The notes beneath the pieces were generated by a model, which had not been told where the DNA came from, did not search any database, and saw only the letters and a program-made list of their open reading frames with translations. This document shows, piece after piece, positions 1 through 64,000 of a stretch of 64,000 bases of DNA. The stretch's first letter is position 1. Each line of letters opens with the position of its first letter. A program made the position numbers and the translations under genes. The stretch is from an uncultured Lachnospiraceae bacterium (GTDB lineage: Bacteria > Bacillota > Clostridia > Lachnospirales > Lachnospiraceae), in assembly GCA_946557105.1 (NCBI GenBank), contig CAMNSZ010000001.1, positions 124,001 to 188,000 on the forward strand. The letters are read 5' to 3'.

Positions 1-834
1 GTAAAGCTTGCCGCGCTCCTTCATGTAGCTGCCATAAATATACATAATGGCGTCTCCGTCCACCAGCTTTCCGTTCTCGTCCACGCACAGACAGCGGTCG
101 GCGTCCCCGTCAAAGGCAAAGCCCACATCCAGACCGTTTTCCACCACAAAATTCTGCAAACCCTCAATATGAGTGGAACCGCAGTTTGTATTGATATTCA
201 GACCGTCCGGCTGATTATTGATTACATAGGTTTTGGCGCCCAACGCATCAAACACACTCTTGGCAATCATCCACGCGCTTCCGTTAGCGCAATCCAATCC
301 CACCCTTTTCCCCGAGTAGGACCTTGTGGCAAGTGAAATCAAATACCCGATGTAGCGATTTCGTCCGGCTGCATAATCTATGGTACAGCCGATATTTTCT
401 TTCTCCGCATAGGGAACCTCCCCGCTCCTTTTGTCCAAATAGTCCTCTATCTTGAGAATCGTCTCCTCATCCATTTTCTCCCCGTTGGAATTAATGAGCT
501 TGATTCCGTTATCATAGTAAGGATTGTGGCTTGCCGATATCATGATTCCACAGTCGAACTCATCCGTCCTCGTCACATAAGACACGCTGGGGGTAGTGGT
601 TACATGAAGCAGATACACATCCGCTCCCGAAGCCGTAAGCCCTGCCACCAATGCATATTCAAACATATAGGAGGAGCGGCGCGTGTCCTTGCCAATTACA
701 AATTTACACTTTTTATCCTTCTCCTCCTGCTGATAGTACCAGCCTAAAAAACGCCCTATCCTGTAGGCATGGTCTGCCGTCAGATTTTTATTTGCCTCCC
801 CGCGGAAGCCGTCCGTTCCAAAATACTTACCCAT
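1..834 (-). CDS. glmM: Phosphoglucosamine mutase GlmM, C-terminus outside window
   Basis: Interconverts glucosamine-6-phosphate and glucosamine-1-phosphate, the step that feeds UDP-GlcNAc synthesis for peptidoglycan and for the GlcNAc-derived sugars made by genes further along this window. Translating the minus strand from the ATG at 834 gives MGKYFGTDGFRGE, the hallmark GlmM N-terminus. The active-site phosphoserine loop GIMISASHNPYYDNGIK follows near residue 100, and the metal-binding loop DGDADRC lies near residue 245. The frame stays open to position 1, so about 278 residues are present and the C-terminal domains lie outside the window. A purine-rich AGGGAA precedes the start. The FGTDG-F-RG start favours GlmM over a generic phosphomannomutase. 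Confidence is high. Confidence 0.93.
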   Translation of the reverse strand, partial: MGKYFGTDGFRGEANKNLTADHAYRIGRFLGWYYQQEEKDKKCKFVIGKDTRRSSYMFEYALVAGLTASGADVYLLHVTTTPSVSYVTRTDEFDCGIMISASHNPYYDNGIKLINSNGEKMDEETILKIEDYLDKRSGEVPYAEKENIGCTIDYAAGRNRYIGYLISLATRSYSGKRVGLDCANGSAWMIAKSVFDALGAKTYVINNQPDGLNINTNCGSTHIEGLQNFVVENGLDVGFAFDGDADRCLCVDENGKLVDGDAIMYIYGSYMKERGKLY

Positions 835-1629
835 GATTCCCTTTGTTCCTTTGCTTGTTATTGATATAGTATGCAGCTACATTTATGCTGCCATAAAAAT
901 AGCCCGCTTTTTACAATAGTTATTTTACCACCGTACTAATATTTATGCAACGTGCCGGCAAACTCAAATTCTGATAAGACCTAATTTATAGCACGTGAAT
1001 TTGCCCTTAGACTTTCCTTTGTGTTGTATCTTTTTCCCAAACAATCCAACGCATTGTCTTTGTTAGGGATTCTCATAAGGGCAAAAATAAGGGAAACAAA
1101 ACCGTATAAAACATTATAACACAAAATAAACAAGGTATGGTGAATGAATCCAAATGCTTTGGCAATAAATGAACCGCTCAAGTACGGAAGGCTGTATCTT
1201 GAAGAAAATATGCAGCTGTGATAAATGCGGAAGCTCCTTAAGAATTGCAGTAATACCTGTAAAGAAAGGTGCACTCTATTATATTTTTCGCATTCTGATT
1301 CCTGAACACACAATCGCTTGTAATATTTGATATTTTCCCTACCATTTATCTCAATCTTTGAAAAGTCTATAGCTCCTTTGACGACGAAAGCAGTATGCAA
1401 TATTTATGAATACCTCAAATAATAACAATCCCAATGAAAACTCTGCTATCTTTTCTCATCTGTAGCGAAACAGAAAGCGCTTTAATTTATATTGTGTAGT
1501 AACTCCTTTAGAGTTTCTAACGCTTTTAGCAGTCCGCTTTACGGGGTGGAACTCACCAATTTTGAATACTATACAAAATTGCCGGTTTATGATATACTCC
1601 CATCAGTATTGCAATAAGGAGAAGATAAC
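835..1629. other. Intergenic stretch without a convincing gene
   Basis: Nearly 800 bases between the divergent glmM and the plus-strand gene at 1630. The only longer frame (minus strand, 981-1400) begins with TTG, has no ribosome binding site and resembles no family I know. It may be the remnant of a membrane-protein gene, but I do not call it. The stretch should contain the glmM promoter on its left and the promoter of the 1630 gene on its right. Confidence 0.5.
1590..1598 (+). promoter_or_regulatory. Extended -10 promoter for the 1630 gene
   Basis: TGATATACT matches the extended -10 pattern TGnTATAnT and lies 32 bases before the ATG at 1630. The AAGGAG ribosome binding site at 1616-1621 follows. 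The -35 region (TATACA, 17 bases upstream) is weak, as is common for extended -10 promoters. Confidence 0.45.
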
Positions 1630-2010
1630 ATGGAATATAAATATATGAGGATACAGGGCAGAGAAAATTCCTATATTACAAAGTATCCAAAAGGGGTATT
1701 TAGTCTTTGCTGGAATCTGATAAGAGATGAGCAATTAACCAACGAAGAAAAAGAACTGTTTATATCTATTGATAACTGGTTCAAGGATAATCTTCCCGAA
1801 CCAGAACCTTGTAAAAACCATGAAAGGGTCATTACATTTTTTAAATGTGAAAGCACATTGGAAATGGTTGAGAAATTAAAGCCTGCTATCGCACTTTTAG
1901 ATAGATATCAAAAGCCTTATGATGTGATTTATACAAATTTTGTGGGAACTGTCATTTATGAAGATAATTGGCAGATTGCCGTTCAGGTTGAGGATGGAAA
2001 AATGATATAA
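1630..2010 (+). CDS. Small hypothetical protein, 126 residues
   Basis: I do not recognise the family. The start is well supported: AAGGAG at 1616-1621 lies eight bases before ATG, with an extended -10 further upstream. The protein is soluble and mixed in composition, with no signal peptide, membrane segment or cysteine cluster. The N-terminal half is acidic and probably helical (TNEEKELFISIDNWFKDN); the C-terminal half looks like beta strands (DVIYTNFVGTVIYEDNWQIAV). It is the first gene of a plus-strand cassette and precedes a decayed duplicate of the nuclease gene at 5526. Good start signals and a coding-like composition make it a probable real gene of unknown function. Confidence 0.6.
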   Translation: MEYKYMRIQGRENSYITKYPKGVFSLCWNLIRDEQLTNEEKELFISIDNWFKDNLPEPEPCKNHERVITFFKCESTLEMVEKLKPAIALLDRYQKPYDVIYTNFVGTVIYEDNWQIAVQVEDGKMI

Positions 2011-2056
2011 ATTTATATCATTAATCGGGCAAAGATAAAAGGATATGATTCACTGC

Positions 2057-2242
2057 TTCTTCCACATGAATCATATCCCTTCCCGCCTTTCAGCCGGTAT
2101 CACAAACAGCTTCTCAAGCTTATCCAAATCAAAAAGCCTTATCTCCGACTTTGCCAGTTCCGAAAAATAGGAATAATTGGCGTCTCTGTTTTTTGAAGCA
2201 GATATCACAGAATACTCCTCCGAATTATATACCAAAATATAA
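2057..2242. repeat. Direct repeat, left copy (partner at 5512-5745)
   Basis: This 186-base segment is nearly identical to 5512-5745 and lies in the same orientation, apart from a few substitutions and one 48-base gap. The gap falls between two short TCAA motifs present in the longer copy, which suggests a slipped or microhomology deletion. The pair brackets the plus-strand AraC/GyrI/methyltransferase cassette. Confidence 0.9.
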
Positions 2243-2259
2243 GACGGCCGGTTATACAC
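2071..2259 (-). pseudogene. Truncated duplicate of the 5526-6095 nuclease-like gene
   Basis: The frame encodes about 62 residues that align with the last 80 residues of the protein at 5526-6095. Shared blocks include ASYILVYNS (PSYILVYNS here), KNRDANYSYFS, LAKSE and the terminal LFVIPAE. Sixteen residues of the parent, from YLFERTH to QFEK, are removed in frame. The N-terminal two thirds, with the putative D...EFK nuclease centre, are absent, and no ribosome binding site precedes the ATG. It is therefore a decayed 3' remnant and not a working gene. It records a duplication in which the intact copy now lies 3.3 kb away in the same orientation. Confidence 0.8.
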
Positions 2260-2432
2260 ATTACCAGTAATACCGACGACTACGAAATTATTCTCATATA
2301 TCTATCCAATATGCTTTTATCAAGTGAAAACAAATTTATTTTATTTTTAGAAATAAAATGTTATACTAAAGTCACTGATAAATCAATGTTTTTAGGACAA
2401 GTATATAAGTGTGCAAATCTGATATTCGTAGC

Positions 2433-3299
2433 ATGGAGTGGTATCCCTGTATGTTTAAGTCGTTATTTCAATATATTGAAGAAAATCTGGAACGAAAAAT
2501 TGATATTGATGATGCAGCCAGATCTGCTGGATATTGCGCATCACATCTGCACAGGCTTTTCACATTTGCGTATGGTATCTCTGTAGCTGACTACATTCGA
2601 AAAAGAAAACTTACCAACAGTTTACCGATTTTACTTGACCGAAGAAAAAGCATATTGGATATTGCTATAGCTTGTGGTTATGAGTATGAGCAATCTTTTT
2701 CCCGTGCATTTAAGGATGAATTTGGTATTACTCCCGGAAAATACCGCATGACACACCCTATTCTTAATGTTACTCCGCCCATTCAAGATTATGGATATGT
2801 GTGTGGCAACGGCTTATTATTTGGTCCCGAGTTTGTCATGTTTCCTGAAATCTCTCTTATCGGAGTAGAGCATGACATTCCTTATCATGACTCAATATGG
2901 CTCTGCCCCAAAGTTGCGTTAGACTTTTGGGATAATCAAAGGCACATAATTCATAACGTTACAAACAATAATGTATTTTACGGACTAACACATCATCTTG
3001 GAGCAGGATACTCTTACTCAAAATACATGACCGCAGTAGAGTGTAATCATACCAACAAAATTCCAGAAGGTATGAAGATAGATTCTTTTGGGGGATATTC
3101 CTGCGTAAAATTCCATTACATTGGCAGGCATCATTACAGGGAGATTTCACAGGAAACTGCACATGATATGTATGTTGCCATAGGCAGATATTGCAATACG
3201 GAAAACCCGCCCTCAGATATCCATCTGGAGAAAATAGATATGGATGAATTTGATGGCGAGTATTGTCTTTTTGAATTTTATATGCCTTTGAAAAAATAA
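2433..3299 (+). CDS. AraC-family transcriptional regulator with GyrI-like effector domain
   Basis: One-component regulator. Residues about 1-105 form the AraC double helix-turn-helix: the start MEWYPCMFKSLFQYIEENLE is typical, and recognition elements include AARSAGYCASHLHRLF and DIAIACGYEYEQSFSRAFKDEFGITPGKYR. The C-terminal half (about 115-288) resembles the GyrI/Rob effector-binding fold, ending in strands such as GEYCLFEFYMPLKK, and probably senses a small molecule or drug. A GTG at 2409 would add eight residues. I prefer ATG 2433 because family members begin MEW/MSW with the first helix, although the ribosome binding site is weak for both. The next gene encodes a stand-alone GyrI-like domain, suggesting a local sensing unit for the cassette. 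Confidence 0.9.
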   Translation: MEWYPCMFKSLFQYIEENLERKIDIDDAARSAGYCASHLHRLFTFAYGISVADYIRKRKLTNSLPILLDRRKSILDIAIACGYEYEQSFSRAFKDEFGITPGKYRMTHPILNVTPPIQDYGYVCGNGLLFGPEFVMFPEISLIGVEHDIPYHDSIWLCPKVALDFWDNQRHIIHNVTNNNVFYGLTHHLGAGYSYSKYMTAVECNHTNKIPEGMKIDSFGGYSCVKFHYIGRHHYREISQETAHDMYVAIGRYCNTENPPSDIHLEKIDMDEFDGEYCLFEFYMPLKK

Positions 3300-3309
3300 T
3301 TTTCTATGC

Positions 3310-3343
3310 AGAATGATAAAAAAAGTTCATTTTTTATCATTCT
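3310..3343 (+). terminator. 14-bp AT-rich inverted repeat after the AraC gene
   Basis: Arms 3310-3323 (AGAATGATAAAAAA) and 3330-3343 are perfect complements with a six-base loop. The repeat starts ten bases after the regulator's stop codon. The A-rich/T-rich arms could act as a bidirectional terminator, or as an operator for the gene at 3413. No clean T-run follows, so the terminator call is tentative. Confidence 0.45.
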
Positions 3344-3412
3344 ACCGAGGTATATTAAAAACGTCGAACACAGCAAAATGTAATTTCAAAAAACTGATTT
3401 GGAGGAAATCAA

Positions 3413-3850
3413 ATGCAAAGTGTAAGAATTTATGAAATGCCCTCTTGTAAGATGGTTTCATCGGGAAAAGGTATGTTTGAAGAAGGAAATTTCCCGCTTT
3501 TTGAGGAATGGTTCTCTTCACAAAAACGCAGCCTTTTTCCTAAGGACTTCCTGTATTGGGCAGGAGATGGATTTGTCTGGCTGTATATGTATGAAGACGG
3601 AATGACGGTTCCGCCGGAATTGGAAATAATAGATTTCCAAGGTGGCCTTTATGCTGTTGCAACAGACATAGACCAAAAAACAGATAAGGATCGTATGAAT
3701 GCCGAGATGGACAAGTTCCTCAGTGAAAATGGGTTTGAACGTGATACATTACGCCCTGAGTTGGGGAATATTATCACATCGCCGCTTGCGCAAAAAATAA
3801 TGGGATACGAACAGATGGACTATTATACCCCAATTAAAGCAAAGCAATAA
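3413..3850 (+). CDS. GyrI-like small-molecule-binding domain protein
   Basis: A 145-residue stand-alone effector-binding domain of the GyrI/AraC C-terminal type. The characteristic core is visible: ELEIIDFQGGLYAVATDIDQ around residues 75-95, then RPELGNIITSPLAQKIMGYEQMDYY near the C-terminus. There is no helix-turn-helix, so it may bind a ligand or inhibit a partner but does not bind DNA by itself. GGAGG seven bases before the ATG gives a firm start. It follows the AraC-GyrI gene on the same strand with a 113-base gap that contains a hairpin. It probably works with, or derives from, the same sensing pathway, though the ligand is unknown. Confidence 0.8.
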   Translation: MQSVRIYEMPSCKMVSSGKGMFEEGNFPLFEEWFSSQKRSLFPKDFLYWAGDGFVWLYMYEDGMTVPPELEIIDFQGGLYAVATDIDQKTDKDRMNAEMDKFLSENGFERDTLRPELGNIITSPLAQKIMGYEQMDYYTPIKAKQ

Positions 3851-3915
3851 TTACAAATTCCGGTTTGTACGCTTTTTCCATAAGCTTCCCCTGTTTTCAA
3901 GGCTTTGCACAATGC

Positions 3916-4113
3916 CATTCTCAAAAGCCGGCACATAGACAAGCATGGGGCACAGGTACACAAATCGAGCGGGAACTTTTGATGCGTAACCAACAAATTT
4001 ACAAGGATTATCTTGCCGGAAGCAAAGCTTCAGAATTATCCTGCAAATATTATCTGTCAAAAAAGGGCATACAGCGTATCGTACGAAAAATAAGCAAACA
4101 ACGGATACCATAA
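3916..4113 (+). pseudogene. C-terminal remnant of a CD3324/Mor-like DNA-binding protein
   Basis: The frame carries the C-terminal half of a small DNA-binding protein of the CD3324 type seen in clostridia. It has a conserved WG, then MRNQQIYKDYLAG, LSCKYYLSKKGIQRIVRK, a winged or helix-turn-helix-like end. The expected N-terminal half (the NA-x-ILP and IQ-x-Y-x-G region) is missing; sequence upstream in the frame does not resemble it and no ribosome binding site is present. It is probably a fragment left by deletion. A terminator follows directly, consistent with the original 3' end being kept. Confidence 0.5.
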
Positions 4114-4136
4114 TCTGGGCATCCGTTGTTCGTAAG

Positions 4137-4174
4137 AATATGAGCTGATACTCGGTATTGGCTCATATTTTTTT
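4137..4174 (+). terminator. Rho-independent terminator
   Basis: Perfect 9-bp stem AATATGAGC/GCTCATATT (4137-4145 and 4161-4169) followed by five further T residues. Just upstream, a second 10-bp perfect stem (4097-4106 and 4121-4130, AACAACGGAT/ATCCGTTGTT) overlaps the end of the CD3324-like remnant. Together they form a double hairpin closing the plus-strand unit. Confidence 0.75.
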
Positions 4175-4292
4175 ATAAAAATGTATAAGGTGGCATGTGA
4201 TATTAAAGTATGTTATTCTGAACTACAGAGGTGGAAATGCAACAAAAGTATATATAAGGCGGAAAAAAACCATGGAATCATATGAAAAATAA

Positions 4293-4439
4293 ATACCAGA
4301 TAATAGTTTTGTTCATCTTGATATTCCGCTGACCTTGAAGCATAAAAGAGAACTGTTGCAAAACATAGGATTTGTGATTGAAAAATTCTTGGACAATCCT
4401 GACGGCGCAACAATTATGGCAGCTGGAAAAGGAGACTGA
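4293..4439 (+). pseudogene. C-terminal remnant of a class I methyltransferase
   Basis: An open frame ending in TGA at 4437 encodes VHLDIPLTLKHKRELLQNIGF and then DNPDGATIMAA. This is the usual C-terminal pattern of small SAM-dependent methyltransferases (IPLT..H...LL...GF...). In the same frame a stop lies just upstream (TAA, 4290-4292), and no SAM-binding motif I is found before it. The fragment ends three bases before the ATG of the intact methyltransferase at 4443, and its last bases supply that gene's ribosome binding site. It is a degraded gene, not expressed as an enzyme. Confidence 0.5.
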
Positions 4440-4442
4440 TTT

Positions 4443-5372
4443 ATGGACTATAGCAGAAAAATATCGGAACGTTTATGGAATATGCCGGAAAAAGGAGAAC
4501 TTGAAAGCCATCGTGAGGAAACCTTTATTGATGACATTATTCAAAAAAGCCATATTGAAAAGGAACTGCTCTCGCATTTGGATGGGATAAAAACTGTGTT
4601 TGACGGTGGCGCAGGCTGTGGCAGATTTTCCATTCTTCTTGCAAAACATGGCTGTAAGGTTACACATTTTGACATTTCACAGCCTATGATAGATAAAGCG
4701 AAAGAATTGGCGGAGAAAGAGGGGGTTCTTGACAGAATAACCTTTGTGAAGGGGGCATTAGAGAACCTGAGTAATTTCAAAGATAAATCATTTGATATGG
4801 TTATTTCCTTTGACGCCCCTGTTTCATATACCTACCCCAATCAGGAACAGGTTATCGGAGAACTCACACGCATATGCCGCAAATATATTATGATCAGCGT
4901 ATCAAGTCGTTTAGGATACCTTCCGTATTTAGCAAATCCCATACAGAAAAACCAATTTATATTAGATGCAGATTGTAATGATCCATTTGTTAAATGGTGC
5001 GTTGGTAATAAGGCAAATGCGATTGAAACCTTTCATTTCAGCAAAGATGCCGTTATGAAGTTGTGGAAGGAAGGGCTTATGGGCGGTGAGGACGAAATTG
5101 CCGAGTATGAAAACGGGGGTGTACCGTGGTGCATCACATACACTTTTATGCCGGATGAATTGAAAGACATATTAAAACGTCATGGCGTAAAAAACATCCA
5201 ATTGGCAGGTCCCGGCGCATATGCCAGAACTCTTCCAAATGAATTACTTGTAAAGATTATGAAAGATTCAAAGCAGCGTGCTGATTTTTTGGATTTTTGC
5301 CACGGTTATGATTCTAATCCGTTTGTATGCGGCATGGGGAAAGATAACCTGTTTGCCCAAGGCGAACTTTAA
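4443..5372 (+). CDS. Class I SAM-dependent methyltransferase
   Basis: A 309-residue soluble protein with a Rossmann-type SAM site. Motif I is VFDGGAGCGRFSILLAKHG near residues 52-70, the acidic ribose-binding residue follows in THFDISQPM, and motif IV lies in FDMVISFDAPVSY. The C-terminal half (PWCITYTFMPDELKDILKRHG...) is longer than in minimal methyltransferases and may shape a substrate pocket. The substrate cannot be inferred; small-molecule or antibiotic-type substrates fit the neighbouring drug-sensor-like regulators. AAAAGGAGACTG directly before ATG gives a solid start. It is the last gene of the plus-strand cassette, and no terminator is obvious downstream. Confidence 0.85.
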   Translation: MDYSRKISERLWNMPEKGELESHREETFIDDIIQKSHIEKELLSHLDGIKTVFDGGAGCGRFSILLAKHGCKVTHFDISQPMIDKAKELAEKEGVLDRITFVKGALENLSNFKDKSFDMVISFDAPVSYTYPNQEQVIGELTRICRKYIMISVSSRLGYLPYLANPIQKNQFILDADCNDPFVKWCVGNKANAIETFHFSKDAVMKLWKEGLMGGEDEIAEYENGGVPWCITYTFMPDELKDILKRHGVKNIQLAGPGAYARTLPNELLVKIMKDSKQRADFLDFCHGYDSNPFVCGMGKDNLFAQGEL

Positions 5373-5511
5373 TCCGCCACTACTTCAGTCTAAAAAAATC
5401 ACAAGAGAAGAATTATGTTTTATGGCTACACCCGTTTATTTTGCATAGCGTGACTATTGCAAATGAAATAACCAAATAATGTGAAACTATCCCAAAGTTT
5501 TCCATAACCGG

Positions 5512-5745
5512 TTCTTCCACATGAATCATATCCCTTCCCGCCCTTCAGCCGGTATCACAAACAGCTTCTCAAACTGCTCCTTGGTATAAGTATGCGTCCG
5601 CTCAAATAAATATTTTTCAAGCTTATCCAAGTCAAAAAGCCTTACCTCCGACTTTGCCAGACCCGAAAAATAGGAATAATTGGCGTCTCTGTTTTTTGAA
5701 GCCGGTGCCACAGGATACTTATCCGAATTATATACCAAAATATAA
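5512..5745. repeat. Direct repeat, right copy (partner at 2057-2242)
   Basis: Full-length copy of the repeat: it holds the last 220 bases of the gene at 5526-6095 plus 14 bases of downstream sequence. The other copy lacks 48 internal bases. With the left copy it encloses about 3.3 kb of plus-strand genes, so homologous recombination between the copies would delete that cassette. Confidence 0.9.
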
Positions 5746-6095
5746 CTCGCCTCTTGTCTTACGAAATCATAATCAGGTATAGCCTTCTCCTCTAATAACA
5801 TAATCAAACTGTCATATAACTTCCTATAAATATCCGCCTTCTGAATCGTACCATTCTTAAATTCTATAAAATACCACTTTCCGGCATCGGAAATATACAA
5901 TGCATCGTTAGTCTGCGGAACACCATCCCAGCCTTTTCCCTTAGCGTATTCCTTGGGCATTTTGTCCAACCGCACTACACTTAAGGCGCTTTCTGTCATA
6001 TAGGTACCGTTCGCTTCATCATAGGACGCTCTTTTTAAAGTATTGATATGCCTTTTAAGCAGCTCCGGCAATTTATCTATAGTAGCTTCCGTCAT
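5526..6095 (-). CDS. Putative PD-(D/E)XK-like nuclease, partner of the AAA ATPase
   Basis: A 189-residue protein. The core TNDALYISDAGKWYFIEFKNG (about residues 62-82) has Asp64, Glu78 and Lys80 spaced as in PD-(D/E)XK nucleases, preceded by a helix and followed by a helix with YRKLYDSL. The C-terminal region (SYILVYNSDK...KNRDANYSYF...LFDLDKLEKYLFE) is unfamiliar. I start at ATG 6095 because GAGGGGAAGA precedes it; ATG 6123-6125 would add ten residues without such a site. It lies 64 bases downstream of the ATPase at 6160-7473 and is probably co-transcribed. A truncated duplicate of its 3' end lies at 2071-2259. Nuclease function is inferred from the motif alone. Confidence 0.6.
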   Translation of the reverse strand: MTEATIDKLPELLKRHINTLKRASYDEANGTYMTESALSVVRLDKMPKEYAKGKGWDGVPQTNDALYISDAGKWYFIEFKNGTIQKADIYRKLYDSLIMLLEEKAIPDYDFVRQEASYILVYNSDKYPVAPASKNRDANYSYFSGLAKSEVRLFDLDKLEKYLFERTHTYTKEQFEKLFVIPAEGREGI

Positions 6096-6159
6096 CTTCT
6101 TCCCCTCATGCTGTCTGCCCCTCATAAATCAGGCAGCACTCCCTCTGTTTGAAAATCTT

Positions 6160-7473
6160 TTACCGATTATTCAGCTCGTACCTTAACGTTTCCAGCATCT
6201 GTATGGGAGACGCCATCTTCTTATAAATACTGTCAATATTTTCCGTCACTAAATCCATAACCACCTGTTCCCCCTCCATGGAGGACAAGTAATAATTCAC
6301 TTCTTTATCCGTTCCGTATTTCGCCGAAAACAAATTGATGGCGTCTAAAAAATAAGGGCTGTGAGTGGTAACAATAACCGACAAATCAAAATACTTTTGC
6401 AGTAATACGATTAACTCTGCATACGTCATCTGCCACTGGGGATGCAAATGAATCTCAGGCTCATCCAAAATCAAAACATCCTTTTCCTTGATTGCCCCCT
6501 TTTCTATCAACATTTTAAGAATGACAAAGGATTTCAGCCCCGTTGATAAATTTAGTAGAGAAATGGGTTCAGAATATCCCTCTTCCTCCAAATAAAATTC
6601 ATCGTTAGAACCCATAACAATCTTACCGTTCACAACAGTCTGCAGCGCCTGATAAACCTCTGCCAGCTTACCCTTTGCAAGAACTGCCTCTATAACGCCA
6701 TCCATAATATTCTCCTGCTCCTGCGTCATAAGGCTTTTGAGCAGTTCATCCATCTCGCTCAAATCATCAAAATCCGAAAGCTTATCCACCACAAAAGGAT
6801 TGTCTATATAAATCGCCTTCCGAAGCAATGTAATATCCGATGCACACTCCACGCACTCATGCTTGGAAAAGGTCAGGGAAATCTCCCTATCTTTTATTGC
6901 AAGCCTCAGTTTTGCATCTGTTTCCTGAGAAACCAATGAATTTATCTGTCCGTTAAACACCCTTCTAAAGTATCGCGATAAAATTTCCAGCATTATGGTC
7001 TGTTCAGGCAGGGCAATGACATCGCTTATAAAATCAGCCATCCTTTCCGTCACTTCTTCAACATCCGTATTTTTTAGGTCGATTCCCGAAGCCTCAAGTA
7101 TTTCTTCAATATTTCTCACTATTTCTGTATATTCAATATCATTATGCTCCTGCAGCAATTCTATAAAGCGTTTAGAAAGTGCGCGTACCGTTACGGATAC
7201 ATCCCTATATAAACCCGACCTTAGAGACGCTCTGTTTTCCGCCCGTTTCACCTGCATATGATTCATCAACGCTAGCCGGCATCTCCGCTCAATCTCATGC
7301 TGCTGTTGACGCAAAATCTTCTCTTCAATACCAGAAAAGGAATTAAACAACGAAAACAAAATTTTACCTATGGTACTTTTTCCGGTATTGTTCTCGCCCG
7401 CAATCACCGTAATACCGTCAATCGCAACCTCTGCATGTGAAATTTTCGCAAAATTGTCGATGCATAGCTTCAT
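6160..7473 (-). CDS. AAA/ABC-type ATPase (OLD-like, without TOPRIM)
   Basis: A 437-residue ATPase of the SMC/OLD/RecF-like class. Walker A GENNTGKST is at 26-34, a signature-like LNLSTGLKSF at 307-316, Walker B VLILDEPEIHLHP at 333-345 and the switch histidine in TTHSPYF at 369-375. The middle third is helical and charged. The C-terminus ends soon after the histidine, so the TOPRIM nuclease domain of true OLD proteins is absent; the downstream PD-(D/E)XK-like protein may supply nuclease activity in trans. Proteins of this type commonly act in phage defence by sensing DNA ends or phage factors. The N-terminal MKLCIDNFAKISHAEVAIDG is the usual beta-hairpin start of the family. Confidence 0.85.
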   Translation of the reverse strand: MKLCIDNFAKISHAEVAIDGITVIAGENNTGKSTIGKILFSLFNSFSGIEEKILRQQQHEIERRCRLALMNHMQVKRAENRASLRSGLYRDVSVTVRALSKRFIELLQEHNDIEYTEIVRNIEEILEASGIDLKNTDVEEVTERMADFISDVIALPEQTIMLEILSRYFRRVFNGQINSLVSQETDAKLRLAIKDREISLTFSKHECVECASDITLLRKAIYIDNPFVVDKLSDFDDLSEMDELLKSLMTQEQENIMDGVIEAVLAKGKLAEVYQALQTVVNGKIVMGSNDEFYLEEEGYSEPISLLNLSTGLKSFVILKMLIEKGAIKEKDVLILDEPEIHLHPQWQMTYAELIVLLQKYFDLSVIVTTHSPYFLDAINLFSAKYGTDKEVNYYLSSMEGEQVVMDLVTENIDSIYKKMASPIQMLETLRYELNNR

Positions 7474-7517
7474 AATTGGTTTTCTCTCCTATCAATTCCT
7501 CACAAAACTCTATCTGT

Positions 7518-7546
7518 ATTTTATCCTATCTTTAGATAAAACACAA
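7518..7546 (-). promoter_or_regulatory. Candidate sigma-A promoter for the ATPase/nuclease pair
   Basis: On the minus strand TTGTGT (7541-7546) and TAAAAT (7518-7523) are separated by 17 bases. The spacer contains the small palindrome TATCTAAAGATA, which could bind a regulator. It lies 45 bases upstream of the ATPase start. Confidence 0.35.
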
Positions 7547-7594
7547 TTAAAAATCAAGATAAATATCCTCTGCATCGTAATTGCTCACGCAAAT

Positions 7595-7637
7595 TCATTC
7601 ATCCGTCACAGAAATATTGCCTGTGACGGATGAATGA
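7595..7637. terminator. 17-bp perfect hairpin between the lipoprotein and ATPase genes
   Basis: Bases 7595-7611 and 7621-7637 are exact complements (stem core CATCCGTCACAG-type sequence) with a nine-base loop. The hairpin starts 13 bases beyond the lipoprotein stop codon, so it probably ends that transcript. No T-run follows on the minus strand, so it may instead be a processing or stability element. Confidence 0.55.
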
Positions 7638-7649
7638 CGCGCGTTCGCC

Positions 7650-9323
7650 TTACATAATATCCGGCGACCACTCAATATCCACATCTCCGCCCTCATTCTG
7701 GGGGGGCGCAGGCGTCGGTGTCGGCGCGGGAGTGGGTTCCGGAGCTGGCTCGGGCGTAGGATCCGGCGCTGGGTTAGGCTGAGGCGCCTGTGGTTCGGGA
7801 GTCGGTGTGGGCGTCGTTGCAGGTTTTGGAGTCGCCGCAGGCTTAGGCTTTGTTGTCGGCTTCGGCGTTGTGGTAGGCTTAGGAGTAGGCTTGATAATCT
7901 GACCTGCGCCATGTCCTACGCTTTGCTTTTCTTCATCTGGAGCCCCTGCCTCGGTGCTGCCGCCGTCCTGTCTTCCCTTATTCTCCGCATAAACCCGGAA
8001 GGGATCCTGCTTTTCATATTGTGCCACACTGCCCATATTCATCCATGCGCCGTCTACAAAGCATTGAATTTCTCCGTCATAAATGCGTACCTTGGGAAGT
8101 TCAAAAGCCGAATCTCCGCCGCCATTATTTTGATTATCCTCAAATGCAGAGCTTCCTCCTTCGTCGGAATCATTTTGCCAAAACGTCTTCTTTGCCTCAT
8201 AAACGGCAAACTCGGGATAGCTCTCCCAGCCCATGGACTCTGCCGTAAAGGTGTATGACGTCTGATCCGTTTCTTCCTCGGCCTTTACAAACAGACAGTT
8301 TTCCTGCTGCTCGTCATAAGCATAAATAACATAATTTGCCTGTTCATCATCTGCGGATAACCGATGTCCATCCGCCAGCTGTGCCAATGTGGTATATCCC
8401 TGCGCGTTAAAGTTTCCTTTATACACGGTATACTCCATGCCCTGACGATTGCTCCAAAGGGAAAACAAATCGCTCCCCTCTGCCCCCATATGAAGCTTCG
8501 CCGTATAGTCGCCCGCATAAACTCCGTTTATCAGAGTTCCCTGCTCATAAAAGATATTTCCCGTGTCTCCCTCGCATGTCCATGCCTCAAAGACTCCGCT
8601 ATAGCCGCCTTGCGCCTCCTGTGTGGTAGACGAAAGCTCAATCACCTCCGAATGATTTCCGCCAAAATTGCCTTGCTCCTCCTGTATGCTCAGCATTTGC
8701 ACTGTGTTTCCTTTTCTCTGTAAAAGCGTTACTTTCCCCTCCGCCCCCAGATACCACACCTTGGAAAACGGTTCTCCTAACTGGTCATAGCCTGCCTGTA
8801 TAGTCAAAACGATAGAGTTGCCCTTCTGTAAAAAATAGCTTCTTTTTCCCTCATAAAGCTTAGGCATCATAGTTTCCAGCCATTTATCGCTGCTTATCAG
8901 ATTCACGCTTTCATCTAGATACTCTTCCAGCTCTAAATTCTGCAGCATCAGCTGCGCCTCGCTGCGCACATCCTCGTCCTCTTCCGCCAGATTTACATAA
9001 ATATCCTGTAAGGTCTCAAAGGCCCGCGGGTCGTCATAAAGCCGATAACTTTGCTCCAGCATGTTACGCTGCTTAAGGACAAGATTCTGCTCCTTATAAA
9101 GCTCCGAGAGCGTATAATAGTCCTCCATGGAAAATTCGTCTGTTCCATAGCGGCTTTCATAATCCTTTATCACCCGGTCTGCCTCGGAGATAATAGGCTC
9201 CCCGTCCAAGGTCGCCGCCCCTGAGGATGTTATTCCCGACTGCTCATCATCGCCGCAGCCTGCAAACAATACCGCAATTATTGCACTAATCAGTATAATA
9301 TTATATTTTCTCAAACTTTTCAT
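7650..9323 (-). CDS. Secreted lipoprotein with Pro/Thr-rich C-terminal tail
   Basis: About 557 residues from ATG 9323. The N-terminus MKSLRKYNIILISAIIAVLFAGC is a type II signal peptide with lipobox LFAGC, so the protein should be lipid-anchored on the outer face of the membrane. After it come an acidic helical region with tetratricopeptide-like features (YYTLSELYKEQNL...), then beta-rich repeats with recurring YSGVFEAW, NGVYAGDYTAKL and YTVYKGNFNAQG units. These resemble MORN-like or toxin-repeat strands. Residues about 470-545 are a low-complexity TPKPTTTPKP / PTPEPAPEP tail, a likely wall-spanning spacer. The upstream ATG at 9380 would overlap the glucosaminidase gene and lacks a lipobox position. 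It sits 22 bases behind that gene, so the two probably form an operon. Confidence 0.85.
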   Translation of the reverse strand: MKSLRKYNIILISAIIAVLFAGCGDDEQSGITSSGAATLDGEPIISEADRVIKDYESRYGTDEFSMEDYYTLSELYKEQNLVLKQRNMLEQSYRLYDDPRAFETLQDIYVNLAEEDEDVRSEAQLMLQNLELEEYLDESVNLISSDKWLETMMPKLYEGKRSYFLQKGNSIVLTIQAGYDQLGEPFSKVWYLGAEGKVTLLQRKGNTVQMLSIQEEQGNFGGNHSEVIELSSTTQEAQGGYSGVFEAWTCEGDTGNIFYEQGTLINGVYAGDYTAKLHMGAEGSDLFSLWSNRQGMEYTVYKGNFNAQGYTTLAQLADGHRLSADDEQANYVIYAYDEQQENCLFVKAEEETDQTSYTFTAESMGWESYPEFAVYEAKKTFWQNDSDEGGSSAFEDNQNNGGGDSAFELPKVRIYDGEIQCFVDGAWMNMGSVAQYEKQDPFRVYAENKGRQDGGSTEAGAPDEEKQSVGHGAGQIIKPTPKPTTTPKPTTKPKPAATPKPATTPTPTPEPQAPQPNPAPDPTPEPAPEPTPAPTPTPAPPQNEGGDVDIEWSPDIM

Positions 9324-9345
9324 AGCTTGCGATTTATCCTTTCTG

Positions 9346-11475
9346 TTATTCCGATACCGCCACTCCGTCCGCATCTGCAATCAGCTTACGTAAGAATGCG
9401 TCCGCTTCCGTTCCCGGCTCGTAAGTTCCCATGTCCAAGACCTGCTTTGCAAGAGCATAAATGCTTCTTGCTACAATAGGTCCGTAAACAACCCTTTCCG
9501 CGCCGTCTTTCTCCAATACCGCATAACCGCGGAACGCATACTCCACCTTATACTGATCAGCGGGCAGCCCCACTAGTACTGAGGTATACCGGTATCTGCC
9601 GTTTACAGTCTCGTAAATTTTATCTTCCAAGGCGCCGCTTGAATTAATGCCGTAGGACATCCCGCTGAGAACCTTCTCCCCGCCTTTCACCATAGGATAT
9701 TGTCTTATATTTGCATTATTCATTACAAGCGTGCCATATTCCTTCAGCTTATATCCCGCCACTCCTTTATTAGTAAGCTCTGCTCTAAGGTCCGACGAGA
9801 TACCTGTCTTAAAACGTATACCCGATTTCCCCGTAATACGAATGGAAAAGCCGTGATAGCTCAACAAATTCTGTAATCCGGGCTGCGGCGTTGCCGTATA
9901 CGCACCGTTTTGATAGTCCAGTGTCCACACATACATATCAACCGGAACGCCGGAGGCATTATATTGATATGCTACCGCCGTTTTTACCCCTGTATCTGCC
10001 GCTTTCACAATACTTCTTGCGTTGCGCTTCTCCGGCGTATAGGACACGCCGTCCAGATAAACGGCGGTATCGGTAAATCCTGACGGCATCTGCAGAACCA
10101 CATTGGTGGAGCTTTCAGGCATCGGACACGGGCTCCCCGGCATATTCAGAAAAACCGGAATCTTAAATACAAAAGGGCTTTCCAAAGAATTTGCGCTTGC
10201 GTATAGCTTTTTGATACTTTTCGCCTCGCTGGAGGGTGCGGAAATATTCTGCATATATTGATGTGTGTACAACGGATGGTGGCTCTGAGGATTGACATTA
10301 TACTTTTGCAAATATAATGTGTCCTGCCCCTTCGTAATATAGTTATTTGAAATTACATCCGCGCCGCCCAAAATAGAAAAATATGCGTCCTTCCAGTTGT
10401 GATTCTTGGCATATTGAAGCCCGTTCTCAATCACTTCCTTTGAAGTGGTTCCCGTAGCTCCCACATTGAAATAATTATAATATCCTTCGTATCCTGTATA
10501 GGTTCCCGATATCAAAGGGGAATTTCCTGCGCCCTGCTCCTGATAAACCCTTGACGCCAAATGGAAGGGACTTACCTTGCGTATCTCTTCCTTTCCTATC
10601 GCCCAGAAAATATGCGCATAGGTCATTTCCGTTCCGGGGGCATTTTTACCGCTGTTCATAAAGGTATTGTTCAAAAAGGCTTCCACCGCCGCCTCCGTAT
10701 GATAGGATTCGTTATAAGTCAGCTGTTCAAACTGAAAAATTTTATCCTCCGTAAATCCGTTTCTGGGATCCATATAATACTCCAGAATCTCCTTGGAGGC
10801 ATAATACCAATCCCCGTCATCATAAGCCCCTTCCTTGGTGTACTCTGGCAGCGACTTGTGTACAAGACTTTTTCCTCCCGCAATTTCATTGGCAATCACC
10901 GTATTCCAGTCAAGCCCGGTGTTCATTGCCACGAATATCCAGTTGGGATGGCTTGCTTTCAAAGCTGTAAGAGACGCCCGGTAACTCTCAGGAAATAGTT
11001 CGATATCCAGATATCTTGTACCTTCGGTCTCCTCCACCGTCATCATTGCATATCCCTGAGGGTTCATTCCATATTTATCTTCCCAATTCAGGAATCTCTC
11101 ATCTGAGCAGGCGAGATAGAGCCTTTGTATATACCCCTCATACCTGCTTTCTCCAATATAGAAGCTCACAAATTCCCAGACCTCATTGTCTTCATCCACC
11201 ACAACATCCTCGATGAATACTGTCTGACCGCCGGGAACATTATAAACGACCTCACTTTCATGAGAAGCGCCTGCACGCACTGAATACTCCTGACACAAAA
11301 ACACAAGCGCCATAATTTCCCTGTCGGCTGCAAGCTCCTTAAGCGCAGCGCCCGCCTCCTGCACCCACGCCTCGGTCTCCGGTTCCAACGCTTTCGCATA
11401 ATAGGAAAAAGCACTTGTTCCCCATAAGAATATGCTCATCACTATAGTATTTAAAAAAATAATAAGTTTTTTCAT
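9346..11475 (-). CDS. Secreted SH3-domain N-acetylglucosaminidase (GH73-type)
   Basis: A 709-residue secreted cell-wall hydrolase. ATG 11475 is preceded by GAGGAGATTT and begins MKKLIIFLNTIVMSIFLW, a signal peptide; an earlier ATG at 11505 would bury it. Residues about 60-125 look like a bacterial SH3 domain (YSVRAGASHESEVVYNVPGGQTV). The catalytic region, about 150-420, has YMDPRNGFTEDKIFQFEQLTYN and LASRVYQEQGAGNSPLISG...GYYNYFNVGA, typical of GH73 endo-beta-N-acetylglucosaminidases of the LytD type. The C-terminal 250 residues are a separate beta-rich domain of unknown role. It heads a two-gene unit with the lipoprotein and probably trims peptidoglycan. Confidence 0.88.
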   Translation of the reverse strand: MKKLIIFLNTIVMSIFLWGTSAFSYYAKALEPETEAWVQEAGAALKELAADREIMALVFLCQEYSVRAGASHESEVVYNVPGGQTVFIEDVVVDEDNEVWEFVSFYIGESRYEGYIQRLYLACSDERFLNWEDKYGMNPQGYAMMTVEETEGTRYLDIELFPESYRASLTALKASHPNWIFVAMNTGLDWNTVIANEIAGGKSLVHKSLPEYTKEGAYDDGDWYYASKEILEYYMDPRNGFTEDKIFQFEQLTYNESYHTEAAVEAFLNNTFMNSGKNAPGTEMTYAHIFWAIGKEEIRKVSPFHLASRVYQEQGAGNSPLISGTYTGYEGYYNYFNVGATGTTSKEVIENGLQYAKNHNWKDAYFSILGGADVISNNYITKGQDTLYLQKYNVNPQSHHPLYTHQYMQNISAPSSEAKSIKKLYASANSLESPFVFKIPVFLNMPGSPCPMPESSTNVVLQMPSGFTDTAVYLDGVSYTPEKRNARSIVKAADTGVKTAVAYQYNASGVPVDMYVWTLDYQNGAYTATPQPGLQNLLSYHGFSIRITGKSGIRFKTGISSDLRAELTNKGVAGYKLKEYGTLVMNNANIRQYPMVKGGEKVLSGMSYGINSSGALEDKIYETVNGRYRYTSVLVGLPADQYKVEYAFRGYAVLEKDGAERVVYGPIVARSIYALAKQVLDMGTYEPGTEADAFLRKLIADADGVAVSE

Positions 11476-11610
11476 AAATCTCCTCATCTGTAATAGCTGC
11501 GCCATACAATTATACGTTGCTGAAATTTACGATGCCATGTTATATAACGAAATATATTGTCACTTTGTTCTAAAGTTTGAAATAATTTTGTAACAATTTA
11601 TTTCAGGCAC

Positions 11611-11640
11611 AGTATAACATCATCTGACCTTTTTTTGCAA
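11611..11640 (-). promoter_or_regulatory. Sigma-A promoter for the glucosaminidase/lipoprotein unit
   Basis: On the minus strand TTGCAA (11635-11640), an 18-base spacer and TATACT (11611-11616), the latter preceded by TGT as an extended -10. Transcription would begin near 11604, leaving a leader of about 130 bases. The leader opens with an 8-bp inverted repeat TGAAATAA/TTATTTCA (11578-11585 and 11598-11605). Confidence 0.55.
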
Positions 11641-11725
11641 CGACTTCCAGTAACTACCACGAAAATATCGTGCCAAAGGCTTTTTTTCTGCAATATACGG
11701 CATATTTTCATGGAGCGCGCCTCGT

Positions 11726-12706
11726 CTACAGCCCCCTCAGTTTTTTATGGAGTATCCTCACTGCCCTTGGCGCAACGGCAAACAACGTGTGATAGCATTT
11801 GTTTTTTAAGGTAAGATAAGGATTTTTCATTCCTCTCCACCAGTTCTTTCGCAGATAAGCCGAAACCTGTCTGTAAAACAAATTCTCTTTCGTCATTTGT
11901 GGCACGGGAATATGGAGCATATAGTCCAACCTCTGGAATACCCCAAACCGAAAGGCGATTTCAAGCAGATGGGGATAGTCCTTTTCCGCCATCCCATATA
12001 CCATATCCGCATTATCTATGTTGTCGGCAAACACTCTGGAAAAGCCTGCCTTGCTTCTGGTATTGCTGTTCCCCCTGTAAAACACATGGTATGTCTGTTT
12101 TGGCAGGGAAACAATCCTTTTTATTTTGGGAAGCAGGTTCACCAACAGATGAAAATCCTCGTTCAACACCCCTTCCGGAAACCGTTCCCCGTCAAACATA
12201 TGTCTGTCAATCAGCTTGGTGCAAAAAGAGCAATCTCCTCTGTGCATAAGTAACTCTCTAAAAAAAGCCTCAGCCTCAATGCATTCCGGCTCCCTTGGCG
12301 GAACACAGACGTCGGGCAGACGCTTTTTCTCTGTATCAAGCTCATCCCTCCCTATCTGGGCGGCTTTTACCCCATATTGTTCAATGGCTCCGTATAACAG
12401 CTCATACATATCATCATCCACAAAATCGTCGCTGTCCACAAATCCAAAATACTCTCCCCGCGCCTTGGAAATCCCCAGATTACGCGCTGAGGACGAGCCT
12501 CCGTTATCCTTGTGAAAAACCTTTATTCTCTCGTCCTGTTCCCCCAGCCTGTCGCAAAGGGCGCCCGTACCGTCAGTGGAGCCGTCGTCCACCAATATGA
12601 TTTCTATATTGGAATAGGACTGAGCCCTCAGAGATTCCACACAGCGGGGCAAGTATTCCATTATATTATAAACCGGAACAATTACACTGATTAATGGCTT
12701 ATCCAT
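11726..12706 (-). CDS. Family 2 glycosyltransferase
   Basis: A 326-residue GT-A fold transferase that adds a sugar to the growing lipid-linked repeat unit at the cytoplasmic face. It begins MDKPLISVIVPVYN, with the nucleotide-binding ILVDDGSTDGT near 40, the NGGSSSARN motif near 72, and the DxD-type FVDSDDF near 93. Start ATG 12706 is preceded by GAAAGGAAAAAT; ATG 12721 would add five residues. It is the last gene of the second EPS operon, 18 bases after the preceding transferase. Length and motifs are typical of capsule GT2 enzymes; donor and acceptor are unknown. Confidence 0.9.
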   Translation of the reverse strand: MDKPLISVIVPVYNIMEYLPRCVESLRAQSYSNIEIILVDDGSTDGTGALCDRLGEQDERIKVFHKDNGGSSSARNLGISKARGEYFGFVDSDDFVDDDMYELLYGAIEQYGVKAAQIGRDELDTEKKRLPDVCVPPREPECIEAEAFFRELLMHRGDCSFCTKLIDRHMFDGERFPEGVLNEDFHLLVNLLPKIKRIVSLPKQTYHVFYRGNSNTRSKAGFSRVFADNIDNADMVYGMAEKDYPHLLEIAFRFGVFQRLDYMLHIPVPQMTKENLFYRQVSAYLRKNWWRGMKNPYLTLKNKCYHTLFAVAPRAVRILHKKLRGL

Positions 12707-12724
12707 ATTTTTCCTTTCCATATT

Positions 12725-13915
12725 TTATTTCATTAAAAGTGAATACATTTTTTTCTCGGAAATCACGGGCGCAGGCGAGCAGGGGCCCTTTTGAGAAAGC
12801 GCCGGCCGGCTCCCGGCCGGCATTTGTAATTCCAAATAGCCCTTTTCCCTGAAAAATTCCAGCAGACGTAAGGCTGCATTTTCCGGATTCCACTCCTGCA
12901 GAATCGTCTCCATTGCCGCCCTGCCAAGCCTCCTGCAGAGTTCCCTGTCTTCTATAAGACGCTCTGCAAACCGAAACAGCTGCTCCTCATGCCCATCCCG
13001 GTAAATAAAACCGTTTTTACCATGCTCCACAAGATACGGCACCGCACCTATCATATGATTGCCTATCACTGCGCAGCCGCTGTTCATTGCCTCGTTTACC
13101 ACTGCTCCCCAGCCCTCGTTGCGATCGCTTGTCACCAGAAAAATATCGGCGCGCTCCATAAACTCCCGCACCTTCTCGGGGGTTTTAAAACCTAGAAGCG
13201 ATACGCAATCCTTCAAATCATATTCCTCATAAAGTCTGCGCACCTTTGGCTCCAGCTCTCCTCCCCCAATAATATCCACATGAAACTTGTAGCCTCTGTC
13301 CTTCAGCCATTTTGCCGTCTTAAGGGGAAGGTCCGGATGCTTCCAGTCGATAAAACGTGCGGCCCAAAGAATATTACCCGCCTGTTTATTGCAAAAAAGC
13401 GCATCCGCATCCTCATAACGTCTTGTCTCCGGAAAATATCCCCAGCGAAGCATTTTACCCGGATAAGCCTTCACAATATGAAAATCCGACGGTACATAGG
13501 CTCCGGCACACAACAAATAAACATCCTGCCTTCTGTATCTTGTGTGGTCCTTATACTTGCGCAGCAGCCCCCGGGGGGATACCGCTTTCCACTGCCCTGT
13601 CTTGTATAATCTCTCGCTGTATCGAATCACCGGAAGAGCGCTTTGAAGACGCCTGATTATATAACGCTCCTCCTCAACCCCTCCGAAAATGGCTATTCTA
13701 CAGCCATCTATTAGCTCCTGACACTTATCCGGCTCCTCGTAATACAGCCTTAAATAAGGCGTCATTACCTCCGGCTGCCAGCCCATTTCAATGCGGTTGC
13801 GCTCCATGGGCTGCGTCTGTATAAAAAGGAAATCACCCTGTAAAAGCTCATTCATTGCATTACACAAAGGGATTTGATGATGATTAATATAATTGGATAT
13901 AAAAACAACCTTCAC
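12725..13915 (-). CDS. Family 4 glycosyltransferase
   Basis: A 396-residue GT-B fold transferase. The C-terminal donor-binding half carries GNILWAARFIDWKHPDLPLK, VDIIGGGELEPK and the E-x7-E region in TSDRNEGWGAVVNEAMNSGCAVIG. The N-terminus MKVVFISNYINHHQIPL matches a subset of EPS transferases. The start codon is GTG, with GGGAG six bases upstream; no ATG fits. The C-terminal 25 residues (after FFREKGYLELQ) are Pro/Ser-rich and not part of the catalytic fold. It lies between another GT4 gene and a GT2 gene in the second EPS operon, so it should assemble the same repeat unit. Confidence 0.88.
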   Translation of the reverse strand: MKVVFISNYINHHQIPLCNAMNELLQGDFLFIQTQPMERNRIEMGWQPEVMTPYLRLYYEEPDKCQELIDGCRIAIFGGVEEERYIIRRLQSALPVIRYSERLYKTGQWKAVSPRGLLRKYKDHTRYRRQDVYLLCAGAYVPSDFHIVKAYPGKMLRWGYFPETRRYEDADALFCNKQAGNILWAARFIDWKHPDLPLKTAKWLKDRGYKFHVDIIGGGELEPKVRRLYEEYDLKDCVSLLGFKTPEKVREFMERADIFLVTSDRNEGWGAVVNEAMNSGCAVIGNHMIGAVPYLVEHGKNGFIYRDGHEEQLFRFAERLIEDRELCRRLGRAAMETILQEWNPENAALRLLEFFREKGYLELQMPAGSRPALSQKGPCSPAPVISEKKMYSLLMK

Positions 13916-13930
13916 AGTTTTCTCCCATCC

Positions 13931-13964
13931 GTCCTCTTGACCTTCTGACGATTCTTAAGAGGAC
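13931..13964. other. 8-bp inverted repeat between two glycosyltransferase genes
   Basis: GTCCTCTT (13931-13938) and AAGAGGAC (13957-13964) are perfect complements with an 18-base loop, in the 79-base gap between the GT4 genes. It could be an RNA hairpin for processing within the operon. There is no T-run, so it is not a convincing terminator. Confidence 0.35.
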
Positions 13965-13994
13965 ATTATAAGCCGAAAGCTTCTCCGCCTTAAG

Positions 13995-15353
13995 CTAACC
14001 TTGTTTCTCAACTATCTCAGTATATATTTCCTGCATTTTTTTGTAATTCAACTCTCTGTTATGCGTGCTTTTTGCATGCTTTCTTGCATTTTTACAAAAT
14101 TGCAGCATCATTTCCCTGTCTTCCCACATTTTAATCACTGCTTCCGCCAGAGACCTCACACTATTTTCCAACGTATACTCATTTACTTTCTCACCGTAAA
14201 AATTAATATCGAATATATTTTCAGGTGTCTTAAAGCCCTCATAAAGGAGTCCGTCCTCTCCGTCCGTAAAAATACTGGCCACGCCTCCTACTTCCGCGCT
14301 GATACAAGGCATTCCCAAAATCATTGCTTCCCCCAGAGAATTGGGAGAGTTTTCTATGGAAGAGCAACACACATAAAGATTACTTTTCAGATATCTCTCC
14401 TTCATCTGCTGCGCGTTCAACTTACCCAAAAACTCAACATGCTCCTTAAGCCCCTCTCTTTTTATCAGCTCCCTGATATACTTGCCATAGGAAGAAATCT
14501 TCAATCTTTTATAAAAAGAGCTGCCTGTAATGGCATTTCCTGCCACATATACCTTAACCTGAGGATATTTTTCCCTTATCAACGGAAGCGCCAACAGCAT
14601 ATAATGCAGCCCTTTAATAGGATAATCGCCCTGACTTAAAAAAACGGAATAGGGAATGCAGTTTTCCTCCTTCCACTCCCCCTCATAAAACTCCGGCCGC
14701 AGCGTTTCATTCATCATATAATAGCTTGCATCGGGATTCCATTCACTTGTGTAGCACTTATCCCATGCCGTCCGTCCTGTAACGTTCCCCGCTGCCTTGA
14801 CCGCCCGGATTTCCATCATCCCCCGCTTTACAAATTTATCCCGCTGTTTCCTTATACTGTCATTTTTTAAGATGTCGCGAATGGTGGCGCGCCTGATAAC
14901 CCGCTTAGGCAAATCTGCAAAATAAGCGTTGGCATAAACGGAACAAAGCCCCTGTATACCGACTAACAACCTGCTTTTATCCCCCATGGCCTCACAGATT
15001 GCACAGGTGTGGGCATATTCCGTTCCAAAGCAGTGTACCACGTCCGGCTCGAATTTCCCCACAATACTCAACAATCTAAGCTTAAGCTCCTCGTCGTAAA
15101 CCTCAGGATGTGCCGTATCCTCATAAAAACCGTAACAAACAACCTTCCCTCCGCCTACCGGTACATACTCGCCCCATATCCATGTATTCATAGACACCGG
15201 AAATGCAAGCGCCAATTCAATTCTGTTTTCCTTCTGCTTTTCCATTATTACATTACAAAGACCGCTTAACCAGCCCTCTTTATTGGTAGCTTCCTGCTTA
15301 AAATGTCCGGCTACCACAGAGGGCATACTATTACAAATCCACAAAATTTTCAT
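13995..15353 (-). CDS. Family 4 glycosyltransferase, paralogue of the 62912 gene
   Basis: A 452-residue GT-B transferase starting MKILWICNSMPS after CGGAGATTAAA. The donor domain shows FLSQGDYPIKGLHYMLLAL, VKVYVAGNAITG and the E-x7-E motif in SSIENSPNSLGEAMILGMPCI. An unusual internal block, GRTAWDKCYTSEWNPDASYY followed by NETLRPEFY, is shared with the transferase at 62912-64000 (GRTFWDRAHS..., NRILRPLFY). The two are therefore paralogues placed in the two EPS loci and may use related donors or acceptors. It lies 47 bases downstream of the EpsG-like gene. Confidence 0.88.
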   Translation of the reverse strand: MKILWICNSMPSVVAGHFKQEATNKEGWLSGLCNVIMEKQKENRIELALAFPVSMNTWIWGEYVPVGGGKVVCYGFYEDTAHPEVYDEELKLRLLSIVGKFEPDVVHCFGTEYAHTCAICEAMGDKSRLLVGIQGLCSVYANAYFADLPKRVIRRATIRDILKNDSIRKQRDKFVKRGMMEIRAVKAAGNVTGRTAWDKCYTSEWNPDASYYMMNETLRPEFYEGEWKEENCIPYSVFLSQGDYPIKGLHYMLLALPLIREKYPQVKVYVAGNAITGSSFYKRLKISSYGKYIRELIKREGLKEHVEFLGKLNAQQMKERYLKSNLYVCCSSIENSPNSLGEAMILGMPCISAEVGGVASIFTDGEDGLLYEGFKTPENIFDINFYGEKVNEYTLENSVRSLAEAVIKMWEDREMMLQFCKNARKHAKSTHNRELNYKKMQEIYTEIVEKQG

Positions 15354-15400
15354 TTTAATCTCCGATTCTGCGCTGTTTTTATCTCCACGCGTACCGCTCC

Positions 15401-16534
15401 TTAATTAAATATCCAATTTAAATAAGGCAGTAGCCTTACGTCAACGGAATACATATCCCTTAACAGCATGATAAAATAAAGCAAAAAGGCCCCTATGACT
15501 CCCCCATAACAGAGCTTCTTAAACCACCCCTCCTTTATACCCGAAAGCACTCTCGGAAGCAGGAATATCTGTGAAACAATCATATAATGACCTACTCTGG
15601 AAACCTCGGGAACAAAGGAGCCACAGCAGAAAGCGGTAAGCCCCGCCAAATTCAAAAAGAAATAAAACCTGTTTACCAAATTCTCTTTGACACTTTGTCT
15701 GTAACATATAAGACACAAAACAAGCACGCACAGACATTTACCTATATTTATATAGGATAGCTGCCCGTTGTCAAAAGCGGAATTTTCGTAATAGGGATAA
15801 ATCTTAAACAGAATGCCGCGGTATAGATCCTTTCCGAAAATAAGGCTGATAGCAAACACAAAAGCCACACATACATGCCATCTCTTTATATGCACCGCGG
15901 CCAGATAGCGCGCCGTCAGATATACCGGAATTACCAAAAGAATTGTTTTGTGAAAAACAGCTCCCGCCCCAATCCAAAGGACAAACTTCAGATATTCGCC
16001 CCGTATCACATATTTCATGGCATAAAGCGCCACTGCCAGAGCCAGATAATAGCGAACGGAATTCAGGCTGTTAAAATAATATCCGCCAGCCATAAGCAAA
16101 AACAGGGAAAAGGCAAAATAATCTGCCTGATCATGTAATGCCTTGACCAGAAAGAATACCGTCAATACGGAAAAAAAGGCAAACACAGGCAGATAATTGT
16201 CATAGCCAAACAGCTGTTGTAACCATTTTACGATATAATTAAAGCCAAATTCCGAGGAAACGTGACGGTTTTGAGCTATCAGCTTAAAATTATCCCTATA
16301 AACCCAATAGTCGTTTCCCACAGCAATTCGGCAGGCGGACACTCCTGTCAAAAGACAGAAAACGGCAGCCTCCGCCACTATATTTCTCGCCTGCCTGCGA
16401 TGATAGCCCGTATATTGCCCTACTGCAAGTCTGCCGCTTATATGCTCCGCCACATAGTCCTTGTTGTCAATACAAAGAGCAAGCCCTACCGTAACCGCCG
16501 TAAGCAGAATATATACTAATGCACTGCTCTCCAT
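15401..16534 (-). CDS. epsG: EpsG-family membrane protein, likely EPS polymerase
   Basis: A 377-residue polytopic protein with about 10-12 hydrophobic segments, fitting the EpsG family of EPS polymerases (functional equivalents of Wzy). Family features include AVGNDYWVYRDNFKLI near 72-88, SSEFGFNYIVKWLQQLFG, SVLTVFFLVKALHDQ, the LNSVRYYLALAVALYAMKYVIRG helix and FHKTILLVIPVY. Start ATG 16534 has GAGGAGGCATC upstream and overlaps the preceding transferase by 19 bases, which suggests translational coupling. It should join repeat units outside the membrane for the product of the second EPS operon. Confidence 0.85.
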   Translation of the reverse strand: MESSALVYILLTAVTVGLALCIDNKDYVAEHISGRLAVGQYTGYHRRQARNIVAEAAVFCLLTGVSACRIAVGNDYWVYRDNFKLIAQNRHVSSEFGFNYIVKWLQQLFGYDNYLPVFAFFSVLTVFFLVKALHDQADYFAFSLFLLMAGGYYFNSLNSVRYYLALAVALYAMKYVIRGEYLKFVLWIGAGAVFHKTILLVIPVYLTARYLAAVHIKRWHVCVAFVFAISLIFGKDLYRGILFKIYPYYENSAFDNGQLSYINIGKCLCVLVLCLICYRQSVKENLVNRFYFFLNLAGLTAFCCGSFVPEVSRVGHYMIVSQIFLLPRVLSGIKEGWFKKLCYGGVIGAFLLYFIMLLRDMYSVDVRLLPYLNWIFN

Positions 16535-17310
16535 GATGCCTCCTCAATCCCGCGGCGCATCCAAGAATACGCCTGCTTCAGGCTCACAGCTTCACACACA
16601 ACGCTTTTGTGTGCCAGCAAAAACCTAAAAGCCCACAAGCCGGCAAGCCGGCCATATAAATAACGATATAACACTCCTCTGTCATAGAAAAATTTCTCAT
16701 TATAGCCCTTAAACCAGGTTGATTCCCTGAAGACCTCTTCCCCTATTTCCTTCGTCTCGGCATACAGATGTAAGCCCTTTTTCAGACAATCATGCAAAAA
16801 TAAGCTATCCTCCCCGTTACTGTATTTAGCTCCGCCGCCAAACAACAGCGAAAAGCTCACTCCCGCTCCATGCAGCGCTCTCCTTCTCGCCGCCACCGCA
16901 TATGTGGGATAACGTCCGTAGTTATACCAACGTATCCTGTGCGGCTTAATGTTATAATAAGTAGCTCTTGATTCGTCTACCTTAAAATTAAAGGTAATTA
17001 TATCGGCGTCGGGATTTTTCTCAAAAGCCTCCGCCACCGCTTCCCCATACCCATGATAAAAACGGATGTCCTCATCGCTGAACAAAACCAGCTCTCCGTC
17101 GGCATGCATAAGCGCCGTATTTCTGTTGAGACCCACGCCGCGCTCCGCCATGGAAAAACAACGAAGCCTTCCCCCTCTATGTTCGTATTCCTTATATTCA
17201 TAATGACCGCATTGATTCACAATAATAGCGTCCGTCTCAAGATTCATCTGCTTTGCCAAAGCATCTACATCCTTGTCCACTGCCGCCACCAACACTTGTA
17301 CCCTTGTCAT
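16516..17310 (-). CDS. GT2-like glycosyltransferase
   Basis: A 264-residue transferase with a GT-A-like arrangement. The N-terminus is MTRVQVLVAAVDKDVDALAKQMNL, then GGRLRCFSMAERGVGLNRNTALMHADGELVLFSDEDIRF, where the SDED segment corresponds to the metal/nucleotide-binding DxD. It matches a GT2 subgroup that lacks the classic PVYN start. I place the start at ATG 17310 because AAAGGAATATGACG gives better spacing than ATG 17316. The gene overlaps epsG by 19 bases and follows the Wzz-like gene by 12 bases. It probably adds one residue of the repeat unit. Confidence 0.78.
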   Translation of the reverse strand: MTRVQVLVAAVDKDVDALAKQMNLETDAIIVNQCGHYEYKEYEHRGGRLRCFSMAERGVGLNRNTALMHADGELVLFSDEDIRFYHGYGEAVAEAFEKNPDADIITFNFKVDESRATYYNIKPHRIRWYNYGRYPTYAVAARRRALHGAGVSFSLLFGGGAKYSNGEDSLFLHDCLKKGLHLYAETKEIGEEVFRESTWFKGYNEKFFYDRGVLYRYLYGRLAGLWAFRFLLAHKSVVCEAVSLKQAYSWMRRGIEEASWRAVH

Positions 17311-17322
17311 CGTCATATTCCT

Positions 17323-18486
17323 TTACCGCTGTTTCTTTTTCTGCCGCTGCATAGCCGGCAGAAAATAATAGCTGCGGATAAGTCTCTCGTCCGCATTCCA
17401 CAAAATTGCCGCCGTAATTTTACAATCCTGCCGTTGCAGAAATTCCAACACATATTCCAAATGCTTTCCTGCATGGCTGCCGGCCCCGACCGCCAGCACA
17501 ATACCCTCCGCCTGACGCAGAAAGTCGCAGGTCTTCAGACAAAATAAAGGCTCCGGCGCAGGAATCCACCTTCCGTACTCGTTTTGGCGCTTCTTCTCAC
17601 TGCCATAAGCTTCGGCCTTCAGCTTCCTCTCACCGCTATAGACTTCCGCCTCATGTAACGCCTGCGCCACCTCTGCCGCATCCACATTGCCGCCCACGGG
17701 GCAGACTACAATTCCGGACATCCCCTGACAGCAGTAAGCAACATTTGCCTTAAACTCCGCAGCGTTTACGGTTCCCAGAGTTCTTAGACCATATCTTTTA
17801 TATAAAGTTCCCGGCAGCCAGATACCCGTATCTCCCAGCTCCTTCAACAAAAAAATCACTACTGCAAAAAAGCAGGATAAAACCGCGCTTAAAGCAAATG
17901 CTCTCACCGGTCTTACATCTCTCAAAACCCCTTGTGCGTTCCTAGCCGGATCTATTACGCGAATTGCGGAAATATCCTTAGGAAGGTTTTTTGCAAAATC
18001 CTCCGTCATTGTCCGCTCCACGGCGTCTGCAACCAATATGCTAAGCTGCTCATTACCCGAAGTCACTATAGTGGACGGCACCCGCAGGTCGGAAGCAAGC
18101 TTCGCCGACAGCATACCAGAAAGCTCCTCGTTGGTAATCCGCGTATCCCCGTTGAAGGATTTCAGCTCCTTGGGAAGCCCGTTCCACGATAAATGCTTTT
18201 GTACATTGTCCAAAAATTCCTCGGTGTGCACCCATGTATTCCAAGTTGTTTCATTAATATATGTTCCGTACTGAGCCCAATCCTCATTGGCATAATCCAC
18301 CTTATATGTGGAAGTCGCCGCATACACAGGTTCCGGACCGAAAATTACATTTTTCACATAATAGCCGCCCCCGAAAAGCAATGTACCTAAAAGAGTAAAT
18401 AATATAATCCAATGTAAACCAAATACCAGCCTAAGCACCGTAAGCCTCAAATCAAAGGGCTCCTTACCATAATTACCTTTCCACAT
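17323..18486 (-). CDS. Wzz-like polysaccharide chain-length protein with degenerate C-terminal domain
   Basis: About 387 residues. A first membrane helix (IILFTLLGTLLFGGGYYV) lies near residues 25-45 and a second (AFALSAVLSCFFAVVIFLL) near 195-220, flanking an extracytoplasmic domain with YVKNVIFGPEPVYAATSTYKV. This is the Wzz/CapA co-polymerase layout. After the second helix comes a 170-residue cytoplasmic domain with the position and secondary structure of a CpsD/BY-kinase domain. It has no Walker A (the region reads SGIVVCPVGGNVDAAEVAQ), so it is probably a non-catalytic pseudo-kinase or regulator. Start ATG 18486 overlaps the preceding gene by 14 bases, with GGAG six bases before it. Confidence 0.72.
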   Translation of the reverse strand: MWKGNYGKEPFDLRLTVLRLVFGLHWIILFTLLGTLLFGGGYYVKNVIFGPEPVYAATSTYKVDYANEDWAQYGTYINETTWNTWVHTEEFLDNVQKHLSWNGLPKELKSFNGDTRITNEELSGMLSAKLASDLRVPSTIVTSGNEQLSILVADAVERTMTEDFAKNLPKDISAIRVIDPARNAQGVLRDVRPVRAFALSAVLSCFFAVVIFLLKELGDTGIWLPGTLYKRYGLRTLGTVNAAEFKANVAYCCQGMSGIVVCPVGGNVDAAEVAQALHEAEVYSGERKLKAEAYGSEKKRQNEYGRWIPAPEPLFCLKTCDFLRQAEGIVLAVGAGSHAGKHLEYVLEFLQRQDCKITAAILWNADERLIRSYYFLPAMQRQKKKQR

Positions 18487-19981
18487 ATTCCTCTCCATCC
18501 GCCGGCGGCGCTTCATTCCCACAAGCGTCCTTTTTCATGTCTTTTCCCATATCGGACCGCTCATTGCCAAGTCTCTGCATCTGCGCCATGCGACTGTGCA
18601 TTCTCTCCTCCTTAAAGGCGGTTACCTGCTCGCTCTCCACCCCCTCCGTGCTGTCCGGCCAAAACAAAACCTTCAGAGTCAGCATCATAAGCTTTATATC
18701 CAGCCATACAGAATAATGCTCTATATAAGTTAAGTCAAGCTTTAGCTTATCATAGGGCGACGTATTATATTTGCCGTACACCTGCGCAAAGCCGGCCAGC
18801 CCTGCCTTGACCTTCATCCGGTAGACGAACTCCGGCATCACCTCAACATATTGCTCTATAATCTCCGGTCTCTCCGGTCTGGGCCCGATGAAGGACATAT
18901 CTCCCTTTAAAATATTGATTAGCTGGGGCAGCTCGTCTATTCGGCATTTGCGGATAAACCTGCCGATGGGCGTCACCCTGCTGTCGTTTTTCTGTGCCAG
19001 CCGCGCCACTCCGTCCTTTTCGGCGTCGGTTCGCATACTTCTAAACTTCATAATATAGAATTTTCTTTCATATATGGTACAGCGTATCTGCTTGTACATC
19101 ACGGGTCCGCCGTCATAAAACTTTATGGCCGCCGCAGTGATTAACATAATGGGGGAAGCGATAATCAGCAGAGCTCCGGCGCAAACTATATCAATCAGCC
19201 TTTTCATAAAGCGTTGCTCCATAGTAAGACTGTATTCTCTGGTAAGCAAAAGGGGCGCGTCAAAAACATGAAGCTCCTCCGCTCCCGACAATATTACGTC
19301 CGTTATTTTGGGCATCATATAGACGCGGATTGATTGCGAATAACAAAACTTTAGCAGCTGATTCCTTTCCTCAGTGGTTACATCCCAAACCACAACGGCA
19401 TTAATCTCACCCGACTCGTAATCGCTTATTATTTCTTTCCTCAGTCTGTCCATCCCTTTGTCAATATGCATAAATCTGACAATCCGGTACTTGTCCTTCC
19501 TGCTCTCAAATTTACCGCAGATATCCTCGATAGGTCTGTCGCCATGTATCAGCAAAAGCTTTCTGGGCGGAAACATTGTGCGATATATGCGGTTTGCTAT
19601 ATTTATATAGACTATAACCACAAACAGCTGTTCAAGAAACATCATTATAAATACCTGCGGAACAAAAAGCTGGAATGCCATTACAGACAGCTCTCCATAA
19701 ATAATCACATCCGCAATTAATGTGGCAAATACCTGTGAAAATATTATTTCTGAATTTTTCAGATAACCCAGACGCATCCCTCCGTACATATTGGAAAGAA
19801 AAAATAAAATTGCGCCGTAAATGGAAACTTCCAGCAAATGCCCGTTGAAATAAAAATTCCGAAGAGGCTCTACAAGGCTGAATTGGAAGTGCTCCAGCCA
19901 GTTAAAGGCAAAAATCCCTATTTCCAGTGCCAGACAGACAGCCGACAGCCCCAGATTTATCAATCGCTTAAAGGATTCCAT
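18473..19981 (-). CDS. Polyprenyl glycosylphosphotransferase (EPS-initiating)
   Basis: Transfers the first sugar-phosphate to undecaprenyl phosphate, starting the repeat unit. The N-terminal half has about four membrane helices and a cytoplasmic Rossmann-like region (KLLLIHGDRPIEDICGKF). A fifth hydrophobic segment (LIDIVCAGALLIIASPIMLI) is then followed by the catalytic domain, which shows GGPVMYKQIRC, FYIMKFRSMRTDAEKDGVA, the essential Asp-Glu pair in RKCRIDELPQLINIL and GDMSFIGPRPERPE. This is the WbaP/PglC fold with an N-terminal extension. ATG 19981 gives the usual start MESFKRLINLG; a longer frame from 20059 has no better ribosome binding site. About 50 hydrophilic residues extend past the fold. 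Confidence 0.92.
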   Translation of the reverse strand: MESFKRLINLGLSAVCLALEIGIFAFNWLEHFQFSLVEPLRNFYFNGHLLEVSIYGAILFFLSNMYGGMRLGYLKNSEIIFSQVFATLIADVIIYGELSVMAFQLFVPQVFIMMFLEQLFVVIVYINIANRIYRTMFPPRKLLLIHGDRPIEDICGKFESRKDKYRIVRFMHIDKGMDRLRKEIISDYESGEINAVVVWDVTTEERNQLLKFCYSQSIRVYMMPKITDVILSGAEELHVFDAPLLLTREYSLTMEQRFMKRLIDIVCAGALLIIASPIMLITAAAIKFYDGGPVMYKQIRCTIYERKFYIMKFRSMRTDAEKDGVARLAQKNDSRVTPIGRFIRKCRIDELPQLINILKGDMSFIGPRPERPEIIEQYVEVMPEFVYRMKVKAGLAGFAQVYGKYNTSPYDKLKLDLTYIEHYSVWLDIKLMMLTLKVLFWPDSTEGVESEQVTAFKEERMHSRMAQMQRLGNERSDMGKDMKKDACGNEAPPADGEEYVER

Positions 19982-20143
19982 TCTTCGTAATTTATTTCCA
20001 CTGCCGCCCTTTAACAAATCTCTCTTCCTCCGTATCATTATAATGCAAAATAACTGCATTTAATAAGTATACCACATTATACCAAAATCGTACAGCCAAG
20101 GTTCCAAGCCGCCCCTTTCGCCTTCATTCCCCTAATCTTAGCT

Positions 20144-20914
20144 TTATATCCTCCGCCGAACGGCTCCCACTGCCCAGAAGCAGAAATGCCATGCGCTGTC
20201 CAAAATACCCATTCCCTCCGCATTCCGATACAAATTCCAAATCCGCCCCATTGCCTCCAGCTTGTTTGAGGAAAGAGATTTACCTCCCCGGCGGTATTTT
20301 ACCAGATTTTCATTTAAGCCATAAGCGATGTAACCGTTTCTAAGCACCTTCCACCAGAGAGCCGTGTCCTCGCTTTTTATAACGGGCATCTCCAACAGGG
20401 CCTTATCTATCCTTTCAGTGTCAAACATCACCGTAGTTGTAAAAATAGTAGTGTTCTTCAATGCCTGCTTATAGTTTAACGTCTCGGGAACTTTGACAAT
20501 CTTTCCCAAGCCCCTCCCCTTCTCGTCCGCGAATTCATATCCCGTAAAGGCAAAAGCCGCCTTCTTTTCCCGAATAAAAGCAAGCTCTCTCTCCAGCTTT
20601 ACAGGCTCCCACAAGTCGTCTGCATCCAAAAACGCTATATACCTTCCCTTCGCCTCCTTCAGCCCGAGATTTCTGGCATTTGCCGCTCCCCTGTTTGCGG
20701 GCTGACAGATAAGGCGGATTCTTTCGTCCTGCGCCTTATCCATATAATCCTGTATCCTTTGACGAGTTCCGTCGGTGCTCGCATCCTCCACCAAAAGAAG
20801 CTCCCAGCAGGAAACGGTCTGTCTGCGCACGCATTCCATTGTCTCCACAATATACTTTTCCACATTATACACCGGCACTATAACACTGACCAGATTATCT
20901 TCCTTCGTCTCCAT
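20144..20914 (-). CDS. Family 2 glycosyltransferase
   Basis: A 256-residue GT-A transferase. It has LVSVIVPVYNVEKYIVETM at the start, LLLVEDASTDGT near 40, RGAANARNLG near 75 and the DxD-type FLDADDLW near 95. The C-terminal SEDTALWWKVLRNG block is typical of GT2 enzymes making Gram-positive EPS. Start ATG 20914 is chosen for the GAGGAAAGTATT ribosome binding site; the ATG at 21001 would add 29 residues of atypical sequence. It lies between a small membrane protein and the initiating transferase in the second EPS operon. Confidence 0.9.
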   Translation of the reverse strand: METKEDNLVSVIVPVYNVEKYIVETMECVRRQTVSCWELLLVEDASTDGTRQRIQDYMDKAQDERIRLICQPANRGAANARNLGLKEAKGRYIAFLDADDLWEPVKLERELAFIREKKAAFAFTGYEFADEKGRGLGKIVKVPETLNYKQALKNTTIFTTTVMFDTERIDKALLEMPVIKSEDTALWWKVLRNGYIAYGLNENLVKYRRGGKSLSSNKLEAMGRIWNLYRNAEGMGILDSAWHFCFWAVGAVRRRI

Positions 20915-20969
20915 AATACTTTCCTCATAGGCCGCGTCTATACGCCGCTTCCTTACAGCTGCCTGTCGC

Positions 20970-21824
20970 TTACTGCAAAACAAGCAGATAATATCCGCCA
21001 AGTTCCCGCGCCTGTACCCCCAAGGCCTTTTCTATCTGTAGAAGCGCCTCCTTCTGCATATTTTCCGGAAGCAGGATTCTATTGACTCCAAGCCCTTGCG
21101 CCGCCCTTGCACAATCAATACCCGACAGCAGCTTCTCGCCGTTTGTATGCTCCTGTCCTGCCAGACTTTCCAGCTCTCCGCTTTCACAGGCTGCCTCCAT
21201 CCATAAATAGCATTCGATATGCTGCTCCTTGTAAACGTCATAGGAATAAGCGTTCAGCCACTTATCCCACATGTTTCTGCCGTAAAGCAGCTTCACACTG
21301 CCGTCCACGGCTCTTGCATACTCCATAACCTCTCTGGGCGCCCAAAGACAAATTTCTCCATCCTCCTTATCGGCGTCTAACAGCTTAAGAACCTTGGCCG
21401 CGTTTTCACTTTTTTCCGAAAGGGCTTGTTCCTTCCACCCTATAGCGCCCGCCGAGCCGCAAAGAAGAATCGCCGCGCATACAAAAAGGGTGACAAACAG
21501 CTTATTGAAGCGTCTCTTTTCATAGCCTTCCCAATATTTTGTGAGAAAAACCGTAGCGCCAAAGGCAATCGTCAAAGTTACCGGCACCAGACTCCAAATC
21601 CACTGATAATCATAAAAGGCAGTCTGATACTTCATAAAAAAAGCGCTGCTCACCGGGAATATACAAAGCGCCGTCATCAGGCTCGTATAATATAGCAGCT
21701 GCTTCTGAGCCTTTTCCCGAAAAATCCATAAAAACAATAAAGCTGCAATCAGTAACGCCGCAAATTTCCCCCCCGTAATATATTCCATCCAGCCCTTCCA
21801 CGCATTCGTCAGGAGTTCCCACAT
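20970..21824 (-). CDS. Membrane protein of unknown function in the EPS operon
   Basis: A 284-residue protein with four or five hydrophobic segments in the first 130 residues (FAALLIAALLFLWIF, YYTSLMTALCIFPVS, IWSLVPVTLTIAFGATVFL, LFVTLFVCAAILLCGSAG). A hydrophilic domain of about 150 residues follows, with EICLWAPREVMEYARAVDG and RNMWDKWLNAYSYDVYKEQ, and would face outside. This looks like the C-terminal end of a larger GT-C/DUF6077-type protein that exists as two genes here: the preceding gene (DUF6077-like) overlaps it by 16 bases and ends in its last membrane helix. GGAGGAGCCGGT precedes ATG 21824. I do not recognise the soluble domain. It may act with its neighbour as one split transferase. 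Confidence 0.7.
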   Translation of the reverse strand: MWELLTNAWKGWMEYITGGKFAALLIAALLFLWIFREKAQKQLLYYTSLMTALCIFPVSSAFFMKYQTAFYDYQWIWSLVPVTLTIAFGATVFLTKYWEGYEKRRFNKLFVTLFVCAAILLCGSAGAIGWKEQALSEKSENAAKVLKLLDADKEDGEICLWAPREVMEYARAVDGSVKLLYGRNMWDKWLNAYSYDVYKEQHIECYLWMEAACESGELESLAGQEHTNGEKLLSGIDCARAAQGLGVNRILLPENMQKEALLQIEKALGVQARELGGYYLLVLQ

Positions 21825-22831
21825 ACCGGCTCCTCCTTCCCGTTCCTACGTCTCTTAATATATCTTATAAGCCTTTCCGTAACGAACAGCCCCGCCGCCA
21901 CAAAAATACACGCCCCAAAACCGTATAACGTCCACACAATACATGCCTCCGCCACAACGCAAAGCGCTGCCAGCTTATGCTTTTTGCGCAGCACAAGTGA
22001 TATCACATAGGGCAAAAGCACCGCGCCGCGTATAGTAACGCCCCAAAATCCTCCGTGCAGCAAGCCAAAGCCGTCCATTCCGTATGCGTAATCCCCCGCC
22101 ATAAAAAGCAGCGCCGCCAGAGCCAGAAAACAGCCCCTCTTAAGCCTGCTGTCCGCAAAAAGCAGCCGGGCGAGCAGAGAATATGCCAAATAACATAAAA
22201 TCAACGTAATAAACGGTATTCCCGTCCATACTACCTGTATTGCACTCAATCCGAATAATTTACACAAAATTCCGTATAGTGTGGGAAGGCACAAAATCCT
22301 CAGACGCAGGGGCATTCCCGCTTCATAGGGCTGTCCTGTCAGAGGATTCACCTGATAAACGGTGTTTGTAGACAAAAAACTGTTTACCGTCTCTACCGTC
22401 ATATCTCTCTGCATGTATACAAACCGTCCTGCCACAATTGCAATCATCTGCCCTATAACCAGCAAAAAGAACAGGGCGAAGACAATCCGTTCCCCTTTGG
22501 TCCATACCGAAAAACCCATCCTTATTTCTCTGCTCTCCCCCTCCGGCACCTTTCTCCTTCCGGCATGCCATATCACCGTTACCGCAGCCAGCGCCAGAGC
22601 AACCCCTAAAAGCAGGACGAAAATTTTTACGCAATCAGCAAACGTAAGATGCAAAAATAAGGCCGCCAAATGAGCCGCCTCCGCCAAGCCGATACATAAT
22701 ATCCCGCCAGTCAAGAAGCCGTCTTCCCAATATAGCTCTTTTTCCCGTGTCTTTCCGTATAATATTCCTAATGCCGCCTTGCCCAGCAAAAAGAACGCTA
22801 TAAACGATAATATATATAGTATAAAAATCAT
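21809..22831 (-). CDS. DUF6077-like polytopic membrane protein
   Basis: A 340-residue protein with about nine hydrophobic helices, first in the second EPS operon. The pattern WEDGFLTGGILCIGLAEAAHL, MTVETVNSFLSTNTVYQVNPLTGQPYE and GIPFITLILCYLAYSLLARLL matches the DUF6077 family of Firmicutes EPS loci. These proteins resemble GT-C glycosyltransferases but have no assigned activity. The segment QVNPLTGQP would face outside. Start ATG 22831 has GAGAGGAAAA just upstream; the ATG at 22843 is less likely. It overlaps the next gene by 16 bases, so the two products are probably coupled. Confidence 0.72.
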   Translation of the reverse strand: MIFILYILSFIAFFLLGKAALGILYGKTREKELYWEDGFLTGGILCIGLAEAAHLAALFLHLTFADCVKIFVLLLGVALALAAVTVIWHAGRRKVPEGESREIRMGFSVWTKGERIVFALFFLLVIGQMIAIVAGRFVYMQRDMTVETVNSFLSTNTVYQVNPLTGQPYEAGMPLRLRILCLPTLYGILCKLFGLSAIQVVWTGIPFITLILCYLAYSLLARLLFADSRLKRGCFLALAALLFMAGDYAYGMDGFGLLHGGFWGVTIRGAVLLPYVISLVLRKKHKLAALCVVAEACIVWTLYGFGACIFVAAGLFVTERLIRYIKRRRNGKEEPVCGNS

Positions 22832-22958
22832 TTTTCCTCTCATTCTGCCCGCAGCGCTTCCGCTGCGTAATAACGGCCGACAATTCTTATAATGCTTATT
22901 CTACCATAATCTCCCGATTATAGCCATTTATTTTTATTATATGATTGTATGCGCAGTC

Positions 22959-22984
22959 AAAAAAACAGCCGCTATAAGCGACTG
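22959..22984 (-). terminator. Rho-independent terminator of the Spo0A-like gene
   Basis: On the minus strand CAGTCGC-TTATA-GCGGCTG forms a 7-bp stem (one G-T pair) followed by TTTTTTT. It lies 68 bases after the stop codon at 23052, making the Spo0A-like gene a single-gene unit and isolating it from the EPS operon that begins at 22831. Confidence 0.85.
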
Positions 22985-23051
22985 CCTGATAATCTGCAAT
23001 AAGGTGCAAGGATATGTATCTGTTATATATTTCAAGTTGTTATTCCGATTG

Positions 23052-23429
23052 CTACATAGACTTAATATCAAGACGAATCTTGTCCGCAATGCGAGCTATG
23101 TATTCACTATTTGTCGGTCGTGTCTTGCCGGATGATACGGAATATCCAAACATTTCTTCAAAAGTTTCCACATTTCCCCTTGTCCATGATACCTCAATGG
23201 CATTTCGTATAGCGCGCTCCACCTTCTGATCTGTAGTCTTAAAGCGCTTTGCCACAGTAGGATATAAAAGCTTCGTCACGCTGCTGACCACCTCCATATC
23301 CCTTCCCGAAAGCAGAATCGCATCTCTTAAATAATGATACCCTTTTAAATGTGCGGGAACACCAATGTCTAACATAATATCTGTGATATATTTCTCTAAT
23401 TCATAATCTTTTACAGCAGCAATCTCCAT
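23052..23429 (-). CDS. Stand-alone Spo0A C-terminal DNA-binding domain protein
   Basis: A 125-residue protein that is essentially only the sporulation-factor Spo0A output domain. It matches Spo0A from the first helix (YITDIMLDIGVPAHLKGYHYLRDAI) through the SVTKLLYPTVAKRF segment, the recognition helix region ERAIRNAIEVSWTRG and the terminal GYSVSSGKTRPTNSEYIARIADKIRL. The receiver domain with its phospho-aspartate is missing; the protein has only ten residues before the fold, so phosphorylation control is lost or supplied otherwise. ATG 23429 follows AAGGGGAATTCATT. Two consensus 0A boxes lie upstream. It could compete with Spo0A or act as a constitutive regulator of the flanking EPS operons. 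Confidence 0.93.
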   Translation of the reverse strand: MEIAAVKDYELEKYITDIMLDIGVPAHLKGYHYLRDAILLSGRDMEVVSSVTKLLYPTVAKRFKTTDQKVERAIRNAIEVSWTRGNVETFEEMFGYSVSSGKTRPTNSEYIARIADKIRLDIKSM

Positions 23430-23497
23430 AATGAATTCCCCTTTCATATGTCAAGAATTGCACCTTACTGCGATTATCATTATAAATTTATCATATC

Positions 23498-23542
23498 TGT
23501 CGAAAAATGTAAAGAATAATTTGTCGCGTTTTTTCGACAAAT
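23498..23542 (-). promoter_or_regulatory. 0A-box cluster upstream of the Spo0A-like gene
   Basis: TGTCGAA, the Spo0A recognition heptamer, occurs at 23498-23504 on the plus strand and at 23539-23533 on the minus strand. A degenerate TGTCGCG lies at 23522-23528. The last two sit in a perfect 8-bp inverted repeat, ATTTGTCG/CGACAAAT (23519-23526 and 23535-23542), which starts one base after the stop codon of the preceding gene. The sites lie 69-113 bases before ATG 23429, in an AT-rich promoter region. Binding by Spo0A, by the encoded protein, or by both is inferred. Confidence 0.75.
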
Positions 23543-23543
23543 A

Positions 23544-24473
23544 TCACAATTCTTCCTTAATAAGATAAATGGGTCTCCGCTTAACCTCCATATAGGTTTT
23601 TGCCAGATATTGTCCCAATATCCCCGTGCAAAAAAACTGCACCCCGCTGGTCATCAAAATAATACACACCAAAGAAGGCCAACCGGATACCGGATCGCCA
23701 AAAATCAGCTTACGCACTATAATAAACACAATCATTAAAAAAGCCACGACACAAAACAGCACTCCCATCAGAGAAGCAAACATCAACGGTACTGTAGAAA
23801 AAGCCGTAATTCCTTCAATGGAATAAACCAAAAGCTTCCAAAAATTCCACTTGGTTTCACCCTTTATACGTTCCACGTTCTCATACTCCAGCCATTTGGT
23901 AGAAAATCCCACCCAGCCAAAGATACCTTTGGTAAAACGGTTGTACTCCTGCATAGAAAGAATCGCATCCACCATCTGTCTGGTCATAAGACGGTAATCC
24001 CTTGCTCCGTCCATAATCTCGGTCTTGGAAATCTTCTTCATCAAACGGTAAAAAACTCTGGCAAAAAAGCTGCGGATCGGAGGCTCCCCCTTCCTGCTCA
24101 CTCTTCTGGTCGCCACGGAATCATAGCCCTCTTGTATATGGGAATACATTTCCGGCAAAAGCGCAGGCGGATCCTGTAAATCCACATCCATCAGCACCAC
24201 ATAATCTCCCTTAGACTTTTCCAAGCCCGCATACATGGCCGCCTCCTTGCCAAAATTGCGCGAAAATGAAACCAGACGTACTCTCCCATCTCTTTCCCTG
24301 AGCTTCTTAACCCTCTCCGCCGTTCTATCCTTAGAACCGTCGTCAATATACAAAACCTCAAGCTCTACATCCTTACTGCGAAAAAAGACTTCGTTTTTTA
24401 TAAGCTCCTCATAAAATAAAGCAACGTTTTCTTCCTCGTTATAACAAGGCACCACCACACTTAAAAGACTCAT
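23544..24473 (-). CDS. GtrB/DPM1-like polyprenyl-phosphate glycosyltransferase
   Basis: A 309-residue GT2 enzyme that probably transfers a sugar from a nucleotide donor to undecaprenyl phosphate, producing the lipid-linked donor used by GT-C enzymes. It has SLLSVVVPCYNEEENV, LYIDDGSKDRT near 45, SFSRNFGKEAAM near 72, the MDVDLQDPP catalytic motif near 95 and KRRVSR-type basic residues (RRVSRKGEPP). Two C-terminal membrane helices (FASLMGVLFCVVAFLMIVFIIV and SLVCIILMTSGVQFFCTGIL) complete the GtrB/ArnC layout. ATG 24473 overlaps the previous stop in an ATGA junction, indicating coupling to the DUF6020 protein. It ends the operon of GT-C-like genes. Confidence 0.9.
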   Translation of the reverse strand: MSLLSVVVPCYNEEENVALFYEELIKNEVFFRSKDVELEVLYIDDGSKDRTAERVKKLRERDGRVRLVSFSRNFGKEAAMYAGLEKSKGDYVVLMDVDLQDPPALLPEMYSHIQEGYDSVATRRVSRKGEPPIRSFFARVFYRLMKKISKTEIMDGARDYRLMTRQMVDAILSMQEYNRFTKGIFGWVGFSTKWLEYENVERIKGETKWNFWKLLVYSIEGITAFSTVPLMFASLMGVLFCVVAFLMIVFIIVRKLIFGDPVSGWPSLVCIILMTSGVQFFCTGILGQYLAKTYMEVKRRPIYLIKEEL

Positions 24474-26167
24474 TTTGACCATCCATTCTGCCCGTCCTCC
24501 GCAACATCGGGCTCCTGTACAAGTTTACTGCCGAAGGAAGCCTGTCTTCCAAACAAAAATACCATACACACCGGAAATAAATAGAACAAAATCAGATAAT
24601 ACCGGACTTCCGAAACCGGGCCCAATAGGTTTGTGACACACACCAGCAATACCGGCAAAAGCGCCCAAGAAAGACTCCTGTCCTTGCTCCACAATCCATA
24701 TACCCATGTGATAATCACCACCCACAGCATGGCTCCGATTGAAAAAAACAGACGCACCGCCGGATACTTCCGATAGGAGCATACCTCTCCTATCTCCTTA
24801 TAATAATCATACAGCCCCGGCAGGCGGGGTTTCCCGCATTCCTCCTGCCAGCCCGATATATCAAAGTATGGATTTCCGCTTTTTCCCTTTAGAACCGTTC
24901 CCGGATACCATGCCTGATATGTGTTGTCAAGAAAGGAATCCAAATATATTTTCGGATATTGCAGCCCCTTTCTTGCCCAAAGCAATATATATTCCCATTT
25001 ATTTTCCTTTAAAGTGTCCAAATGCCGCCAAAAGGCATATTTTATCGTATCTGAGATAACCGGGTTGTACGCCGATAGCATTTCCGGTTCTATTGCGGCA
25101 TATAGCAGCTCACGCTCCTCACTGTCAAATGCTTCCTCTCCCTCCTCCACATAAAGTCGGGCAATCTGCTGAAACGGTACGCTAAGCGCTTCCGTAATGC
25201 TGCCCGGCGCAGCATCAAATGCCCTTATAAGCCCTGTATTGATAATCAAATATAGAACAATCACGCTGCCCAAAAGAACCAGCTGACCCTTTATCCTCCT
25301 TTTATAAAAAAGCAATGTGAACACTACTAATAGGGCAATGGCATAAACAATATTATTTCTCAACAGACATGACAGAGTCAACAGCAGGCCCGCAATAATC
25401 CAGTCCCTTTTTACAATAGTCTGTCCATCCGTATCCGCCCTGTAAATCTCATACAGCTTAAGGACTGCCGGAAGCAGCGCCGCAAAGCACAAAGTATCCT
25501 TTGTCGTACTCATGGCAAACATTACAATAGGCGGACATATTGCGTAAAAGACAAGGGCTGACGCCGCCAAAAGCCTCCTGCGGGTGTACCGGAATATAAA
25601 CCTGACGGAATAGCCGAAGCTTAAAGCGCATATACCCATTTGAAAAAGGCAGTACAAAAAAATGCCAAAGGATAAATCCACACTGCGGATATGATATCCC
25701 AGCGTAATAATACCGCCCACAATGAAAGTATGCAGTAACGGGTGATGGGCGTCATAGGGAGTCTCCTCATACATAACCTGTATCAGCTGGGAGCCGCCAT
25801 CATAATTATAAAATCCGGGATAACAGCCGACCAGCCATATAACATATATTCCGAACAGCAGGACAAAGGTAAGCGCCCAAAAATATTTTGGTACCTTAAA
25901 CGGGCCATCCCCGGCTGCGCTGCAGCGCTTATCGAGGAAAGAAAAGAACAGGTAGAGCAGCACGCTAAATATTATCCACTCCACGACTCCCGCAAGGATG
26001 CACTGCCATCCCTCCAACACACCTATATTTAAGAAAATCTCATGGCTGTGTACACTTGAGCCATATTTCATGCTCCTCTGCCAGCCCCCAATCTGCATCA
26101 ACGTAAGCAGAAGCGCCAATCCGCCCGTAAGGGCAGCCTTTCTTTTGTTTACCGATATCCTCTTCAT
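24470..26167 (-). CDS. DUF6020-family polytopic membrane protein
   Basis: About 565 residues with 11-13 hydrophobic segments. The blocks IYVIWLVGCYPGFYNYDGGSQLIQV, TPYDAHHPLLHTFIVGGII, IVMFAMSTTKDTLCFAALLPAVLKLYE and LSCLLRNNIVYAI match DUF6020, a Firmicutes family of GT-C-like proteins. The Asp in YDGGSQ and the THHP-like HHPLLHT loop would lie near an active site facing outside. Start ATG 26167 follows GGGAGCAGGG; earlier ATGs run into the preceding gene. It shares an ATGA junction with the GtrB-like gene, so it is a good candidate to use that enzyme's polyprenyl-linked sugar. Confidence 0.75.
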   Translation of the reverse strand: MKRISVNKRKAALTGGLALLLTLMQIGGWQRSMKYGSSVHSHEIFLNIGVLEGWQCILAGVVEWIIFSVLLYLFFSFLDKRCSAAGDGPFKVPKYFWALTFVLLFGIYVIWLVGCYPGFYNYDGGSQLIQVMYEETPYDAHHPLLHTFIVGGIITLGYHIRSVDLSFGIFLYCLFQMGICALSFGYSVRFIFRYTRRRLLAASALVFYAICPPIVMFAMSTTKDTLCFAALLPAVLKLYEIYRADTDGQTIVKRDWIIAGLLLTLSCLLRNNIVYAIALLVVFTLLFYKRRIKGQLVLLGSVIVLYLIINTGLIRAFDAAPGSITEALSVPFQQIARLYVEEGEEAFDSEERELLYAAIEPEMLSAYNPVISDTIKYAFWRHLDTLKENKWEYILLWARKGLQYPKIYLDSFLDNTYQAWYPGTVLKGKSGNPYFDISGWQEECGKPRLPGLYDYYKEIGEVCSYRKYPAVRLFFSIGAMLWVVIITWVYGLWSKDRSLSWALLPVLLVCVTNLLGPVSEVRYYLILFYLFPVCMVFLFGRQASFGSKLVQEPDVAEDGQNGWSK

Positions 26168-26186
26168 CCCTGCTCCCATCAGCGCC

Positions 26187-28496
26187 CTATGCCCTTCCCG
26201 GGAAGTGGGGCGCTCCAATATATTTTTCCGCCCTTACCCTTCGTATCGTTTTCCCAATCAAAAACATTATCACAAGAGCGGCGCTTACAATTTCACTGAT
26301 ACGCCAATATATAGGGCTTACGAATTTCACTTCGACATTGCCCGAAAAACCTGCCGGAACCAGCACTCTTACCACATTGTTCTCACCTGCGCGCACACCC
26401 AGTCTGTCACCTGTATTTAAATCCACGGCATTGTATCCTCTGTAAAACAAAAGCGGCAGCTCCACAAAGCTATCGGCTCCCTTGCTATTCTCACACCGCA
26501 TGGATACCTTCAAATACTGCTTCTTATAATCCTCTATTGTAACGCCTTCTCCCGCCAACGCGCCTGTAAAGGTGAGCCTTCCGGCGTCCGTACCCTCTAT
26601 CAGATACTCCCCGTCGGATATAAATCCAAAACCCATCCCCTCCTCGTTATACACTACTACCCTGTTCCAGCCCTCGGTCACAAAATCAATCAAATACAGC
26701 CCCGAAGTAATCACGCATGCCACTGTGACAGTGACTGCCGCCAAATAATGCCGCCTGTTATGATGCATAAAATACCACAGGCAGAAGCCGCACACCGTCA
26801 CCAGAAACAAGCTGCCCCAGCCTAAGACACGGTGGGGAAATTCCAAGCTGCTCACAAGCGCGGCAGTCACCGAATTCATTGACCTGACAACATCCCACGG
26901 GAAATCATTTGTACTCATATATAACAGCAATGCTCCCAACGCAAACGACATCACCCCCAGCTGCTTCACGGCTCCCCTTACACCACGGAAGGCTCCGCAG
27001 AAGCCCAAAGCTGCAAATACGCCAAGCCCCAGTACCAACACGAAGCCCACTCCCACAGGGTGAGTGTCAAATACTCCCGTTTCCCCGTTGGGCGTATAGC
27101 TTCCGTTTTTCCAGAAATGAAACGCTAAATGCGCAAGGGTCATACCCTTACTCTGTATTGTCCGTGCGGACAAATTTTTGATATGCACATTCTGGGTCAG
27201 ATAAAAATCAAGAAAAGGCACCAAAAACCATAGACTGACTCCGACAGCTCCCAAAGCTCCCTTTGCCAGCTCCAAAAAGGTATTCCTGCAAAGCACTTTT
27301 TTTACACATATAGCACAGACCAGCAAGGTGACAAATGCGGTAATCTCACAGGTAAGGACATGCGTCTGCATCAGCCCCGCATAGCCTACAGCCACCGGCA
27401 GCCACGCCGTCTTATATTTTTTGTCCTTGGAGTTTTCCGTAAATATACGCCACATTCCATATAAGACAAGCGGCATAAAGGCAACGGCACTTCCCTCGCC
27501 CACGGCGCCGGTGTTGACCAGCTTATAAATGCGGAAGGTAGACAACGTATATAATGCGCTGCACATAATACCCACATTTATACTGTCAAACATTTTACGA
27601 AAACAATACCATGCAATCCATGCCGTCGCAACGGTAATGGCGATACAATATATATTGTAACTCGCAGTCACGGTAAAACCCAGCAGACGAAGTATCCCGG
27701 GAAAGTAAAGCAGGCTGTTACAATAAAAAACAGCCGCGGCATATCCGTGCCCGAACAACCACTCCGGCTCTATCCTCAGCGGAAGCTGTCCGCTCAAAAA
27801 CCCATCCTTTACTCCCTCTATCCTTAAAAGATGATAAGTCAAATCAATACCCGATAAATTACTTCCATACAGATAGGGAAGGGAAGCAATTAAACTAATC
27901 AATGTCACAAAAAAGAAAACCTGCTTCTTCTCCATGGCAACAGTATATTCCTTGTCATAATAATAATACGCCAAAATACAAAAAACAACTAATGCGCCAA
28001 ACAAAATGACAACCGCCCACATAGTCCAGAATTGATTAGTCTCCGTAATTGTATATCCCGTAATCTCCAGCCGTCCGCTGCCTCCATAGGCAACCGCCAT
28101 CTGAAGGTCCTCGGTACTCTCATAAAGCCACATATGATATCCCGACTTATTCGCTCCCGCATACAAATGTTCTCCGTTGGTGCGCAGCCCTCCGGTAATC
28201 ACCGTTTCATCCTGCAAATTAGTATAAGCCACCGGCTTTGCCACGTCATATTCGGCTGCATATTCCAATTCTATATAATACACCCCCGGCTTTAAACCGA
28301 TTCCGGAATATACCGCCGTCATCTGAGTCGAATCGCCGGGTTCAAATTTATGGCTTTCCTCATAATGCCAGCTGCCGTTGGGCATAAACAGCTTAATGGC
28401 GCACCCCGACAAAAGCAGCAGTGAAATTGCCGCCAGAATCTGCACCGGTCTGCGCTTCCATAAATTTATAGCCTTTATTCTATGCCAAAACATCAT
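26187..28496 (-). CDS. PTPS-related (GT-C-like) large membrane protein, paralogue A
   Basis: About 769 residues. An N-terminal membrane helix (ILAAISLLLLSGCAIKLF) is followed by an external beta-rich domain (GLKPGVYYIELEY, TGGLRTNGEHLYAG), then about 11 membrane helices. The PTPS-related signature is SGIDLTYHLLRIEGVKDGFLSGQLPLRI with HGYAAAVFYCNSLLYFPGILRLLGF. A second external domain ends the protein. The whole architecture and most motifs repeat in the protein at 31450-33708, so they are paralogues. The family is membrane-bound with GT-C-like topology; sugar transfer outside the membrane is inferred. Start ATG 28496 follows AAAGGTAAA. Confidence 0.8.
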   Translation of the reverse strand: MMFWHRIKAINLWKRRPVQILAAISLLLLSGCAIKLFMPNGSWHYEESHKFEPGDSTQMTAVYSGIGLKPGVYYIELEYAAEYDVAKPVAYTNLQDETVITGGLRTNGEHLYAGANKSGYHMWLYESTEDLQMAVAYGGSGRLEITGYTITETNQFWTMWAVVILFGALVVFCILAYYYYDKEYTVAMEKKQVFFFVTLISLIASLPYLYGSNLSGIDLTYHLLRIEGVKDGFLSGQLPLRIEPEWLFGHGYAAAVFYCNSLLYFPGILRLLGFTVTASYNIYCIAITVATAWIAWYCFRKMFDSINVGIMCSALYTLSTFRIYKLVNTGAVGEGSAVAFMPLVLYGMWRIFTENSKDKKYKTAWLPVAVGYAGLMQTHVLTCEITAFVTLLVCAICVKKVLCRNTFLELAKGALGAVGVSLWFLVPFLDFYLTQNVHIKNLSARTIQSKGMTLAHLAFHFWKNGSYTPNGETGVFDTHPVGVGFVLVLGLGVFAALGFCGAFRGVRGAVKQLGVMSFALGALLLYMSTNDFPWDVVRSMNSVTAALVSSLEFPHRVLGWGSLFLVTVCGFCLWYFMHHNRRHYLAAVTVTVACVITSGLYLIDFVTEGWNRVVVYNEEGMGFGFISDGEYLIEGTDAGRLTFTGALAGEGVTIEDYKKQYLKVSMRCENSKGADSFVELPLLFYRGYNAVDLNTGDRLGVRAGENNVVRVLVPAGFSGNVEVKFVSPIYWRISEIVSAALVIMFLIGKTIRRVRAEKYIGAPHFPGRA

Positions 28497-28560
28497 TTTA
28501 CCTTTGCCCCCTTCGGCACACAGCATATTTTACCAATTCGCATATTTCTCATAAACGTTA

Positions 28561-29784
28561 CTACAACGGCAATCGGGTGGACATAAGCTCATTGCACTGA
28601 TAAATACAGAGGGCAATACATGCCGCCAGCACCATCAGGGGCAGCCCTATGGCAAGAGCCTTCTCCTCTTGTCTGCTTATTTTTCCCACGGCACATGCCG
28701 CCGGCACGCACAAGCCAATCTGTGCGAAGCCAAAAAACATTGCGGGAGTGCGAAACAAGGGGATCATCTTGAGCGCCCAAACGCCTAAACGCTGAACAAA
28801 ATCCCACGGAAAAGCCTTCAGGGAAAAAATCAGCAAAAGAACCGATAGCGCTATAAAAAAACTGTTTTTTCGGTTTTTTCCCCATTGCCCCTTTACGAAG
28901 CACAGCCAAAGCCCAATCACTAATGCCGACAATACGCCCAGACCCGTTCCCGGATGCCCTTCCCTATAGACGAAAACACTGAAAAATTCGCCCAGAACAT
29001 AACCGCTTTCCATAATGGAATTAAGGGGGATTCCAAGAGCGCCGAACGTATCCCCGAAAAGATAACGCCCAAGCCGTAATATTCCCGGAAGCGCAATAAG
29101 CCCTCCTGCCGCTATAGACGCCAAAAGTAACGGCTTTCTAAACCAAAGCGCCGCCAAAACCGTAATCCCCGCTATTACAAGCATTTGTACAATATCGGCA
29201 TATCCGATGCCCGCCAACGCAAGGGCGGCGGCAGCCGCATTTTTCAGTTTGCCATGTGTTGTTATTCCGGCAGCCGCCCATACATACAACGGAATAAGCA
29301 GCCAAACCACGGCGGAGGACATGCTCGCCAAATCATAGCATACATAAATCCGGTACGGGCAGGTCATATAGAAAATCACCCCGAAAAATATGCAAATTCT
29401 CTCTGTTTCCCTTTTAAAAAGTCTGTGGAACATTAAAATGGAGGTAATCAGGGTTCCCGCCTGTATCAGAATCATATATATCTGCCAACAGATGGTTACA
29501 TTCTCCAATCCCCAATAAATAATCGCAGGAAGCAAAAACCACAGATTTGAATTCATTGCAAAAACCGGCATCCCTGCTTCAATAATCGCCTCCTTTGAGG
29601 GAAACAGCAGAAAATGTCCGCTTTGTAATTCCACGGAAAGCTCATATATCCGGCTAATCCACTCCCCGATTACACCGCCGTCCATAATGCGTCCTGACGC
29701 CACGGGAACCATGGTGACACAGCATACGACGATATAAAGTAAGAGCTCTGTTTTTTTCTTCCGATTGTCCGTGTATTCTCTCAT
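28561..29784 (-). CDS. GT-C-like membrane protein, short relative of the PTPS-related proteins
   Basis: About 407 residues with ten or more hydrophobic helices and no large external domain. It has ISRIYELSVELQSGHFLLFPSKEAI, NSNLWFLLPAIIYWGLENVT and MTCPYRIYVCYDLASMSSAVVW. The latter corresponds to the ALYTLSTFRIYKL block of the larger neighbours, so it appears to be a divergent or shortened member. I start at ATG 29784 (GAAAGGCATTG upstream). A TTG at 29862 would overlap the previous stop, but its Shine-Dalgarno-like sequence touches the start codon. Function is unknown; it is part of the four-gene GT-C-like block. Confidence 0.65.
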   Translation of the reverse strand: MREYTDNRKKKTELLLYIVVCCVTMVPVASGRIMDGGVIGEWISRIYELSVELQSGHFLLFPSKEAIIEAGMPVFAMNSNLWFLLPAIIYWGLENVTICWQIYMILIQAGTLITSILMFHRLFKRETERICIFFGVIFYMTCPYRIYVCYDLASMSSAVVWLLIPLYVWAAAGITTHGKLKNAAAAALALAGIGYADIVQMLVIAGITVLAALWFRKPLLLASIAAGGLIALPGILRLGRYLFGDTFGALGIPLNSIMESGYVLGEFFSVFVYREGHPGTGLGVLSALVIGLWLCFVKGQWGKNRKNSFFIALSVLLLIFSLKAFPWDFVQRLGVWALKMIPLFRTPAMFFGFAQIGLCVPAACAVGKISRQEEKALAIGLPLMVLAACIALCIYQCNELMSTRLPL

Positions 29785-29858
29785 TTTTTCAATGCCTTTC
29801 CCATATATGCCCTTCCCACGCGGGAATAAGCTTAAATATATTAATTTGACGGTCGTCT

Positions 29859-31463
29859 TCAACCCTCTTTTTTACTTCTTATAAGTCGTAATAACAGCAA
29901 AACCAGTATACTTATCGCCGACATCCCTTGTGCAATATAAAATATAGGCGAGCCTTTATAGACGTCCGGTATGGGGCTCATACTCTCCGCCGTATAAAGC
30001 TTAACTGCCTGCGACCTAAACGCTATATCATTGACCTGGTACATGGCTATTCCCGCCACCGCCATTACGGCGGACAAAGACAGCGCTCCAAACAGTCGTC
30101 TGTTTTCCGTTCCTTGAAATCTTTTATATACAAAACCGAGGAGCATTGCCATAAGAACGGCTGCCAGAGCGCAAAGCTGCCCTATCAGATGCAGGCTCCA
30201 AATATCATAGCAGGCAACGCCCTGTAAGCTCTCCCTTGTGTCGGGCAACATACCCAGCATCGGGAGCCAGCACCAACAGTTCATGACTAAAACCATTCCC
30301 GCCGCCTCAGCCATTTGCAGCAGGGTGGATGTGCGGAGAGTTTTCCTCCAAAGACCTGCGCTCACCAGAAGTATACAGCACAACACCGATACAATATATG
30401 GAATGCCGCTTAACAGGACAGCGGTAATCCCTATTGCAATATACCACTTATTCCCCTTGTAGCCTTTGTCCTTTGTCTCCTCCCCATACAGACCATATAT
30501 TCCGCATGCAATCAGCGGCAGAAATATCGTCACTAAGAGCTCCTTTACATCGCCACGATTATAGACCGCGCTGAGATACCATGGATTAAGCGTGTATACA
30601 AAAGCCCCAAACAGCGCAGCGTAATTGTCCTTGATACATTTCTTAAAGGAAAAATATGAAACCACAGCCGTTGCCCCCATACCTGCCAGCACAAACAGCT
30701 TATAAGCCGCCATAACGGAAAAACCCATAATGCGCAGCGCCGCCGGAAGCCACAGAAATCCTTCCCCGTAAAACAATGGCAGTCCGCCCCCCGAAAGCTC
30801 CTCCACCAGACCTTCAACATGCTTAAGATAAAAAAGCGTTTCGTCACCCAAAATAACATAATCCGTTAAATATGGGAAATAGGCAAGAAGCACCGTTCCC
30901 ACCAAACCAAAAAATACAAGCTGCTGCTTTCTATCGACCCTGCCCTCCAGAATCCGCTTTCTCCAGACCAACAGGCAGTCCAATACCGCGAAAAAGAAAA
31001 CCGCAATAACAAGGGCCATCCGGCTCCCTTTGCTTAGCCTGTATATCTCCAGCTCTATAAGCATTTCGGCAGTTCCTCCATAAAACACACAGGATACGTA
31101 TGCCGTGGATACCGTATGCGATACATAAAATTCAAAATCTAAATTGCCCTGCCCCTGCGTCAGCAAAACACCGTTTCCCTGCAATGCCTTAAAGGGGTCA
31201 AAAACGTACTCCATACTGATGTAGCAGGACTGCCCTTCACTCATATTCTCCCTCACACGCACCTGATAAATGCCGGGAGTAAGCTTCATCTCATCACTGC
31301 TCCATGCCTGCCCGTTCTCTGCCCCGGCAACAGACGCCCATATGTCCTCCCCGAAGAAAGCTATCGGCTTGTCCTGCCCAAAGCACCCTACGAACAGAAA
31401 AATCACCAGAAGCAGCTCTGCCGTAAGCAATATTTTCCACCCGCCAAACCTAAACCGCAACAT
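29859..31463 (-). CDS. GT-C-like membrane protein with N-terminal external domain
   Basis: A 534-residue protein. A first helix with a possible lipobox-like LFVGC (ILLTAELLLVIFLFVGC) is followed by an external beta domain (LTPGIYQVRVRENMSEGQSCYISMEYVFDP), then about ten helices. VILGDETLFYLKHVEGLVEELSGGGLPLFYGEG and LWLPAALRIMGFSVMAAYKLF align with the PTPS-related motif of the two large paralogues. It lacks their C-terminal external domain. GGAGGAAAGGGCAGC precedes ATG 31463, which overlaps the preceding gene by 14 bases. It is probably a third, diverged member of the duplicated family. Confidence 0.72.
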   Translation of the reverse strand: MLRFRFGGWKILLTAELLLVIFLFVGCFGQDKPIAFFGEDIWASVAGAENGQAWSSDEMKLTPGIYQVRVRENMSEGQSCYISMEYVFDPFKALQGNGVLLTQGQGNLDFEFYVSHTVSTAYVSCVFYGGTAEMLIELEIYRLSKGSRMALVIAVFFFAVLDCLLVWRKRILEGRVDRKQQLVFFGLVGTVLLAYFPYLTDYVILGDETLFYLKHVEGLVEELSGGGLPLFYGEGFLWLPAALRIMGFSVMAAYKLFVLAGMGATAVVSYFSFKKCIKDNYAALFGAFVYTLNPWYLSAVYNRGDVKELLVTIFLPLIACGIYGLYGEETKDKGYKGNKWYIAIGITAVLLSGIPYIVSVLCCILLVSAGLWRKTLRTSTLLQMAEAAGMVLVMNCWCWLPMLGMLPDTRESLQGVACYDIWSLHLIGQLCALAAVLMAMLLGFVYKRFQGTENRRLFGALSLSAVMAVAGIAMYQVNDIAFRSQAVKLYTAESMSPIPDVYKGSPIFYIAQGMSAISILVLLLLRLIRSKKEG

Positions 31464-33708
31464 GCTGCCCTTTCCTCCGTCTTATCCACCATGCGGCTAC
31501 AACCGAAAGAATTGCAGCCCCGCTGAGGAACTCACTTAACCGCCAGTAAACCGGGCTTTCAAACTTCACGGTAATATTACCAAAATAGCCTTCTGGCAAT
31601 ATTACCCTGACAACATTATTGTCACCCGCACAAGCCATAAGCCTCATACCCGAATCCGCGTCAAACGCCTTATAACCCTTATAGAATAGCAGCGGCAGCT
31701 CCACATAGCCCTCGCCTGCGCCCCTGTTGGTACAATTCATATCAACAGAAAGATAATCCTTTACATAGGAATTAAGCGTCACGTTCCCGCCGGTTACGGG
31801 ACCCGAAAAAGTAAGCTTCTTTTCGTCCGTACCCTGTATCAGATATTCCGCTCCCGAAATATATCCAAAACCCATACTTTCCTCATTATACAGCCGCAAA
31901 GAAGTCTCCTCCTTCATTACAGAATTCACCATATAGGCGTTAGAGGTAACAATCCCCACAACTGCAATCGCTATTCCAAGCCAATAGTACGCCCTTTTGG
32001 AATTATACAAATACCGCAGACTAAATCCGAAGGTCGTCACCAGACACGCAGTTCCCCACCCCAGAAAACGATTGGGAAATTGCAGACTGCTCACCAGAGA
32101 CGCAGCCGCGCCGCCCGCACCTTGAATTTGATTCCAAGGAAAATATCGAAGACTCAGCAGCATCAGCAGCGCACCCAATATTGCAAAAATAATCCCCTGC
32201 CGTAATTCATCTTTTCTCTTTCGCAGGCTCCCATGAACCAACAAAACACAAAATACCAGTAGTCCTGATACCAATACCGGACCAATACCGATGGGCGACA
32301 TCGTAATCCCGTTCACAGTCTTTCCGGAAGCATCCCAGAAATGAGTCAAAAGCTGTGAAACATACATTCCTCTGTCCTGAATGGTTCTCGCAGATACATG
32401 CTTAATATGTACGTCCTGCGTAAGATAATAATCTATAAAAGGCACTAGATACCAAAGGCTTAGACCTAAGGCCCCCAACGCGCCCTTCGCCAGCTCAAAA
32501 AAGGTCTCTTTTCTAAACACCCTGCGGATACAGACCAGACAGACTGCCAATGTGAGGAACGCCGTAATTTCACAAGTCAAGACATGTGTCTGAATCAATC
32601 CGGCATACCCTGCCATGACAGGTATCCATGCCGTCTTATAAGACTTGTCCTTCACGTCCTGCGTAAATATCCGATATAGTCCGTACATTGCAAGCGGTAA
32701 AAAAGTATAAGCGCTTCCTTCCCCCGCCGCCCCTGTGACAAAAAGCTTATAGACGCGGAAAGCAGACAGGGTATATAATGCACTGCACACCAGACCGATA
32801 TAATTATTTTTTAGAATGCGGCTGAAGCAATACCACGAAATCCATGCCGTTGCCATACTTAACATAAAGCAATACGCATTATAGCTTGCCGTAACGGTAA
32901 AACCGGCAAGACGCAGAAACGCCGGAAAATATAGGAGCGCATTACAGTAAAAAACAGCGTTGGCATAACCATGGCTGTAAACCCACTCGGGCTCTAAGCG
33001 TACAGGAAACTGTCCGCTTAGCAGACCGTCCTTAACGCCCTCTATTCGCTGCAAATGATAGGTCAGATCCGCCCCGCCCAGCATAGAGCCGTACATACAG
33101 GGAATCGACGCAAGAAATCCGATCAGAAGCACAAAGAAAAACACCTGCTTTTTCTCTTCCTCCACAGGCTTCTTCAGGTTATAAGCTGCATAGGAAAAAC
33201 ACAATGCCACCAAGCCTGCAGCCAAAAACAAAATTACAAGCAGCATAGTCCAAAGCTGATTTGTCTCCGTTATTGTAATACTGCCAGTCCTTAGCATTCC
33301 CTTACCCGCATAGGAGACTGCTGCCTGCATATTCTCCGTGCCCTCAAAGAGCCACATATGAAAGCCCGTCCTGCCCAAGCCGCTATACACGTGCTCCCCG
33401 TTGGTAAGCAGACCTCCCGTAAATACCGTGCCGTCCTGCATATTGCAGACCGCGCCTAAGTCGGTGTCCGTGGTATACTCCAGCTCCACATAATAAACGC
33501 CCGGTTTTAAAGAAATACTATCATAAATCACTTTATTTTCTTCGATCGTACCCTCTGTAAAGGTATACTCGCCCTCCAGTCTGATACTTGTACCCGGCTG
33601 TAAAATTTTAAAAATGCAGAAGGCAAAAATAAGGCAGAAGGCCGCTGCCAATATCCAAAACAATTTTCTTTTTATCAATTTATTCATTTCGATTTTCTGC
33701 AGCAGCAT
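31450..33708 (-). CDS. PTPS-related (GT-C-like) large membrane protein, paralogue B
   Basis: About 752 residues and first gene of its operon. The layout is the same as paralogue A: N-terminal helix (LFWILAAAFCLIFAFCIF), external domain with SLKPGVYYVELEY and TGGLLTNGEHVYSG, then the PTPS-related block GGADLTYHLQRIEGVKDGLLSG and GYANAVFYCNALLYFPAFLRLAGF. Other shared segments include QTHVLTCEITAFLTL and DVHIKHVSARTIQ. The C-terminal external domain contains GYVELPLLFYKGYKAFD. Identity with paralogue A is high along the whole length, pointing to tandem duplication followed by insertion of the two shorter genes. ATG 33708 has AAAGGTATTTTG upstream; a near-consensus promoter lies 73 bases further up. 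Confidence 0.8.
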   Translation of the reverse strand: MLLQKIEMNKLIKRKLFWILAAAFCLIFAFCIFKILQPGTSIRLEGEYTFTEGTIEENKVIYDSISLKPGVYYVELEYTTDTDLGAVCNMQDGTVFTGGLLTNGEHVYSGLGRTGFHMWLFEGTENMQAAVSYAGKGMLRTGSITITETNQLWTMLLVILFLAAGLVALCFSYAAYNLKKPVEEEKKQVFFFVLLIGFLASIPCMYGSMLGGADLTYHLQRIEGVKDGLLSGQFPVRLEPEWVYSHGYANAVFYCNALLYFPAFLRLAGFTVTASYNAYCFMLSMATAWISWYCFSRILKNNYIGLVCSALYTLSAFRVYKLFVTGAAGEGSAYTFLPLAMYGLYRIFTQDVKDKSYKTAWIPVMAGYAGLIQTHVLTCEITAFLTLAVCLVCIRRVFRKETFFELAKGALGALGLSLWYLVPFIDYYLTQDVHIKHVSARTIQDRGMYVSQLLTHFWDASGKTVNGITMSPIGIGPVLVSGLLVFCVLLVHGSLRKRKDELRQGIIFAILGALLMLLSLRYFPWNQIQGAGGAAASLVSSLQFPNRFLGWGTACLVTTFGFSLRYLYNSKRAYYWLGIAIAVVGIVTSNAYMVNSVMKEETSLRLYNEESMGFGYISGAEYLIQGTDEKKLTFSGPVTGGNVTLNSYVKDYLSVDMNCTNRGAGEGYVELPLLFYKGYKAFDADSGMRLMACAGDNNVVRVILPEGYFGNITVKFESPVYWRLSEFLSGAAILSVVAAWWIRRRKGQHVAV

Positions 33709-33780
33709 CAAAATACCTTTCCAATCATTCAATAATTCCGGCAATATCCGGCAATTATTAGTATATTACATAACGCCAAC

Positions 33781-33809
33781 ATTATAGCATAACAGTTAAA
33801 ACGTGTAAA
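33781..33809 (-). promoter_or_regulatory. Near-consensus sigma-A promoter of the GT-C-like operon
   Basis: On the minus strand TTTACA (33804-33809), exactly 17 bases, then TATAAT (33781-33786). It sits immediately downstream of the aminotransferase terminator and 73 bases before ATG 33708, so it should start transcription of the block that runs to 23544. Confidence 0.8.
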
Positions 33810-33811
33810 GC

Positions 33812-33837
33812 AAAGAGACCCCCGAAGGAGCCTCTTT
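33812..33837 (-). terminator. Terminator of the aminotransferase gene
   Basis: The minus-strand hairpin AAAGAGGCTCC-TTCG-GGGGTCTCTTT has an 11-bp stem with two G-T pairs and a stable UUCG tetraloop. A T-rich stretch (TTTGCTTT) follows. It lies 38 bases after the aminotransferase stop. Confidence 0.8.
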
Positions 33838-33875
33838 AATCCTGAAACGCATATTTTCAATTCCAGAAATCAATA

Positions 33876-35069
33876 TTACGCGGAATAGTATGCAACCACC
33901 TTCTTCACTGCATGAATAACATCCTCCACATCCTCGTCCGTCAAAGAATAATAAAGGGGAATGCTCATAACCTCTTCATAATACTTCTCCGCATTAGGGC
34001 ATATACCCTTCCTATATCCCAGCTTTTCGTAATAGGAATGATAATATACCGGAAGATAATGCACCTGCGGGCAGGTATGCTCCGCATACAGCGCGTCAAA
34101 AAACTGCCTTCTGTCACAGTTCAGCTTCTCTAAGTTCAATCTGATAATATAGAGATGTCTGGTCGTATCGGACTCCGGTATTTCCCGCTGTACAATGATT
34201 TCCGGCATATCCGCAAATGCCTTGTTATACTTTTCCACAATTTCTTTCCGGCGCGCCGAAAATAATGGCAGCTTTCTAAGCTGGCTGCTGAGCAGGGCCG
34301 CCTGAAAATCAGTCATCCGGTAATTATAGCCCAATTCAACCTGCTCGTTATACCAAAGCGCATCCGTGGGATGGACCATTTCGGACAAAACGCGGGTAAT
34401 CCCGTGAGTGCGCAGGCGAAGCAGCTTGTGATACAACGCCTCGTCATTGGTTGTTATCGCTCCCCCTTCCCCGCCTGTCACCGTCTTTACCGGATGAAAG
34501 CTAAAGCAGGTCATATCCGCAATGCTCCCTATCGGACGCCCTTTATATTTCGTTCCGATGGCATGCGCCGCATCCTCAACCAAAACAAGATTATATTCCC
34601 TGCAAATCGCCTGCAGCTCATCTAATTCCACCGCCTGACCGGTAAAATCAACTGCCACGATTCCCTTAGTTTTCGGCGTTATAAGCTTACGCACCGAGGT
34701 CGGATCTATATTATAGGTATCCGGACGAATATCGGCAAACACAGGCTTCGCCCCACAGTAGAGCACACAGTTAGAAGAGGCCGCAAAGGTTATAGAGCTT
34801 ACGATAACTTCGTCTCCCTCCTGAAAGCCTGCTGCCAGCGCTGCAAGATGAAGGGCCGCCGTTCCGTTGCTTACCACCACCGCATATTCGGAGCCTGTAA
34901 TTTCACACAGCTGCTTCTCCAAGGCCTCTACTCTGGGCCCGCAGGTAATCAAATCACTCTTTAACACTTCGGCTACTGCCGCTATATCTTCATCATCCAC
35001 ATACTGACGTCCGTAATAAATAGGTTTTTCCCTGACCGGAGTACCTCCGAATACCGCCAACTGTTCCAT
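33876..35069 (-). CDS. pseC: DegT/DnrJ/EryC1/StrS aminotransferase, PseC-like
   Basis: A 397-residue PLP enzyme that aminates a UDP-linked 4-keto-6-deoxyhexose. Recognisable are SNGTAALHLAALAAG (about 67-81, phosphate binding), the VEDAAHAIG region with the PLP-contacting Asp, and FSFHPVKTVTGGEGGA with the Schiff-base lysine. LGYNYRMTDFQAALLSSQL and HLYIIRL are also typical. The N-terminal GGTPVREKPIYYGRQYVDDEDI and overall fit are closest to PseC. No PseB homologue is adjacent; the CapE-type dehydratase at 48567 makes a related 4-keto intermediate. AAAAGGAGGAAATTCC gives a firm start. It has its own promoter and terminator and stands apart from both EPS operons. The exact sugar is not settled by sequence. 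Confidence 0.85.
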   Translation of the reverse strand: MEQLAVFGGTPVREKPIYYGRQYVDDEDIAAVAEVLKSDLITCGPRVEALEKQLCEITGSEYAVVVSNGTAALHLAALAAGFQEGDEVIVSSITFAASSNCVLYCGAKPVFADIRPDTYNIDPTSVRKLITPKTKGIVAVDFTGQAVELDELQAICREYNLVLVEDAAHAIGTKYKGRPIGSIADMTCFSFHPVKTVTGGEGGAITTNDEALYHKLLRLRTHGITRVLSEMVHPTDALWYNEQVELGYNYRMTDFQAALLSSQLRKLPLFSARRKEIVEKYNKAFADMPEIIVQREIPESDTTRHLYIIRLNLEKLNCDRRQFFDALYAEHTCPQVHYLPVYYHSYYEKLGYRKGICPNAEKYYEEVMSIPLYYSLTDEDVEDVIHAVKKVVAYYSA

Positions 35070-35168
35070 GGAATTTCCTCCTTTTGAACATCTTTATTTT
35101 ATACACCACGATACCACACATTACAGCACACTTAGAACCGAAGGTTGTATCCCCGCTTCTGACTTAAC

Positions 35169-35177
35169 ATTATACCA
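35169..35177 (-). promoter_or_regulatory. Extended -10 promoter of the aminotransferase gene
   Basis: TGGTATAAT on the minus strand matches an extended -10 perfectly. The leader to ATG 35069 is about 95 bases. No good -35 is visible, as expected for this promoter type. Confidence 0.55.
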
Positions 35178-35235
35178 CTAAAGCCAAAAGATGAGAAGCT
35201 AAATCTAAATGGGGATTTCGTATAGTATGCTCTTT

Positions 35236-36387
35236 TTAATAGCTGTCAATATCCGGATTGGTATAATGAATATATTCCTCTAGATCTATGTTGTCCAAAT
35301 CTTCCTCCTTTAGAATATTGTCGTCAATTTTAAAGTCTGCCTGAAATTGCAAATCAAATGTATCATTATGTCCGCAATCATACAGAAACTCTTCGTCCTC
35401 TGAATCCTCATACATGGGATTTCTCTCCACCACCGCAAATTCTGCATCCACCGAGAAATAAAATGTCACGTATCCCCTCAAATCCGAATCAAATTCCGAA
35501 ATGACGTCACTGATATAAATCGAGGTCTCATCCAACTGTAAATCCTCTCCCCAGCCTTCGCCATAATCCGACTCAAAATAAGTATTCAGCAGTTCGCTTT
35601 CCATATAATCCGACAGCATACATTGTTCAAAAAGAATATTATATAATTTCTCCTGCGTCTCAAACGAGGTAATGCCGGCAAAATATGCCTTAACCTTATC
35701 CTGAAGCCTTTCGATTTGCTCCTCACGCTGTTCCTCCCGCTCTCTCTCATACGTGTCAAGCAGCTCCCTGTTATGGACAAAAAATTCATCCAACCCGTTA
35801 TACAAATGAATCGCATCGCGCTGCTCGTCCGTCAGCTCCTGCAAAAGCTCTCTATGGAATAGATTTACATCATTTTCATCCGCAAAATCCTTACTGTTAT
35901 AAGTTATAAAGAAGAAATTATTGTCTGTTCCCTGCTCTTCTGCAAAGTCTATCAGAGAATACCAGATGATAGCATCCTGAAAAGAAAGCTTATTGACGTC
36001 AAAGGGCTTTTGATAGGCAAAATAGCGTTCCGATATCCTTTCCAGATAATCGCTATCCTGCGGATAGGGAATCACTTCAATCCCTTCCTCCTGTAAAAGT
36101 CGTGAAAACTCCTTCATATAGGCTTCTACTATCTGCTTTTTTCTGAGCTTGCCGGTCTCAATGCCGGGAATGCGGTATCTTATCACATCATTACCCACCT
36201 TTTTCACCGCATTAAGAACGCCTGCTATGCTATCTCCATACTTCTTGAGAATTTCATTATAGACAAACTGAGGTACGCAAACCTGACATTTTGAATAATG
36301 ATTCAGATATAACAGCTTTTTCCACGCTTTACTCTCCAGAAAAAAATCACCATAGACAATATTTGTATCAACAATAATATAATTCAT
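35236..36387 (-). CDS. PIN-domain ribonuclease-like protein (DUF4935-type)
   Basis: A 383-residue protein whose first 190 residues form a PIN domain. MNYIIVDTNIVYGDF carries the first catalytic Asp, FVYNEILKKYGDS the conserved Glu, SFQDAIIWYSLIDFA another Asp, and FFFITYNSKDFAD the last acidic site. The FITxNxxDF end is characteristic of DUF4935 proteins. A coiled, Glu/Arg-rich linker (TYEREREEQREEQIERLQDK) leads to a C-terminal acidic beta-rich domain of unknown role. GGGGGAGGTACAT before ATG 36387 fixes the start; a frame from 36435 is longer without support. It follows the SNF2 gene by 72 bases. RNA cleavage is inferred from the fold. Confidence 0.82.
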   Translation of the reverse strand: MNYIIVDTNIVYGDFFLESKAWKKLLYLNHYSKCQVCVPQFVYNEILKKYGDSIAGVLNAVKKVGNDVIRYRIPGIETGKLRKKQIVEAYMKEFSRLLQEEGIEVIPYPQDSDYLERISERYFAYQKPFDVNKLSFQDAIIWYSLIDFAEEQGTDNNFFFITYNSKDFADENDVNLFHRELLQELTDEQRDAIHLYNGLDEFFVHNRELLDTYEREREEQREEQIERLQDKVKAYFAGITSFETQEKLYNILFEQCMLSDYMESELLNTYFESDYGEGWGEDLQLDETSIYISDVISEFDSDLRGYVTFYFSVDAEFAVVERNPMYEDSEDEEFLYDCGHNDTFDLQFQADFKIDDNILKEEDLDNIDLEEYIHYTNPDIDSY

Positions 36388-36459
36388 ATGTACCTCCCCC
36401 TTATTCCCTAAATATATTTTTATATTACGTTTCACCTGCTTTTTACATAGATATAGGCG

Positions 36460-39400
36460 CTACATCTGCAGCAATTCCACAAGCTCTTCCTTACTCATAT
36501 TAACGATATTCCCGTTTTCACCGTTTAAGATTTCATCCGCCAGATTCTTCTTGGTCTCCTGCATATTTACTATTTTTTCCTCTATGGAGTTCTTAACAAT
36601 CAGCTTATACACCGTCACGGCTCTGGTCTGCCCGATTCTGTGCGCCCTGTCCGTGGCCTGATTCTGCACGGCAAAATTCCACCAAGGGTCATAATGGATA
36701 ACCACATCGGCGCCCACCAGATTCAGCCCGGTGCCGCCTGCCTTCAGGGAAATCAGGAAAACAGGAGTATCATCCCCGTTAAACCTATGCACCAGCTCCA
36801 GACGACCTTCCTTGGGCGTAGCGCCCGTAATCTTATAATAGGGGATTTTCTCGCGGTTCAAATCCTGCTCCAGCAACTCCAGCATAGAGGTAAACTGAGA
36901 GAATACAAGCATTTTATGCTCTCCCTCAATAGCGCTTCGGATTAAATCCATACAGGCCTCTCTTTTAGTGGACTCTCCGTCGTAATCCTCCATAAGAAGA
37001 GACGGGTCGCAGCAAATCTGCCTGATTTTTGTCAGCTCTGCCAAAATCTGCAGTTTATTTTTTCGGAAGCTTTCATCGCTTTGACCTTTTACCACCTCAA
37101 GCATATGCAGAACTTGTCCGTCGTATAACCTCTGCTGCTTCTCCTCCATCTTAGCGTAACGCACTTCTTCCAGCTTATCCGGTAAATCCTTCAACACATC
37201 CCTTTTCAGACGACGCAAAATAAAGGGCGCAACCATACGTCTTAAGCTTCTTGTCGCCTCCTCGTCTTTATTCTTTGTTATGGGAACCTCAAACTCCCTG
37301 CGGAAATCCTCGTAACCATACAAGAATCCGGGCATCAGGTAATCAAAAATACTCCATAGCTCGCTTAAACGGTTTTCAATGGGAGTACCGGTCAACGCAA
37401 ATCTGTTTCTGCTATGGATGACCTTGACAGACTTTGCCGCAGCGGTTCCATGATTTTTGATATACTGTCCCTCGTCTATGACCTGATAGAGGAACTCCTT
37501 GTCCTCATATTCGGCCACATCTCTTTTCAGCAAATCATAGGACGTCACCAAGACGTCATAGTTTTGATACTGCCTGATTTTCTCTTCCCGCTCCTGTCTC
37601 ATTCCCGTGACTGCGCATACAGAGAGGGCGGGTGCAAAACGAAGTATTTCCTCCTGCCAGTTATAAACCAAAGAGCTGGGAGAAACAATCAAGGAGGTTC
37701 CTGTTTTCCCCTCCTCCTTCGCCGCTAATAATACCGAAATCATCTGCAATGTTTTACCCAAGCCCATGTCGTCGGCGAGAATTCCGCCAAAACCATACCT
37801 CTCCAACGTGCGAAGCCACTTATATCCGAAAACCTGATAATTGCGCATAATTTGCTTTAAACTAAGCGGCACCTCAAACTCGGAGTCGTTTACCGTCTTA
37901 AATTCCTTCACCAGCATTTTAAAATGACGGTTCCTGTCGGCATATATGCTCTCGTTTTTTTCCAGCATCTTATCCAGATACAAGGCGCGATAAACGGGCA
38001 GCTGCATTTTACCCTTTACAAACTCCTTAGGCGAGACATGAAGCTTCTCCAGCATCACAGCCAACTCTTCAAAATTATCGTTCTCTATATTAAGGAAGTC
38101 TCCGTTTTTCAGTCTAAAATACTTTTTCCTGCTCTTATAACTATATAGAATATCCAGCAGTTCCCTCGTAGTCAGATCCTCTGACCCGACCGTCAGATTC
38201 ATAATATCATTCTCAACAGATACCCCTACGGACACCTTTGGCTGCTTGCGTATTCTCAGCCTCAAAAAACGGTCGGTGCTCTTCACATCCCCTAACTGTA
38301 AAAGCGCGTCCACACCGCTGTCCAACAGACGATAAATAATATCATCATTTCCGTCACAGTGAAGAAAATCCTGTTCTTTGTCCACGGCAGGAAAATACTC
38401 CTGCAAAATCGACAGCATTTCCCGCTCTCTGAATACATCCCTATAATCCTCCGAAGGCCTTTCCGAAGACTGCCAATCCAAAAGCGAAAATTCTTCATCT
38501 CCGTATCTTGCCTTCGCCTGACAGGTTACGTTTCCTTTTTCCGCATCCAGATAAAACACAAAGGAAACTTCCGGCGGAAGATACTCCTCTACATACCCGG
38601 CGTCCTTCTCGACGATATTCACACAATCACGCAGCAAGGGCAGAACCCGATAATAAAACTCCGAAAGATGCTTCCGCCCCACTGAAAAGGAAATTTTCCC
38701 TGCGTTTTGTGCATCCAATAACGGCGATATATCCCTTATCCTTTCCGGACTGATTCTGTTAAATGTCTCCCCCTGTAAGTAGTATAAATACTGCAAGCCT
38801 GCAATAAACTCCGGTGCCTTCCCCGACACATTAATACCGTGAAATATCCCTTTCTTGTCCACATCCTTACTGATTGTAAGCGAAAGCTTAATATCCTGCT
38901 GCTGAAAATAAAGCTTTTTATTCACAGAAGGAAGCTCGTCCTTATCGTTGAAGGTAACCTCAGTGCCCTCCGCAAGCTCATAAAGCTTATCCAGTCTCTC
39001 CCCATACATCAGAAGGCTACCCTTTATTTTTTCTCCCCCATTATCATAATTATGATATGTTCTCTCCACGGCATGATTTCGCTGTTGTTCGGCAAGAACA
39101 ATATTTTTTAAATAGTTATAATATCCCTGCGAAGCTTCCGAAAATCTGCAACCCGCAAAATTGATTTCCGACTTGCTTCCAAACGTCATGGAGCCGCCTT
39201 CTTCTATTGCCTGAACCAATTGAGGCAGATTTTTCACCACGAAAAGCTTGCCCGTGCCTATCCTGAAGGATAAATGCAAATTATCGTATTGCTTTTCCAG
39301 CCGGGGTTCCATGATAAGCTCCCTCTCTTGCGCTGCCTGCCTTTTCTCCAAACACTGACGGGCATATCTGCCGCGATAATTTGAAAGCAGGCTGCTGGCC

Positions 39401-40128
39401 GTCTGATCCGTGGAATCCCCTATATTGTTTTGCTCCAGATAATCCTTCAGCAGAAAAAGCAGCGCAACCTCATGGACACACAGCGTCTTTTCCAACGAAT
39501 AGCGCCCATAGTAATAGCTGTCATAGCTCCTGTTACATCCCGGAATTCGACACATCGCCTGCTTAATCTGACGTTTATCAAAAATAATGACCACCATATA
39601 ATATTCTTTTCCATGCGCCACGGCTCCGCGCACCACCCCTTGCATATTGGTGCTTTCAACATCGCTTACATATCCCGTATCTACCTTGAGCAGCTTCGCC
39701 TTTCCTGAATCTATCAAATCCTGAGCTTCCTTGCAGACTGTATCATAGAAAATAAATCCCGAAGTAATCTGTTCCAAATCAAAATAATGATATTTCTCTT
39801 GGGCTGCCTCCCTGTTCCCTTTAAAAGGGAAAATCTGCTTTATTTGTTTTACCTGCTGCTTCTGATTTGTTGTATACACTGCGTCAATGGCATATAATAC
39901 CGCCGCCATATGCTTACATCTTCTCCCGTCCTCGGCATATGGACAATCACAGTTGAGCTTAGGTCTTTTCTCATTAGACAGTTGTACCGTTACTCTATAA
40001 GAAACACTGCCTATTACATCGGCGCTAAAATCAAAACCGTCCTGCTTTAGGTTGCGTACCAAACCTCTTTTAAAATATTGTCTTCCACGATTTAATATCA
40101 TACTGTTAAAAAGATAATCCCACTTCAC
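36460..40128 (-). CDS. SWIM zinc-finger SNF2-family helicase/ATPase
   Basis: A 1222-residue Swi2/Snf2 translocase. An N-terminal SWIM zinc finger uses Cys60, Cys62, Cys71 and His73 (CDCPYAEDGRRCKH). The middle 600 residues match the bacterial SNF2-associated region. The ATPase core begins near 770: LADDMGLGKT (Walker A), VIDEGQYIKN (Walker B), ALTGTPIENRLSELW, and then the C-terminal helicase lobe with VFSQFTSMLELLEQDL, LKAGGTGLNLVGAD and DRAHRIGQTRAV. Such proteins remodel protein-DNA complexes, and some belong to defence systems. The start is GTG at 40128 with GGAGG nine bases upstream; the nearby ATG is out of frame. It lies downstream of hipBA and upstream of the PIN protein. Confidence 0.93.
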   Translation of the reverse strand: MKWDYLFNSMILNRGRQYFKRGLVRNLKQDGFDFSADVIGSVSYRVTVQLSNEKRPKLNCDCPYAEDGRRCKHMAAVLYAIDAVYTTNQKQQVKQIKQIFPFKGNREAAQEKYHYFDLEQITSGFIFYDTVCKEAQDLIDSGKAKLLKVDTGYVSDVESTNMQGVVRGAVAHGKEYYMVVIIFDKRQIKQAMCRIPGCNRSYDSYYYGRYSLEKTLCVHEVALLFLLKDYLEQNNIGDSTDQTASSLLSNYRGRYARQCLEKRQAAQERELIMEPRLEKQYDNLHLSFRIGTGKLFVVKNLPQLVQAIEEGGSMTFGSKSEINFAGCRFSEASQGYYNYLKNIVLAEQQRNHAVERTYHNYDNGGEKIKGSLLMYGERLDKLYELAEGTEVTFNDKDELPSVNKKLYFQQQDIKLSLTISKDVDKKGIFHGINVSGKAPEFIAGLQYLYYLQGETFNRISPERIRDISPLLDAQNAGKISFSVGRKHLSEFYYRVLPLLRDCVNIVEKDAGYVEEYLPPEVSFVFYLDAEKGNVTCQAKARYGDEEFSLLDWQSSERPSEDYRDVFREREMLSILQEYFPAVDKEQDFLHCDGNDDIIYRLLDSGVDALLQLGDVKSTDRFLRLRIRKQPKVSVGVSVENDIMNLTVGSEDLTTRELLDILYSYKSRKKYFRLKNGDFLNIENDNFEELAVMLEKLHVSPKEFVKGKMQLPVYRALYLDKMLEKNESIYADRNRHFKMLVKEFKTVNDSEFEVPLSLKQIMRNYQVFGYKWLRTLERYGFGGILADDMGLGKTLQMISVLLAAKEEGKTGTSLIVSPSSLVYNWQEEILRFAPALSVCAVTGMRQEREEKIRQYQNYDVLVTSYDLLKRDVAEYEDKEFLYQVIDEGQYIKNHGTAAAKSVKVIHSRNRFALTGTPIENRLSELWSIFDYLMPGFLYGYEDFRREFEVPITKNKDEEATRSLRRMVAPFILRRLKRDVLKDLPDKLEEVRYAKMEEKQQRLYDGQVLHMLEVVKGQSDESFRKNKLQILAELTKIRQICCDPSLLMEDYDGESTKREACMDLIRSAIEGEHKMLVFSQFTSMLELLEQDLNREKIPYYKITGATPKEGRLELVHRFNGDDTPVFLISLKAGGTGLNLVGADVVIHYDPWWNFAVQNQATDRAHRIGQTRAVTVYKLIVKNSIEEKIVNMQETKKNLADEILNGENGNIVNMSKEELVELLQM

Positions 40129-40227
40129 GAGCCATATCCTCCGTACATTTATGAAGCCATTTATGCTGTTTATAATATTGTATCACTATAACCAAATCCT
40201 TCAAAGCCTTTTGTCGCTTCCTGTTTA

Positions 40228-41607
40228 TCACTGCCTGTTTAATGTTCTGTACGCCTGCGGGCATTCGCTTATTGCCTGTTTTAAATTAGTCAATGGCATA
40301 GTATCCTCCATAAAGTTATCCATATGTCCGTGACAGCTCTTCACCTTCCGCATAATTTCTTCTCTCAGGCCTACATACTCCGCATATTTCTCCCAATTTC
40401 TCACTGTCGCTATAACATCCTTCATAATATTCTTTATTTTCTTGTCACTGATATTCATGCTTCTGCCACATGCATACATATCTTCGATTGTCAAATTATC
40501 GCGTTTCCCGTTTATCCTCATTTGGTGCTTTGACGTCCACATACTGTCCTGTCGATACGAAAATGTCATATCATACGCCGGTGCAAGCTTCCATATACCT
40601 TCCCTGTTCATCAGAAAAGTAATGTTTTTGACATGATCGTCATAATTTTTGGACACCTCGTTAAAAACCATTCTTCTGAACAGCTGTTCCACATCGCTTT
40701 GCGGGAGTTTGATTTTTCGCATAATCTGGGCCGCCTGCTCATAGCTGTTTGCGCCGGGTTCGTTAAAATCAAAATGCGCCATCCCTCCCAAGGTCTGCAT
40801 ATGAATCTTACGCCCGGTGTTATCATCTCTGTCAAAACGCTTGGTTACAAAATGCAAGCCCTCCTTACTTTTTATCAACCGACATTCCGTCATTTCTATT
40901 CCGGCGTCCTTGCACATTAGAGAGTAAGCATACTCAATCTGGGAATACCCTCCTTCATCTGCTGCCGCATCTTTATCCTTATTATTCTGCATCTCCCCAA
41001 ATTTAAGAAGCCAATAGGAATATCCGTCGCCGGCGTCAATTTGACCCGAACGGATGTGTCCTGATTCCATATTCCATGCGATGAGCGCTTTCGCCCTTGC
41101 CCCTCCTGCGGATGTACCAATCTTAATAAGCTGTTCAATTGCCTGCTCGTCAGTATCTATCTTAATTCCCTTTCTATCCGAAAGGATCTCGTCGGCAAGC
41201 TTCGCCAATTCGTCAATATCAACGGTCCGGTCCGGAATTCCCATACCCATTTGAGGAACATACTCCAAAGCTCCCATCCCTCTGCTTCCCACATAACATA
41301 ACCTCTCTACTGCGGTAAGCCCTTTCTCAAGACGTCCCCACCTTGCCAAATAGCTTTCAATAATACGCGTACCAAACTTATCCGGAAGAGAATCGGCCAA
41401 CAATCCCGGCAGCCCTTTAAAGGTCTCCTCCCTAAGCTCCGGGAAAGAATAGGTTTGAAGCGACAAGGGCATAGTCACAGGCGAAACCTCAATGCCGCTT
41501 CTCACAAAACCTTTGTCATAAGAAAAATATGGAAGGCTTGCAACATCTTGCTGCACTACCGTACCTATTTTGGTTCCCCACAAATATACCTCTGTTCCGA
41601 TTTGCAT
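40228..41607 (-). CDS. hipA: HipA-family serine/threonine kinase toxin
   Basis: A 459-residue protein. The N-terminal subdomain has the HipA pattern (VYLWGTKIGTVVQ, then FKGLPGLLADSLPDKFGTRII). Gly-rich SAGGARAKALIAW at 166-178 corresponds to the nucleotide-binding loop, and Lys202 lies in YWLLKF. The catalytic segment NYDDHVKNITFL (321-332) supplies Asp and Asn, and PAYDMTFS with Asp346 binds metal. All kinase elements look intact. In known systems HipA phosphorylates glutamyl-tRNA synthetase or other targets and is held by HipB. ATG 41607 overlaps the hipB stop by one base (TAATG), so the pair is translationally coupled. Confidence 0.9.
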   Translation of the reverse strand: MQIGTEVYLWGTKIGTVVQQDVASLPYFSYDKGFVRSGIEVSPVTMPLSLQTYSFPELREETFKGLPGLLADSLPDKFGTRIIESYLARWGRLEKGLTAVERLCYVGSRGMGALEYVPQMGMGIPDRTVDIDELAKLADEILSDRKGIKIDTDEQAIEQLIKIGTSAGGARAKALIAWNMESGHIRSGQIDAGDGYSYWLLKFGEMQNNKDKDAAADEGGYSQIEYAYSLMCKDAGIEMTECRLIKSKEGLHFVTKRFDRDDNTGRKIHMQTLGGMAHFDFNEPGANSYEQAAQIMRKIKLPQSDVEQLFRRMVFNEVSKNYDDHVKNITFLMNREGIWKLAPAYDMTFSYRQDSMWTSKHQMRINGKRDNLTIEDMYACGRSMNISDKKIKNIMKDVIATVRNWEKYAEYVGLREEIMRKVKSCHGHMDNFMEDTMPLTNLKQAISECPQAYRTLNRQ

Positions 41608-41948
41608 TACTCTTCATCTCCCCATTTCCATTCCTGCCTGCCGGCTCTCTTTGTTTTTGATACTCTCTGACGCTTCGGCTTATCCTTAAACAATTCCTCC
41701 AGTGTAGGAAGCTGCTCCGGAATCAAAATATTGAAATTTTGCAAAAGCTCCAATATCCGCATTATCTTCATGAAATTTTCTATATTCACGCCCTCGCCGT
41801 TTTCAATTCTGACTACGGTGCTAAATGACACCCCTGCGTTTCGAGCCAGCTCTTTTTGGGTCATGGAGCGCCTTATTCGTATCTCCTTTATTCTCTTTCC
41901 AAGCTCCTGTAAAATAAATTCATTGTTTTCATCTCCTGCTATTTTCAT
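41607..41948 (-). CDS. hipB: HipB-like helix-turn-helix antitoxin
   Basis: A 113-residue protein with an N-terminal XRE/Cro helix-turn-helix: LGKRIKEIRIRRSMTQKELARNAGVSFSTVVRIENGEG. A helical linker follows, then a basic tail (PKRQRVSKTKRAGRQEWKWG) that may enter the HipA pocket or contact DNA. I start at ATG 41948, preceded by GGCGGGTGAT; ATG 41990 would add 14 residues containing CKRCG and lies at the putative operator. It should bind the palindrome at 41994-42013 and repress hipBA. Confidence 0.85.
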   Translation of the reverse strand: MKIAGDENNEFILQELGKRIKEIRIRRSMTQKELARNAGVSFSTVVRIENGEGVNIENFMKIMRILELLQNFNILIPEQLPTLEELFKDKPKRQRVSKTKRAGRQEWKWGDEE

Positions 41949-41993
41949 ATCACCCGCCACTCCACAGCGTTTACATACTTCCGCTGTCAATTA

Positions 41994-42043
41994 ATTATTC
42001 TTATTTGAATAATATCATATCATATATGCCTTTTAATTGTCAA
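41994..42043 (-). promoter_or_regulatory. hipBA promoter with adjoining operator palindrome
   Basis: On the minus strand TTGACA (42038-42043), 18 bases, then TATGAT (42014-42019). A perfect 7-bp inverted repeat ATTATTC/GAATAAT (41994-42000 and 42007-42013, six-base spacer) abuts the -10 on its downstream side, covering the transcription start. This is the expected position for HipB autorepression. Confidence 0.7.
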
Positions 42044-42054
42044 ATTTGAATATT

Positions 42055-42099
42055 AAAAAGGCAATCCTGCAGTAAATCCCGCTTGCAAAATTGCCTTTT
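42055..42099 (-). terminator. Terminator of the Wzz-like gene
   Basis: A 10-bp stem AAAAGGCAAT/ATTGCCTTTT (42056-42065 and 42090-42099) with a 24-base loop, followed by T residues on the minus strand. It lies 31 bases after the stop at 42131 and immediately before the hipBA promoter, so it separates the EPS unit from the accessory block. Confidence 0.7.
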
Positions 42100-42130
42100 C
42101 TAATTTTCTAATAAGTAAAATATATCTTTA

Positions 42131-43681
42131 TTACTCCATAACCACAATTCCCAGTATCTTTATATCCTGTCGGTTCAGCAGCTCCAGCTCCTTCGTAATT
42201 TCTTCATAAAAGGTTTCTCCTGCCTGTTCCAATAGAAACGCGCCTTTTGAACCCTGAAGCCGCTCCATTGCTTCCTGATTATACAGAACATTATTGAGCA
42301 CTGTCATACTAATATTTTCATGCTTCAGGACATTTTCAATATTGCCGGATACCTCTGCGGCTTTATCCTGCATACTACAGCCAATACAATATATTTCGTT
42401 CATCTTTTCCCTTTTAGCGGAAATTTTCACGGCTACGGCTGCCAGTCCAATTGCCTCTTCCTTAGAAAACTCTCGTTTTCCTCTGTTCTTAAGCTTAAGA
42501 ATCCACTTATCCACAATAGGCAAAATCTTTTTTTTCGTATTCGTACAGGGTATCTGTCCCAGCTGCGGTATCCCATACATTCTGCTGACATCATCACCCG
42601 CACGCAGCTTATTATTCATAATAAACATTACAAACACATAAAATACATATATAAAGGCCAACAAAATCATACCAAGAATAATATACTTTATACTGATAGA
42701 AGGAGGATTTACCACAATTGAATTCACCATGGACGACTGCTGTCCTTGACCATCTTGTGCATTATCCAAAGCGGCGCCCTCTTCGCCATCTTGCACAGGT
42801 TCACCCAAAGCCCGACCTATTGTTAAAAAATTGTAGTATTTCCATTCCTCCTCTTCAAACGCGTCCTTCATTTTGGCAACGCTTGTTTTCCAAGAAGTAA
42901 TTTCATTCTTAATGCTTCTTTGTTTGTCCATAAGTGACGTATCCTTCACCAATGAATACGCTTCATTTACAAGCACTATATCATGCGCTCCAATTTCTTC
43001 CACCAGTAAATCGTGCTGCTGATTCATATAAGCAGTTACCAGCTGCGCCAGCTCCTTACATTGTTCCTCCGTTTCATATACAACGGAAACGCTAAAGGAA
43101 TCCCCTCCTGAAATAAACGCTCTGGAGCTCCTGCTTAAGGTTATCACTTCATTTAATGCTTGTGTGGAAACATCCTCCTTAAAGTTATCTGCAATCCATT
43201 GATATATTCCTATGGAAACCAAGTCCTCATAAATAAGCTCTATACTTTTACTCTTTTCCTCACTATCGGCAACGACCAAAAATGTCAGCTTCGACTGCGG
43301 AATATTCAATGCCTCTATATTCATCAAGATTGAATTGTTAAAATACGTCTGTCTTTCTTCTATAAAGCTTTCCCAATCCAACACGCTATCTACATTATTC
43401 TTCTGTATTTCCGTCATCTGTTTCTGCAAGTACTCTTTTTGAGCGAACGCACTATAATTTTCCCCTTCTGACTCAGCTTCTCCCAACTGCTGCTTCATAT
43501 CCTGAAGCTTCTTTTCCTCTTCCTCAAATTTTACCTTCTGTATTTGCATTGTCCTGTATGAGCTTACATAGCCAAATCCCCCCATTAGGATTCCTCCTAT
43601 AAGCATCCATACTATCAAGGCCCTCCAGTGCAGCAAAATCTCAACCATTAAATCCAGTAAACTAATTTCTTTCTCCAGCAT
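42131..43681 (-). CDS. Wzz/chain-length determinant-like protein
   Basis: A 516-residue polysaccharide co-polymerase-like protein. It starts MLEKEISLLDLMVEILLHWRALIVWMLIGGILMGGFGYV, the usual Wzz N-terminus with its first helix. A long, partly coiled-coil external domain follows (FEEEEKKLQDMKQQLGEAESEG, MDKQRSIKNEITSWKTSVAKMKDAFEEEE), then a second helix (YIILGMILLAFIYVFYVFVMFIM) near 335-357. The cytoplasmic C-terminal 150 residues resemble a BY-kinase position but have no Walker A (IYCIGCSMQDKAAEVSG), so no kinase activity is expected. ATG 43681 shares an A with the capG stop (TAATG); GGAGG lies nine bases upstream. It should set chain length for the first EPS locus. Confidence 0.75.
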   Translation of the reverse strand: MLEKEISLLDLMVEILLHWRALIVWMLIGGILMGGFGYVSSYRTMQIQKVKFEEEEKKLQDMKQQLGEAESEGENYSAFAQKEYLQKQMTEIQKNNVDSVLDWESFIEERQTYFNNSILMNIEALNIPQSKLTFLVVADSEEKSKSIELIYEDLVSIGIYQWIADNFKEDVSTQALNEVITLSRSSRAFISGGDSFSVSVVYETEEQCKELAQLVTAYMNQQHDLLVEEIGAHDIVLVNEAYSLVKDTSLMDKQRSIKNEITSWKTSVAKMKDAFEEEEWKYYNFLTIGRALGEPVQDGEEGAALDNAQDGQGQQSSMVNSIVVNPPSISIKYIILGMILLAFIYVFYVFVMFIMNNKLRAGDDVSRMYGIPQLGQIPCTNTKKKILPIVDKWILKLKNRGKREFSKEEAIGLAAVAVKISAKREKMNEIYCIGCSMQDKAAEVSGNIENVLKHENISMTVLNNVLYNQEAMERLQGSKGAFLLEQAGETFYEEITKELELLNRQDIKILGIVVME

Positions 43682-44823
43682 TAATGCTTCCTCCAAACCA
43701 TTTTGTTAACAATTCCCGTGTAGCTTTGTATAATCTTTACCACCTTAGTGCTCACATTTTCGTCCACATAGTTGGGAACGGCAATTCCAAAATCTCCGTC
43801 TTCATTCATCTTCACCGCCATATCCACGGCCTGAAGCACTTGCTCGGTCGTAATGCTGCCCAAAATAAAGTTTCCCTTATCAATGGCCTCCGGACGCTCT
43901 GTGGATGTCCTGATACAAACAGCGGGAAAAGGCCGCCCCTTCGCATTAAAATACGCCGCTTCCTCCGGCAGAGTACCGCTGTCAGACACTACACAGAAAG
44001 CATTCATCTGCAAATGATTATAATCGGAAAAGCCGAAAGGCTGTAAGCTTCTCACCAGCGAATGAAATGCAAACCCTCTCTCCTCAATCTTTTTCCTGCT
44101 GCGCGGGTGCGTACTGTAAATTATTGGCATCTGATATGTCTCAGCCATACTGTTCACGGCTTCCATCAAGGCAAAGAAATTTTCCTCATCATCAATATTC
44201 TCTTCCCTATGGGCGGACAACAAGATATATTTTCCTTTCTCCAGCCCTAATGTATCCAACACCCTGCTCTCCTCAATCTTGCGCATATTGGCTGATAACA
44301 CCTCCGCCATAGGCGAACCCGTCACATAGGTTCTTTCCTTTGCGGTTCCCTCTGCATTCAGATATCTCCTTGCATGCTCGCTATAGCACAGGTTCACATC
44401 CGCAATGTGATCCACTATACGCCTGTTTGTCTCCTCAGGAAGATTTTCGTCAAAGCATCGGTTTCCCGCCTCCATATGAAAAATGGGAATCTTTAAACGC
44501 TTTGCGGAGATTGCAGCCAATGCCGAATTCGTGTCGCCCAACACCAGAAACGCATCCGGTCGAAGCTCTGTCATCAGCTTATAGCTTTTGGCTATAATAT
44601 TACCGATTGTTTCACCCAAATCGCTTCCTACCGCATCCAGATAATAATCCGGCTGTCTCAGTCCTAAATCCTCAAAGAAAATCTGATTTAAGGTGTAATC
44701 ATAATTCTGTCCTGTATGTACCAGCACCTGTTCAAAATACTTGTCACACTTTTTAATGACCTCTGATAATCTGATGATTTCCGGACGGGTTCCGATTACC
44801 GTCATTACCTTTAATCTGTTCAT
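43681..44823 (-). CDS. capG: UDP-N-acetylglucosamine 2-epimerase family, CapG/FnlC-type
   Basis: A 380-residue GT-B-like epimerase. It has VMTVIGTRPEIIRL at the start, VHTGQNYDYTLNQIFFEDL near 37, GDTNSALAAISAKRLKIPIFHMEAGNRCFD and LPEETNRRIVDHIAD. The catalytic region includes SAHREENID and SDSGTLPEEA. NRCFDENLPEE, where WecB has LRTGDL, identifies the CapG/WbjD/FnlC group, which makes UDP-L-FucNAc from the CapF product. GGAGGATTAAT gives the start. It lies downstream of capF, separated by 120 bases with three hairpins, and is coupled to the Wzz-like gene. Confidence 0.92.
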   Translation of the reverse strand: MNRLKVMTVIGTRPEIIRLSEVIKKCDKYFEQVLVHTGQNYDYTLNQIFFEDLGLRQPDYYLDAVGSDLGETIGNIIAKSYKLMTELRPDAFLVLGDTNSALAAISAKRLKIPIFHMEAGNRCFDENLPEETNRRIVDHIADVNLCYSEHARRYLNAEGTAKERTYVTGSPMAEVLSANMRKIEESRVLDTLGLEKGKYILLSAHREENIDDEENFFALMEAVNSMAETYQMPIIYSTHPRSRKKIEERGFAFHSLVRSLQPFGFSDYNHLQMNAFCVVSDSGTLPEEAAYFNAKGRPFPAVCIRTSTERPEAIDKGNFILGSITTEQVLQAVDMAVKMNEDGDFGIAVPNYVDENVSTKVVKIIQSYTGIVNKMVWRKH

Positions 44824-44864
44824 ATTAATCCTCCATGCCGGAGCGTTTTTTGCGCAGGCACGCC

Positions 44865-44949
44865 AGCCGAATATCAGATTCGGCTCTGCGATTCAAATTT
44901 GTGGCTCCGTCACAAATTTGTGTATGGAAATAAGCTTGATAGCTTATTT
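44865..44949 (-). other. Three tandem hairpins between capF and capG
   Basis: Three perfect inverted repeats lie in 85 bases. They are AAATAAGCT/AGCTTATTT (44928-44936, 44941-44949, starting inside the capF stop codon), CAAATTTGTG/CACAAATTTG (44894-44903, 44911-44920) and AGCCGAAT/ATTCGGCT (44865-44872, 44878-44885). None is followed by a clear T-run on the minus strand. They may protect or cleave the mRNA between the genes, or adjust capG expression. Confidence 0.75.
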
Positions 44950-46089
44950 TTCACACGAATTCTCCTCTTTATCAACAGCTTCATATATGGTATCAGGATT
45001 ATCCGGATTAAAGCATTCATTACACCACATTAGCGTAACTAGCGCCGTATCACCCTCGTTAATGATTGCATGTGCATATCCGGTGGGGATATCCACCACC
45101 TCTAGCTTCTCACCGTTTACATGATACTCTATAATCTCATCGCTTCCGTATTTACGAAAGCGAATCAATCCCTTTCCGCTGACAACTACAAACTTTTCAT
45201 TCTTGGTGTGATGCCAGTGATTTCCCTTAGTCACTCCCGGCTTAGATATATTAACGGAAACCTGTCCTCTGTCCACGCTCTTTAAAATCTCCGTGAAGCT
45301 CCCTCTCTCATCCTCATGCATTAACAACGGATAAGAAAAACCATCCTCGGGAAGATAGCTTAAATATGTGCTGTACAGCTTTTTCTCAATTCCGCCCTCC
45401 GTCATATTTGGTATCATAAGGTTGTTTCTGCTCTCTTTAAATTCATATAACAATGTGGCAATCTCTCCTAATGTTATCTCATGTTCAATAGGAACATAAC
45501 AATATCCCTCTTCATTCACATGAGGATGTCCATCCAATGCCCGAAGCAGCTCCTCCACCACGTCATCAATATAAATCAAATGCAGGACTGTATTGGGGTC
45601 ATTCACCCTTATCGGAAGCCCGTGAGCAATATTATGGCAAAAGGTAGCAATCACACTGTTATAATTGGGGCGGCACCATTTGCCGAACACATTGGAAAAT
45701 CGATAAATATAAATACGGGATTTCGTCTGCTCGCCATATGCAAGCATCATATCCTCCCCTGCTTTCTTGCTCATACCGTAAGCATTTTCCAATGTGGCCT
45801 GAATAGACGAAGAATTCATGATGGGGCAGGTATTCCCTGCCTTTTTTAAGGCTTCCAGCAGGGTGGTGGCAAAACCAAAGTTCCCTTCCATAAATTCTTC
45901 TACATGCTCAGGACGGTTTACTCCTGCCAAATTATAGACAAAATCGCAATCTCTGCAATACTCCTCAAGCTTATCTGCCGGAGTGTCTACGTCAAAAGGA
46001 AAAACCTCCACACCGTCTCTCCTTTGCAGCCCTGCAATCAAATTTCTACCGATAAAACCGTTTGCCCCTGTAACAAGTACCTTCATCAT
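44944..46089 (-). CDS. capF: CapF-type reductase with C-terminal cupin
   Basis: A 381-residue bifunctional enzyme of UDP-L-FucNAc synthesis. The N-terminal 240 residues are a short-chain reductase: MKVLVTGANGFIGRNL (NADPH loop), FVYNLAGVNRPEH, and the Tyr-Lys pair in NAYGMSKKAGEDM. The C-terminal 130 residues are a cupin with the metal ligands in KGNHWHHTKNEKFVVVSG and a downstream His in GYAHAI. In CapF the cupin epimerises C3 and the reductase reduces C4 of the CapE product. ATG 46089 is preceded by GGAGATAGA. Its usual partner capE lies upstream but is separated by the three-gene ATPase cassette. Confidence 0.93.
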   Translation of the reverse strand: MMKVLVTGANGFIGRNLIAGLQRRDGVEVFPFDVDTPADKLEEYCRDCDFVYNLAGVNRPEHVEEFMEGNFGFATTLLEALKKAGNTCPIMNSSSIQATLENAYGMSKKAGEDMMLAYGEQTKSRIYIYRFSNVFGKWCRPNYNSVIATFCHNIAHGLPIRVNDPNTVLHLIYIDDVVEELLRALDGHPHVNEEGYCYVPIEHEITLGEIATLLYEFKESRNNLMIPNMTEGGIEKKLYSTYLSYLPEDGFSYPLLMHEDERGSFTEILKSVDRGQVSVNISKPGVTKGNHWHHTKNEKFVVVSGKGLIRFRKYGSDEIIEYHVNGEKLEVVDIPTGYAHAIINEGDTALVTLMWCNECFNPDNPDTIYEAVDKEENSCEK

Positions 46090-46143
46090 TCTATCTCCAA
46101 TTCTTCCGATAAGTTTTGTCATATATCATAAAACTCACTGCCC

Positions 46144-46710
46144 TTACCTAATCTTACATATCAGGGGATTAGGCGGAATCTCCCGTTCAATACGATAATA
46201 TTTCCCCCTAAAAAAATATAACTTAGTACTTAGCGTACTGTCGTTTGCCAATGTATCTTTCGCATTAATCCTTTCACGAATTCTCTGATATTCCTCAAAT
46301 TTTCCTAGTGCCAGCGCTTTCTTATAAGAGGTTGTCACCAGATACAGCTTCACATCTCTATATTTATATCTATCATTCAAAAAAATATCTTTAAACTCTT
46401 CTTTCATAAATTGCTCTATCGTATTGGTGAATTTTTCCTGAATTGCCTTCGTGCCGGTGGTTCTTTTTATTCCTTTGAATTCCAAGATGTATAATGCATA
46501 CCAGTCGCATTCACAATCCACTGCCACAATAAAGTCCACAGCCTTGGGGATAATCCTAAGATGCTTACCCGCATAATAGTCATCTACTTTGATTCCTATA
46601 TATTCCGCATCGGTTAAATCAGAAGAAACATTTACCCTGACTCCCTCGTCTTCAATATCTCTATGTAAGCAGTTCTTTAGTCTTTTCTCCCTTGTAATCG
46701 CAGTAATCAT
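46144..46710 (-). CDS. Putative PD-(D/E)XK-like nuclease of the ATPase cassette
   Basis: A 188-residue protein. The segment KAVDFIVAVDCECDWYALY followed by ILEFKGIK places Asp59, Glu77 and Lys79 in the order and spacing of a PD-(D/E)XK active site. A helix (TKAIQEKFTNTIEQFMKEEF) follows, then a strand (VKLYLVTTSYKK). It has no visible sequence similarity to the nuclease-like protein at 5526, although the gene order (ATPase then nuclease) is the same. It starts four bases after the ATPase stop, with GGGAGAA in the ATPase end as ribosome binding site. It is probably the effector of the module. Catalytic activity is inferred from the motif only. Confidence 0.62.
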   Translation of the reverse strand: MITAITREKRLKNCLHRDIEDEGVRVNVSSDLTDAEYIGIKVDDYYAGKHLRIIPKAVDFIVAVDCECDWYALYILEFKGIKRTTGTKAIQEKFTNTIEQFMKEEFKDIFLNDRYKYRDVKLYLVTTSYKKALALGKFEEYQRIRERINAKDTLANDSTLSTKLYFFRGKYYRIEREIPPNPLICKIR

Positions 46711-46714
46711 TTAC

Positions 46715-48145
46715 TTATTCATTCTCCCCTTGTGCTTCCATGATGCTCTCAATGATTTCTTCCCTCTCGTCCATCAACTGAGCCGAAACATCCGCGAAAT
46801 TTTCATCATCCACGCCCAAATCGTCTATATGCATAAATACAGACACGCTCTTTCTCCCTTTTTTACTGAGCAGAATCGGGCTGTAGCATTCTTTATCCAG
46901 CTTTTTTGCCAATACCAGATTATTCAGCTGATTAAAAATGTAATTGCTATGCGACGCTAAAATCAAAATAACATTCTGATCCGTCAGCTTAGCAAACGCC
47001 TTGATTAAGGAAATTTGATTGCTCGGATGAAGGTGCGCCTCAGGTTCTTCAATAAAAATAATTGACTTAGGCTGTTCATTCTGCCCTACCGTCCTCTTTA
47101 ATTGTTGAGTCATTCCTCTCTCTACAATATATTTTAAAAATGCCGTAATGGGCGATATTTCCGACACCATGGAAGAAGTATCCCGCATCTCCAATTGAAC
47201 GCTTTCCTCGAACGGTCTGTATAGGATTGCCTTACTCTTTCTATCAAACGACACCTCCCCTTTCAGCACACTTTTTTCAATTTCTTCCGCATGCTCGGAG
47301 AAATGCCCCTGTGTATCGCCGCGTATCTCTGAAAGCATCATATAATAATCCGAAATTGGTTCAGGAATACTTGGAATCTGAATAGAGCCTCTGATATATG
47401 TCCTGTTTTGGGAAAGCTGCGCCAAAATCGGCGCAAAAGAACTCATCCCGGTATATATACCCGATCTGGAAGCAGGCAGAAAATATACATTTTTAATATT
47501 CCTTAATATTTGAACCGCAAATTCCCGCTGCATCTTATTGATTTCTTCTTCCAGCAGTTCAATAGGCGTATTAATACGGTTTTTGCCATACACATAAATA
47601 TCTAATTGTTCCTTACCGTTTCTTGACTTATGGAATTCCGACATCGTTTTCCGCAGTCTGGTGGGCTTCCTCTCCATACTAAAAAGAATTTTCTCATTTT
47701 GGAAGTCAAAAACGCAACGAATCCTATTATCAATCTCCAGAATGATTTGCGGGTTGTCCTCCCGCATACTCTCATAGGTGCCAAACGTATTCTCAAAGGC
47801 GTCCGACAACATGGGAAATAAGTCTTGTGCCAATCTTTTTGCACATATTTCTTCCATCTTACTACTGATGTCCTCTACTTCCAAGTCGGCATTTTGGGAA
47901 AAATTCATAACTACCTGTACTTCCGGTACCTTTGCATCTTTTTCAACTCCCAAATAAAAGTAGCTCATTCTATAAGTGCGTGCTATCCTTTTAGAATATA
48001 TCAACAGATATTTCAAAATTAAATATGTCACCTGCATGGCATAAGACTTTCCTATGTTATTATTTCCATAGGTCACAATCATGTTTTTTGACAAGTCATA
48101 TTCAAATTTCCTAATTGGCCCCCAGTTTTGCAATATTACCCGCAT
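46715..48145 (-). CDS. AAA/ABC-type ATPase of the cassette between capE and capF
   Basis: A 476-residue SMC/RecF-like ATPase. Walker A GNNNIGKSY is at 27-35, a signature-like SSMVSEISPI at 324-333, Walker B IIFIEEPEAHLHP at 362-374 and the switch histidine in ASHSNYIF at 397-404. The YFLPASRSGIY segment at 221-231 is a conserved feature of several defence-associated ATPases. No TOPRIM or nuclease domain is fused. After the histidine come 70 residues with an acidic end (DDLGVDDENFADVS). Translation is coupled to the zinc-ribbon gene upstream: TAGGAGAGTAAAATG holds the stop, the ribosome binding site and the start within fifteen bases. Confidence 0.87.
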   Translation of the reverse strand: MRVILQNWGPIRKFEYDLSKNMIVTYGNNNIGKSYAMQVTYLILKYLLIYSKRIARTYRMSYFYLGVEKDAKVPEVQVVMNFSQNADLEVEDISSKMEEICAKRLAQDLFPMLSDAFENTFGTYESMREDNPQIILEIDNRIRCVFDFQNEKILFSMERKPTRLRKTMSEFHKSRNGKEQLDIYVYGKNRINTPIELLEEEINKMQREFAVQILRNIKNVYFLPASRSGIYTGMSSFAPILAQLSQNRTYIRGSIQIPSIPEPISDYYMMLSEIRGDTQGHFSEHAEEIEKSVLKGEVSFDRKSKAILYRPFEESVQLEMRDTSSMVSEISPITAFLKYIVERGMTQQLKRTVGQNEQPKSIIFIEEPEAHLHPSNQISLIKAFAKLTDQNVILILASHSNYIFNQLNNLVLAKKLDKECYSPILLSKKGRKSVSVFMHIDDLGVDDENFADVSAQLMDEREEIIESIMEAQGENE

Positions 48146-48154
48146 TTTACTCTC

Positions 48155-48457
48155 CTACAAATCATAAAATTCTATATTCGGCTTCTCAAGCGTACTTTTC
48201 CCTGAAGCATCCCCCTCGATTGTCACTTTACTATTCTCTAATGTTCCCTCCGGATATTCCGACGCATACAGCTTCGCAGCTATTACATTGCCACATTTTT
48301 CGCACACCACCTGTACATCACTTTCATAATAGCTGTTCAAACCCATATCCTTTTCATAGGAATGCACCCAGTCTAAGTCCCACTCGACCTCCAGCTTCGC
48401 CCCGCATTTTCCGCATGTTCCTTCCGATTTCGTTACAATAATCATTTCATGCCCCAT
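48155..48457 (-). CDS. Small zinc-ribbon protein of the ATPase cassette
   Basis: A 100-residue protein with two CxxC pairs, Cys15/Cys18 (GTCGKCGAKLEVEW) and Cys52/Cys55 (VVCEKCGNVIAAKL), forming a probable four-cysteine zinc ribbon. The second half is hydrophilic and ends in KPNIEFYDL. The family is not one I recognise. A zinc ribbon leading an ATPase/nuclease unit suggests a nucleic-acid or protein sensor. The first ATG (48457) has AGGA almost touching it; the second ATG (48445, MIIVTKSEGT) has better spacing from GGGG and could be the true start. It is the first gene of the cassette and has its own promoter. Confidence 0.72.
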   Translation of the reverse strand: MGHEMIIVTKSEGTCGKCGAKLEVEWDLDWVHSYEKDMGLNSYYESDVQVVCEKCGNVIAAKLYASEYPEGTLENSKVTIEGDASGKSTLEKPNIEFYDL

Positions 48458-48465
48458 TCCTGTTT

Positions 48466-48506
48466 ATACTATGATTAATAGTATGATGGTCATAGCCAAA
48501 TATAAA
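48466..48506 (-). promoter_or_regulatory. Cassette promoter with palindrome over the -10
   Basis: On the minus strand TTTATA (48501-48506), 17 bases, then TACTAT (48478-48483). A perfect 7-bp inverted repeat ATACTAT-n5-ATAGTAT (48466-48472 and 48478-48484) covers the -10 and the start site. A regulator binding there would shut the cassette off, independent of the EPS genes. Confidence 0.5.
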
Positions 48507-48566
48507 CCGCTCCTCGTTTCTTCTCAGCTATCAAAATAAGTTTCTTTCAGTATAATATTTATTATA

Positions 48567-49607
48567 TCACCTGTTCTCCCATTTTTCCAATTCTTCACGC
48601 AGGGCCGGAAGGGTAAGCAGCTTCTCCTTTACCTGCTCCACGCTCATAAGCTCCGTGTTATTGGAATTAAATTCCGTCAGCTTGCTTCTCTCCACATTTC
48701 CGTCCGTAAAATATTTGTCATAGTTTAGTGTACGCTTGTCCGCAGGCACACGGTAGAAATGGCCCATATCAATGGCATGAGCGCACTCCTCATTGGTAAG
48801 CAGGGTCTCAAACATTTTCTCACCATGACGGATACCGATAACTTTAATCTCCTGCTCGGAACAAAAAAGCTCCTTGACAGCCTGCGCCAGCACGCCGATG
48901 GTACAAGCCGGCGCCTTCTGTACCATAATGTCTCCGCTCTCGGCATTCTCAAAGGCATGAACTACCAGCTCCACCGCCTCCTCCAGACTCATAACAAATC
49001 TTGTCATGGACGGCTCTGTCACCGTAAGCGCCTTCCCCTCCTTAATCTGGCTGACAAACAGAGGAATCACGGAGCCTCTTGAATAAAGCACATTTCCGTA
49101 CCTTGTACAGCAAATGCTTGTCTTCTCAGGGTCAACGGTTCTTGCCTTAGCAATAATCACCTTCTCCATCATAGCCTTGGACGCACCCATTGCATTCACA
49201 GGATATGCGGCTTTGTCCGTGGACAGGCAGATTACCTTTTTCACTCCCGCCTCCACGGCCGCCTGCAGCACATTCTCCGTGCCAAGCACATTGGTCTTGA
49301 CCGCCTCTATGGGGAAGAACTCGCAGGACGGAACCTGTTTTAGCGCCGCCGCATGGAAAATATAGTCCACGTCGTACATGGCCTTCCGAATGCTCTGCGG
49401 ATCACGCACATCTCCGATATAAAATTTTAATTTATTGCTGAACTCCGGATATTCGCGCTGATAAAAATGGCGCATATCATCCTGTTTTAATTCGTCTCTT
49501 GAAAAAATACGTATTTCGCCGATATCCGTTTTCAGAAATCTGTCAAGCACAGCATTGCCAAAGGAACCGGTCCCGCCTGTTATCATTAATGTTTTTCCTG
49601 TAAACAT
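48567..49607 (-). CDS. capE: CapE-type UDP-GlcNAc 4,6-dehydratase/5-epimerase
   Basis: A 346-residue extended SDR enzyme that begins UDP-L-FucNAc synthesis. It has TLMITGGTGSFGNAVL near 8-23 (NAD loop), DELKQDDMR, IGDVRDPQS, FHAAALKQVPSCEFFP and the catalytic STDKAAYPVNAMGASKAMME. The Met-x3-Lys replacing Tyr-x3-Lys is characteristic of the CapE/PseB group. RYGNVLYSRGSVIPLF and SMTRFVMSLEEAVELV complete the fold. ATG 49607 follows GGAGGGCAATT; an earlier ATG at 49634 has weaker support. CapE is normally followed by capF, but here a three-gene ATPase cassette lies between. Its 4-keto product could also serve the PseC-like enzyme at 33876. Confidence 0.92.
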   Translation of the reverse strand: MFTGKTLMITGGTGSFGNAVLDRFLKTDIGEIRIFSRDELKQDDMRHFYQREYPEFSNKLKFYIGDVRDPQSIRKAMYDVDYIFHAAALKQVPSCEFFPIEAVKTNVLGTENVLQAAVEAGVKKVICLSTDKAAYPVNAMGASKAMMEKVIIAKARTVDPEKTSICCTRYGNVLYSRGSVIPLFVSQIKEGKALTVTEPSMTRFVMSLEEAVELVVHAFENAESGDIMVQKAPACTIGVLAQAVKELFCSEQEIKVIGIRHGEKMFETLLTNEECAHAIDMGHFYRVPADKRTLNYDKYFTDGNVERSKLTEFNSNNTELMSVEQVKEKLLTLPALREELEKWENR

Positions 49608-49726
49608 AATTGCCCTCCAAAATCTATTTATCAATATGTATAACCAATTTTTCGGATTTTATAAACCTACTATACTAATCCTACTATATAATTTATTTTC
49701 TTGCAAATGATTCTCACAGCGCATTC

Positions 49727-49757
49727 CGGTCGGTCGTAAAACCGTACGGCCGGACCG
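49727..49757. other. GC-rich hairpin between the Dlt-like cassette and capE
   Basis: Bases 49727-49757 fold into CGGTC/GACCG plus GGTCGT/ACGGCC-type pairing (11 bp, one bulge, one G-T), in an otherwise AT-rich gap. On the minus strand there is no T-run after it. It may be an imperfect terminator or processing site separating the two parts of the operon. The gap also holds two CCTACTATA direct repeats near 49667 and 49680. Confidence 0.45.
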
Positions 49758-49810
49758 TCAAGTAACAAACCGTTCACAAGACATAAGAATCCGCAACGAA
49801 AGCGGTAAAC

Positions 49811-50503
49811 CTATATCTGTTTTTTGCAGACAGCAGAGATAATGTATCTGTTATGCTCTTTCACAAATCTGTCAAAAACGGAATCTATTGTGCCAAAGAC
49901 CTCTGCCAGAAAGGTCTTGCGTCCAAACACTCCCAATATGCCGTATGTGGCATAGGTAAAGCTTTTGAAACGGGTCGCCAATTCCTTTGCCTCTTCAATG
50001 GTAATATATCTCCAAGAGGTTCCCCATTTTGCAAATTTTTTGCGCGCCCATTGATGAAGCGGACTTGCCACCAGATTTTCTGCAAAGTAAAGGGTTCCGC
50101 CATTCTTTAACCCTTCATAAATATTCTCAAACATTAACTGTTGGTTGTGATAATTGTTGTTCCAGCCGACTCCCCCCATTACGGACTTAAATACTACAAT
50201 ATCAAATTCCTGTTTATAAGACATCTTGGTAACATCTAACTGCTCATATCTGATTTTATCACAAACTCCCCATTTCTCAAAATTTTGTCGTGCTTCCGCC
50301 TCTCTGTCTAACGTTAAATCCGTACAGTAAACATCCGCCCCTTTTAAGGCGAAAAACACTGACAATCCTCCGCCTCCCCCGCCGATATCCAACACCTTTT
50401 TCCCTGACAAATCGTCGGGCAGGTCTTTTTCCCAGAGAGACATAGCCCTGCTCCAATTCTTTATATCCCATTGTACCACGGACTTTTTGATTGCTTTTTC
50501 CAT
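49811..50503 (-). CDS. SAM-dependent methyltransferase of the Dlt-like cassette
   Basis: A 230-residue class I methyltransferase. Motif I is KKVLDIGGGGGGLSVFFALKG near 35-55, the ribose-binding Asp lies in VYCTDLTLD, and motif IV is FDIVVFKSVMGGVG. The C-terminal third is helical and basic (QWARKKFAKWGTSW). It is the last gene of the compact cassette, 37 bases after the acyl carrier protein, with GAGGATATTATTT before ATG. The substrate is unknown; it could methylate the carrier-bound acyl group, the released ester or the polysaccharide. Placement with ligase, carrier protein and formyltransferase points to one decoration pathway. Confidence 0.83.
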   Translation of the reverse strand: MEKAIKKSVVQWDIKNWSRAMSLWEKDLPDDLSGKKVLDIGGGGGGLSVFFALKGADVYCTDLTLDREAEARQNFEKWGVCDKIRYEQLDVTKMSYKQEFDIVVFKSVMGGVGWNNNYHNQQLMFENIYEGLKNGGTLYFAENLVASPLHQWARKKFAKWGTSWRYITIEEAKELATRFKSFTYATYGILGVFGRKTFLAEVFGTIDSVFDRFVKEHNRYIISAVCKKQI

Positions 50504-50540
50504 AAATAATATCCTCTTTCCTTTTAAATAAAAATAAATA

Positions 50541-50765
50541 CTACAAGAGCATTCTTATCAGCTCAATAATCCTATCCTTATTGCCGAAATATTTTTCCAC
50601 CACATAGGAGGCGTCGATTTCTATATCAAAGGCATCCTCCAGCTCACCGATAATATTTATCAATTCAAAGGAATTTACTAAACCGTCCTTTAACATATTG
50701 TTCCCTGTGTATTCGGGAAGCTCCTCATTAACCTCTTCCAAAATCTTTAAAATTTTCTCTTCCAT
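50541..50765 (-). CDS. Acyl/peptidyl carrier protein (DltC-like)
   Basis: A 74-residue acidic carrier protein predicted to form a four-helix bundle. The phosphopantetheine serine lies in DGLVNSFELINII near residue 32, at the start of helix II; the flanking Asn-Ser-Phe replaces the usual Asp-Ser-Leu. AAGGAGTAAATGGG precedes ATG. It starts five bases after the formyltransferase stop. Its size and context, next to a DltA-like ligase and MBOAT, indicate it carries an activated amino or other carboxylic acid as a thioester for transfer to a cell-surface polymer. Confidence 0.88.
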   Translation of the reverse strand: MEEKILKILEEVNEELPEYTGNNMLKDGLVNSFELINIIGELEDAFDIEIDASYVVEKYFGNKDRIIELIRMLL

Positions 50766-50770
50766 CCCAT

Positions 50771-51646
50771 TTACTCCTTCGCTTTATATTTTAACAATAA
50801 ATCCGTCTGTTCATCAAGGCTCATGACTATTTGCGCGTCCGAAACGAATATCCCTCTCTCGTCCTCCGACCTTGGTACCGGTTTATATCGGGTAATTTCC
50901 ACCGTCCTCCCGTCAGGCAGCTGCGTAACCGCTCTGCCAAAAGGACCGAATTTGCCGTAATCCATAGCGCGCAATAGTCTATAGATGTCTTCCGCCGAAT
51001 CCTCCAGCGAAAACCTTCCCGCCCCCGGCACCTCATAAGAATAATACATTTTTCTTTGGCACACATTTTGTGCCGTTCCCGGAACCTCTCTATTCAGCAT
51101 ATCCTCCGCAAAGCTTTCCAAGCCCTGCTGCGCCAGCTCCATAATTCTCTGCGTAAGCTCATAAGCCCTTGTATGCTTATTTATGGAACATTTCCCCTGC
51201 CAGATAATCCTGCCGGCGTCAACATCCGAAGTGACAAAATGCCAGGTCGCCCCGCTTTCCTTCTCGTTATAATAAATAGCCCAGCTTGGGGCGTTTCTTC
51301 CCGGATATTTGGGAAGCAGCGCGTTATGAAAATTTGTGACCGTCAAATTCTCCTTATCCACTACCTTCTTGGGGAAAATATAATAATTTCCGGCGCTGAC
51401 GACCCATGTCTTTTTCAATACATTCGTCAAAAAGGCGGTTACTCCCTCCCTTTCAAAAAGACTTAGGATGGGAATCTGCTCCTCCCTGCAGATACCCTCT
51501 GCCGCATTTAAGCCCTGCGTCTCATGACAGATATACAGCAAGTCAAAAGAATATTTTTCTTTCAGCCGCGCCATATACAAAAGCACCGTACATACAATAT
51601 TACCGCACCCTATGACAATAACCTGTTCAAACCTACAGCTTCCCAT
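50771..51646 (-). CDS. Formyltransferase (Fmt-like) in a Dlt-like cassette
   Basis: A 291-residue enzyme of the formyltetrahydrofolate-dependent transferase fold. The catalytic triad is visible: Asn105 and His107 in NFHNALLPKYPGRNAPSWAI, and Asp143 in TSDVDAGRIIW. The N-terminus (QVIVIGCGNIVCTVLLYM) forms the Rossmann part, and a C-terminal OB-like portion has DGRTVEITRYKPV. Members formylate Met-tRNA, amino sugars or, in some peptide synthetases, carrier-bound amino acids. The start is ATG 51646, sharing a base with the ligase stop (TGATG); GTG 51649 is possible. Placement between ligase and carrier protein favours aminoacyl-carrier formylation, but a 4-amino sugar is an alternative substrate. 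Confidence 0.82.
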   Translation of the reverse strand: MGSCRFEQVIVIGCGNIVCTVLLYMARLKEKYSFDLLYICHETQGLNAAEGICREEQIPILSLFEREGVTAFLTNVLKKTWVVSAGNYYIFPKKVVDKENLTVTNFHNALLPKYPGRNAPSWAIYYNEKESGATWHFVTSDVDAGRIIWQGKCSINKHTRAYELTQRIMELAQQGLESFAEDMLNREVPGTAQNVCQRKMYYSYEVPGAGRFSLEDSAEDIYRLLRAMDYGKFGPFGRAVTQLPDGRTVEITRYKPVPRSEDERGIFVSDAQIVMSLDEQTDLLLKYKAKE

Positions 51647-53169
51647 CACAATAAATCCTTCAAAGCCTTTCTGTCAATTTTACCGTTGGCATTTAAAGGC
51701 ATCACCGGAATACTTTTTACCTTATTTGGCAGCATATATTTAGGAATCAGCCTCTCAAGCCTTTCGTTTATCTCGTTCCTTGAAAATTCCGCTTCTGCTT
51801 CAATATACATGACAATACTTTGTCTCTTATCGTCATACACACAGCAGCATCTGGGAATTTCGTCAAAGGAGGAGGCTGCCGTTTCTATTTCTCCCAGTTC
51901 TATCCTGTGTCCCAAATGCTTAATCTGGTAATCCTTTCTTCCAATGTAAATCAGCTCTTGGCATTCATTGTAGGAAACCAAGTCTCCCGTCCTGTAAATC
52001 CTCTCATCAAAACAGTGGTTCAGAGGATTTTGAACAAAAGCCTCCTTTGTTTTTTCCGGATTTTTATAGTAGCCTACGGCTAAACAAGTACCTTTAACAC
52101 ATAATTCGCCTATTTTCCCCTGTTCATGGGAGGTAACCAAACAATCCCGTTCATCCAATACCAAGATTTCGGTATTTTTCATAGGTTTCCCAATGGGCAG
52201 AGACTCCTCGTCGCCGAATTCCCTGTCCACCACATAAAATGTGCAGGCATCCGTTATTTCCGTAGGTCCGTAAAGATTGGCATACAAGACGTCCGGAAGA
52301 TATTTTCTCCAATAATTGAGCTGCTTATTGGGCATTACCTCCCCACAGAAAAGCACTCTCTTTAAAGTATCTGATAAATCTACATTTTTCAAAGCACGGA
52401 GCTTTGCAACCGTTATCAGCGCCGAGGGAACCCAAAAAATGGAATTGACGCCCCACTCTTTCATATACTCCAATAGCAAAACCGGTTGGGAAAACAAGTC
52501 CTTTGGTATAATATTCAATACCGCTCCCGTCTTTACAGTAGAGTAAATATCCAGTATGGAATTGTCAAAATAGAAAGGCGCCTGACTGCCAAAGGAATCC
52601 TCTTTAGTCACCTCGAATTCCTCCGTGACCCATTCAATGTAATCGACCACACTGCGATGGCTGATTGCCACTCCCTTCGGCACTCCTGTAGAGCCTGACG
52701 TAAATAGCACATATAAGAGGTCCGTATCGATAATCTTCCCTGCAGTCTCCCAAACTATTTTTTCGTCATCCTCTAAGGGTTCTATGTCCTCATACAATAA
52801 ATATCCGCCCTCATATTCAAATTTTTCAAATTGGGTTTTTAATTCTTTCGTGGTGATGACAATCTCCGGCTTTAATATCTCCAATATTTTGTTGACTCTG
52901 CCCGCGGGCATCTCCACGTCAATGGGCGAATAAAAATTCTTACTGTATGCAGCTCCTATAAAAGAGAACAGCATTACGGCTCCTTTTTCTAAATATACCG
53001 CCACCGGCTTCTGAACGCCGATTTTCTTCTCTATCAGCGCTCTTGCTATCGCCAGACTCCTCCTTCTGTATTCCTCATAAGAGAACTTATTCCCTTTATC
53101 AATAATCGCCGTCTTATGAGGATACTTCTCCCACGTCTTGTCCAGCCATTCCGTAACACTAGCCTGCAT
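51646..53169 (-). CDS. DltA-like adenylating ligase
   Basis: A 507-residue ANL-superfamily ligase that activates a carboxylic acid with ATP and loads a carrier protein. Core motifs: TSGSTGVPKG (157-166), QAPFYFDNSILDIY (196-209), FCGEVMP (274-280), NLYGPTEITDACT (298-310), YRTGDL (392-397), GRKDYQIKHLGHRIELGEIE (410-429) and NANGKIDRK with the catalytic Lys497. The match to DltA is strong, including the Cys275 of FCGE, which aligns with the cysteine implicated in D-alanine choice in DltA. The substrate is therefore probably D-alanine or a close relative. AGGAGGTTGCAGGT precedes ATG. It follows the MBOAT gene by 12 bases. Confidence 0.9.
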   Translation of the reverse strand: MQASVTEWLDKTWEKYPHKTAIIDKGNKFSYEEYRRRSLAIARALIEKKIGVQKPVAVYLEKGAVMLFSFIGAAYSKNFYSPIDVEMPAGRVNKILEILKPEIVITTKELKTQFEKFEYEGGYLLYEDIEPLEDDEKIVWETAGKIIDTDLLYVLFTSGSTGVPKGVAISHRSVVDYIEWVTEEFEVTKEDSFGSQAPFYFDNSILDIYSTVKTGAVLNIIPKDLFSQPVLLLEYMKEWGVNSIFWVPSALITVAKLRALKNVDLSDTLKRVLFCGEVMPNKQLNYWRKYLPDVLYANLYGPTEITDACTFYVVDREFGDEESLPIGKPMKNTEILVLDERDCLVTSHEQGKIGELCVKGTCLAVGYYKNPEKTKEAFVQNPLNHCFDERIYRTGDLVSYNECQELIYIGRKDYQIKHLGHRIELGEIETAASSFDEIPRCCCVYDDKRQSIVMYIEAEAEFSRNEINERLERLIPKYMLPNKVKSIPVMPLNANGKIDRKALKDLL

Positions 53170-53181
53170 ACCTGCAACCTC

Positions 53182-54753
53182 CTAATAAAAAGCATACATA
53201 AACGTATCCGCTACATTTTCCGAACCAAATCTGCCAAATAATAAAATCATAAAAATCAATAAATAAAGCACGCTCCACCTGACAAGGATATTTCTCCGCA
53301 ATAAGAGTTCTACAATGTTTTCCCCCTTTTGCAAAACCCTGTTCTGCAAAAAATCCGCCAGAAACAAAATACACAAGCCTATCAAAATGACTCCGATTTC
53401 CGTTATGGTCAAGCCCGCGCCCGACAACAGACTGCCAATCTGCCAATGCCCCCAGTTATTGTTCATACACTTATGTACCGTTTCGACTATCAATATTCTC
53501 AACGCAGACATGGAGCCCGGCGCAACTATCGCTATCCCGACACAGTAAATGAAAAAGGTTCTTATGGTTTGGAACAGCCTAAAAGGCAGGTTATCCTCAC
53601 GAATTTTGCACTTATCCCTGATTCCTTGAAACCAATTCTCCAAAATACCGGAGATAATAATGATTCCTCCCCAGTAGCAGCCCCAAAGCAAATAATCCAT
53701 ACCCGTTCCATGCCACAGCCCCGTGAGAATCCAAACTACCGCAGACGGCAGCGCCGTTCCCAAAATCCGGGCAGCTCTTGTTTTATGGTTTTTTCTAAGC
53801 TTTCTGGTCCTCTTTTTTAACCAAGAAGCGTTTGCTATGGGCATGTAAATATAATCTCTGAACCATAGACCCAATGTAATATGCCATCTTCTCCAAAACT
53901 CGGCGGCGCCTTTGGAGAAAAACGGACAGGCAAAATTTTTGTCCAGCTCAATACCGATTATGCCTGAAATGCCCGAAACCATATCCATACACCCTGAGAA
54001 ATCGGCATACAATTGAATTGCATAAAGCACAATGGCTAAAACGATCTGCAATAGAGTAAAATCTGCGACCTGACCGAATATCCGAGTCGTATACAGGCTC
54101 AACGTGTCCGCAAGCACAAGCTTCTTAAACAATCCCCATATTATGAAACACAGCCCCTTAGACATTCTGTCATAGGAAAATCCAGGCAGGTTCTCCACCT
54201 GCTTCAGCAATCTTTCATACCTGCCGATAGGGCCCTGTATAATATGAGGGAAATAACTGACACACAAAAAGAATTTAAAAAAATTACGCTCGGGAAATAC
54301 TCTGCCTTCATATATATCTATCAAATACCCCACTATGGAGAGGGTATAATACGACAATCCTATGGGCACAATCAAAAACCCCGCCGCTGCCTGCATAAAA
54401 TACCTGCCAAGCTTCACATAGACAAGTACTCCCACAATCAATAAAAGGCTCGCCAGCAATAACGGAAAATTCTTTCTTTTGTAGCCTGAAAATAACTTTA
54501 CCTGCTGTGGAACCTCCAACCCTTCAGCTTCCGGATAATAATTTTCATATTTCTTTTGAAGCATCAGAGAGCTTCCGTACGCAATAATACTCGTCAATAA
54601 TAAAATGATAAATCCATTGATTCCTGAAGCTAAATAGAACAAGCAATTTCCCAAGAGAATACATACCTGCTTCCCTTTCGTTCCGGGTACTATAAAATAT
54701 ATTATAAAAAAAGCAAAAAGAAATAATATAAATTTAACCGATACATATGTCAT
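53182..54753 (-). CDS. MBOAT O-acyltransferase (DltB/AlgI family)
   Basis: A 523-residue membrane-bound O-acyltransferase with about 11 helices. Signature regions are YFPHIIQGPIGRYERL, YADFSGCMDMVSGISGIIGI, EFWRRWHITLGLWFRDYIYMP and LTGLWHGTGMDYLLWG, where the second histidine is the catalytic one in DltB. It should take the acyl group from the carrier protein at the cytoplasmic face and pass it across the membrane to a polysaccharide hydroxyl or an external relay protein. The start is ATG 54753 with a weak ribosome binding site. It is the first gene of the cassette and lies 48 bases after the UDP-glucose dehydrogenase. Confidence 0.92.
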   Translation of the reverse strand: MTYVSVKFILFLFAFFIIYFIVPGTKGKQVCILLGNCLFYLASGINGFIILLLTSIIAYGSSLMLQKKYENYYPEAEGLEVPQQVKLFSGYKRKNFPLLLASLLLIVGVLVYVKLGRYFMQAAAGFLIVPIGLSYYTLSIVGYLIDIYEGRVFPERNFFKFFLCVSYFPHIIQGPIGRYERLLKQVENLPGFSYDRMSKGLCFIIWGLFKKLVLADTLSLYTTRIFGQVADFTLLQIVLAIVLYAIQLYADFSGCMDMVSGISGIIGIELDKNFACPFFSKGAAEFWRRWHITLGLWFRDYIYMPIANASWLKKRTRKLRKNHKTRAARILGTALPSAVVWILTGLWHGTGMDYLLWGCYWGGIIIISGILENWFQGIRDKCKIREDNLPFRLFQTIRTFFIYCVGIAIVAPGSMSALRILIVETVHKCMNNNWGHWQIGSLLSGAGLTITEIGVILIGLCILFLADFLQNRVLQKGENIVELLLRRNILVRWSVLYLLIFMILLFGRFGSENVADTFMYAFY

Positions 54754-54801
54754 TTTATAATACCCGTTTCCTTACCACGACTGAGTTAATCGCCGTTACT
54801 T

Positions 54802-56052
54802 TTAATCTCGCTGAAAAATATCTCTGGTATATACCTTTTGCCTCACATCATCCAGCTCCGGATGATAACGGTTGACAATAATCGCCTGACTTAGTCTTTT
54901 GAACTCTTCCAGATTATTTACCACCTGACTGCCGAAAAAGGTCGTTCCGTCCTCCAAAGACGGCTCATAGACAATCACTCTTGCGCCCTTTGCCTTTATC
55001 CTCTTCATAACTCCTTGAATAGAGCTCTGACGGAAATTATCCGAATTGGATTTCATGGTCAGACGGTATACTCCGATGACAACCTCTTTTTCATCAACGC
55101 TATTCCAGCTGCTGTCCGCACTATAATAGCCTACCATCCGCAAAACCTGATCTGCCACAAAATCCTTTCGGGTCCTGTTGGATTCTACAATCGCCGAAAT
55201 AAGATTTTCCGGCACATCGGCGTAATTAGCCAGCAGCTGCTTAGTATCCTTGGGCAGGCAATATCCGCCATATCCAAAGGACGGGTTATTATAATGCTCT
55301 CCTATACGGGGATCCAGACACACCCCTCCTATAATCGCCTTGGCGTCCAGCCCTTTCATCTCCGCATAAGTATCCAGCTCGTTAAAGTAGGATACCCGCA
55401 GCGCAAGATAAGTATTGGCAAACAGCTTCACCGCCTCCGCCTCCGTGGTTCCCATAAACAATGTGGACACGTCCTCTTTGATTGCCCCCTCCTGAAGAAG
55501 TCTGGCAAAAACATGCGCCGACTCGAGAAGCTTTTCGTTCTCCTCATCCACACCTACAATAATACGGGAAGGATATAGATTGTCATACAGCGCTTTGCTC
55601 TCTCTTAAAAATTCCGGACTGAAAATAATATTAGCCGTCTTAAATTTATCGCTGACCTGTCTTGTGTATCCTACCGGTATCGTTGATTTGATAACCATCA
55701 CAGCTTCCGGGTTTGCCTCCAGCACCAGCTTGATAACAGCCTCCACGGCGCTGGTATCAAAGACGTTCTTTTGGCTGTCATAATTTGTAGGCGCCGCTAT
55801 AATGACAAAATCCGCCTCGGCGTAAGCCTCTTCTGCATCCAGTGTGGCCGTCAGATTTAGCTGCCGTCCGCTTAGATATTCCTCGATATAGTCGTCCTGA
55901 ATAGGAGATTTCTTTTTATTAATCATCTCTACCTTTTCCGGCACGATATCAACTGCCGTAACCTGATGCTTCTGAGACAGCAGCACGGCAAGGGATAAGC
56001 CCACATACCCGGTTCCGGCAACGGCTATTTTCAAATCTTCAAAGTTTTTCAT
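54802..56052 (-). CDS. ugd: UDP-glucose 6-dehydrogenase
   Basis: A 416-residue enzyme that oxidises UDP-glucose to UDP-glucuronate with two NAD. It has [18 protein letters not shown] (9-26), [32 protein letters not shown] and [25 protein letters not shown]. The catalytic cysteine lies in [15 protein letters not shown], with the Lys in [17 protein letters not shown]. The NYD variant of the TP motif is typical of the capsule-associated subgroup. AAAGGGAGC precedes ATG. The neighbouring epimerase should turn its product into UDP-galacturonate, so the polymer is probably acidic. Confidence 0.94.
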
Positions 56053-56073
56053 GCTCCCTTTATCTCCTTTACG

Positions 56074-57165
56074 TTACTTTTTCATATAAAAATCATAATA
56101 CCACTGGGCAAAGCTCCTTAACCCCTCCCGCAAAGGAGTGGACGGCTTAAACTGAAAATCTCTTTCCAATGCGGTAGTATCCGCATAAGTCACCGGCACA
56201 TCTCCGGGCTGCATGGGAACCAGCCTTTTATGCGCTTCAAAATCATAATCCTTTGCAAGCACTCCGGCACGAATCAATTCCTGCTGCAAAATATCTACAA
56301 AATCCAATAAATTTTCCGGGCTGCTGTTTCCGATGTTATAAACCGCATAGGGCGGCAGGGGCAGACCATCCTCTCCGTCCGCTTTTTTCGGCGGCACGCA
56401 CATCACCCTTTTTACGCCCTCTACAATATCATCTATATACGTAAAATCTCTTTTACAATTTCCATAATTAAAAATCTCGATGCACTCGCCTGCCCTCAGC
56501 TTGTTGGTAAAGCCGAAATACGCCATGTCAGGACGGCCGGCGGGACCATACACGGTAAAAAAACGCAATCCGGTAGAGGGTATATTATACAGCTTGCTGT
56601 AAGCATGCGCCATTAACTCGTTTGATTTTTTTGTGGCCGCATATAAGGATACCGGGTTGTCCACCTTATCCTCCGTAGAGTACGGCACTTTCTTGTTTGT
56701 TCCATAGACGGATGAGCTGGACGCATACACCAAATGCTCCACGCCTTTAGCGCCATTGTCATAAGAGTGTCTACAGGCCTCGAGAATATTATAGAATCCG
56801 ATAAGATTGCTTTCCACATAAGAATCCGGATTTGTAATAGAATACCTCACCCCTGCCTGCGCAGCCAGATTTACTACAATATCCGGTTTATTCTCGGAAA
56901 ATATTTTCTCTATAAGCGGTTTATCCGCAATGGAGCCCTGTACAAATTTCCAGCTCCCGCCGGCGTTCTTCTCCTTGCAGGCTTCAATTTGCTTTAAACG
57001 ATATTCCTTTATGGTAACGTCATAATAGGGATTCATATTATCAATCCCTATTATATGAATGGGAGCCTGTGTCTCCATAAGCTCCTTAACAAGGCCCGCT
57101 CCGATAAAGCCTGCCGCTCCGGTTATAAGCACCGTCTTATTTTGTAAATTTATTTTTTCAGCCAT
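56074..57165 (-). CDS. UDP-glucuronate 4-epimerase (CapI/GAE-type)
   Basis: A 363-residue extended SDR. It has KTVLITGAAGFIGAGLVKEL near 11, IGIDNMNPYYDVTIKEYRL, VNLAAQAGVRYSITNPDSYVESNLIGF, SSSSVYG and the Tyr-x3-Lys pair in SLYAATKKSNELMAHAY. The FFTVYGPAGRPDMAYFGF and FNYGNCKRDFTYIDDIVEGV blocks are diagnostic of UDP-glucuronate 4-epimerases. ATG 57165 with AAGGTG before it begins MAEKINLQNKTVL; the ATG at 57243 would add 26 unusual residues. It forms a pathway pair with ugd to make UDP-GalA. Confidence 0.92.
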   Translation of the reverse strand: MAEKINLQNKTVLITGAAGFIGAGLVKELMETQAPIHIIGIDNMNPYYDVTIKEYRLKQIEACKEKNAGGSWKFVQGSIADKPLIEKIFSENKPDIVVNLAAQAGVRYSITNPDSYVESNLIGFYNILEACRHSYDNGAKGVEHLVYASSSSVYGTNKKVPYSTEDKVDNPVSLYAATKKSNELMAHAYSKLYNIPSTGLRFFTVYGPAGRPDMAYFGFTNKLRAGECIEIFNYGNCKRDFTYIDDIVEGVKRVMCVPPKKADGEDGLPLPPYAVYNIGNSSPENLLDFVDILQQELIRAGVLAKDYDFEAHKRLVPMQPGDVPVTYADTTALERDFQFKPSTPLREGLRSFAQWYYDFYMKK

Positions 57166-57284
57166 ATTTAACACCTTGCATCCAAGGAAAGCTCTATACT
57201 TTCCCTTGGAATGCAAACGCACGGGATGAAAAGACGTTTGCATTTTCCTTTCTTTAATTTTACTTTCTTTATTCTATTTTCAAC

Positions 57285-57827
57285 CTAAAAATATATACCC
57301 TTTGACGTTCCCTCATACTTATAATACTTCTTTAATGCCTTATCTTTTTCTTCTCCTTTTAGATGACCCAAATGAATAGATTCCTTTTGCAGCTTTTCAA
57401 AATACTCGTCTGCCGTCTTTATTACCCTTGCCGGCACCCCCACTGCAACGGAATTGTCCGGAATATCGGAGGTTACTATCGCTCCCGCCCCGATAACCAC
57501 CTTATTTCCGATATTTACTCCGGGCAGCAGTATAACATTGGTTCCGATATACACATCGTTTCCTATCTTAATCGGCTTTGTAATCTCTAAATCCGGCACA
57601 TCCTTCCTGAAAATAAGAGTTCCCCCGTCATGAGTTATAAACCTGACGCCGTCTGTTATATGAACGTTATTCCCCAAGGAAATAATCCAAGGCTCGCTGC
57701 CCCAGTCAACCTGCCCATAAATATGCAGACTATCCTGTCCTTCAAAACCGACGCCAACCTTTTTCGCATATTTAACCGGATATAATCTCCTGAAAATGAC
57801 TTTGTACAGTTTTCGGATTTTTCCCAT
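57285..57827 (-). CDS. Hexapeptide-repeat O-acetyltransferase
   Basis: A 180-residue left-handed beta-helix acyltransferase. Hexapeptide turns run through EITKPIKIGNDVYIGTNVIL, PGVNIGNKVVIGAGAIVTSDIPDNSVAVGVPARVIK, and the GGTL and ITHDG segment contains the likely catalytic histidine. Such proteins move acetyl from acetyl-CoA to a sugar or polymer hydroxyl. The start is ATG 57827 (AGGTGATGAC upstream). The C-terminal EEKDKALKKYYKYEGTSKG is a helical end. It lies between the SGNH gene and the epimerase in the first EPS locus and adds to the acyl-decoration capacity of that locus. Confidence 0.88.
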   Translation of the reverse strand: MGKIRKLYKVIFRRLYPVKYAKKVGVGFEGQDSLHIYGQVDWGSEPWIISLGNNVHITDGVRFITHDGGTLIFRKDVPDLEITKPIKIGNDVYIGTNVILLPGVNIGNKVVIGAGAIVTSDIPDNSVAVGVPARVIKTADEYFEKLQKESIHLGHLKGEEKDKALKKYYKYEGTSKGIYF

Positions 57828-57907
57828 GTCATCACCTATGCGCACACCATTGAAAGCGCATATGCACTCCTTTCTTTTACAGTTTACACTTTAAGGCTGT
57901 TTCATAC

Positions 57908-59200
57908 TTATTCCAGTAAAACTTCTTTACGGTTAATCTTTTCAAAATCCAGAGTTGCCTCAATAACAAGAGTTCCGAATATTCCTTCCTGTATATTAAT
58001 GACATTATTTTGAGAATATTCCTGAAGTACTGTTTCTTCCCCCTCCCAAACAATACTAACCTTATATTTAACATGTTCTCCGTTAGTCAATGGCGTCAGA
58101 GTCAATAAAGCCCCCTCCTCCTGCCGTGTAATAAGATAATTGACTCCAAAAATACGTTTGTCCATACGCCTTAGCTTTTCCTCACAGGAATCGTAAAAGA
58201 TATCCGTTTCCAGCTCTCCTGCAAAAAACCGCGCGAATACCTCCGTAAAAATATCTGCGCCTACGCCGCTTAAATGATTATCGTTAAAATAGTAGCTGTC
58301 TAAATTAGGAAAAACCGTCTCTTTACATAAATTAAAATCGTAAAATTCCGTTCCGTAGGGCCTCAGGAATTCTCGAACCTGTTCTATATAAGCGTCATAA
58401 TTTCCCGTACTCGCCAAACGGTAATTACTTATAGGAGCGCAAAAAAACACCAGCCTTATGTTTTCCCGCGCACAAAAATCAATGATTTTTTTCAGATACT
58501 TAATTGTATCATCCGACATCTGTTTTTCCGCTATGGGTTCATAAAAGCTTCTTTCGCCAAAGGAACCTTCCTCAACACTCTGCGCATACGCCACATAACC
58601 CTTCCCCACATAATACTCAGATTCATTGTCGATTGGCGTATAGTTTTTATATGCATCCGTCTGCTTTTTCTTCACTATATCAATACACTTCCGGATACTG
58701 AATTCTTCCCTTCTTGCAGGAAAAAGAAAATGAATCCAATTTTCACAATCTGTAGTATTCAGCAGAAACTGTGCTTTGTTCAAAGAAGGCTTCATATAGT
58801 CATATATAATATATTTGGAAGTCATCCATTTTTCCACATCCCGGGAACGGGGAACCACGCTATGACTCAGCTCGATAAACACGGTAGATAAGGTGTTCGT
58901 TTTAGCCGCCTCCACCAGCATGGTGTAGGTTCCGTCATAATATTGCGAGGCGGAACCGGCGTTAAATGTATTCATATGAAGAATGTCGTCCACAATATAG
59001 GGGTTTACTCCCCGATTACACAGAGACGCCCCTATAAATAAAGCGTCTATATTTTCCGAACCATTATAAAGCTCGTGAAAACTCAAACGGGTATAGGAAT
59101 TGCTGTCGTCCGCCAAAATATAATTAAGCGCATGGGCAATGATACAAAATATCAAAACAAAGGCTGTTGTTCTACCCAAATAAATTAATTTACGCTGCAT
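57908..59200 (-). CDS. Membrane-anchored SGNH-like protein (DltD/AlgX-type)
   Basis: A 430-residue protein with one N-terminal membrane helix (TTAFVLIFCIIAHALNYIL, about 11-29) and an external SGNH hydrolase-like domain. Ser59 lies in LFIGASLCNRGVNP, and the Asp307/His309 pair in FNDNHLSGVGAD. Other fold segments include VFIELSHSVVP and RLVFFCAPISNY. The last 80 residues form a beta-rich accessory domain. Proteins of this layout (DltD, AlgX-like) relay acyl groups from an MBOAT partner to a polymer, and the MBOAT/ligase/carrier genes lie 3-8 kb downstream in the same transcription direction. AAAAGAGGCTAGCG precedes ATG. Partnership with that cassette is inferred. Confidence 0.78.
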   Translation of the reverse strand: MQRKLIYLGRTTAFVLIFCIIAHALNYILADDSNSYTRLSFHELYNGSENIDALFIGASLCNRGVNPYIVDDILHMNTFNAGSASQYYDGTYTMLVEAAKTNTLSTVFIELSHSVVPRSRDVEKWMTSKYIIYDYMKPSLNKAQFLLNTTDCENWIHFLFPARREEFSIRKCIDIVKKKQTDAYKNYTPIDNESEYYVGKGYVAYAQSVEEGSFGERSFYEPIAEKQMSDDTIKYLKKIIDFCARENIRLVFFCAPISNYRLASTGNYDAYIEQVREFLRPYGTEFYDFNLCKETVFPNLDSYYFNDNHLSGVGADIFTEVFARFFAGELETDIFYDSCEEKLRRMDKRIFGVNYLITRQEEGALLTLTPLTNGEHVKYKVSIVWEGEETVLQEYSQNNVINIQEGIFGTLVIEATLDFEKINRKEVLLE

Positions 59201-59251
59201 CGCTAGCCTCTTTTCTGTCCGTCTGCCTGCAAAACATTACTCTTTCCGCCC

Positions 59252-60547
59252 TTAAGCCAACCTGCGTACCTCGGGCTCATATTTGCTTGAAGCCTGTATT
59301 CCGCACATCCAGCAAACAAACAGTAGTAATGTTTGAGGAAATCCCAGCAAGGTATGCGAAGCCATACTTACAACCAGAAATGCCGCCAACGGCGCCGCAG
59401 CCATTCCCGTTATCTTATAGCGGCATTGATTAGACTGATTTAGCTCTTTAAACACTCTTGCATATAGATAAATTAAAATCACGGAGCCCACAATTCCATA
59501 CAAAGCAATTTGCTCAATAACCATATTATGAGCCACCCACTCTATTCCAAACAATAAATAGTTCAGATTGCCAAACCACAAATACTTTGGATGGCTTCGG
59601 AAAACTTCAAAATATTGATTCCAGATATCAAAACGTCCGTTAGATATATCTCCCCGTGAAGGGCTGACAATACGATGAATCATCTGCATACAATATGAGG
59701 CAAATGTATCGCCTGTCATAAACAGCACTATAAATGCCACTATCAACCCTAATATTCCAAACATAATGATTTTCATTTGCGTTGCGGTAGACTTCAGCAT
59801 GGAAAAAAACAGAATCCAAAGCCCCCCTACCACTAACGCCAGTAAAAAGCTTTTCGAGGCGGTCATTAACCCAATCAATAAAAGCAAAGCCAGCTCCACG
59901 CACACTAAAAAAGTGTTTTCAAGCTTCTGCAGCAGCAAAACCAACAGACATATTGCCAACACACCACACTCTATTCCTAATATATTTCCTCCGTTGTCGC
60001 CTATTCTAAACCTTGACACACCGTCTCTCCCCGACGCCGTAATCAATATATTCATGACAGAGCTCACCGTAATGCCAAATACAATACTGCCGACCAGCTT
60101 CGCAAACAATCGCCCCATATCTATCCGGCGCAATATATTTATAAAATAAAAAAGCATTAAAATTATTTTTGCCGCTCCAAATAATCCTTCAAACCATGAC
60201 GTAATACATACATACAATAAAAAAACAAAACTGGCAAACAGAATCTCTCTCGATATCCAAAAGCTCTCCTTAAAAATTTCTCTCAAAACAGTCACAAATA
60301 CCACAAGAATTAGAACCGAACATCCTCCCAAGGTCAGCACTCTGTTCGCAGGCAGCAGCATTCCTACCAATAGCAGCGTATCCTCTGATTTTAAAAATAA
60401 GCATGCAAACACAGGCAAAATAATTGCCGCCATTCTGATAATTATATTGTCCGCCTGTCCGGCATAGAGCCCGACGGAAACAGAGGCCGTCACTACAAGA
60501 ATCATAACAATATATTGTAGCTTGACGCAGAACTTATCTCGTTTCAT
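59252..60547 (-). CDS. Wzy-like O-antigen/EPS polymerase
   Basis: A 431-residue protein with about 11-12 membrane helices. A large external loop contains SNGRFDIWNQYFEVFRSHPKYLWFG and VAHNMVIEQIALYG, the arrangement of O-antigen ligase/polymerase (Wzy_C) proteins with the conserved Arg and His. In a locus that also has a Wzx flippase and a Wzz-like protein it should be the repeat-unit polymerase. The EpsG protein at 15401 would serve the second EPS operon instead. GGCGGTGATTT precedes ATG. Confidence 0.83.
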   Translation of the reverse strand: MKRDKFCVKLQYIVMILVVTASVSVGLYAGQADNIIIRMAAIILPVFACLFLKSEDTLLLVGMLLPANRVLTLGGCSVLILVVFVTVLREIFKESFWISREILFASFVFLLYVCITSWFEGLFGAAKIILMLFYFINILRRIDMGRLFAKLVGSIVFGITVSSVMNILITASGRDGVSRFRIGDNGGNILGIECGVLAICLLVLLLQKLENTFLVCVELALLLLIGLMTASKSFLLALVVGGLWILFFSMLKSTATQMKIIMFGILGLIVAFIVLFMTGDTFASYCMQMIHRIVSPSRGDISNGRFDIWNQYFEVFRSHPKYLWFGNLNYLLFGIEWVAHNMVIEQIALYGIVGSVILIYLYARVFKELNQSNQCRYKITGMAAAPLAAFLVVSMASHTLLGFPQTLLLFVCWMCGIQASSKYEPEVRRLA

Positions 60548-60604
60548 AAATCACCGCCTTCTCTGCAAATGATTGTACCACAAGCCGTACTCCCCTGCAA
60601 TATA

Positions 60605-61651
60605 TTACTTTCTTTTAACGCCTCTTCCCAAAAGCGCATGAAGCCTTTGGAGCAGAAAAATCATCCCAAGACTCACCGCCATGGAAAATACAAAATTGCA
60701 AAGAGCCAAGACCAAGGAGGGAACTCTGCCGTTCAAAAATGTTATTACAAAAAATATAATTTGCTGATGAAGAAGATAAATATAAAAATTGTTCTTTATC
60801 ACATACCTGAACAGCTTAAACCTCTTAAGCTTTGGTAAAAGCTTTCCTGACAATCTGACAAGAATGATAAACGCCGATACCGCGCCGGCCACATTCACCG
60901 CTAATTCCAACAGGACAAAGTTCTTATGAAGAAATATATCCATGCCCTGATATATTCCAAAAACGGCAAAGTCCATCAACAAAAGCTTCACACTTGACAA
61001 GCTGTCTAAAAATCCCACTCCCTTGAGATAAAAGCACATTCCCAGATAAAAGAACAAGGCATATCTCAGGACCATCAAAATCTGAAAGTAATTTGGAATC
61101 GTCTTAAAACTGACCGTTCCCACATAAAATAAAGCGGCAAAAAATACGAGCAATATCTGCATATTTTTTCGTAAAAAAAAATAACCTAAAAAAAATAATA
61201 AAAAAAGCAAAAAAAGCATTATCAAAAACCACAATTGCGATGGAGCTTTCGCCAAAATAAAATTCCTGCACAAATCCTTCCAGCTGCACTGATAAAAAAA
61301 TTTATAAATCGGAGCCGCCCAGCACGCAGAAACAATAATATAGGGCAGCAGCAATCTTTTCGCTTTTTTTATAAAAAAGGCGGAGAAATTAGAAGGAAGC
61401 TTATTCTCACATTTTTGATAACAAAAGATATAACCTGCAATTAATGTAAAACACCATGTATGAAATGTCTTGAACCATTCCGCCCCCATTTGTAAAAACA
61501 GATTTTCCTCCTGCGGCGGCTGATTAAACCATCCTCCCCGCATCCAAAGCGCCATACAATGATATAAAACCACAAACAACATCAAAAGCGCTTTTACAAA
61601 ATCAAGATAGGGAAGAAAATTCATCCTTCTGCTTACGTTTTCTTGTTCCAT
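60605..61651 (-). CDS. Acyltransferase family 3 membrane protein
   Basis: A 348-residue polytopic acyltransferase of the OafA/NodX family with about ten helices. MNFLPYLDFVKALLMLFVVLYHCMALWM has the key histidine of the first helix region, FHTWCFTLIAGYIFCYQ follows, and KKAKRLLLPYIIVSACW holds the family Arg-Leu-Leu-Pro. QLWFLIMLFLLFLLFFLGYFF is the next block. These enzymes acetylate or acylate sugars at the membrane. GGAGAAGAGCGG lies upstream of ATG. With the hexapeptide enzyme and the Dlt-like cassette, the locus encodes at least three separate acylation routes. Confidence 0.88.
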   Translation of the reverse strand: MEQENVSRRMNFLPYLDFVKALLMLFVVLYHCMALWMRGGWFNQPPQEENLFLQMGAEWFKTFHTWCFTLIAGYIFCYQKCENKLPSNFSAFFIKKAKRLLLPYIIVSACWAAPIYKFFYQCSWKDLCRNFILAKAPSQLWFLIMLFLLFLLFFLGYFFLRKNMQILLVFFAALFYVGTVSFKTIPNYFQILMVLRYALFFYLGMCFYLKGVGFLDSLSSVKLLLMDFAVFGIYQGMDIFLHKNFVLLELAVNVAGAVSAFIILVRLSGKLLPKLKRFKLFRYVIKNNFYIYLLHQQIIFFVITFLNGRVPSLVLALCNFVFSMAVSLGMIFLLQRLHALLGRGVKRK

Positions 61652-61677
61652 CAGCCGCTCTTCTCCTTTGCATATAA

Positions 61678-62928
61678 TTATTTATGAATATTTCTTCGGT
61701 CCAGCTTTTGTTTGCCGAATTCAATGATTTTTTTTACCGATATGGAAAAATCCTTATTAAATTTCAATAAAAATGCTACCCCGCACACCGAATAGGAAAA
61801 AATAGAAGCCACGGCGGCGCCGTAAGCCGAATATTTTGGTATTAAAAGAATATTTCCGATAACATTAGTTATCGCAGCGATACTCAAAAGAGAAACCGCT
61901 ATCCTCGTATTCCCTTTTGAAATATAAAGAGGATGTATTAACTTATAAAGTATCATCGGAAATGTGCCTACAAACAACATCAAGACCATGGGATACGCTT
62001 CTACGAAATCCGCTCCGTATGCAGTCTCCAAAAACCACCTTCCCAAAAACACGAAACCTACCAGAACGCAAAAACATAGACACATATTAAGAATAATGGA
62101 TAGACTTATTTCTTCCGGGTTATCCTTTTTAGCCGAACGGTTATAGATAACATCCTTAAACGCATCCGGCAGAATCCACAGCATATTTCCCAGTGTAACT
62201 GCCGTTCCGTAAAGACCAATCATATAATAATCTTCAATCATATATTGCAAAAACAAAATATCGGCATGATAATTGATATACATTAAAATATTCATAAGCA
62301 TGGCTGGTATCGACACCCGAAAAATCTTACCAAGCATCCCTGCATTTAAAAGTCTCGGCTTGCATTCAAATATTTTAAACTTAATAATCAATCCGAAGGT
62401 AAGCAGACAATGATCCGCTATTACGGCAATCATGACTGTAGTCACACTATACCTGAACGCATAATATGTAATAAACAAATTAAGCATATAAATAATAGTT
62501 GTAACCAGATTAAACCTGTTTTTTTCCACTACACTCTCTACAATAGAAACAAATATAACTTGATTTTCTATCACACATAATACGGCAATGATAGCGACAT
62601 ATTTATAAAATATCGGCACTGTCAAAACCACGGGTATGGCAATGCACAAATACAATATCAGCTGGCAATATAAAACTGTTGAAAATATGGTTTTTGCATT
62701 ATCCGGGTCTTTCCTCTTATACATAGGATAGGCATTGCCGATTCCCAAATTCAAAAGCAGCTGCAGCAGACTCGCCAGATTCGTAATAGCAGTATACTCT
62801 CCTCTCAGCTCCACCCCAAGACAACGATTAATCAATACCGAATTACCAAAACTCAAGGCAACACATAATAATTTATATCCCACAGACAGACCATATTGCC
62901 TGACTACACTATCACTTTTCGTTTTCAA
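61678..62928 (-). CDS. wzx: Wzx-type polysaccharide flippase
   Basis: A 416-residue MOP-superfamily transporter with about 12 helices that flips lipid-linked repeat units outward. It has GYKLLCVALSFGNSVLINRCLGVELRGEYTAITN at the start, and GYAVA-like KYSAYGAAVASIFSYSVCGVAFL near the end. FKDVIYNRSAKKDN is a cytoplasmic loop. The best start is TTG at 62928, overlapping the preceding transferase by 17 bases, with GGAGGAG about ten bases upstream; no ATG lies nearby in frame. The unusual start and overlap suggest low, coupled expression. Confidence 0.88.
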   Translation of the reverse strand: MKTKSDSVVRQYGLSVGYKLLCVALSFGNSVLINRCLGVELRGEYTAITNLASLLQLLLNLGIGNAYPMYKRKDPDNAKTIFSTVLYCQLILYLCIAIPVVLTVPIFYKYVAIIAVLCVIENQVIFVSIVESVVEKNRFNLVTTIIYMLNLFITYYAFRYSVTTVMIAVIADHCLLTFGLIIKFKIFECKPRLLNAGMLGKIFRVSIPAMLMNILMYINYHADILFLQYMIEDYYMIGLYGTAVTLGNMLWILPDAFKDVIYNRSAKKDNPEEISLSIILNMCLCFCVLVGFVFLGRWFLETAYGADFVEAYPMVLMLFVGTFPMILYKLIHPLYISKGNTRIAVSLLSIAAITNVIGNILLIPKYSAYGAAVASIFSYSVCGVAFLLKFNKDFSISVKKIIEFGKQKLDRRNIHK

Positions 62929-64000
62929 TACTTGTATTCTCCTCCAGCATATGCCGATAAGCGCTCATTAAAGCATCCCTGTTCAAGCTCGGATTATGCG
63001 TAACAGCCGCTTTTTTTTGTGCGTTTTGTGACAATTCTTCCGCCAGCCCGCGACTTTCAAACACACGCTTAATCTGCCATGCGCATAACACAGGGTCATT
63101 GGATCTGTAATACAGACATTCCGTTTCGTCTGTAGCCATATCGCTTGCTCCTCCGGCATAGGCAACTACGCACGGAACCCCCATAAGCATTGCCTCGCCT
63201 AACGTATTTGGACTGTTTTCAATCAGAGAGGGCAGTACAAAGGCTCTCGCCCTGCACATATATTCCGTCATCTCTTCTTCCTGAAGCGCACCGAGAAAAA
63301 TAATATTTTCCTCCAGCTTTAATTTTTTAATTTTCTTTTTTATAATATTGGAGTATCCGTAATACTTCACTGATTTTTTGTTCGTTTCAATCGGAGATAC
63401 TCCGGCCACATAGAGCTTCACATCCGGGAACTCCCTTTTTAAATAACCCACCGCATCTATTACAAAATGAAGCCCTTTTAGCGGAGAATATCCGTTCCCT
63501 ACAAATATGGCATGCTTTTCACATTGATTGACAGACCATTTTTTTTGGTAAAACAAAGGCCGCAGAATTCTATTGCAAATAAAATATTGGGCAGAGCCGT
63601 TTATAAAATAAGAATGTGCCCTATCCCAAAACGTTCTCCCTGTCAGGTAACGGACATTCGCTATCGTCTCTGTCTCCATGGATATCCTGTTTTCATATTT
63701 TAAATGCTTCTTAAAATACAAAATCCAGGAAGAAATTCTGTTTTTTTCCTTTCCTGAATACATATAATCGGCAATGGGCAAGCATCCGTATTGGTATGCC
63801 TCATAGCCTGAGAGAATACCCTGTAAGGATAAAATAACCGGTTGAAAATCAGATTTCGTGAACATATTTTGAATGGGGAATTCACTTCCCTCAACATGTA
63901 TAATATCCGGCTGAAAATCAGAAATAATCCAATCGCGCTCCCCTTCCGAAATACTCTTTCCGCCGGGGTCCTCCACCACATAGCATGTAATATTATCCAC
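62912..64000 (-). CDS. Family 4 glycosyltransferase, N-terminus outside window
   Basis: At least 362 residues of a GT-B transferase; the frame is open to the right window edge, so the true start lies beyond. The donor half shows FVGNGYSPLKGLHFVIDAV, VKLYVAGVSPIE and the E-x7-E region in SLIENSPNTLGEAMLMGVPCV. The block GRTFWDRAHSYFINGSAQYF with NRILRPLFY is shared with the transferase at 13995-15353, so they are paralogues in two EPS loci. It overlaps wzx by 17 bases. Confidence 0.9.
   Translation of the reverse strand: MDNITCYVVEDPGGKSISEGERDWIISDFQPDIIHVEGSEFPIQNMFTKSDFQPVILSLQGILSGYEAYQYGCLPIADYMYSGKEKNRISSWILYFKKHLKYENRISMETETIANVRYLTGRTFWDRAHSYFINGSAQYFICNRILRPLFYQKKWSVNQCEKHAIFVGNGYSPLKGLHFVIDAVGYLKREFPDVKLYVAGVSPIETNKKSVKYYGYSNIIKKKIKKLKLEENIIFLGALQEEEMTEYMCRARAFVLPSLIENSPNTLGEAMLMGVPCVVAYAGGASDMATDETECLYYRSNDPVLCAWQIKRVFESRGLAEELSQNAQKKAAVTHNPSLNRDALMSAYRHMLEENTSIENEK

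Follow-up and report, generated by a model that had tools for sequence, protein, structure and literature searches.

Dlt systems alter the charge of the bacterial surface through a free amine. One study describes D197 of the ligase DltA as binding the free amino group of the amino acid, and matches L198 of DltA with L248 of AlmE, whose other key residue is C316 (PMC11253843). According to a second source, the F domains of nonribosomal peptide synthetases (NRPS) formylate an amino acid once it is on the carrier (PMC8949500), and in a third, an MBOAT ending in an FxYxxF motif works with an SGNH protein in polymer O-acylation (PMC12148441). The locus described here would join NRPS-style carrier formylation with polymer O-acylation. 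Among the titles listed in our literature search, with most subscription journals outside it, no Dlt-like cassette with a formyltransferase was described; the cassette is a variant of the Dlt theme that we did not find described in the literature searched and that recurs in dozens of genomes.

The window, a 64,000-nucleotide stretch of a contig from an uncultured Lachnospiraceae bacterium, carries the cassette on its minus strand at 49811..54753. A preliminary description, made from the sequence alone, had listed five adjacent minus-strand genes, and all five ORFs were confirmed at their claimed positions and judged to be real genes of the families named. In order of transcription, they encode an MBOAT (53182..54753, 523 aa; Pfam MBOAT, E 1.2e-12), an amino-acid adenylating ligase of the DltA/NRPS A-domain type (51646..53169, 507 aa; Pfam AMP-binding, E 2.4e-66), a formyltransferase (FT; 50771..51649; Pfam Formyl_trans_N, E 1.7e-18) starting at either a GTG at 51649 (292 aa) or an ATG at 51646 (291 aa), a carrier protein (50541..50765, 74 aa) and a SAM methyltransferase (MT; 49811..50503; Pfam Methyltransf_25, E 1.4e-10). 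The carrier had no match in Pfam and matched the DltC profile PRK05087 below its cut-off (29.9 bits, cut-off 68). The junctions are as tight as had been described, with 12 bases between MBOAT and ligase, an overlap of ligase and FT (GTGATG, noted earlier as TGATG) and 5 bases between FT and carrier; carrier and MT are 37 bases apart. The cassette sits in an exopolysaccharide (EPS) cluster of the Wzx/Wzy type.

An FT scan of other genomes returned 77 loci besides the window, 33 close and 44 distant. The ligase, FT, carrier and MBOAT genes stand together on one strand in 49 of the 77 loci, and ligase and FT lie at most 300 bases apart in 63. Since all four occur together in 30/33 close and 19/44 distant loci, comparison of the sequences indicates that their linkage is not due to chance and that they are a conserved unit. 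The order ligase-FT-carrier-MBOAT is found in 44 of the 49 loci, the window order in two and another order in three. Two further loci encode the ligase and FT as one stop-free fusion ORF, of 804 aa (L081) or 792 aa (L082), with the carrier and MBOAT next to it, and another fusion ORF of 716 aa (L096) is cut by a contig end. Where the FT lies apart from the ligase (L069, L073 and L098), a ligase was found elsewhere in the genome in all three cases; likewise, all five genomes with a ligase-FT pair and no nearby MBOAT (L086, L087, L093, L094 and L095) have MBOATs elsewhere. The window lacks a 356-aa gene that 29/33 close loci carry.

The proposed five-gene cassette therefore holds for four of its members (49/77) but not for the MT (0/77). 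No relative of the MT was found in the 77 loci at E<=1e-3, and its search at this threshold returned, besides the MT itself, one weak match (3e-04) at window ORF 4443-5372. For this reason the methylation step suggested earlier was rejected; the MT is probably a neighbour downstream of the carrier gene and outside the conserved cassette.

The ligase scored 334.5 bits against TIGR01733 (cut-off 317.4) and 320.9 bits against the DltA profile TIGR01734 (cut-off 559.85), and nothing elsewhere in the genome scored higher against the latter. Its pocket consists of D202, N203, L206, F245, L273, C275, L299, D307 and A308. At the D-Ala pocket positions D197, L198, C269 and V301 of DltA, the window ligase keeps the Asp and the Cys, but L198 is replaced by Asn and V301 by Asp, and both replacements are found in 33/33 close ligases. 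D202, which takes the place of DltA D197, is kept in 63/64 ligases (the remaining one is an X), so the ligase should accept an un-formylated amino acid, with formylation following activation. The pocket code DNLFLCLDA is exact in 31/33 close ligases including that of the window, the exceptions being L044, with one X, and L056, with an L-to-M change; DVKIMSLCN is exact in 24/27 distant ones, the other three differing at one or two places. We know of no specificity code that matches either. D-alanine had been suggested as the substrate on account of the DltA Cys (FCGE), which is indeed kept; we do not regard it as established, given the Asn and Asp at the L198 and V301 positions in the close ligases. 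The pocket would suit a small amino acid whose amino group is free, and D-Ser, D-Ala and Gly are candidates. On the carrier, Ser32 is the predicted phosphopantetheine site, and this Ser is kept in 60/60 aligned carriers.

The MBOAT scored 166.1 bits against the DltB profile TIGR04091 (cut-off 375). It ends in FMYAFY, an acyl-shuttle motif (FxYxxF/Y) with Tyr in the last place, where most relatives have Phe. The motif is present in 47/50 MBOATs of relatives and, within the close loci, in 30/31 nearby MBOATs, the remaining one being cut by a contig end. The presumed catalytic residue, His348, assigned from its GLWHG motif, is kept in 51/51 MBOATs including that of the window. Upstream of the MBOAT, in the same direction and with three genes between, lies a gene for a 430-aa SGNH-type protein (57908..59200, minus strand), which we propose as a DltD/PatB-like partner. 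This protein had no match in Pfam or NCBIfam; its relatives, with E values as low as 3e-29, include genes that follow the MBOAT in distant cassettes. G57, S59 and H309 are invariant in 18 aligned SGNH-type sequences, the latter two being consistent with SGNH blocks I and V. With the motif and His on the MBOAT and the Ser/His blocks on its predicted partner, the two would constitute an MBOAT-SGNH acyltransferase pair. The window SGNH gene is not adjacent to the MBOAT, which, like the absence of the 356-aa gene, counts against the reading proposed below. Both the shuttle motif and the SGNH partner were absent from the preliminary description.

We consider it likely that the cassette performs a Dlt-like aminoacyl decoration with an inserted N-formylation step and exopolysaccharide as its end point. 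Sequence and comparison provide the presence of the enzymes, their intact catalytic residues and their linkage; from these we infer the chemistry of every step, as well as which amino acid is used and what accepts it. Judging by its pocket, the ligase would activate a small free-amino amino acid using ATP, and, as in its family, would load it onto the phosphopantetheine of carrier Ser32. The FT, with N10-formyl-tetrahydrofolate as donor, would then formylate the amino acid on its amino group while it is bound to the carrier. The carrier would pass its N-formyl-aminoacyl group to the MBOAT, which would receive it on the Tyr of its own FMYAFY, outside the membrane, and the SGNH protein would relay the acyl group from this Tyr to its own Ser and finally onto a hydroxyl of the polysaccharide that the same Wzx/Wzy cluster produces. 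The end product would be a neutral N-formyl-aminoacyl ester. The genome has two sulfatase-family genes, and this family includes LtaS, so LTA may be the acceptor instead of EPS.

The predicted catalytic residues of the FT are N106, H108 and D144, and the Asn-His-Asp triad, which the earlier account had called intact, is kept in 71/71 aligned unfused FTs, including loci titled as other phyla. This conservation, together with a pocket in which two DltA contact residues are replaced in 33/33 close ligases, makes it highly improbable that the locus is an ordinary Dlt system placing a D-alanyl ester on the polymer, with the FT non-functional or serving an unrelated role, even though the Cys gate is kept and the ligase, carrier and MBOAT match the DltA, DltC and DltB profiles below their cut-offs. 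Because the scores fall below these equivalog cut-offs, classic Dlt membership was also rejected. Alternatively, the FT might serve EPS synthesis by N-formylating a 4-amino sugar in its nucleotide-linked form, while the Dlt-like genes separately attach a plain amino acid. A PseC-type aminotransferase (DegT; 33876-35069, 460.8 bits, cut-off 423.5) is encoded ~15 kb from the cassette, so an amino-sugar substrate could exist; in a single-sequence PDB search (phmmer), the best FT match was a GDP-4-amino-4,6-dideoxymannose formyltransferase (E 6.8e-13), ahead of LgrA (E 3.6e-7). Queried with the window FT, plasmid sequences yielded 235 records, most commonly from Pantoea (93); the 30 listed include ArnA and Fmt beside NRPS/adenylation proteins, MupA/Atu3671 monooxygenases and others. 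With the L018 FT as query, 90 records were obtained, and the 15 listed comprise NRPS or adenylation proteins together with hypothetical and unannotated ones. Against the amino sugar, relatives of the PseC-type aminotransferase occur in only 4/77 loci, one of them weak, and ligase-FT fusions exist. Moreover, 23/33 close clusters carry a second, ArnA-like formyltransferase. In the FT tree, which had long branches and included no VioF- or PseJ-type row, a single clade (support 98/93) united the window FT with those of 73 loci; the ArnA-like enzymes, PurN and E. coli ArnA and Fmt fell outside it, as did five FT306 rows. A grouping of the FT with the NRPS F domains had support of only 83/37 there, again on long branches. 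Outside this clade, in the proteobacterial class of genome G657, 24 matches to the FT profile were obtained, 13 of them on the same ORF as an A domain; these 13 all rank within the top 15, and the nine weakest have no A domain on their ORF. Because the genes co-occur, ligase-FT fusions exist and the strongest matches in this class are mostly A-domain-fused, we assign the FT to the carrier pathway, as had been proposed. Taken together, the sequence evidence makes an FT acting only on a UDP-4-amino sugar unlikely, and we likewise think the amino-sugar division of labour unlikely.

Even on the carrier pathway, the N-formyl-aminoacyl group might end up amide-linked to an amino sugar, or as part of a secreted small molecule or a lipid, rather than as an ester on the polysaccharide. 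An N-formyl-L-alanyl group is reported for V. anguillarum O2 (PMC10059132), and ketosynthase-III-like genes accompany related FTs in 7/77 loci (plus L017); six of these seven show no MBOAT within the stretch covered; L091 has one at 1430-2998. The FT family is thus not tied to MBOAT transfer. In the close loci, by contrast, an MBOAT lies near the FT in 31/33, all but one with the polymer O-acylation shuttle motif, and glycosyltransferase-like genes are present in 29/33, so that an amide or small-molecule route appears quite unlikely here.

A WbuX-like amidotransferase joins the cassette in 15/20 loci of one FT subclade and in 0/57 others; the Fisher p of this contrast is post hoc, as the subclade was chosen after the association was noticed. 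On the FT tree, 2 changes account for the WbuX label, where shuffled labels need 13.8 on average. We tentatively suggest a 'capped Dlt' family that places N-modified aminoacyl esters on bacterial surface polysaccharides, N-formyl in the window group and N-formimidoyl in the WbuX-like sister group, although we consider this less likely than not. In the sister group, the N-formyl group would be converted further to N-formimidoyl, and the resulting amidine would be positively charged. Neither ester was reported in the papers searched. In place of a free amine, a formyl-capped version of Dlt would add a neutral amide-bearing ester, so that the machinery would serve a different purpose, mainly in Lachnospiraceae. 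Such a version would also bring one-carbon metabolism into envelope decoration and predicts a new, testable surface-polysaccharide substituent. N-formyl groups are bacterial signals to host receptors, and a surface N-formyl-aminoacyl group may therefore matter to the host.

Among known systems, the PatA/PatB MBOAT-SGNH O-acetyltransferases share the MBOAT C-terminal FxYxxF and the SGNH partner (PMC12148441), but their donor is acetyl-CoA, whereas that of the cassette would be an aminoacyl carrier protein. Formylating NRPS initiation, as in LgrA, likewise unites FT, adenylation and carrier functions and formylates on the carrier (PMC8949500). Unlike LgrA, the cassette encodes separate proteins (three relatives are fused as A-F, not F-A), has no condensation domain and would hand its product to an MBOAT. 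In AlmEFG lipid A glycylation, a Dlt-like ligase and carrier also feed a surface glycolipid, but the system is Gram-negative. To our knowledge, AlmEFG includes neither a formyltransferase nor an MBOAT. Dlt (DltA, DltC, DltB, DltD and DltX) has the same front end as the cassette, an adenylating ligase with a small carrier protein, and likewise an MBOAT fed by the carrier and a partner of the SGNH type. The cassette differs in its ligase, carrier and MBOAT scoring below the Dlt equivalog cut-offs, in having Asn and Asp where DltA has two of its contact residues, in its setting in an EPS cluster, in a shuttle motif carried by the MBOAT itself and not by DltX, and in its FT gene, placed between those for the ligase and the carrier.

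All five cassette ORFs were recovered on the minus strand where the preliminary description had placed them: the MBOAT (54753–53182), the DltA-like ligase (53169–51646), the formyltransferase (FT, ending at 50771), the carrier (50765–50541) and the methyltransferase (50503–49811). The cassette sits inside a run of exopolysaccharide (EPS) genes, all in the same direction: Wzx-like (62928–61678), acyltransferase-3 (61651–60605), Wzy-like (60547–59252) and SGNH (59200–57908) genes, followed by those for a hexapeptide acetyltransferase, an epimerase-like protein and UGDH, the five cassette genes (MBOAT, ligase, FT, carrier, methyltransferase) and an FnlA-like gene. From SGNH to the methyltransferase the gaps are, in order, 62, 41, 21, 48 and 12 bases, an overlap, 5 and 37 bases. 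Genome-wide searches (2.74 Mb in 26 contigs, 92% complete) found no site outscoring this ligase against DltA and no WbuX-like match. A PseC-type aminotransferase is encoded at 33876–35069, ~15 kb from the cassette (460.8 bits, above the curated cut-off of 423.5). Also amid EPS genes, 35236–41990 and 46144–48457 carry an SNF2 helicase, a PIN-domain protein, HipA with an HTH partner and an AAA_15 ATPase with a 188-aa neighbour, possibly defence or mobile cargo.

The window FT alone matched 7 of 250 same-family genomes at E ≤ 1e-30, one of them its own. In three of the six others, genes for ligase, FT, carrier and MBOAT were adjacent; another had MBOAT, SGNH and WbuX-like genes close by, a further genome had genes for a ligase, a carrier and ketosynthases no more than 8 kb away, and the last had ligase- and carrier-like genes nearby, partly judged by eye. 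A pattern search with a five-sequence FT alignment covered what is described as a collection of 84,980 species genomes. It yielded 180 candidate stretches, and 77 loci were confirmed; of these, 33 (type I) stand nearer to the window, at 39–49% identity. Counting same-strand genes within 1.2 kb (ligase), 2.5 kb (carrier) and 5 kb (MBOAT), type I loci held a ligase in 32, a carrier in 33 and an MBOAT in 31 cases; the corresponding numbers for the other 44 were 31, 26 and 19, with some missing genes explained by contig ends (e.g., L054, L059, L068). The linkage that the preliminary description had proposed to seek in other genomes was borne out for ligase, FT, carrier and MBOAT, which occur together in 30 of 33 type I and 19 of 44 other loci; the fused loci L081 and L082 are additional to the 44-locus counts. 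Gene order was ligase-FT-carrier-MBOAT in 44 of 49 full loci, the window's MBOAT-ligase-FT-carrier in two (L026, L072) and different in three. A 356-aa protein that by eye resembles DltD (motifs of the Gly-x-Ser and Asp-x-x-His types), with no Pfam match over cut-off, accompanies 29 of the 33 type I loci. Besides the cassette FT, 23 of the 33 type I loci encode a separate, ArnA-like formyltransferase of 306 aa (e.g., L041:1329–2249).

Comparative sequence evidence supports the FT as part of an aminoacyl pathway along four lines: linkage, fusion, kinship and adenylation (A)-domain sharing. In 63 of 77 loci no more than 300 bases separate ligase and FT, and in three more (L081, L082, L096) the two form one ORF. 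In L082 the ligase spans about residues 3–500 and the FT about 510–785; whole-genome search gave stop-free frames of 808 aa (L081) and 796 aa (L082), both followed by carrier, MBOAT, SGNH and WbuX genes. In an 86-row tree built without a VioF- or PseJ-type row, the window FT and those from 73 loci formed a single clade (support 98/93), outside which fell E. coli ArnA, Fmt, PurN, four NRPS F domains and five ArnA-like second formyltransferases from type I clusters; the join of the clade to the NRPS F domains was weak (83/37), with long branches flagged. Among 369 genomes from the same class as G657 (source of locus L102), a class we take to be Gammaproteobacteria, the FT profile gave 24 matches in 20 genomes. 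An A domain shared the ORF in 13, all among the 15 strongest, one with a weak A-domain score (3e-04); the other two of these 15 lay in a 577-aa ORF and in a 2763-aa ORF truncated by the edge of the stretch. The nine weakest, in ORFs of 313–350 or 672–711 aa, lengths that match Fmt and ArnA, lacked an A domain.

Two observations run counter to placing the FT in the aminoacyl pathway: the best PDB match of the FT in a single-sequence search is a GDP-amino-sugar formyltransferase, and the window encodes the PseC-type aminotransferase. Pairwise FT distances correlated with those of the ligase (Spearman 0.88 over 50 sets including the window, 0.91 for 31 type I sets, 0.49 for the remaining 19) and of the MBOAT (0.74, 0.94 and 0.50), the pairs not being independent. 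Ketosynthase-III-like genes occur in seven of 77 loci (L059, L060, L062, L065, L068, L089, L091) and in L017, mostly with carrier or ligase genes beside a related FT. No MBOAT was found in the stretch examined for six of the seven, nor for L017; in L091 one lies elsewhere in the locus. The trio of FT, ligase and carrier is therefore also employed in a second setting, perhaps to produce a different acyl or N-formyl-aminoacyl compound; this use fits an FT role on a carrier but does not fit an obligatory link to polymer acylation. A WbuX-like PP-loop amidotransferase joins the cassette in 15 of 20 loci of one FT subclade (L061, L064, L067, L069, L071, L073, L075, L077, L079, L081, L082, L083, L085, L092, L098) and in none of 57 others; three tested proteins scored 145–178 bits against TIGR03573 (cut-off 203), and the enzyme could turn N-formyl into N-formimidoyl. 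Two loci, L074 (5224–19082) and L080, carry two adjoining SGNH, ligase, carrier and MBOAT sets, and only one of the sets includes an FT, which offers a natural contrast between formylated and plain forms.

Key residues of the enzymes are conserved: FT N106, H108 and D144 in 71/71 (the window plus 70 loci, in an alignment that excludes fused and NRPS rows), carrier Ser32 in 60/60, MBOAT H348 and H291 in 51/51, and ligase K497 in 64/64 and D202 in 63/64 (one X). The MBOAT ends in F-x-Y-x-x-F/Y in the window and 47 of 50 relatives; the exceptions are L046 and L061, whose ORFs reach the contig end, and L070, where the gene is split. The window SGNH protein is related to those encoded downstream of the MBOAT in distant (non-type I) cassettes; G57, S59 and H309 do not vary across the 18 sequences aligned.

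According to a review, DltA contacts the amino group through D197, G295 and V301 and the D-methyl through L198 and C269 (PMC11253843). By motif alignment, window D202, N203, C275 and D307 occupy the D197, L198, C269 and V301 places. Asn, Cys and Asp at the last three recur in all 33 type I ligases, window counted; in the main distant group (n = 27) the L198 position is Val and the Cys position Ser, and in four ligases (L060, L062, L065, L091) the Cys position is Ala. These pocket residues make an amino acid with a free amine the likely substrate, and selectivity for the D form is plausible; the pocket Asn and Asp would suit a small, polar side chain like that of D-Ser.

A strict order-level search (46-row FT profile, E ≤ 1e-45, 392 genomes) returned three matches: the window, the ketosynthase-type locus L017 in genome G108 and one within a 5381-aa ORF. 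No second MBOAT cassette passed this threshold in these 392 genomes, nor did any FT match in the ten same-genus genomes listed. This rare and patchy occurrence of the cassette suggests that it moves horizontally.

Dlt, Pat and NRPS already provide the parts and the carrier-to-polymer logic; the literature searched contained no description of a cassette uniting Dlt-like transfer with a formyltransferase. The N-formyl-aminoacyl group has chemical precedent, since N-formyl-L-alanyl is reported in V. anguillarum O2 (PMC10059132). In Dlt, DltC feeds DltB, whose active site has His336 (PMC11035591). The PatA motif tyrosine is acetylated and hands the group to PatB, and in Dlt the tyrosine is borne by a separate protein, DltX (PMC12148441). 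The window MBOAT carries the shuttle motif itself. The ligase keeps the Asp that binds the amine, so formylation should come after activation; here the cassette resembles NRPS F domains, for which that order is described (PMC8949500).
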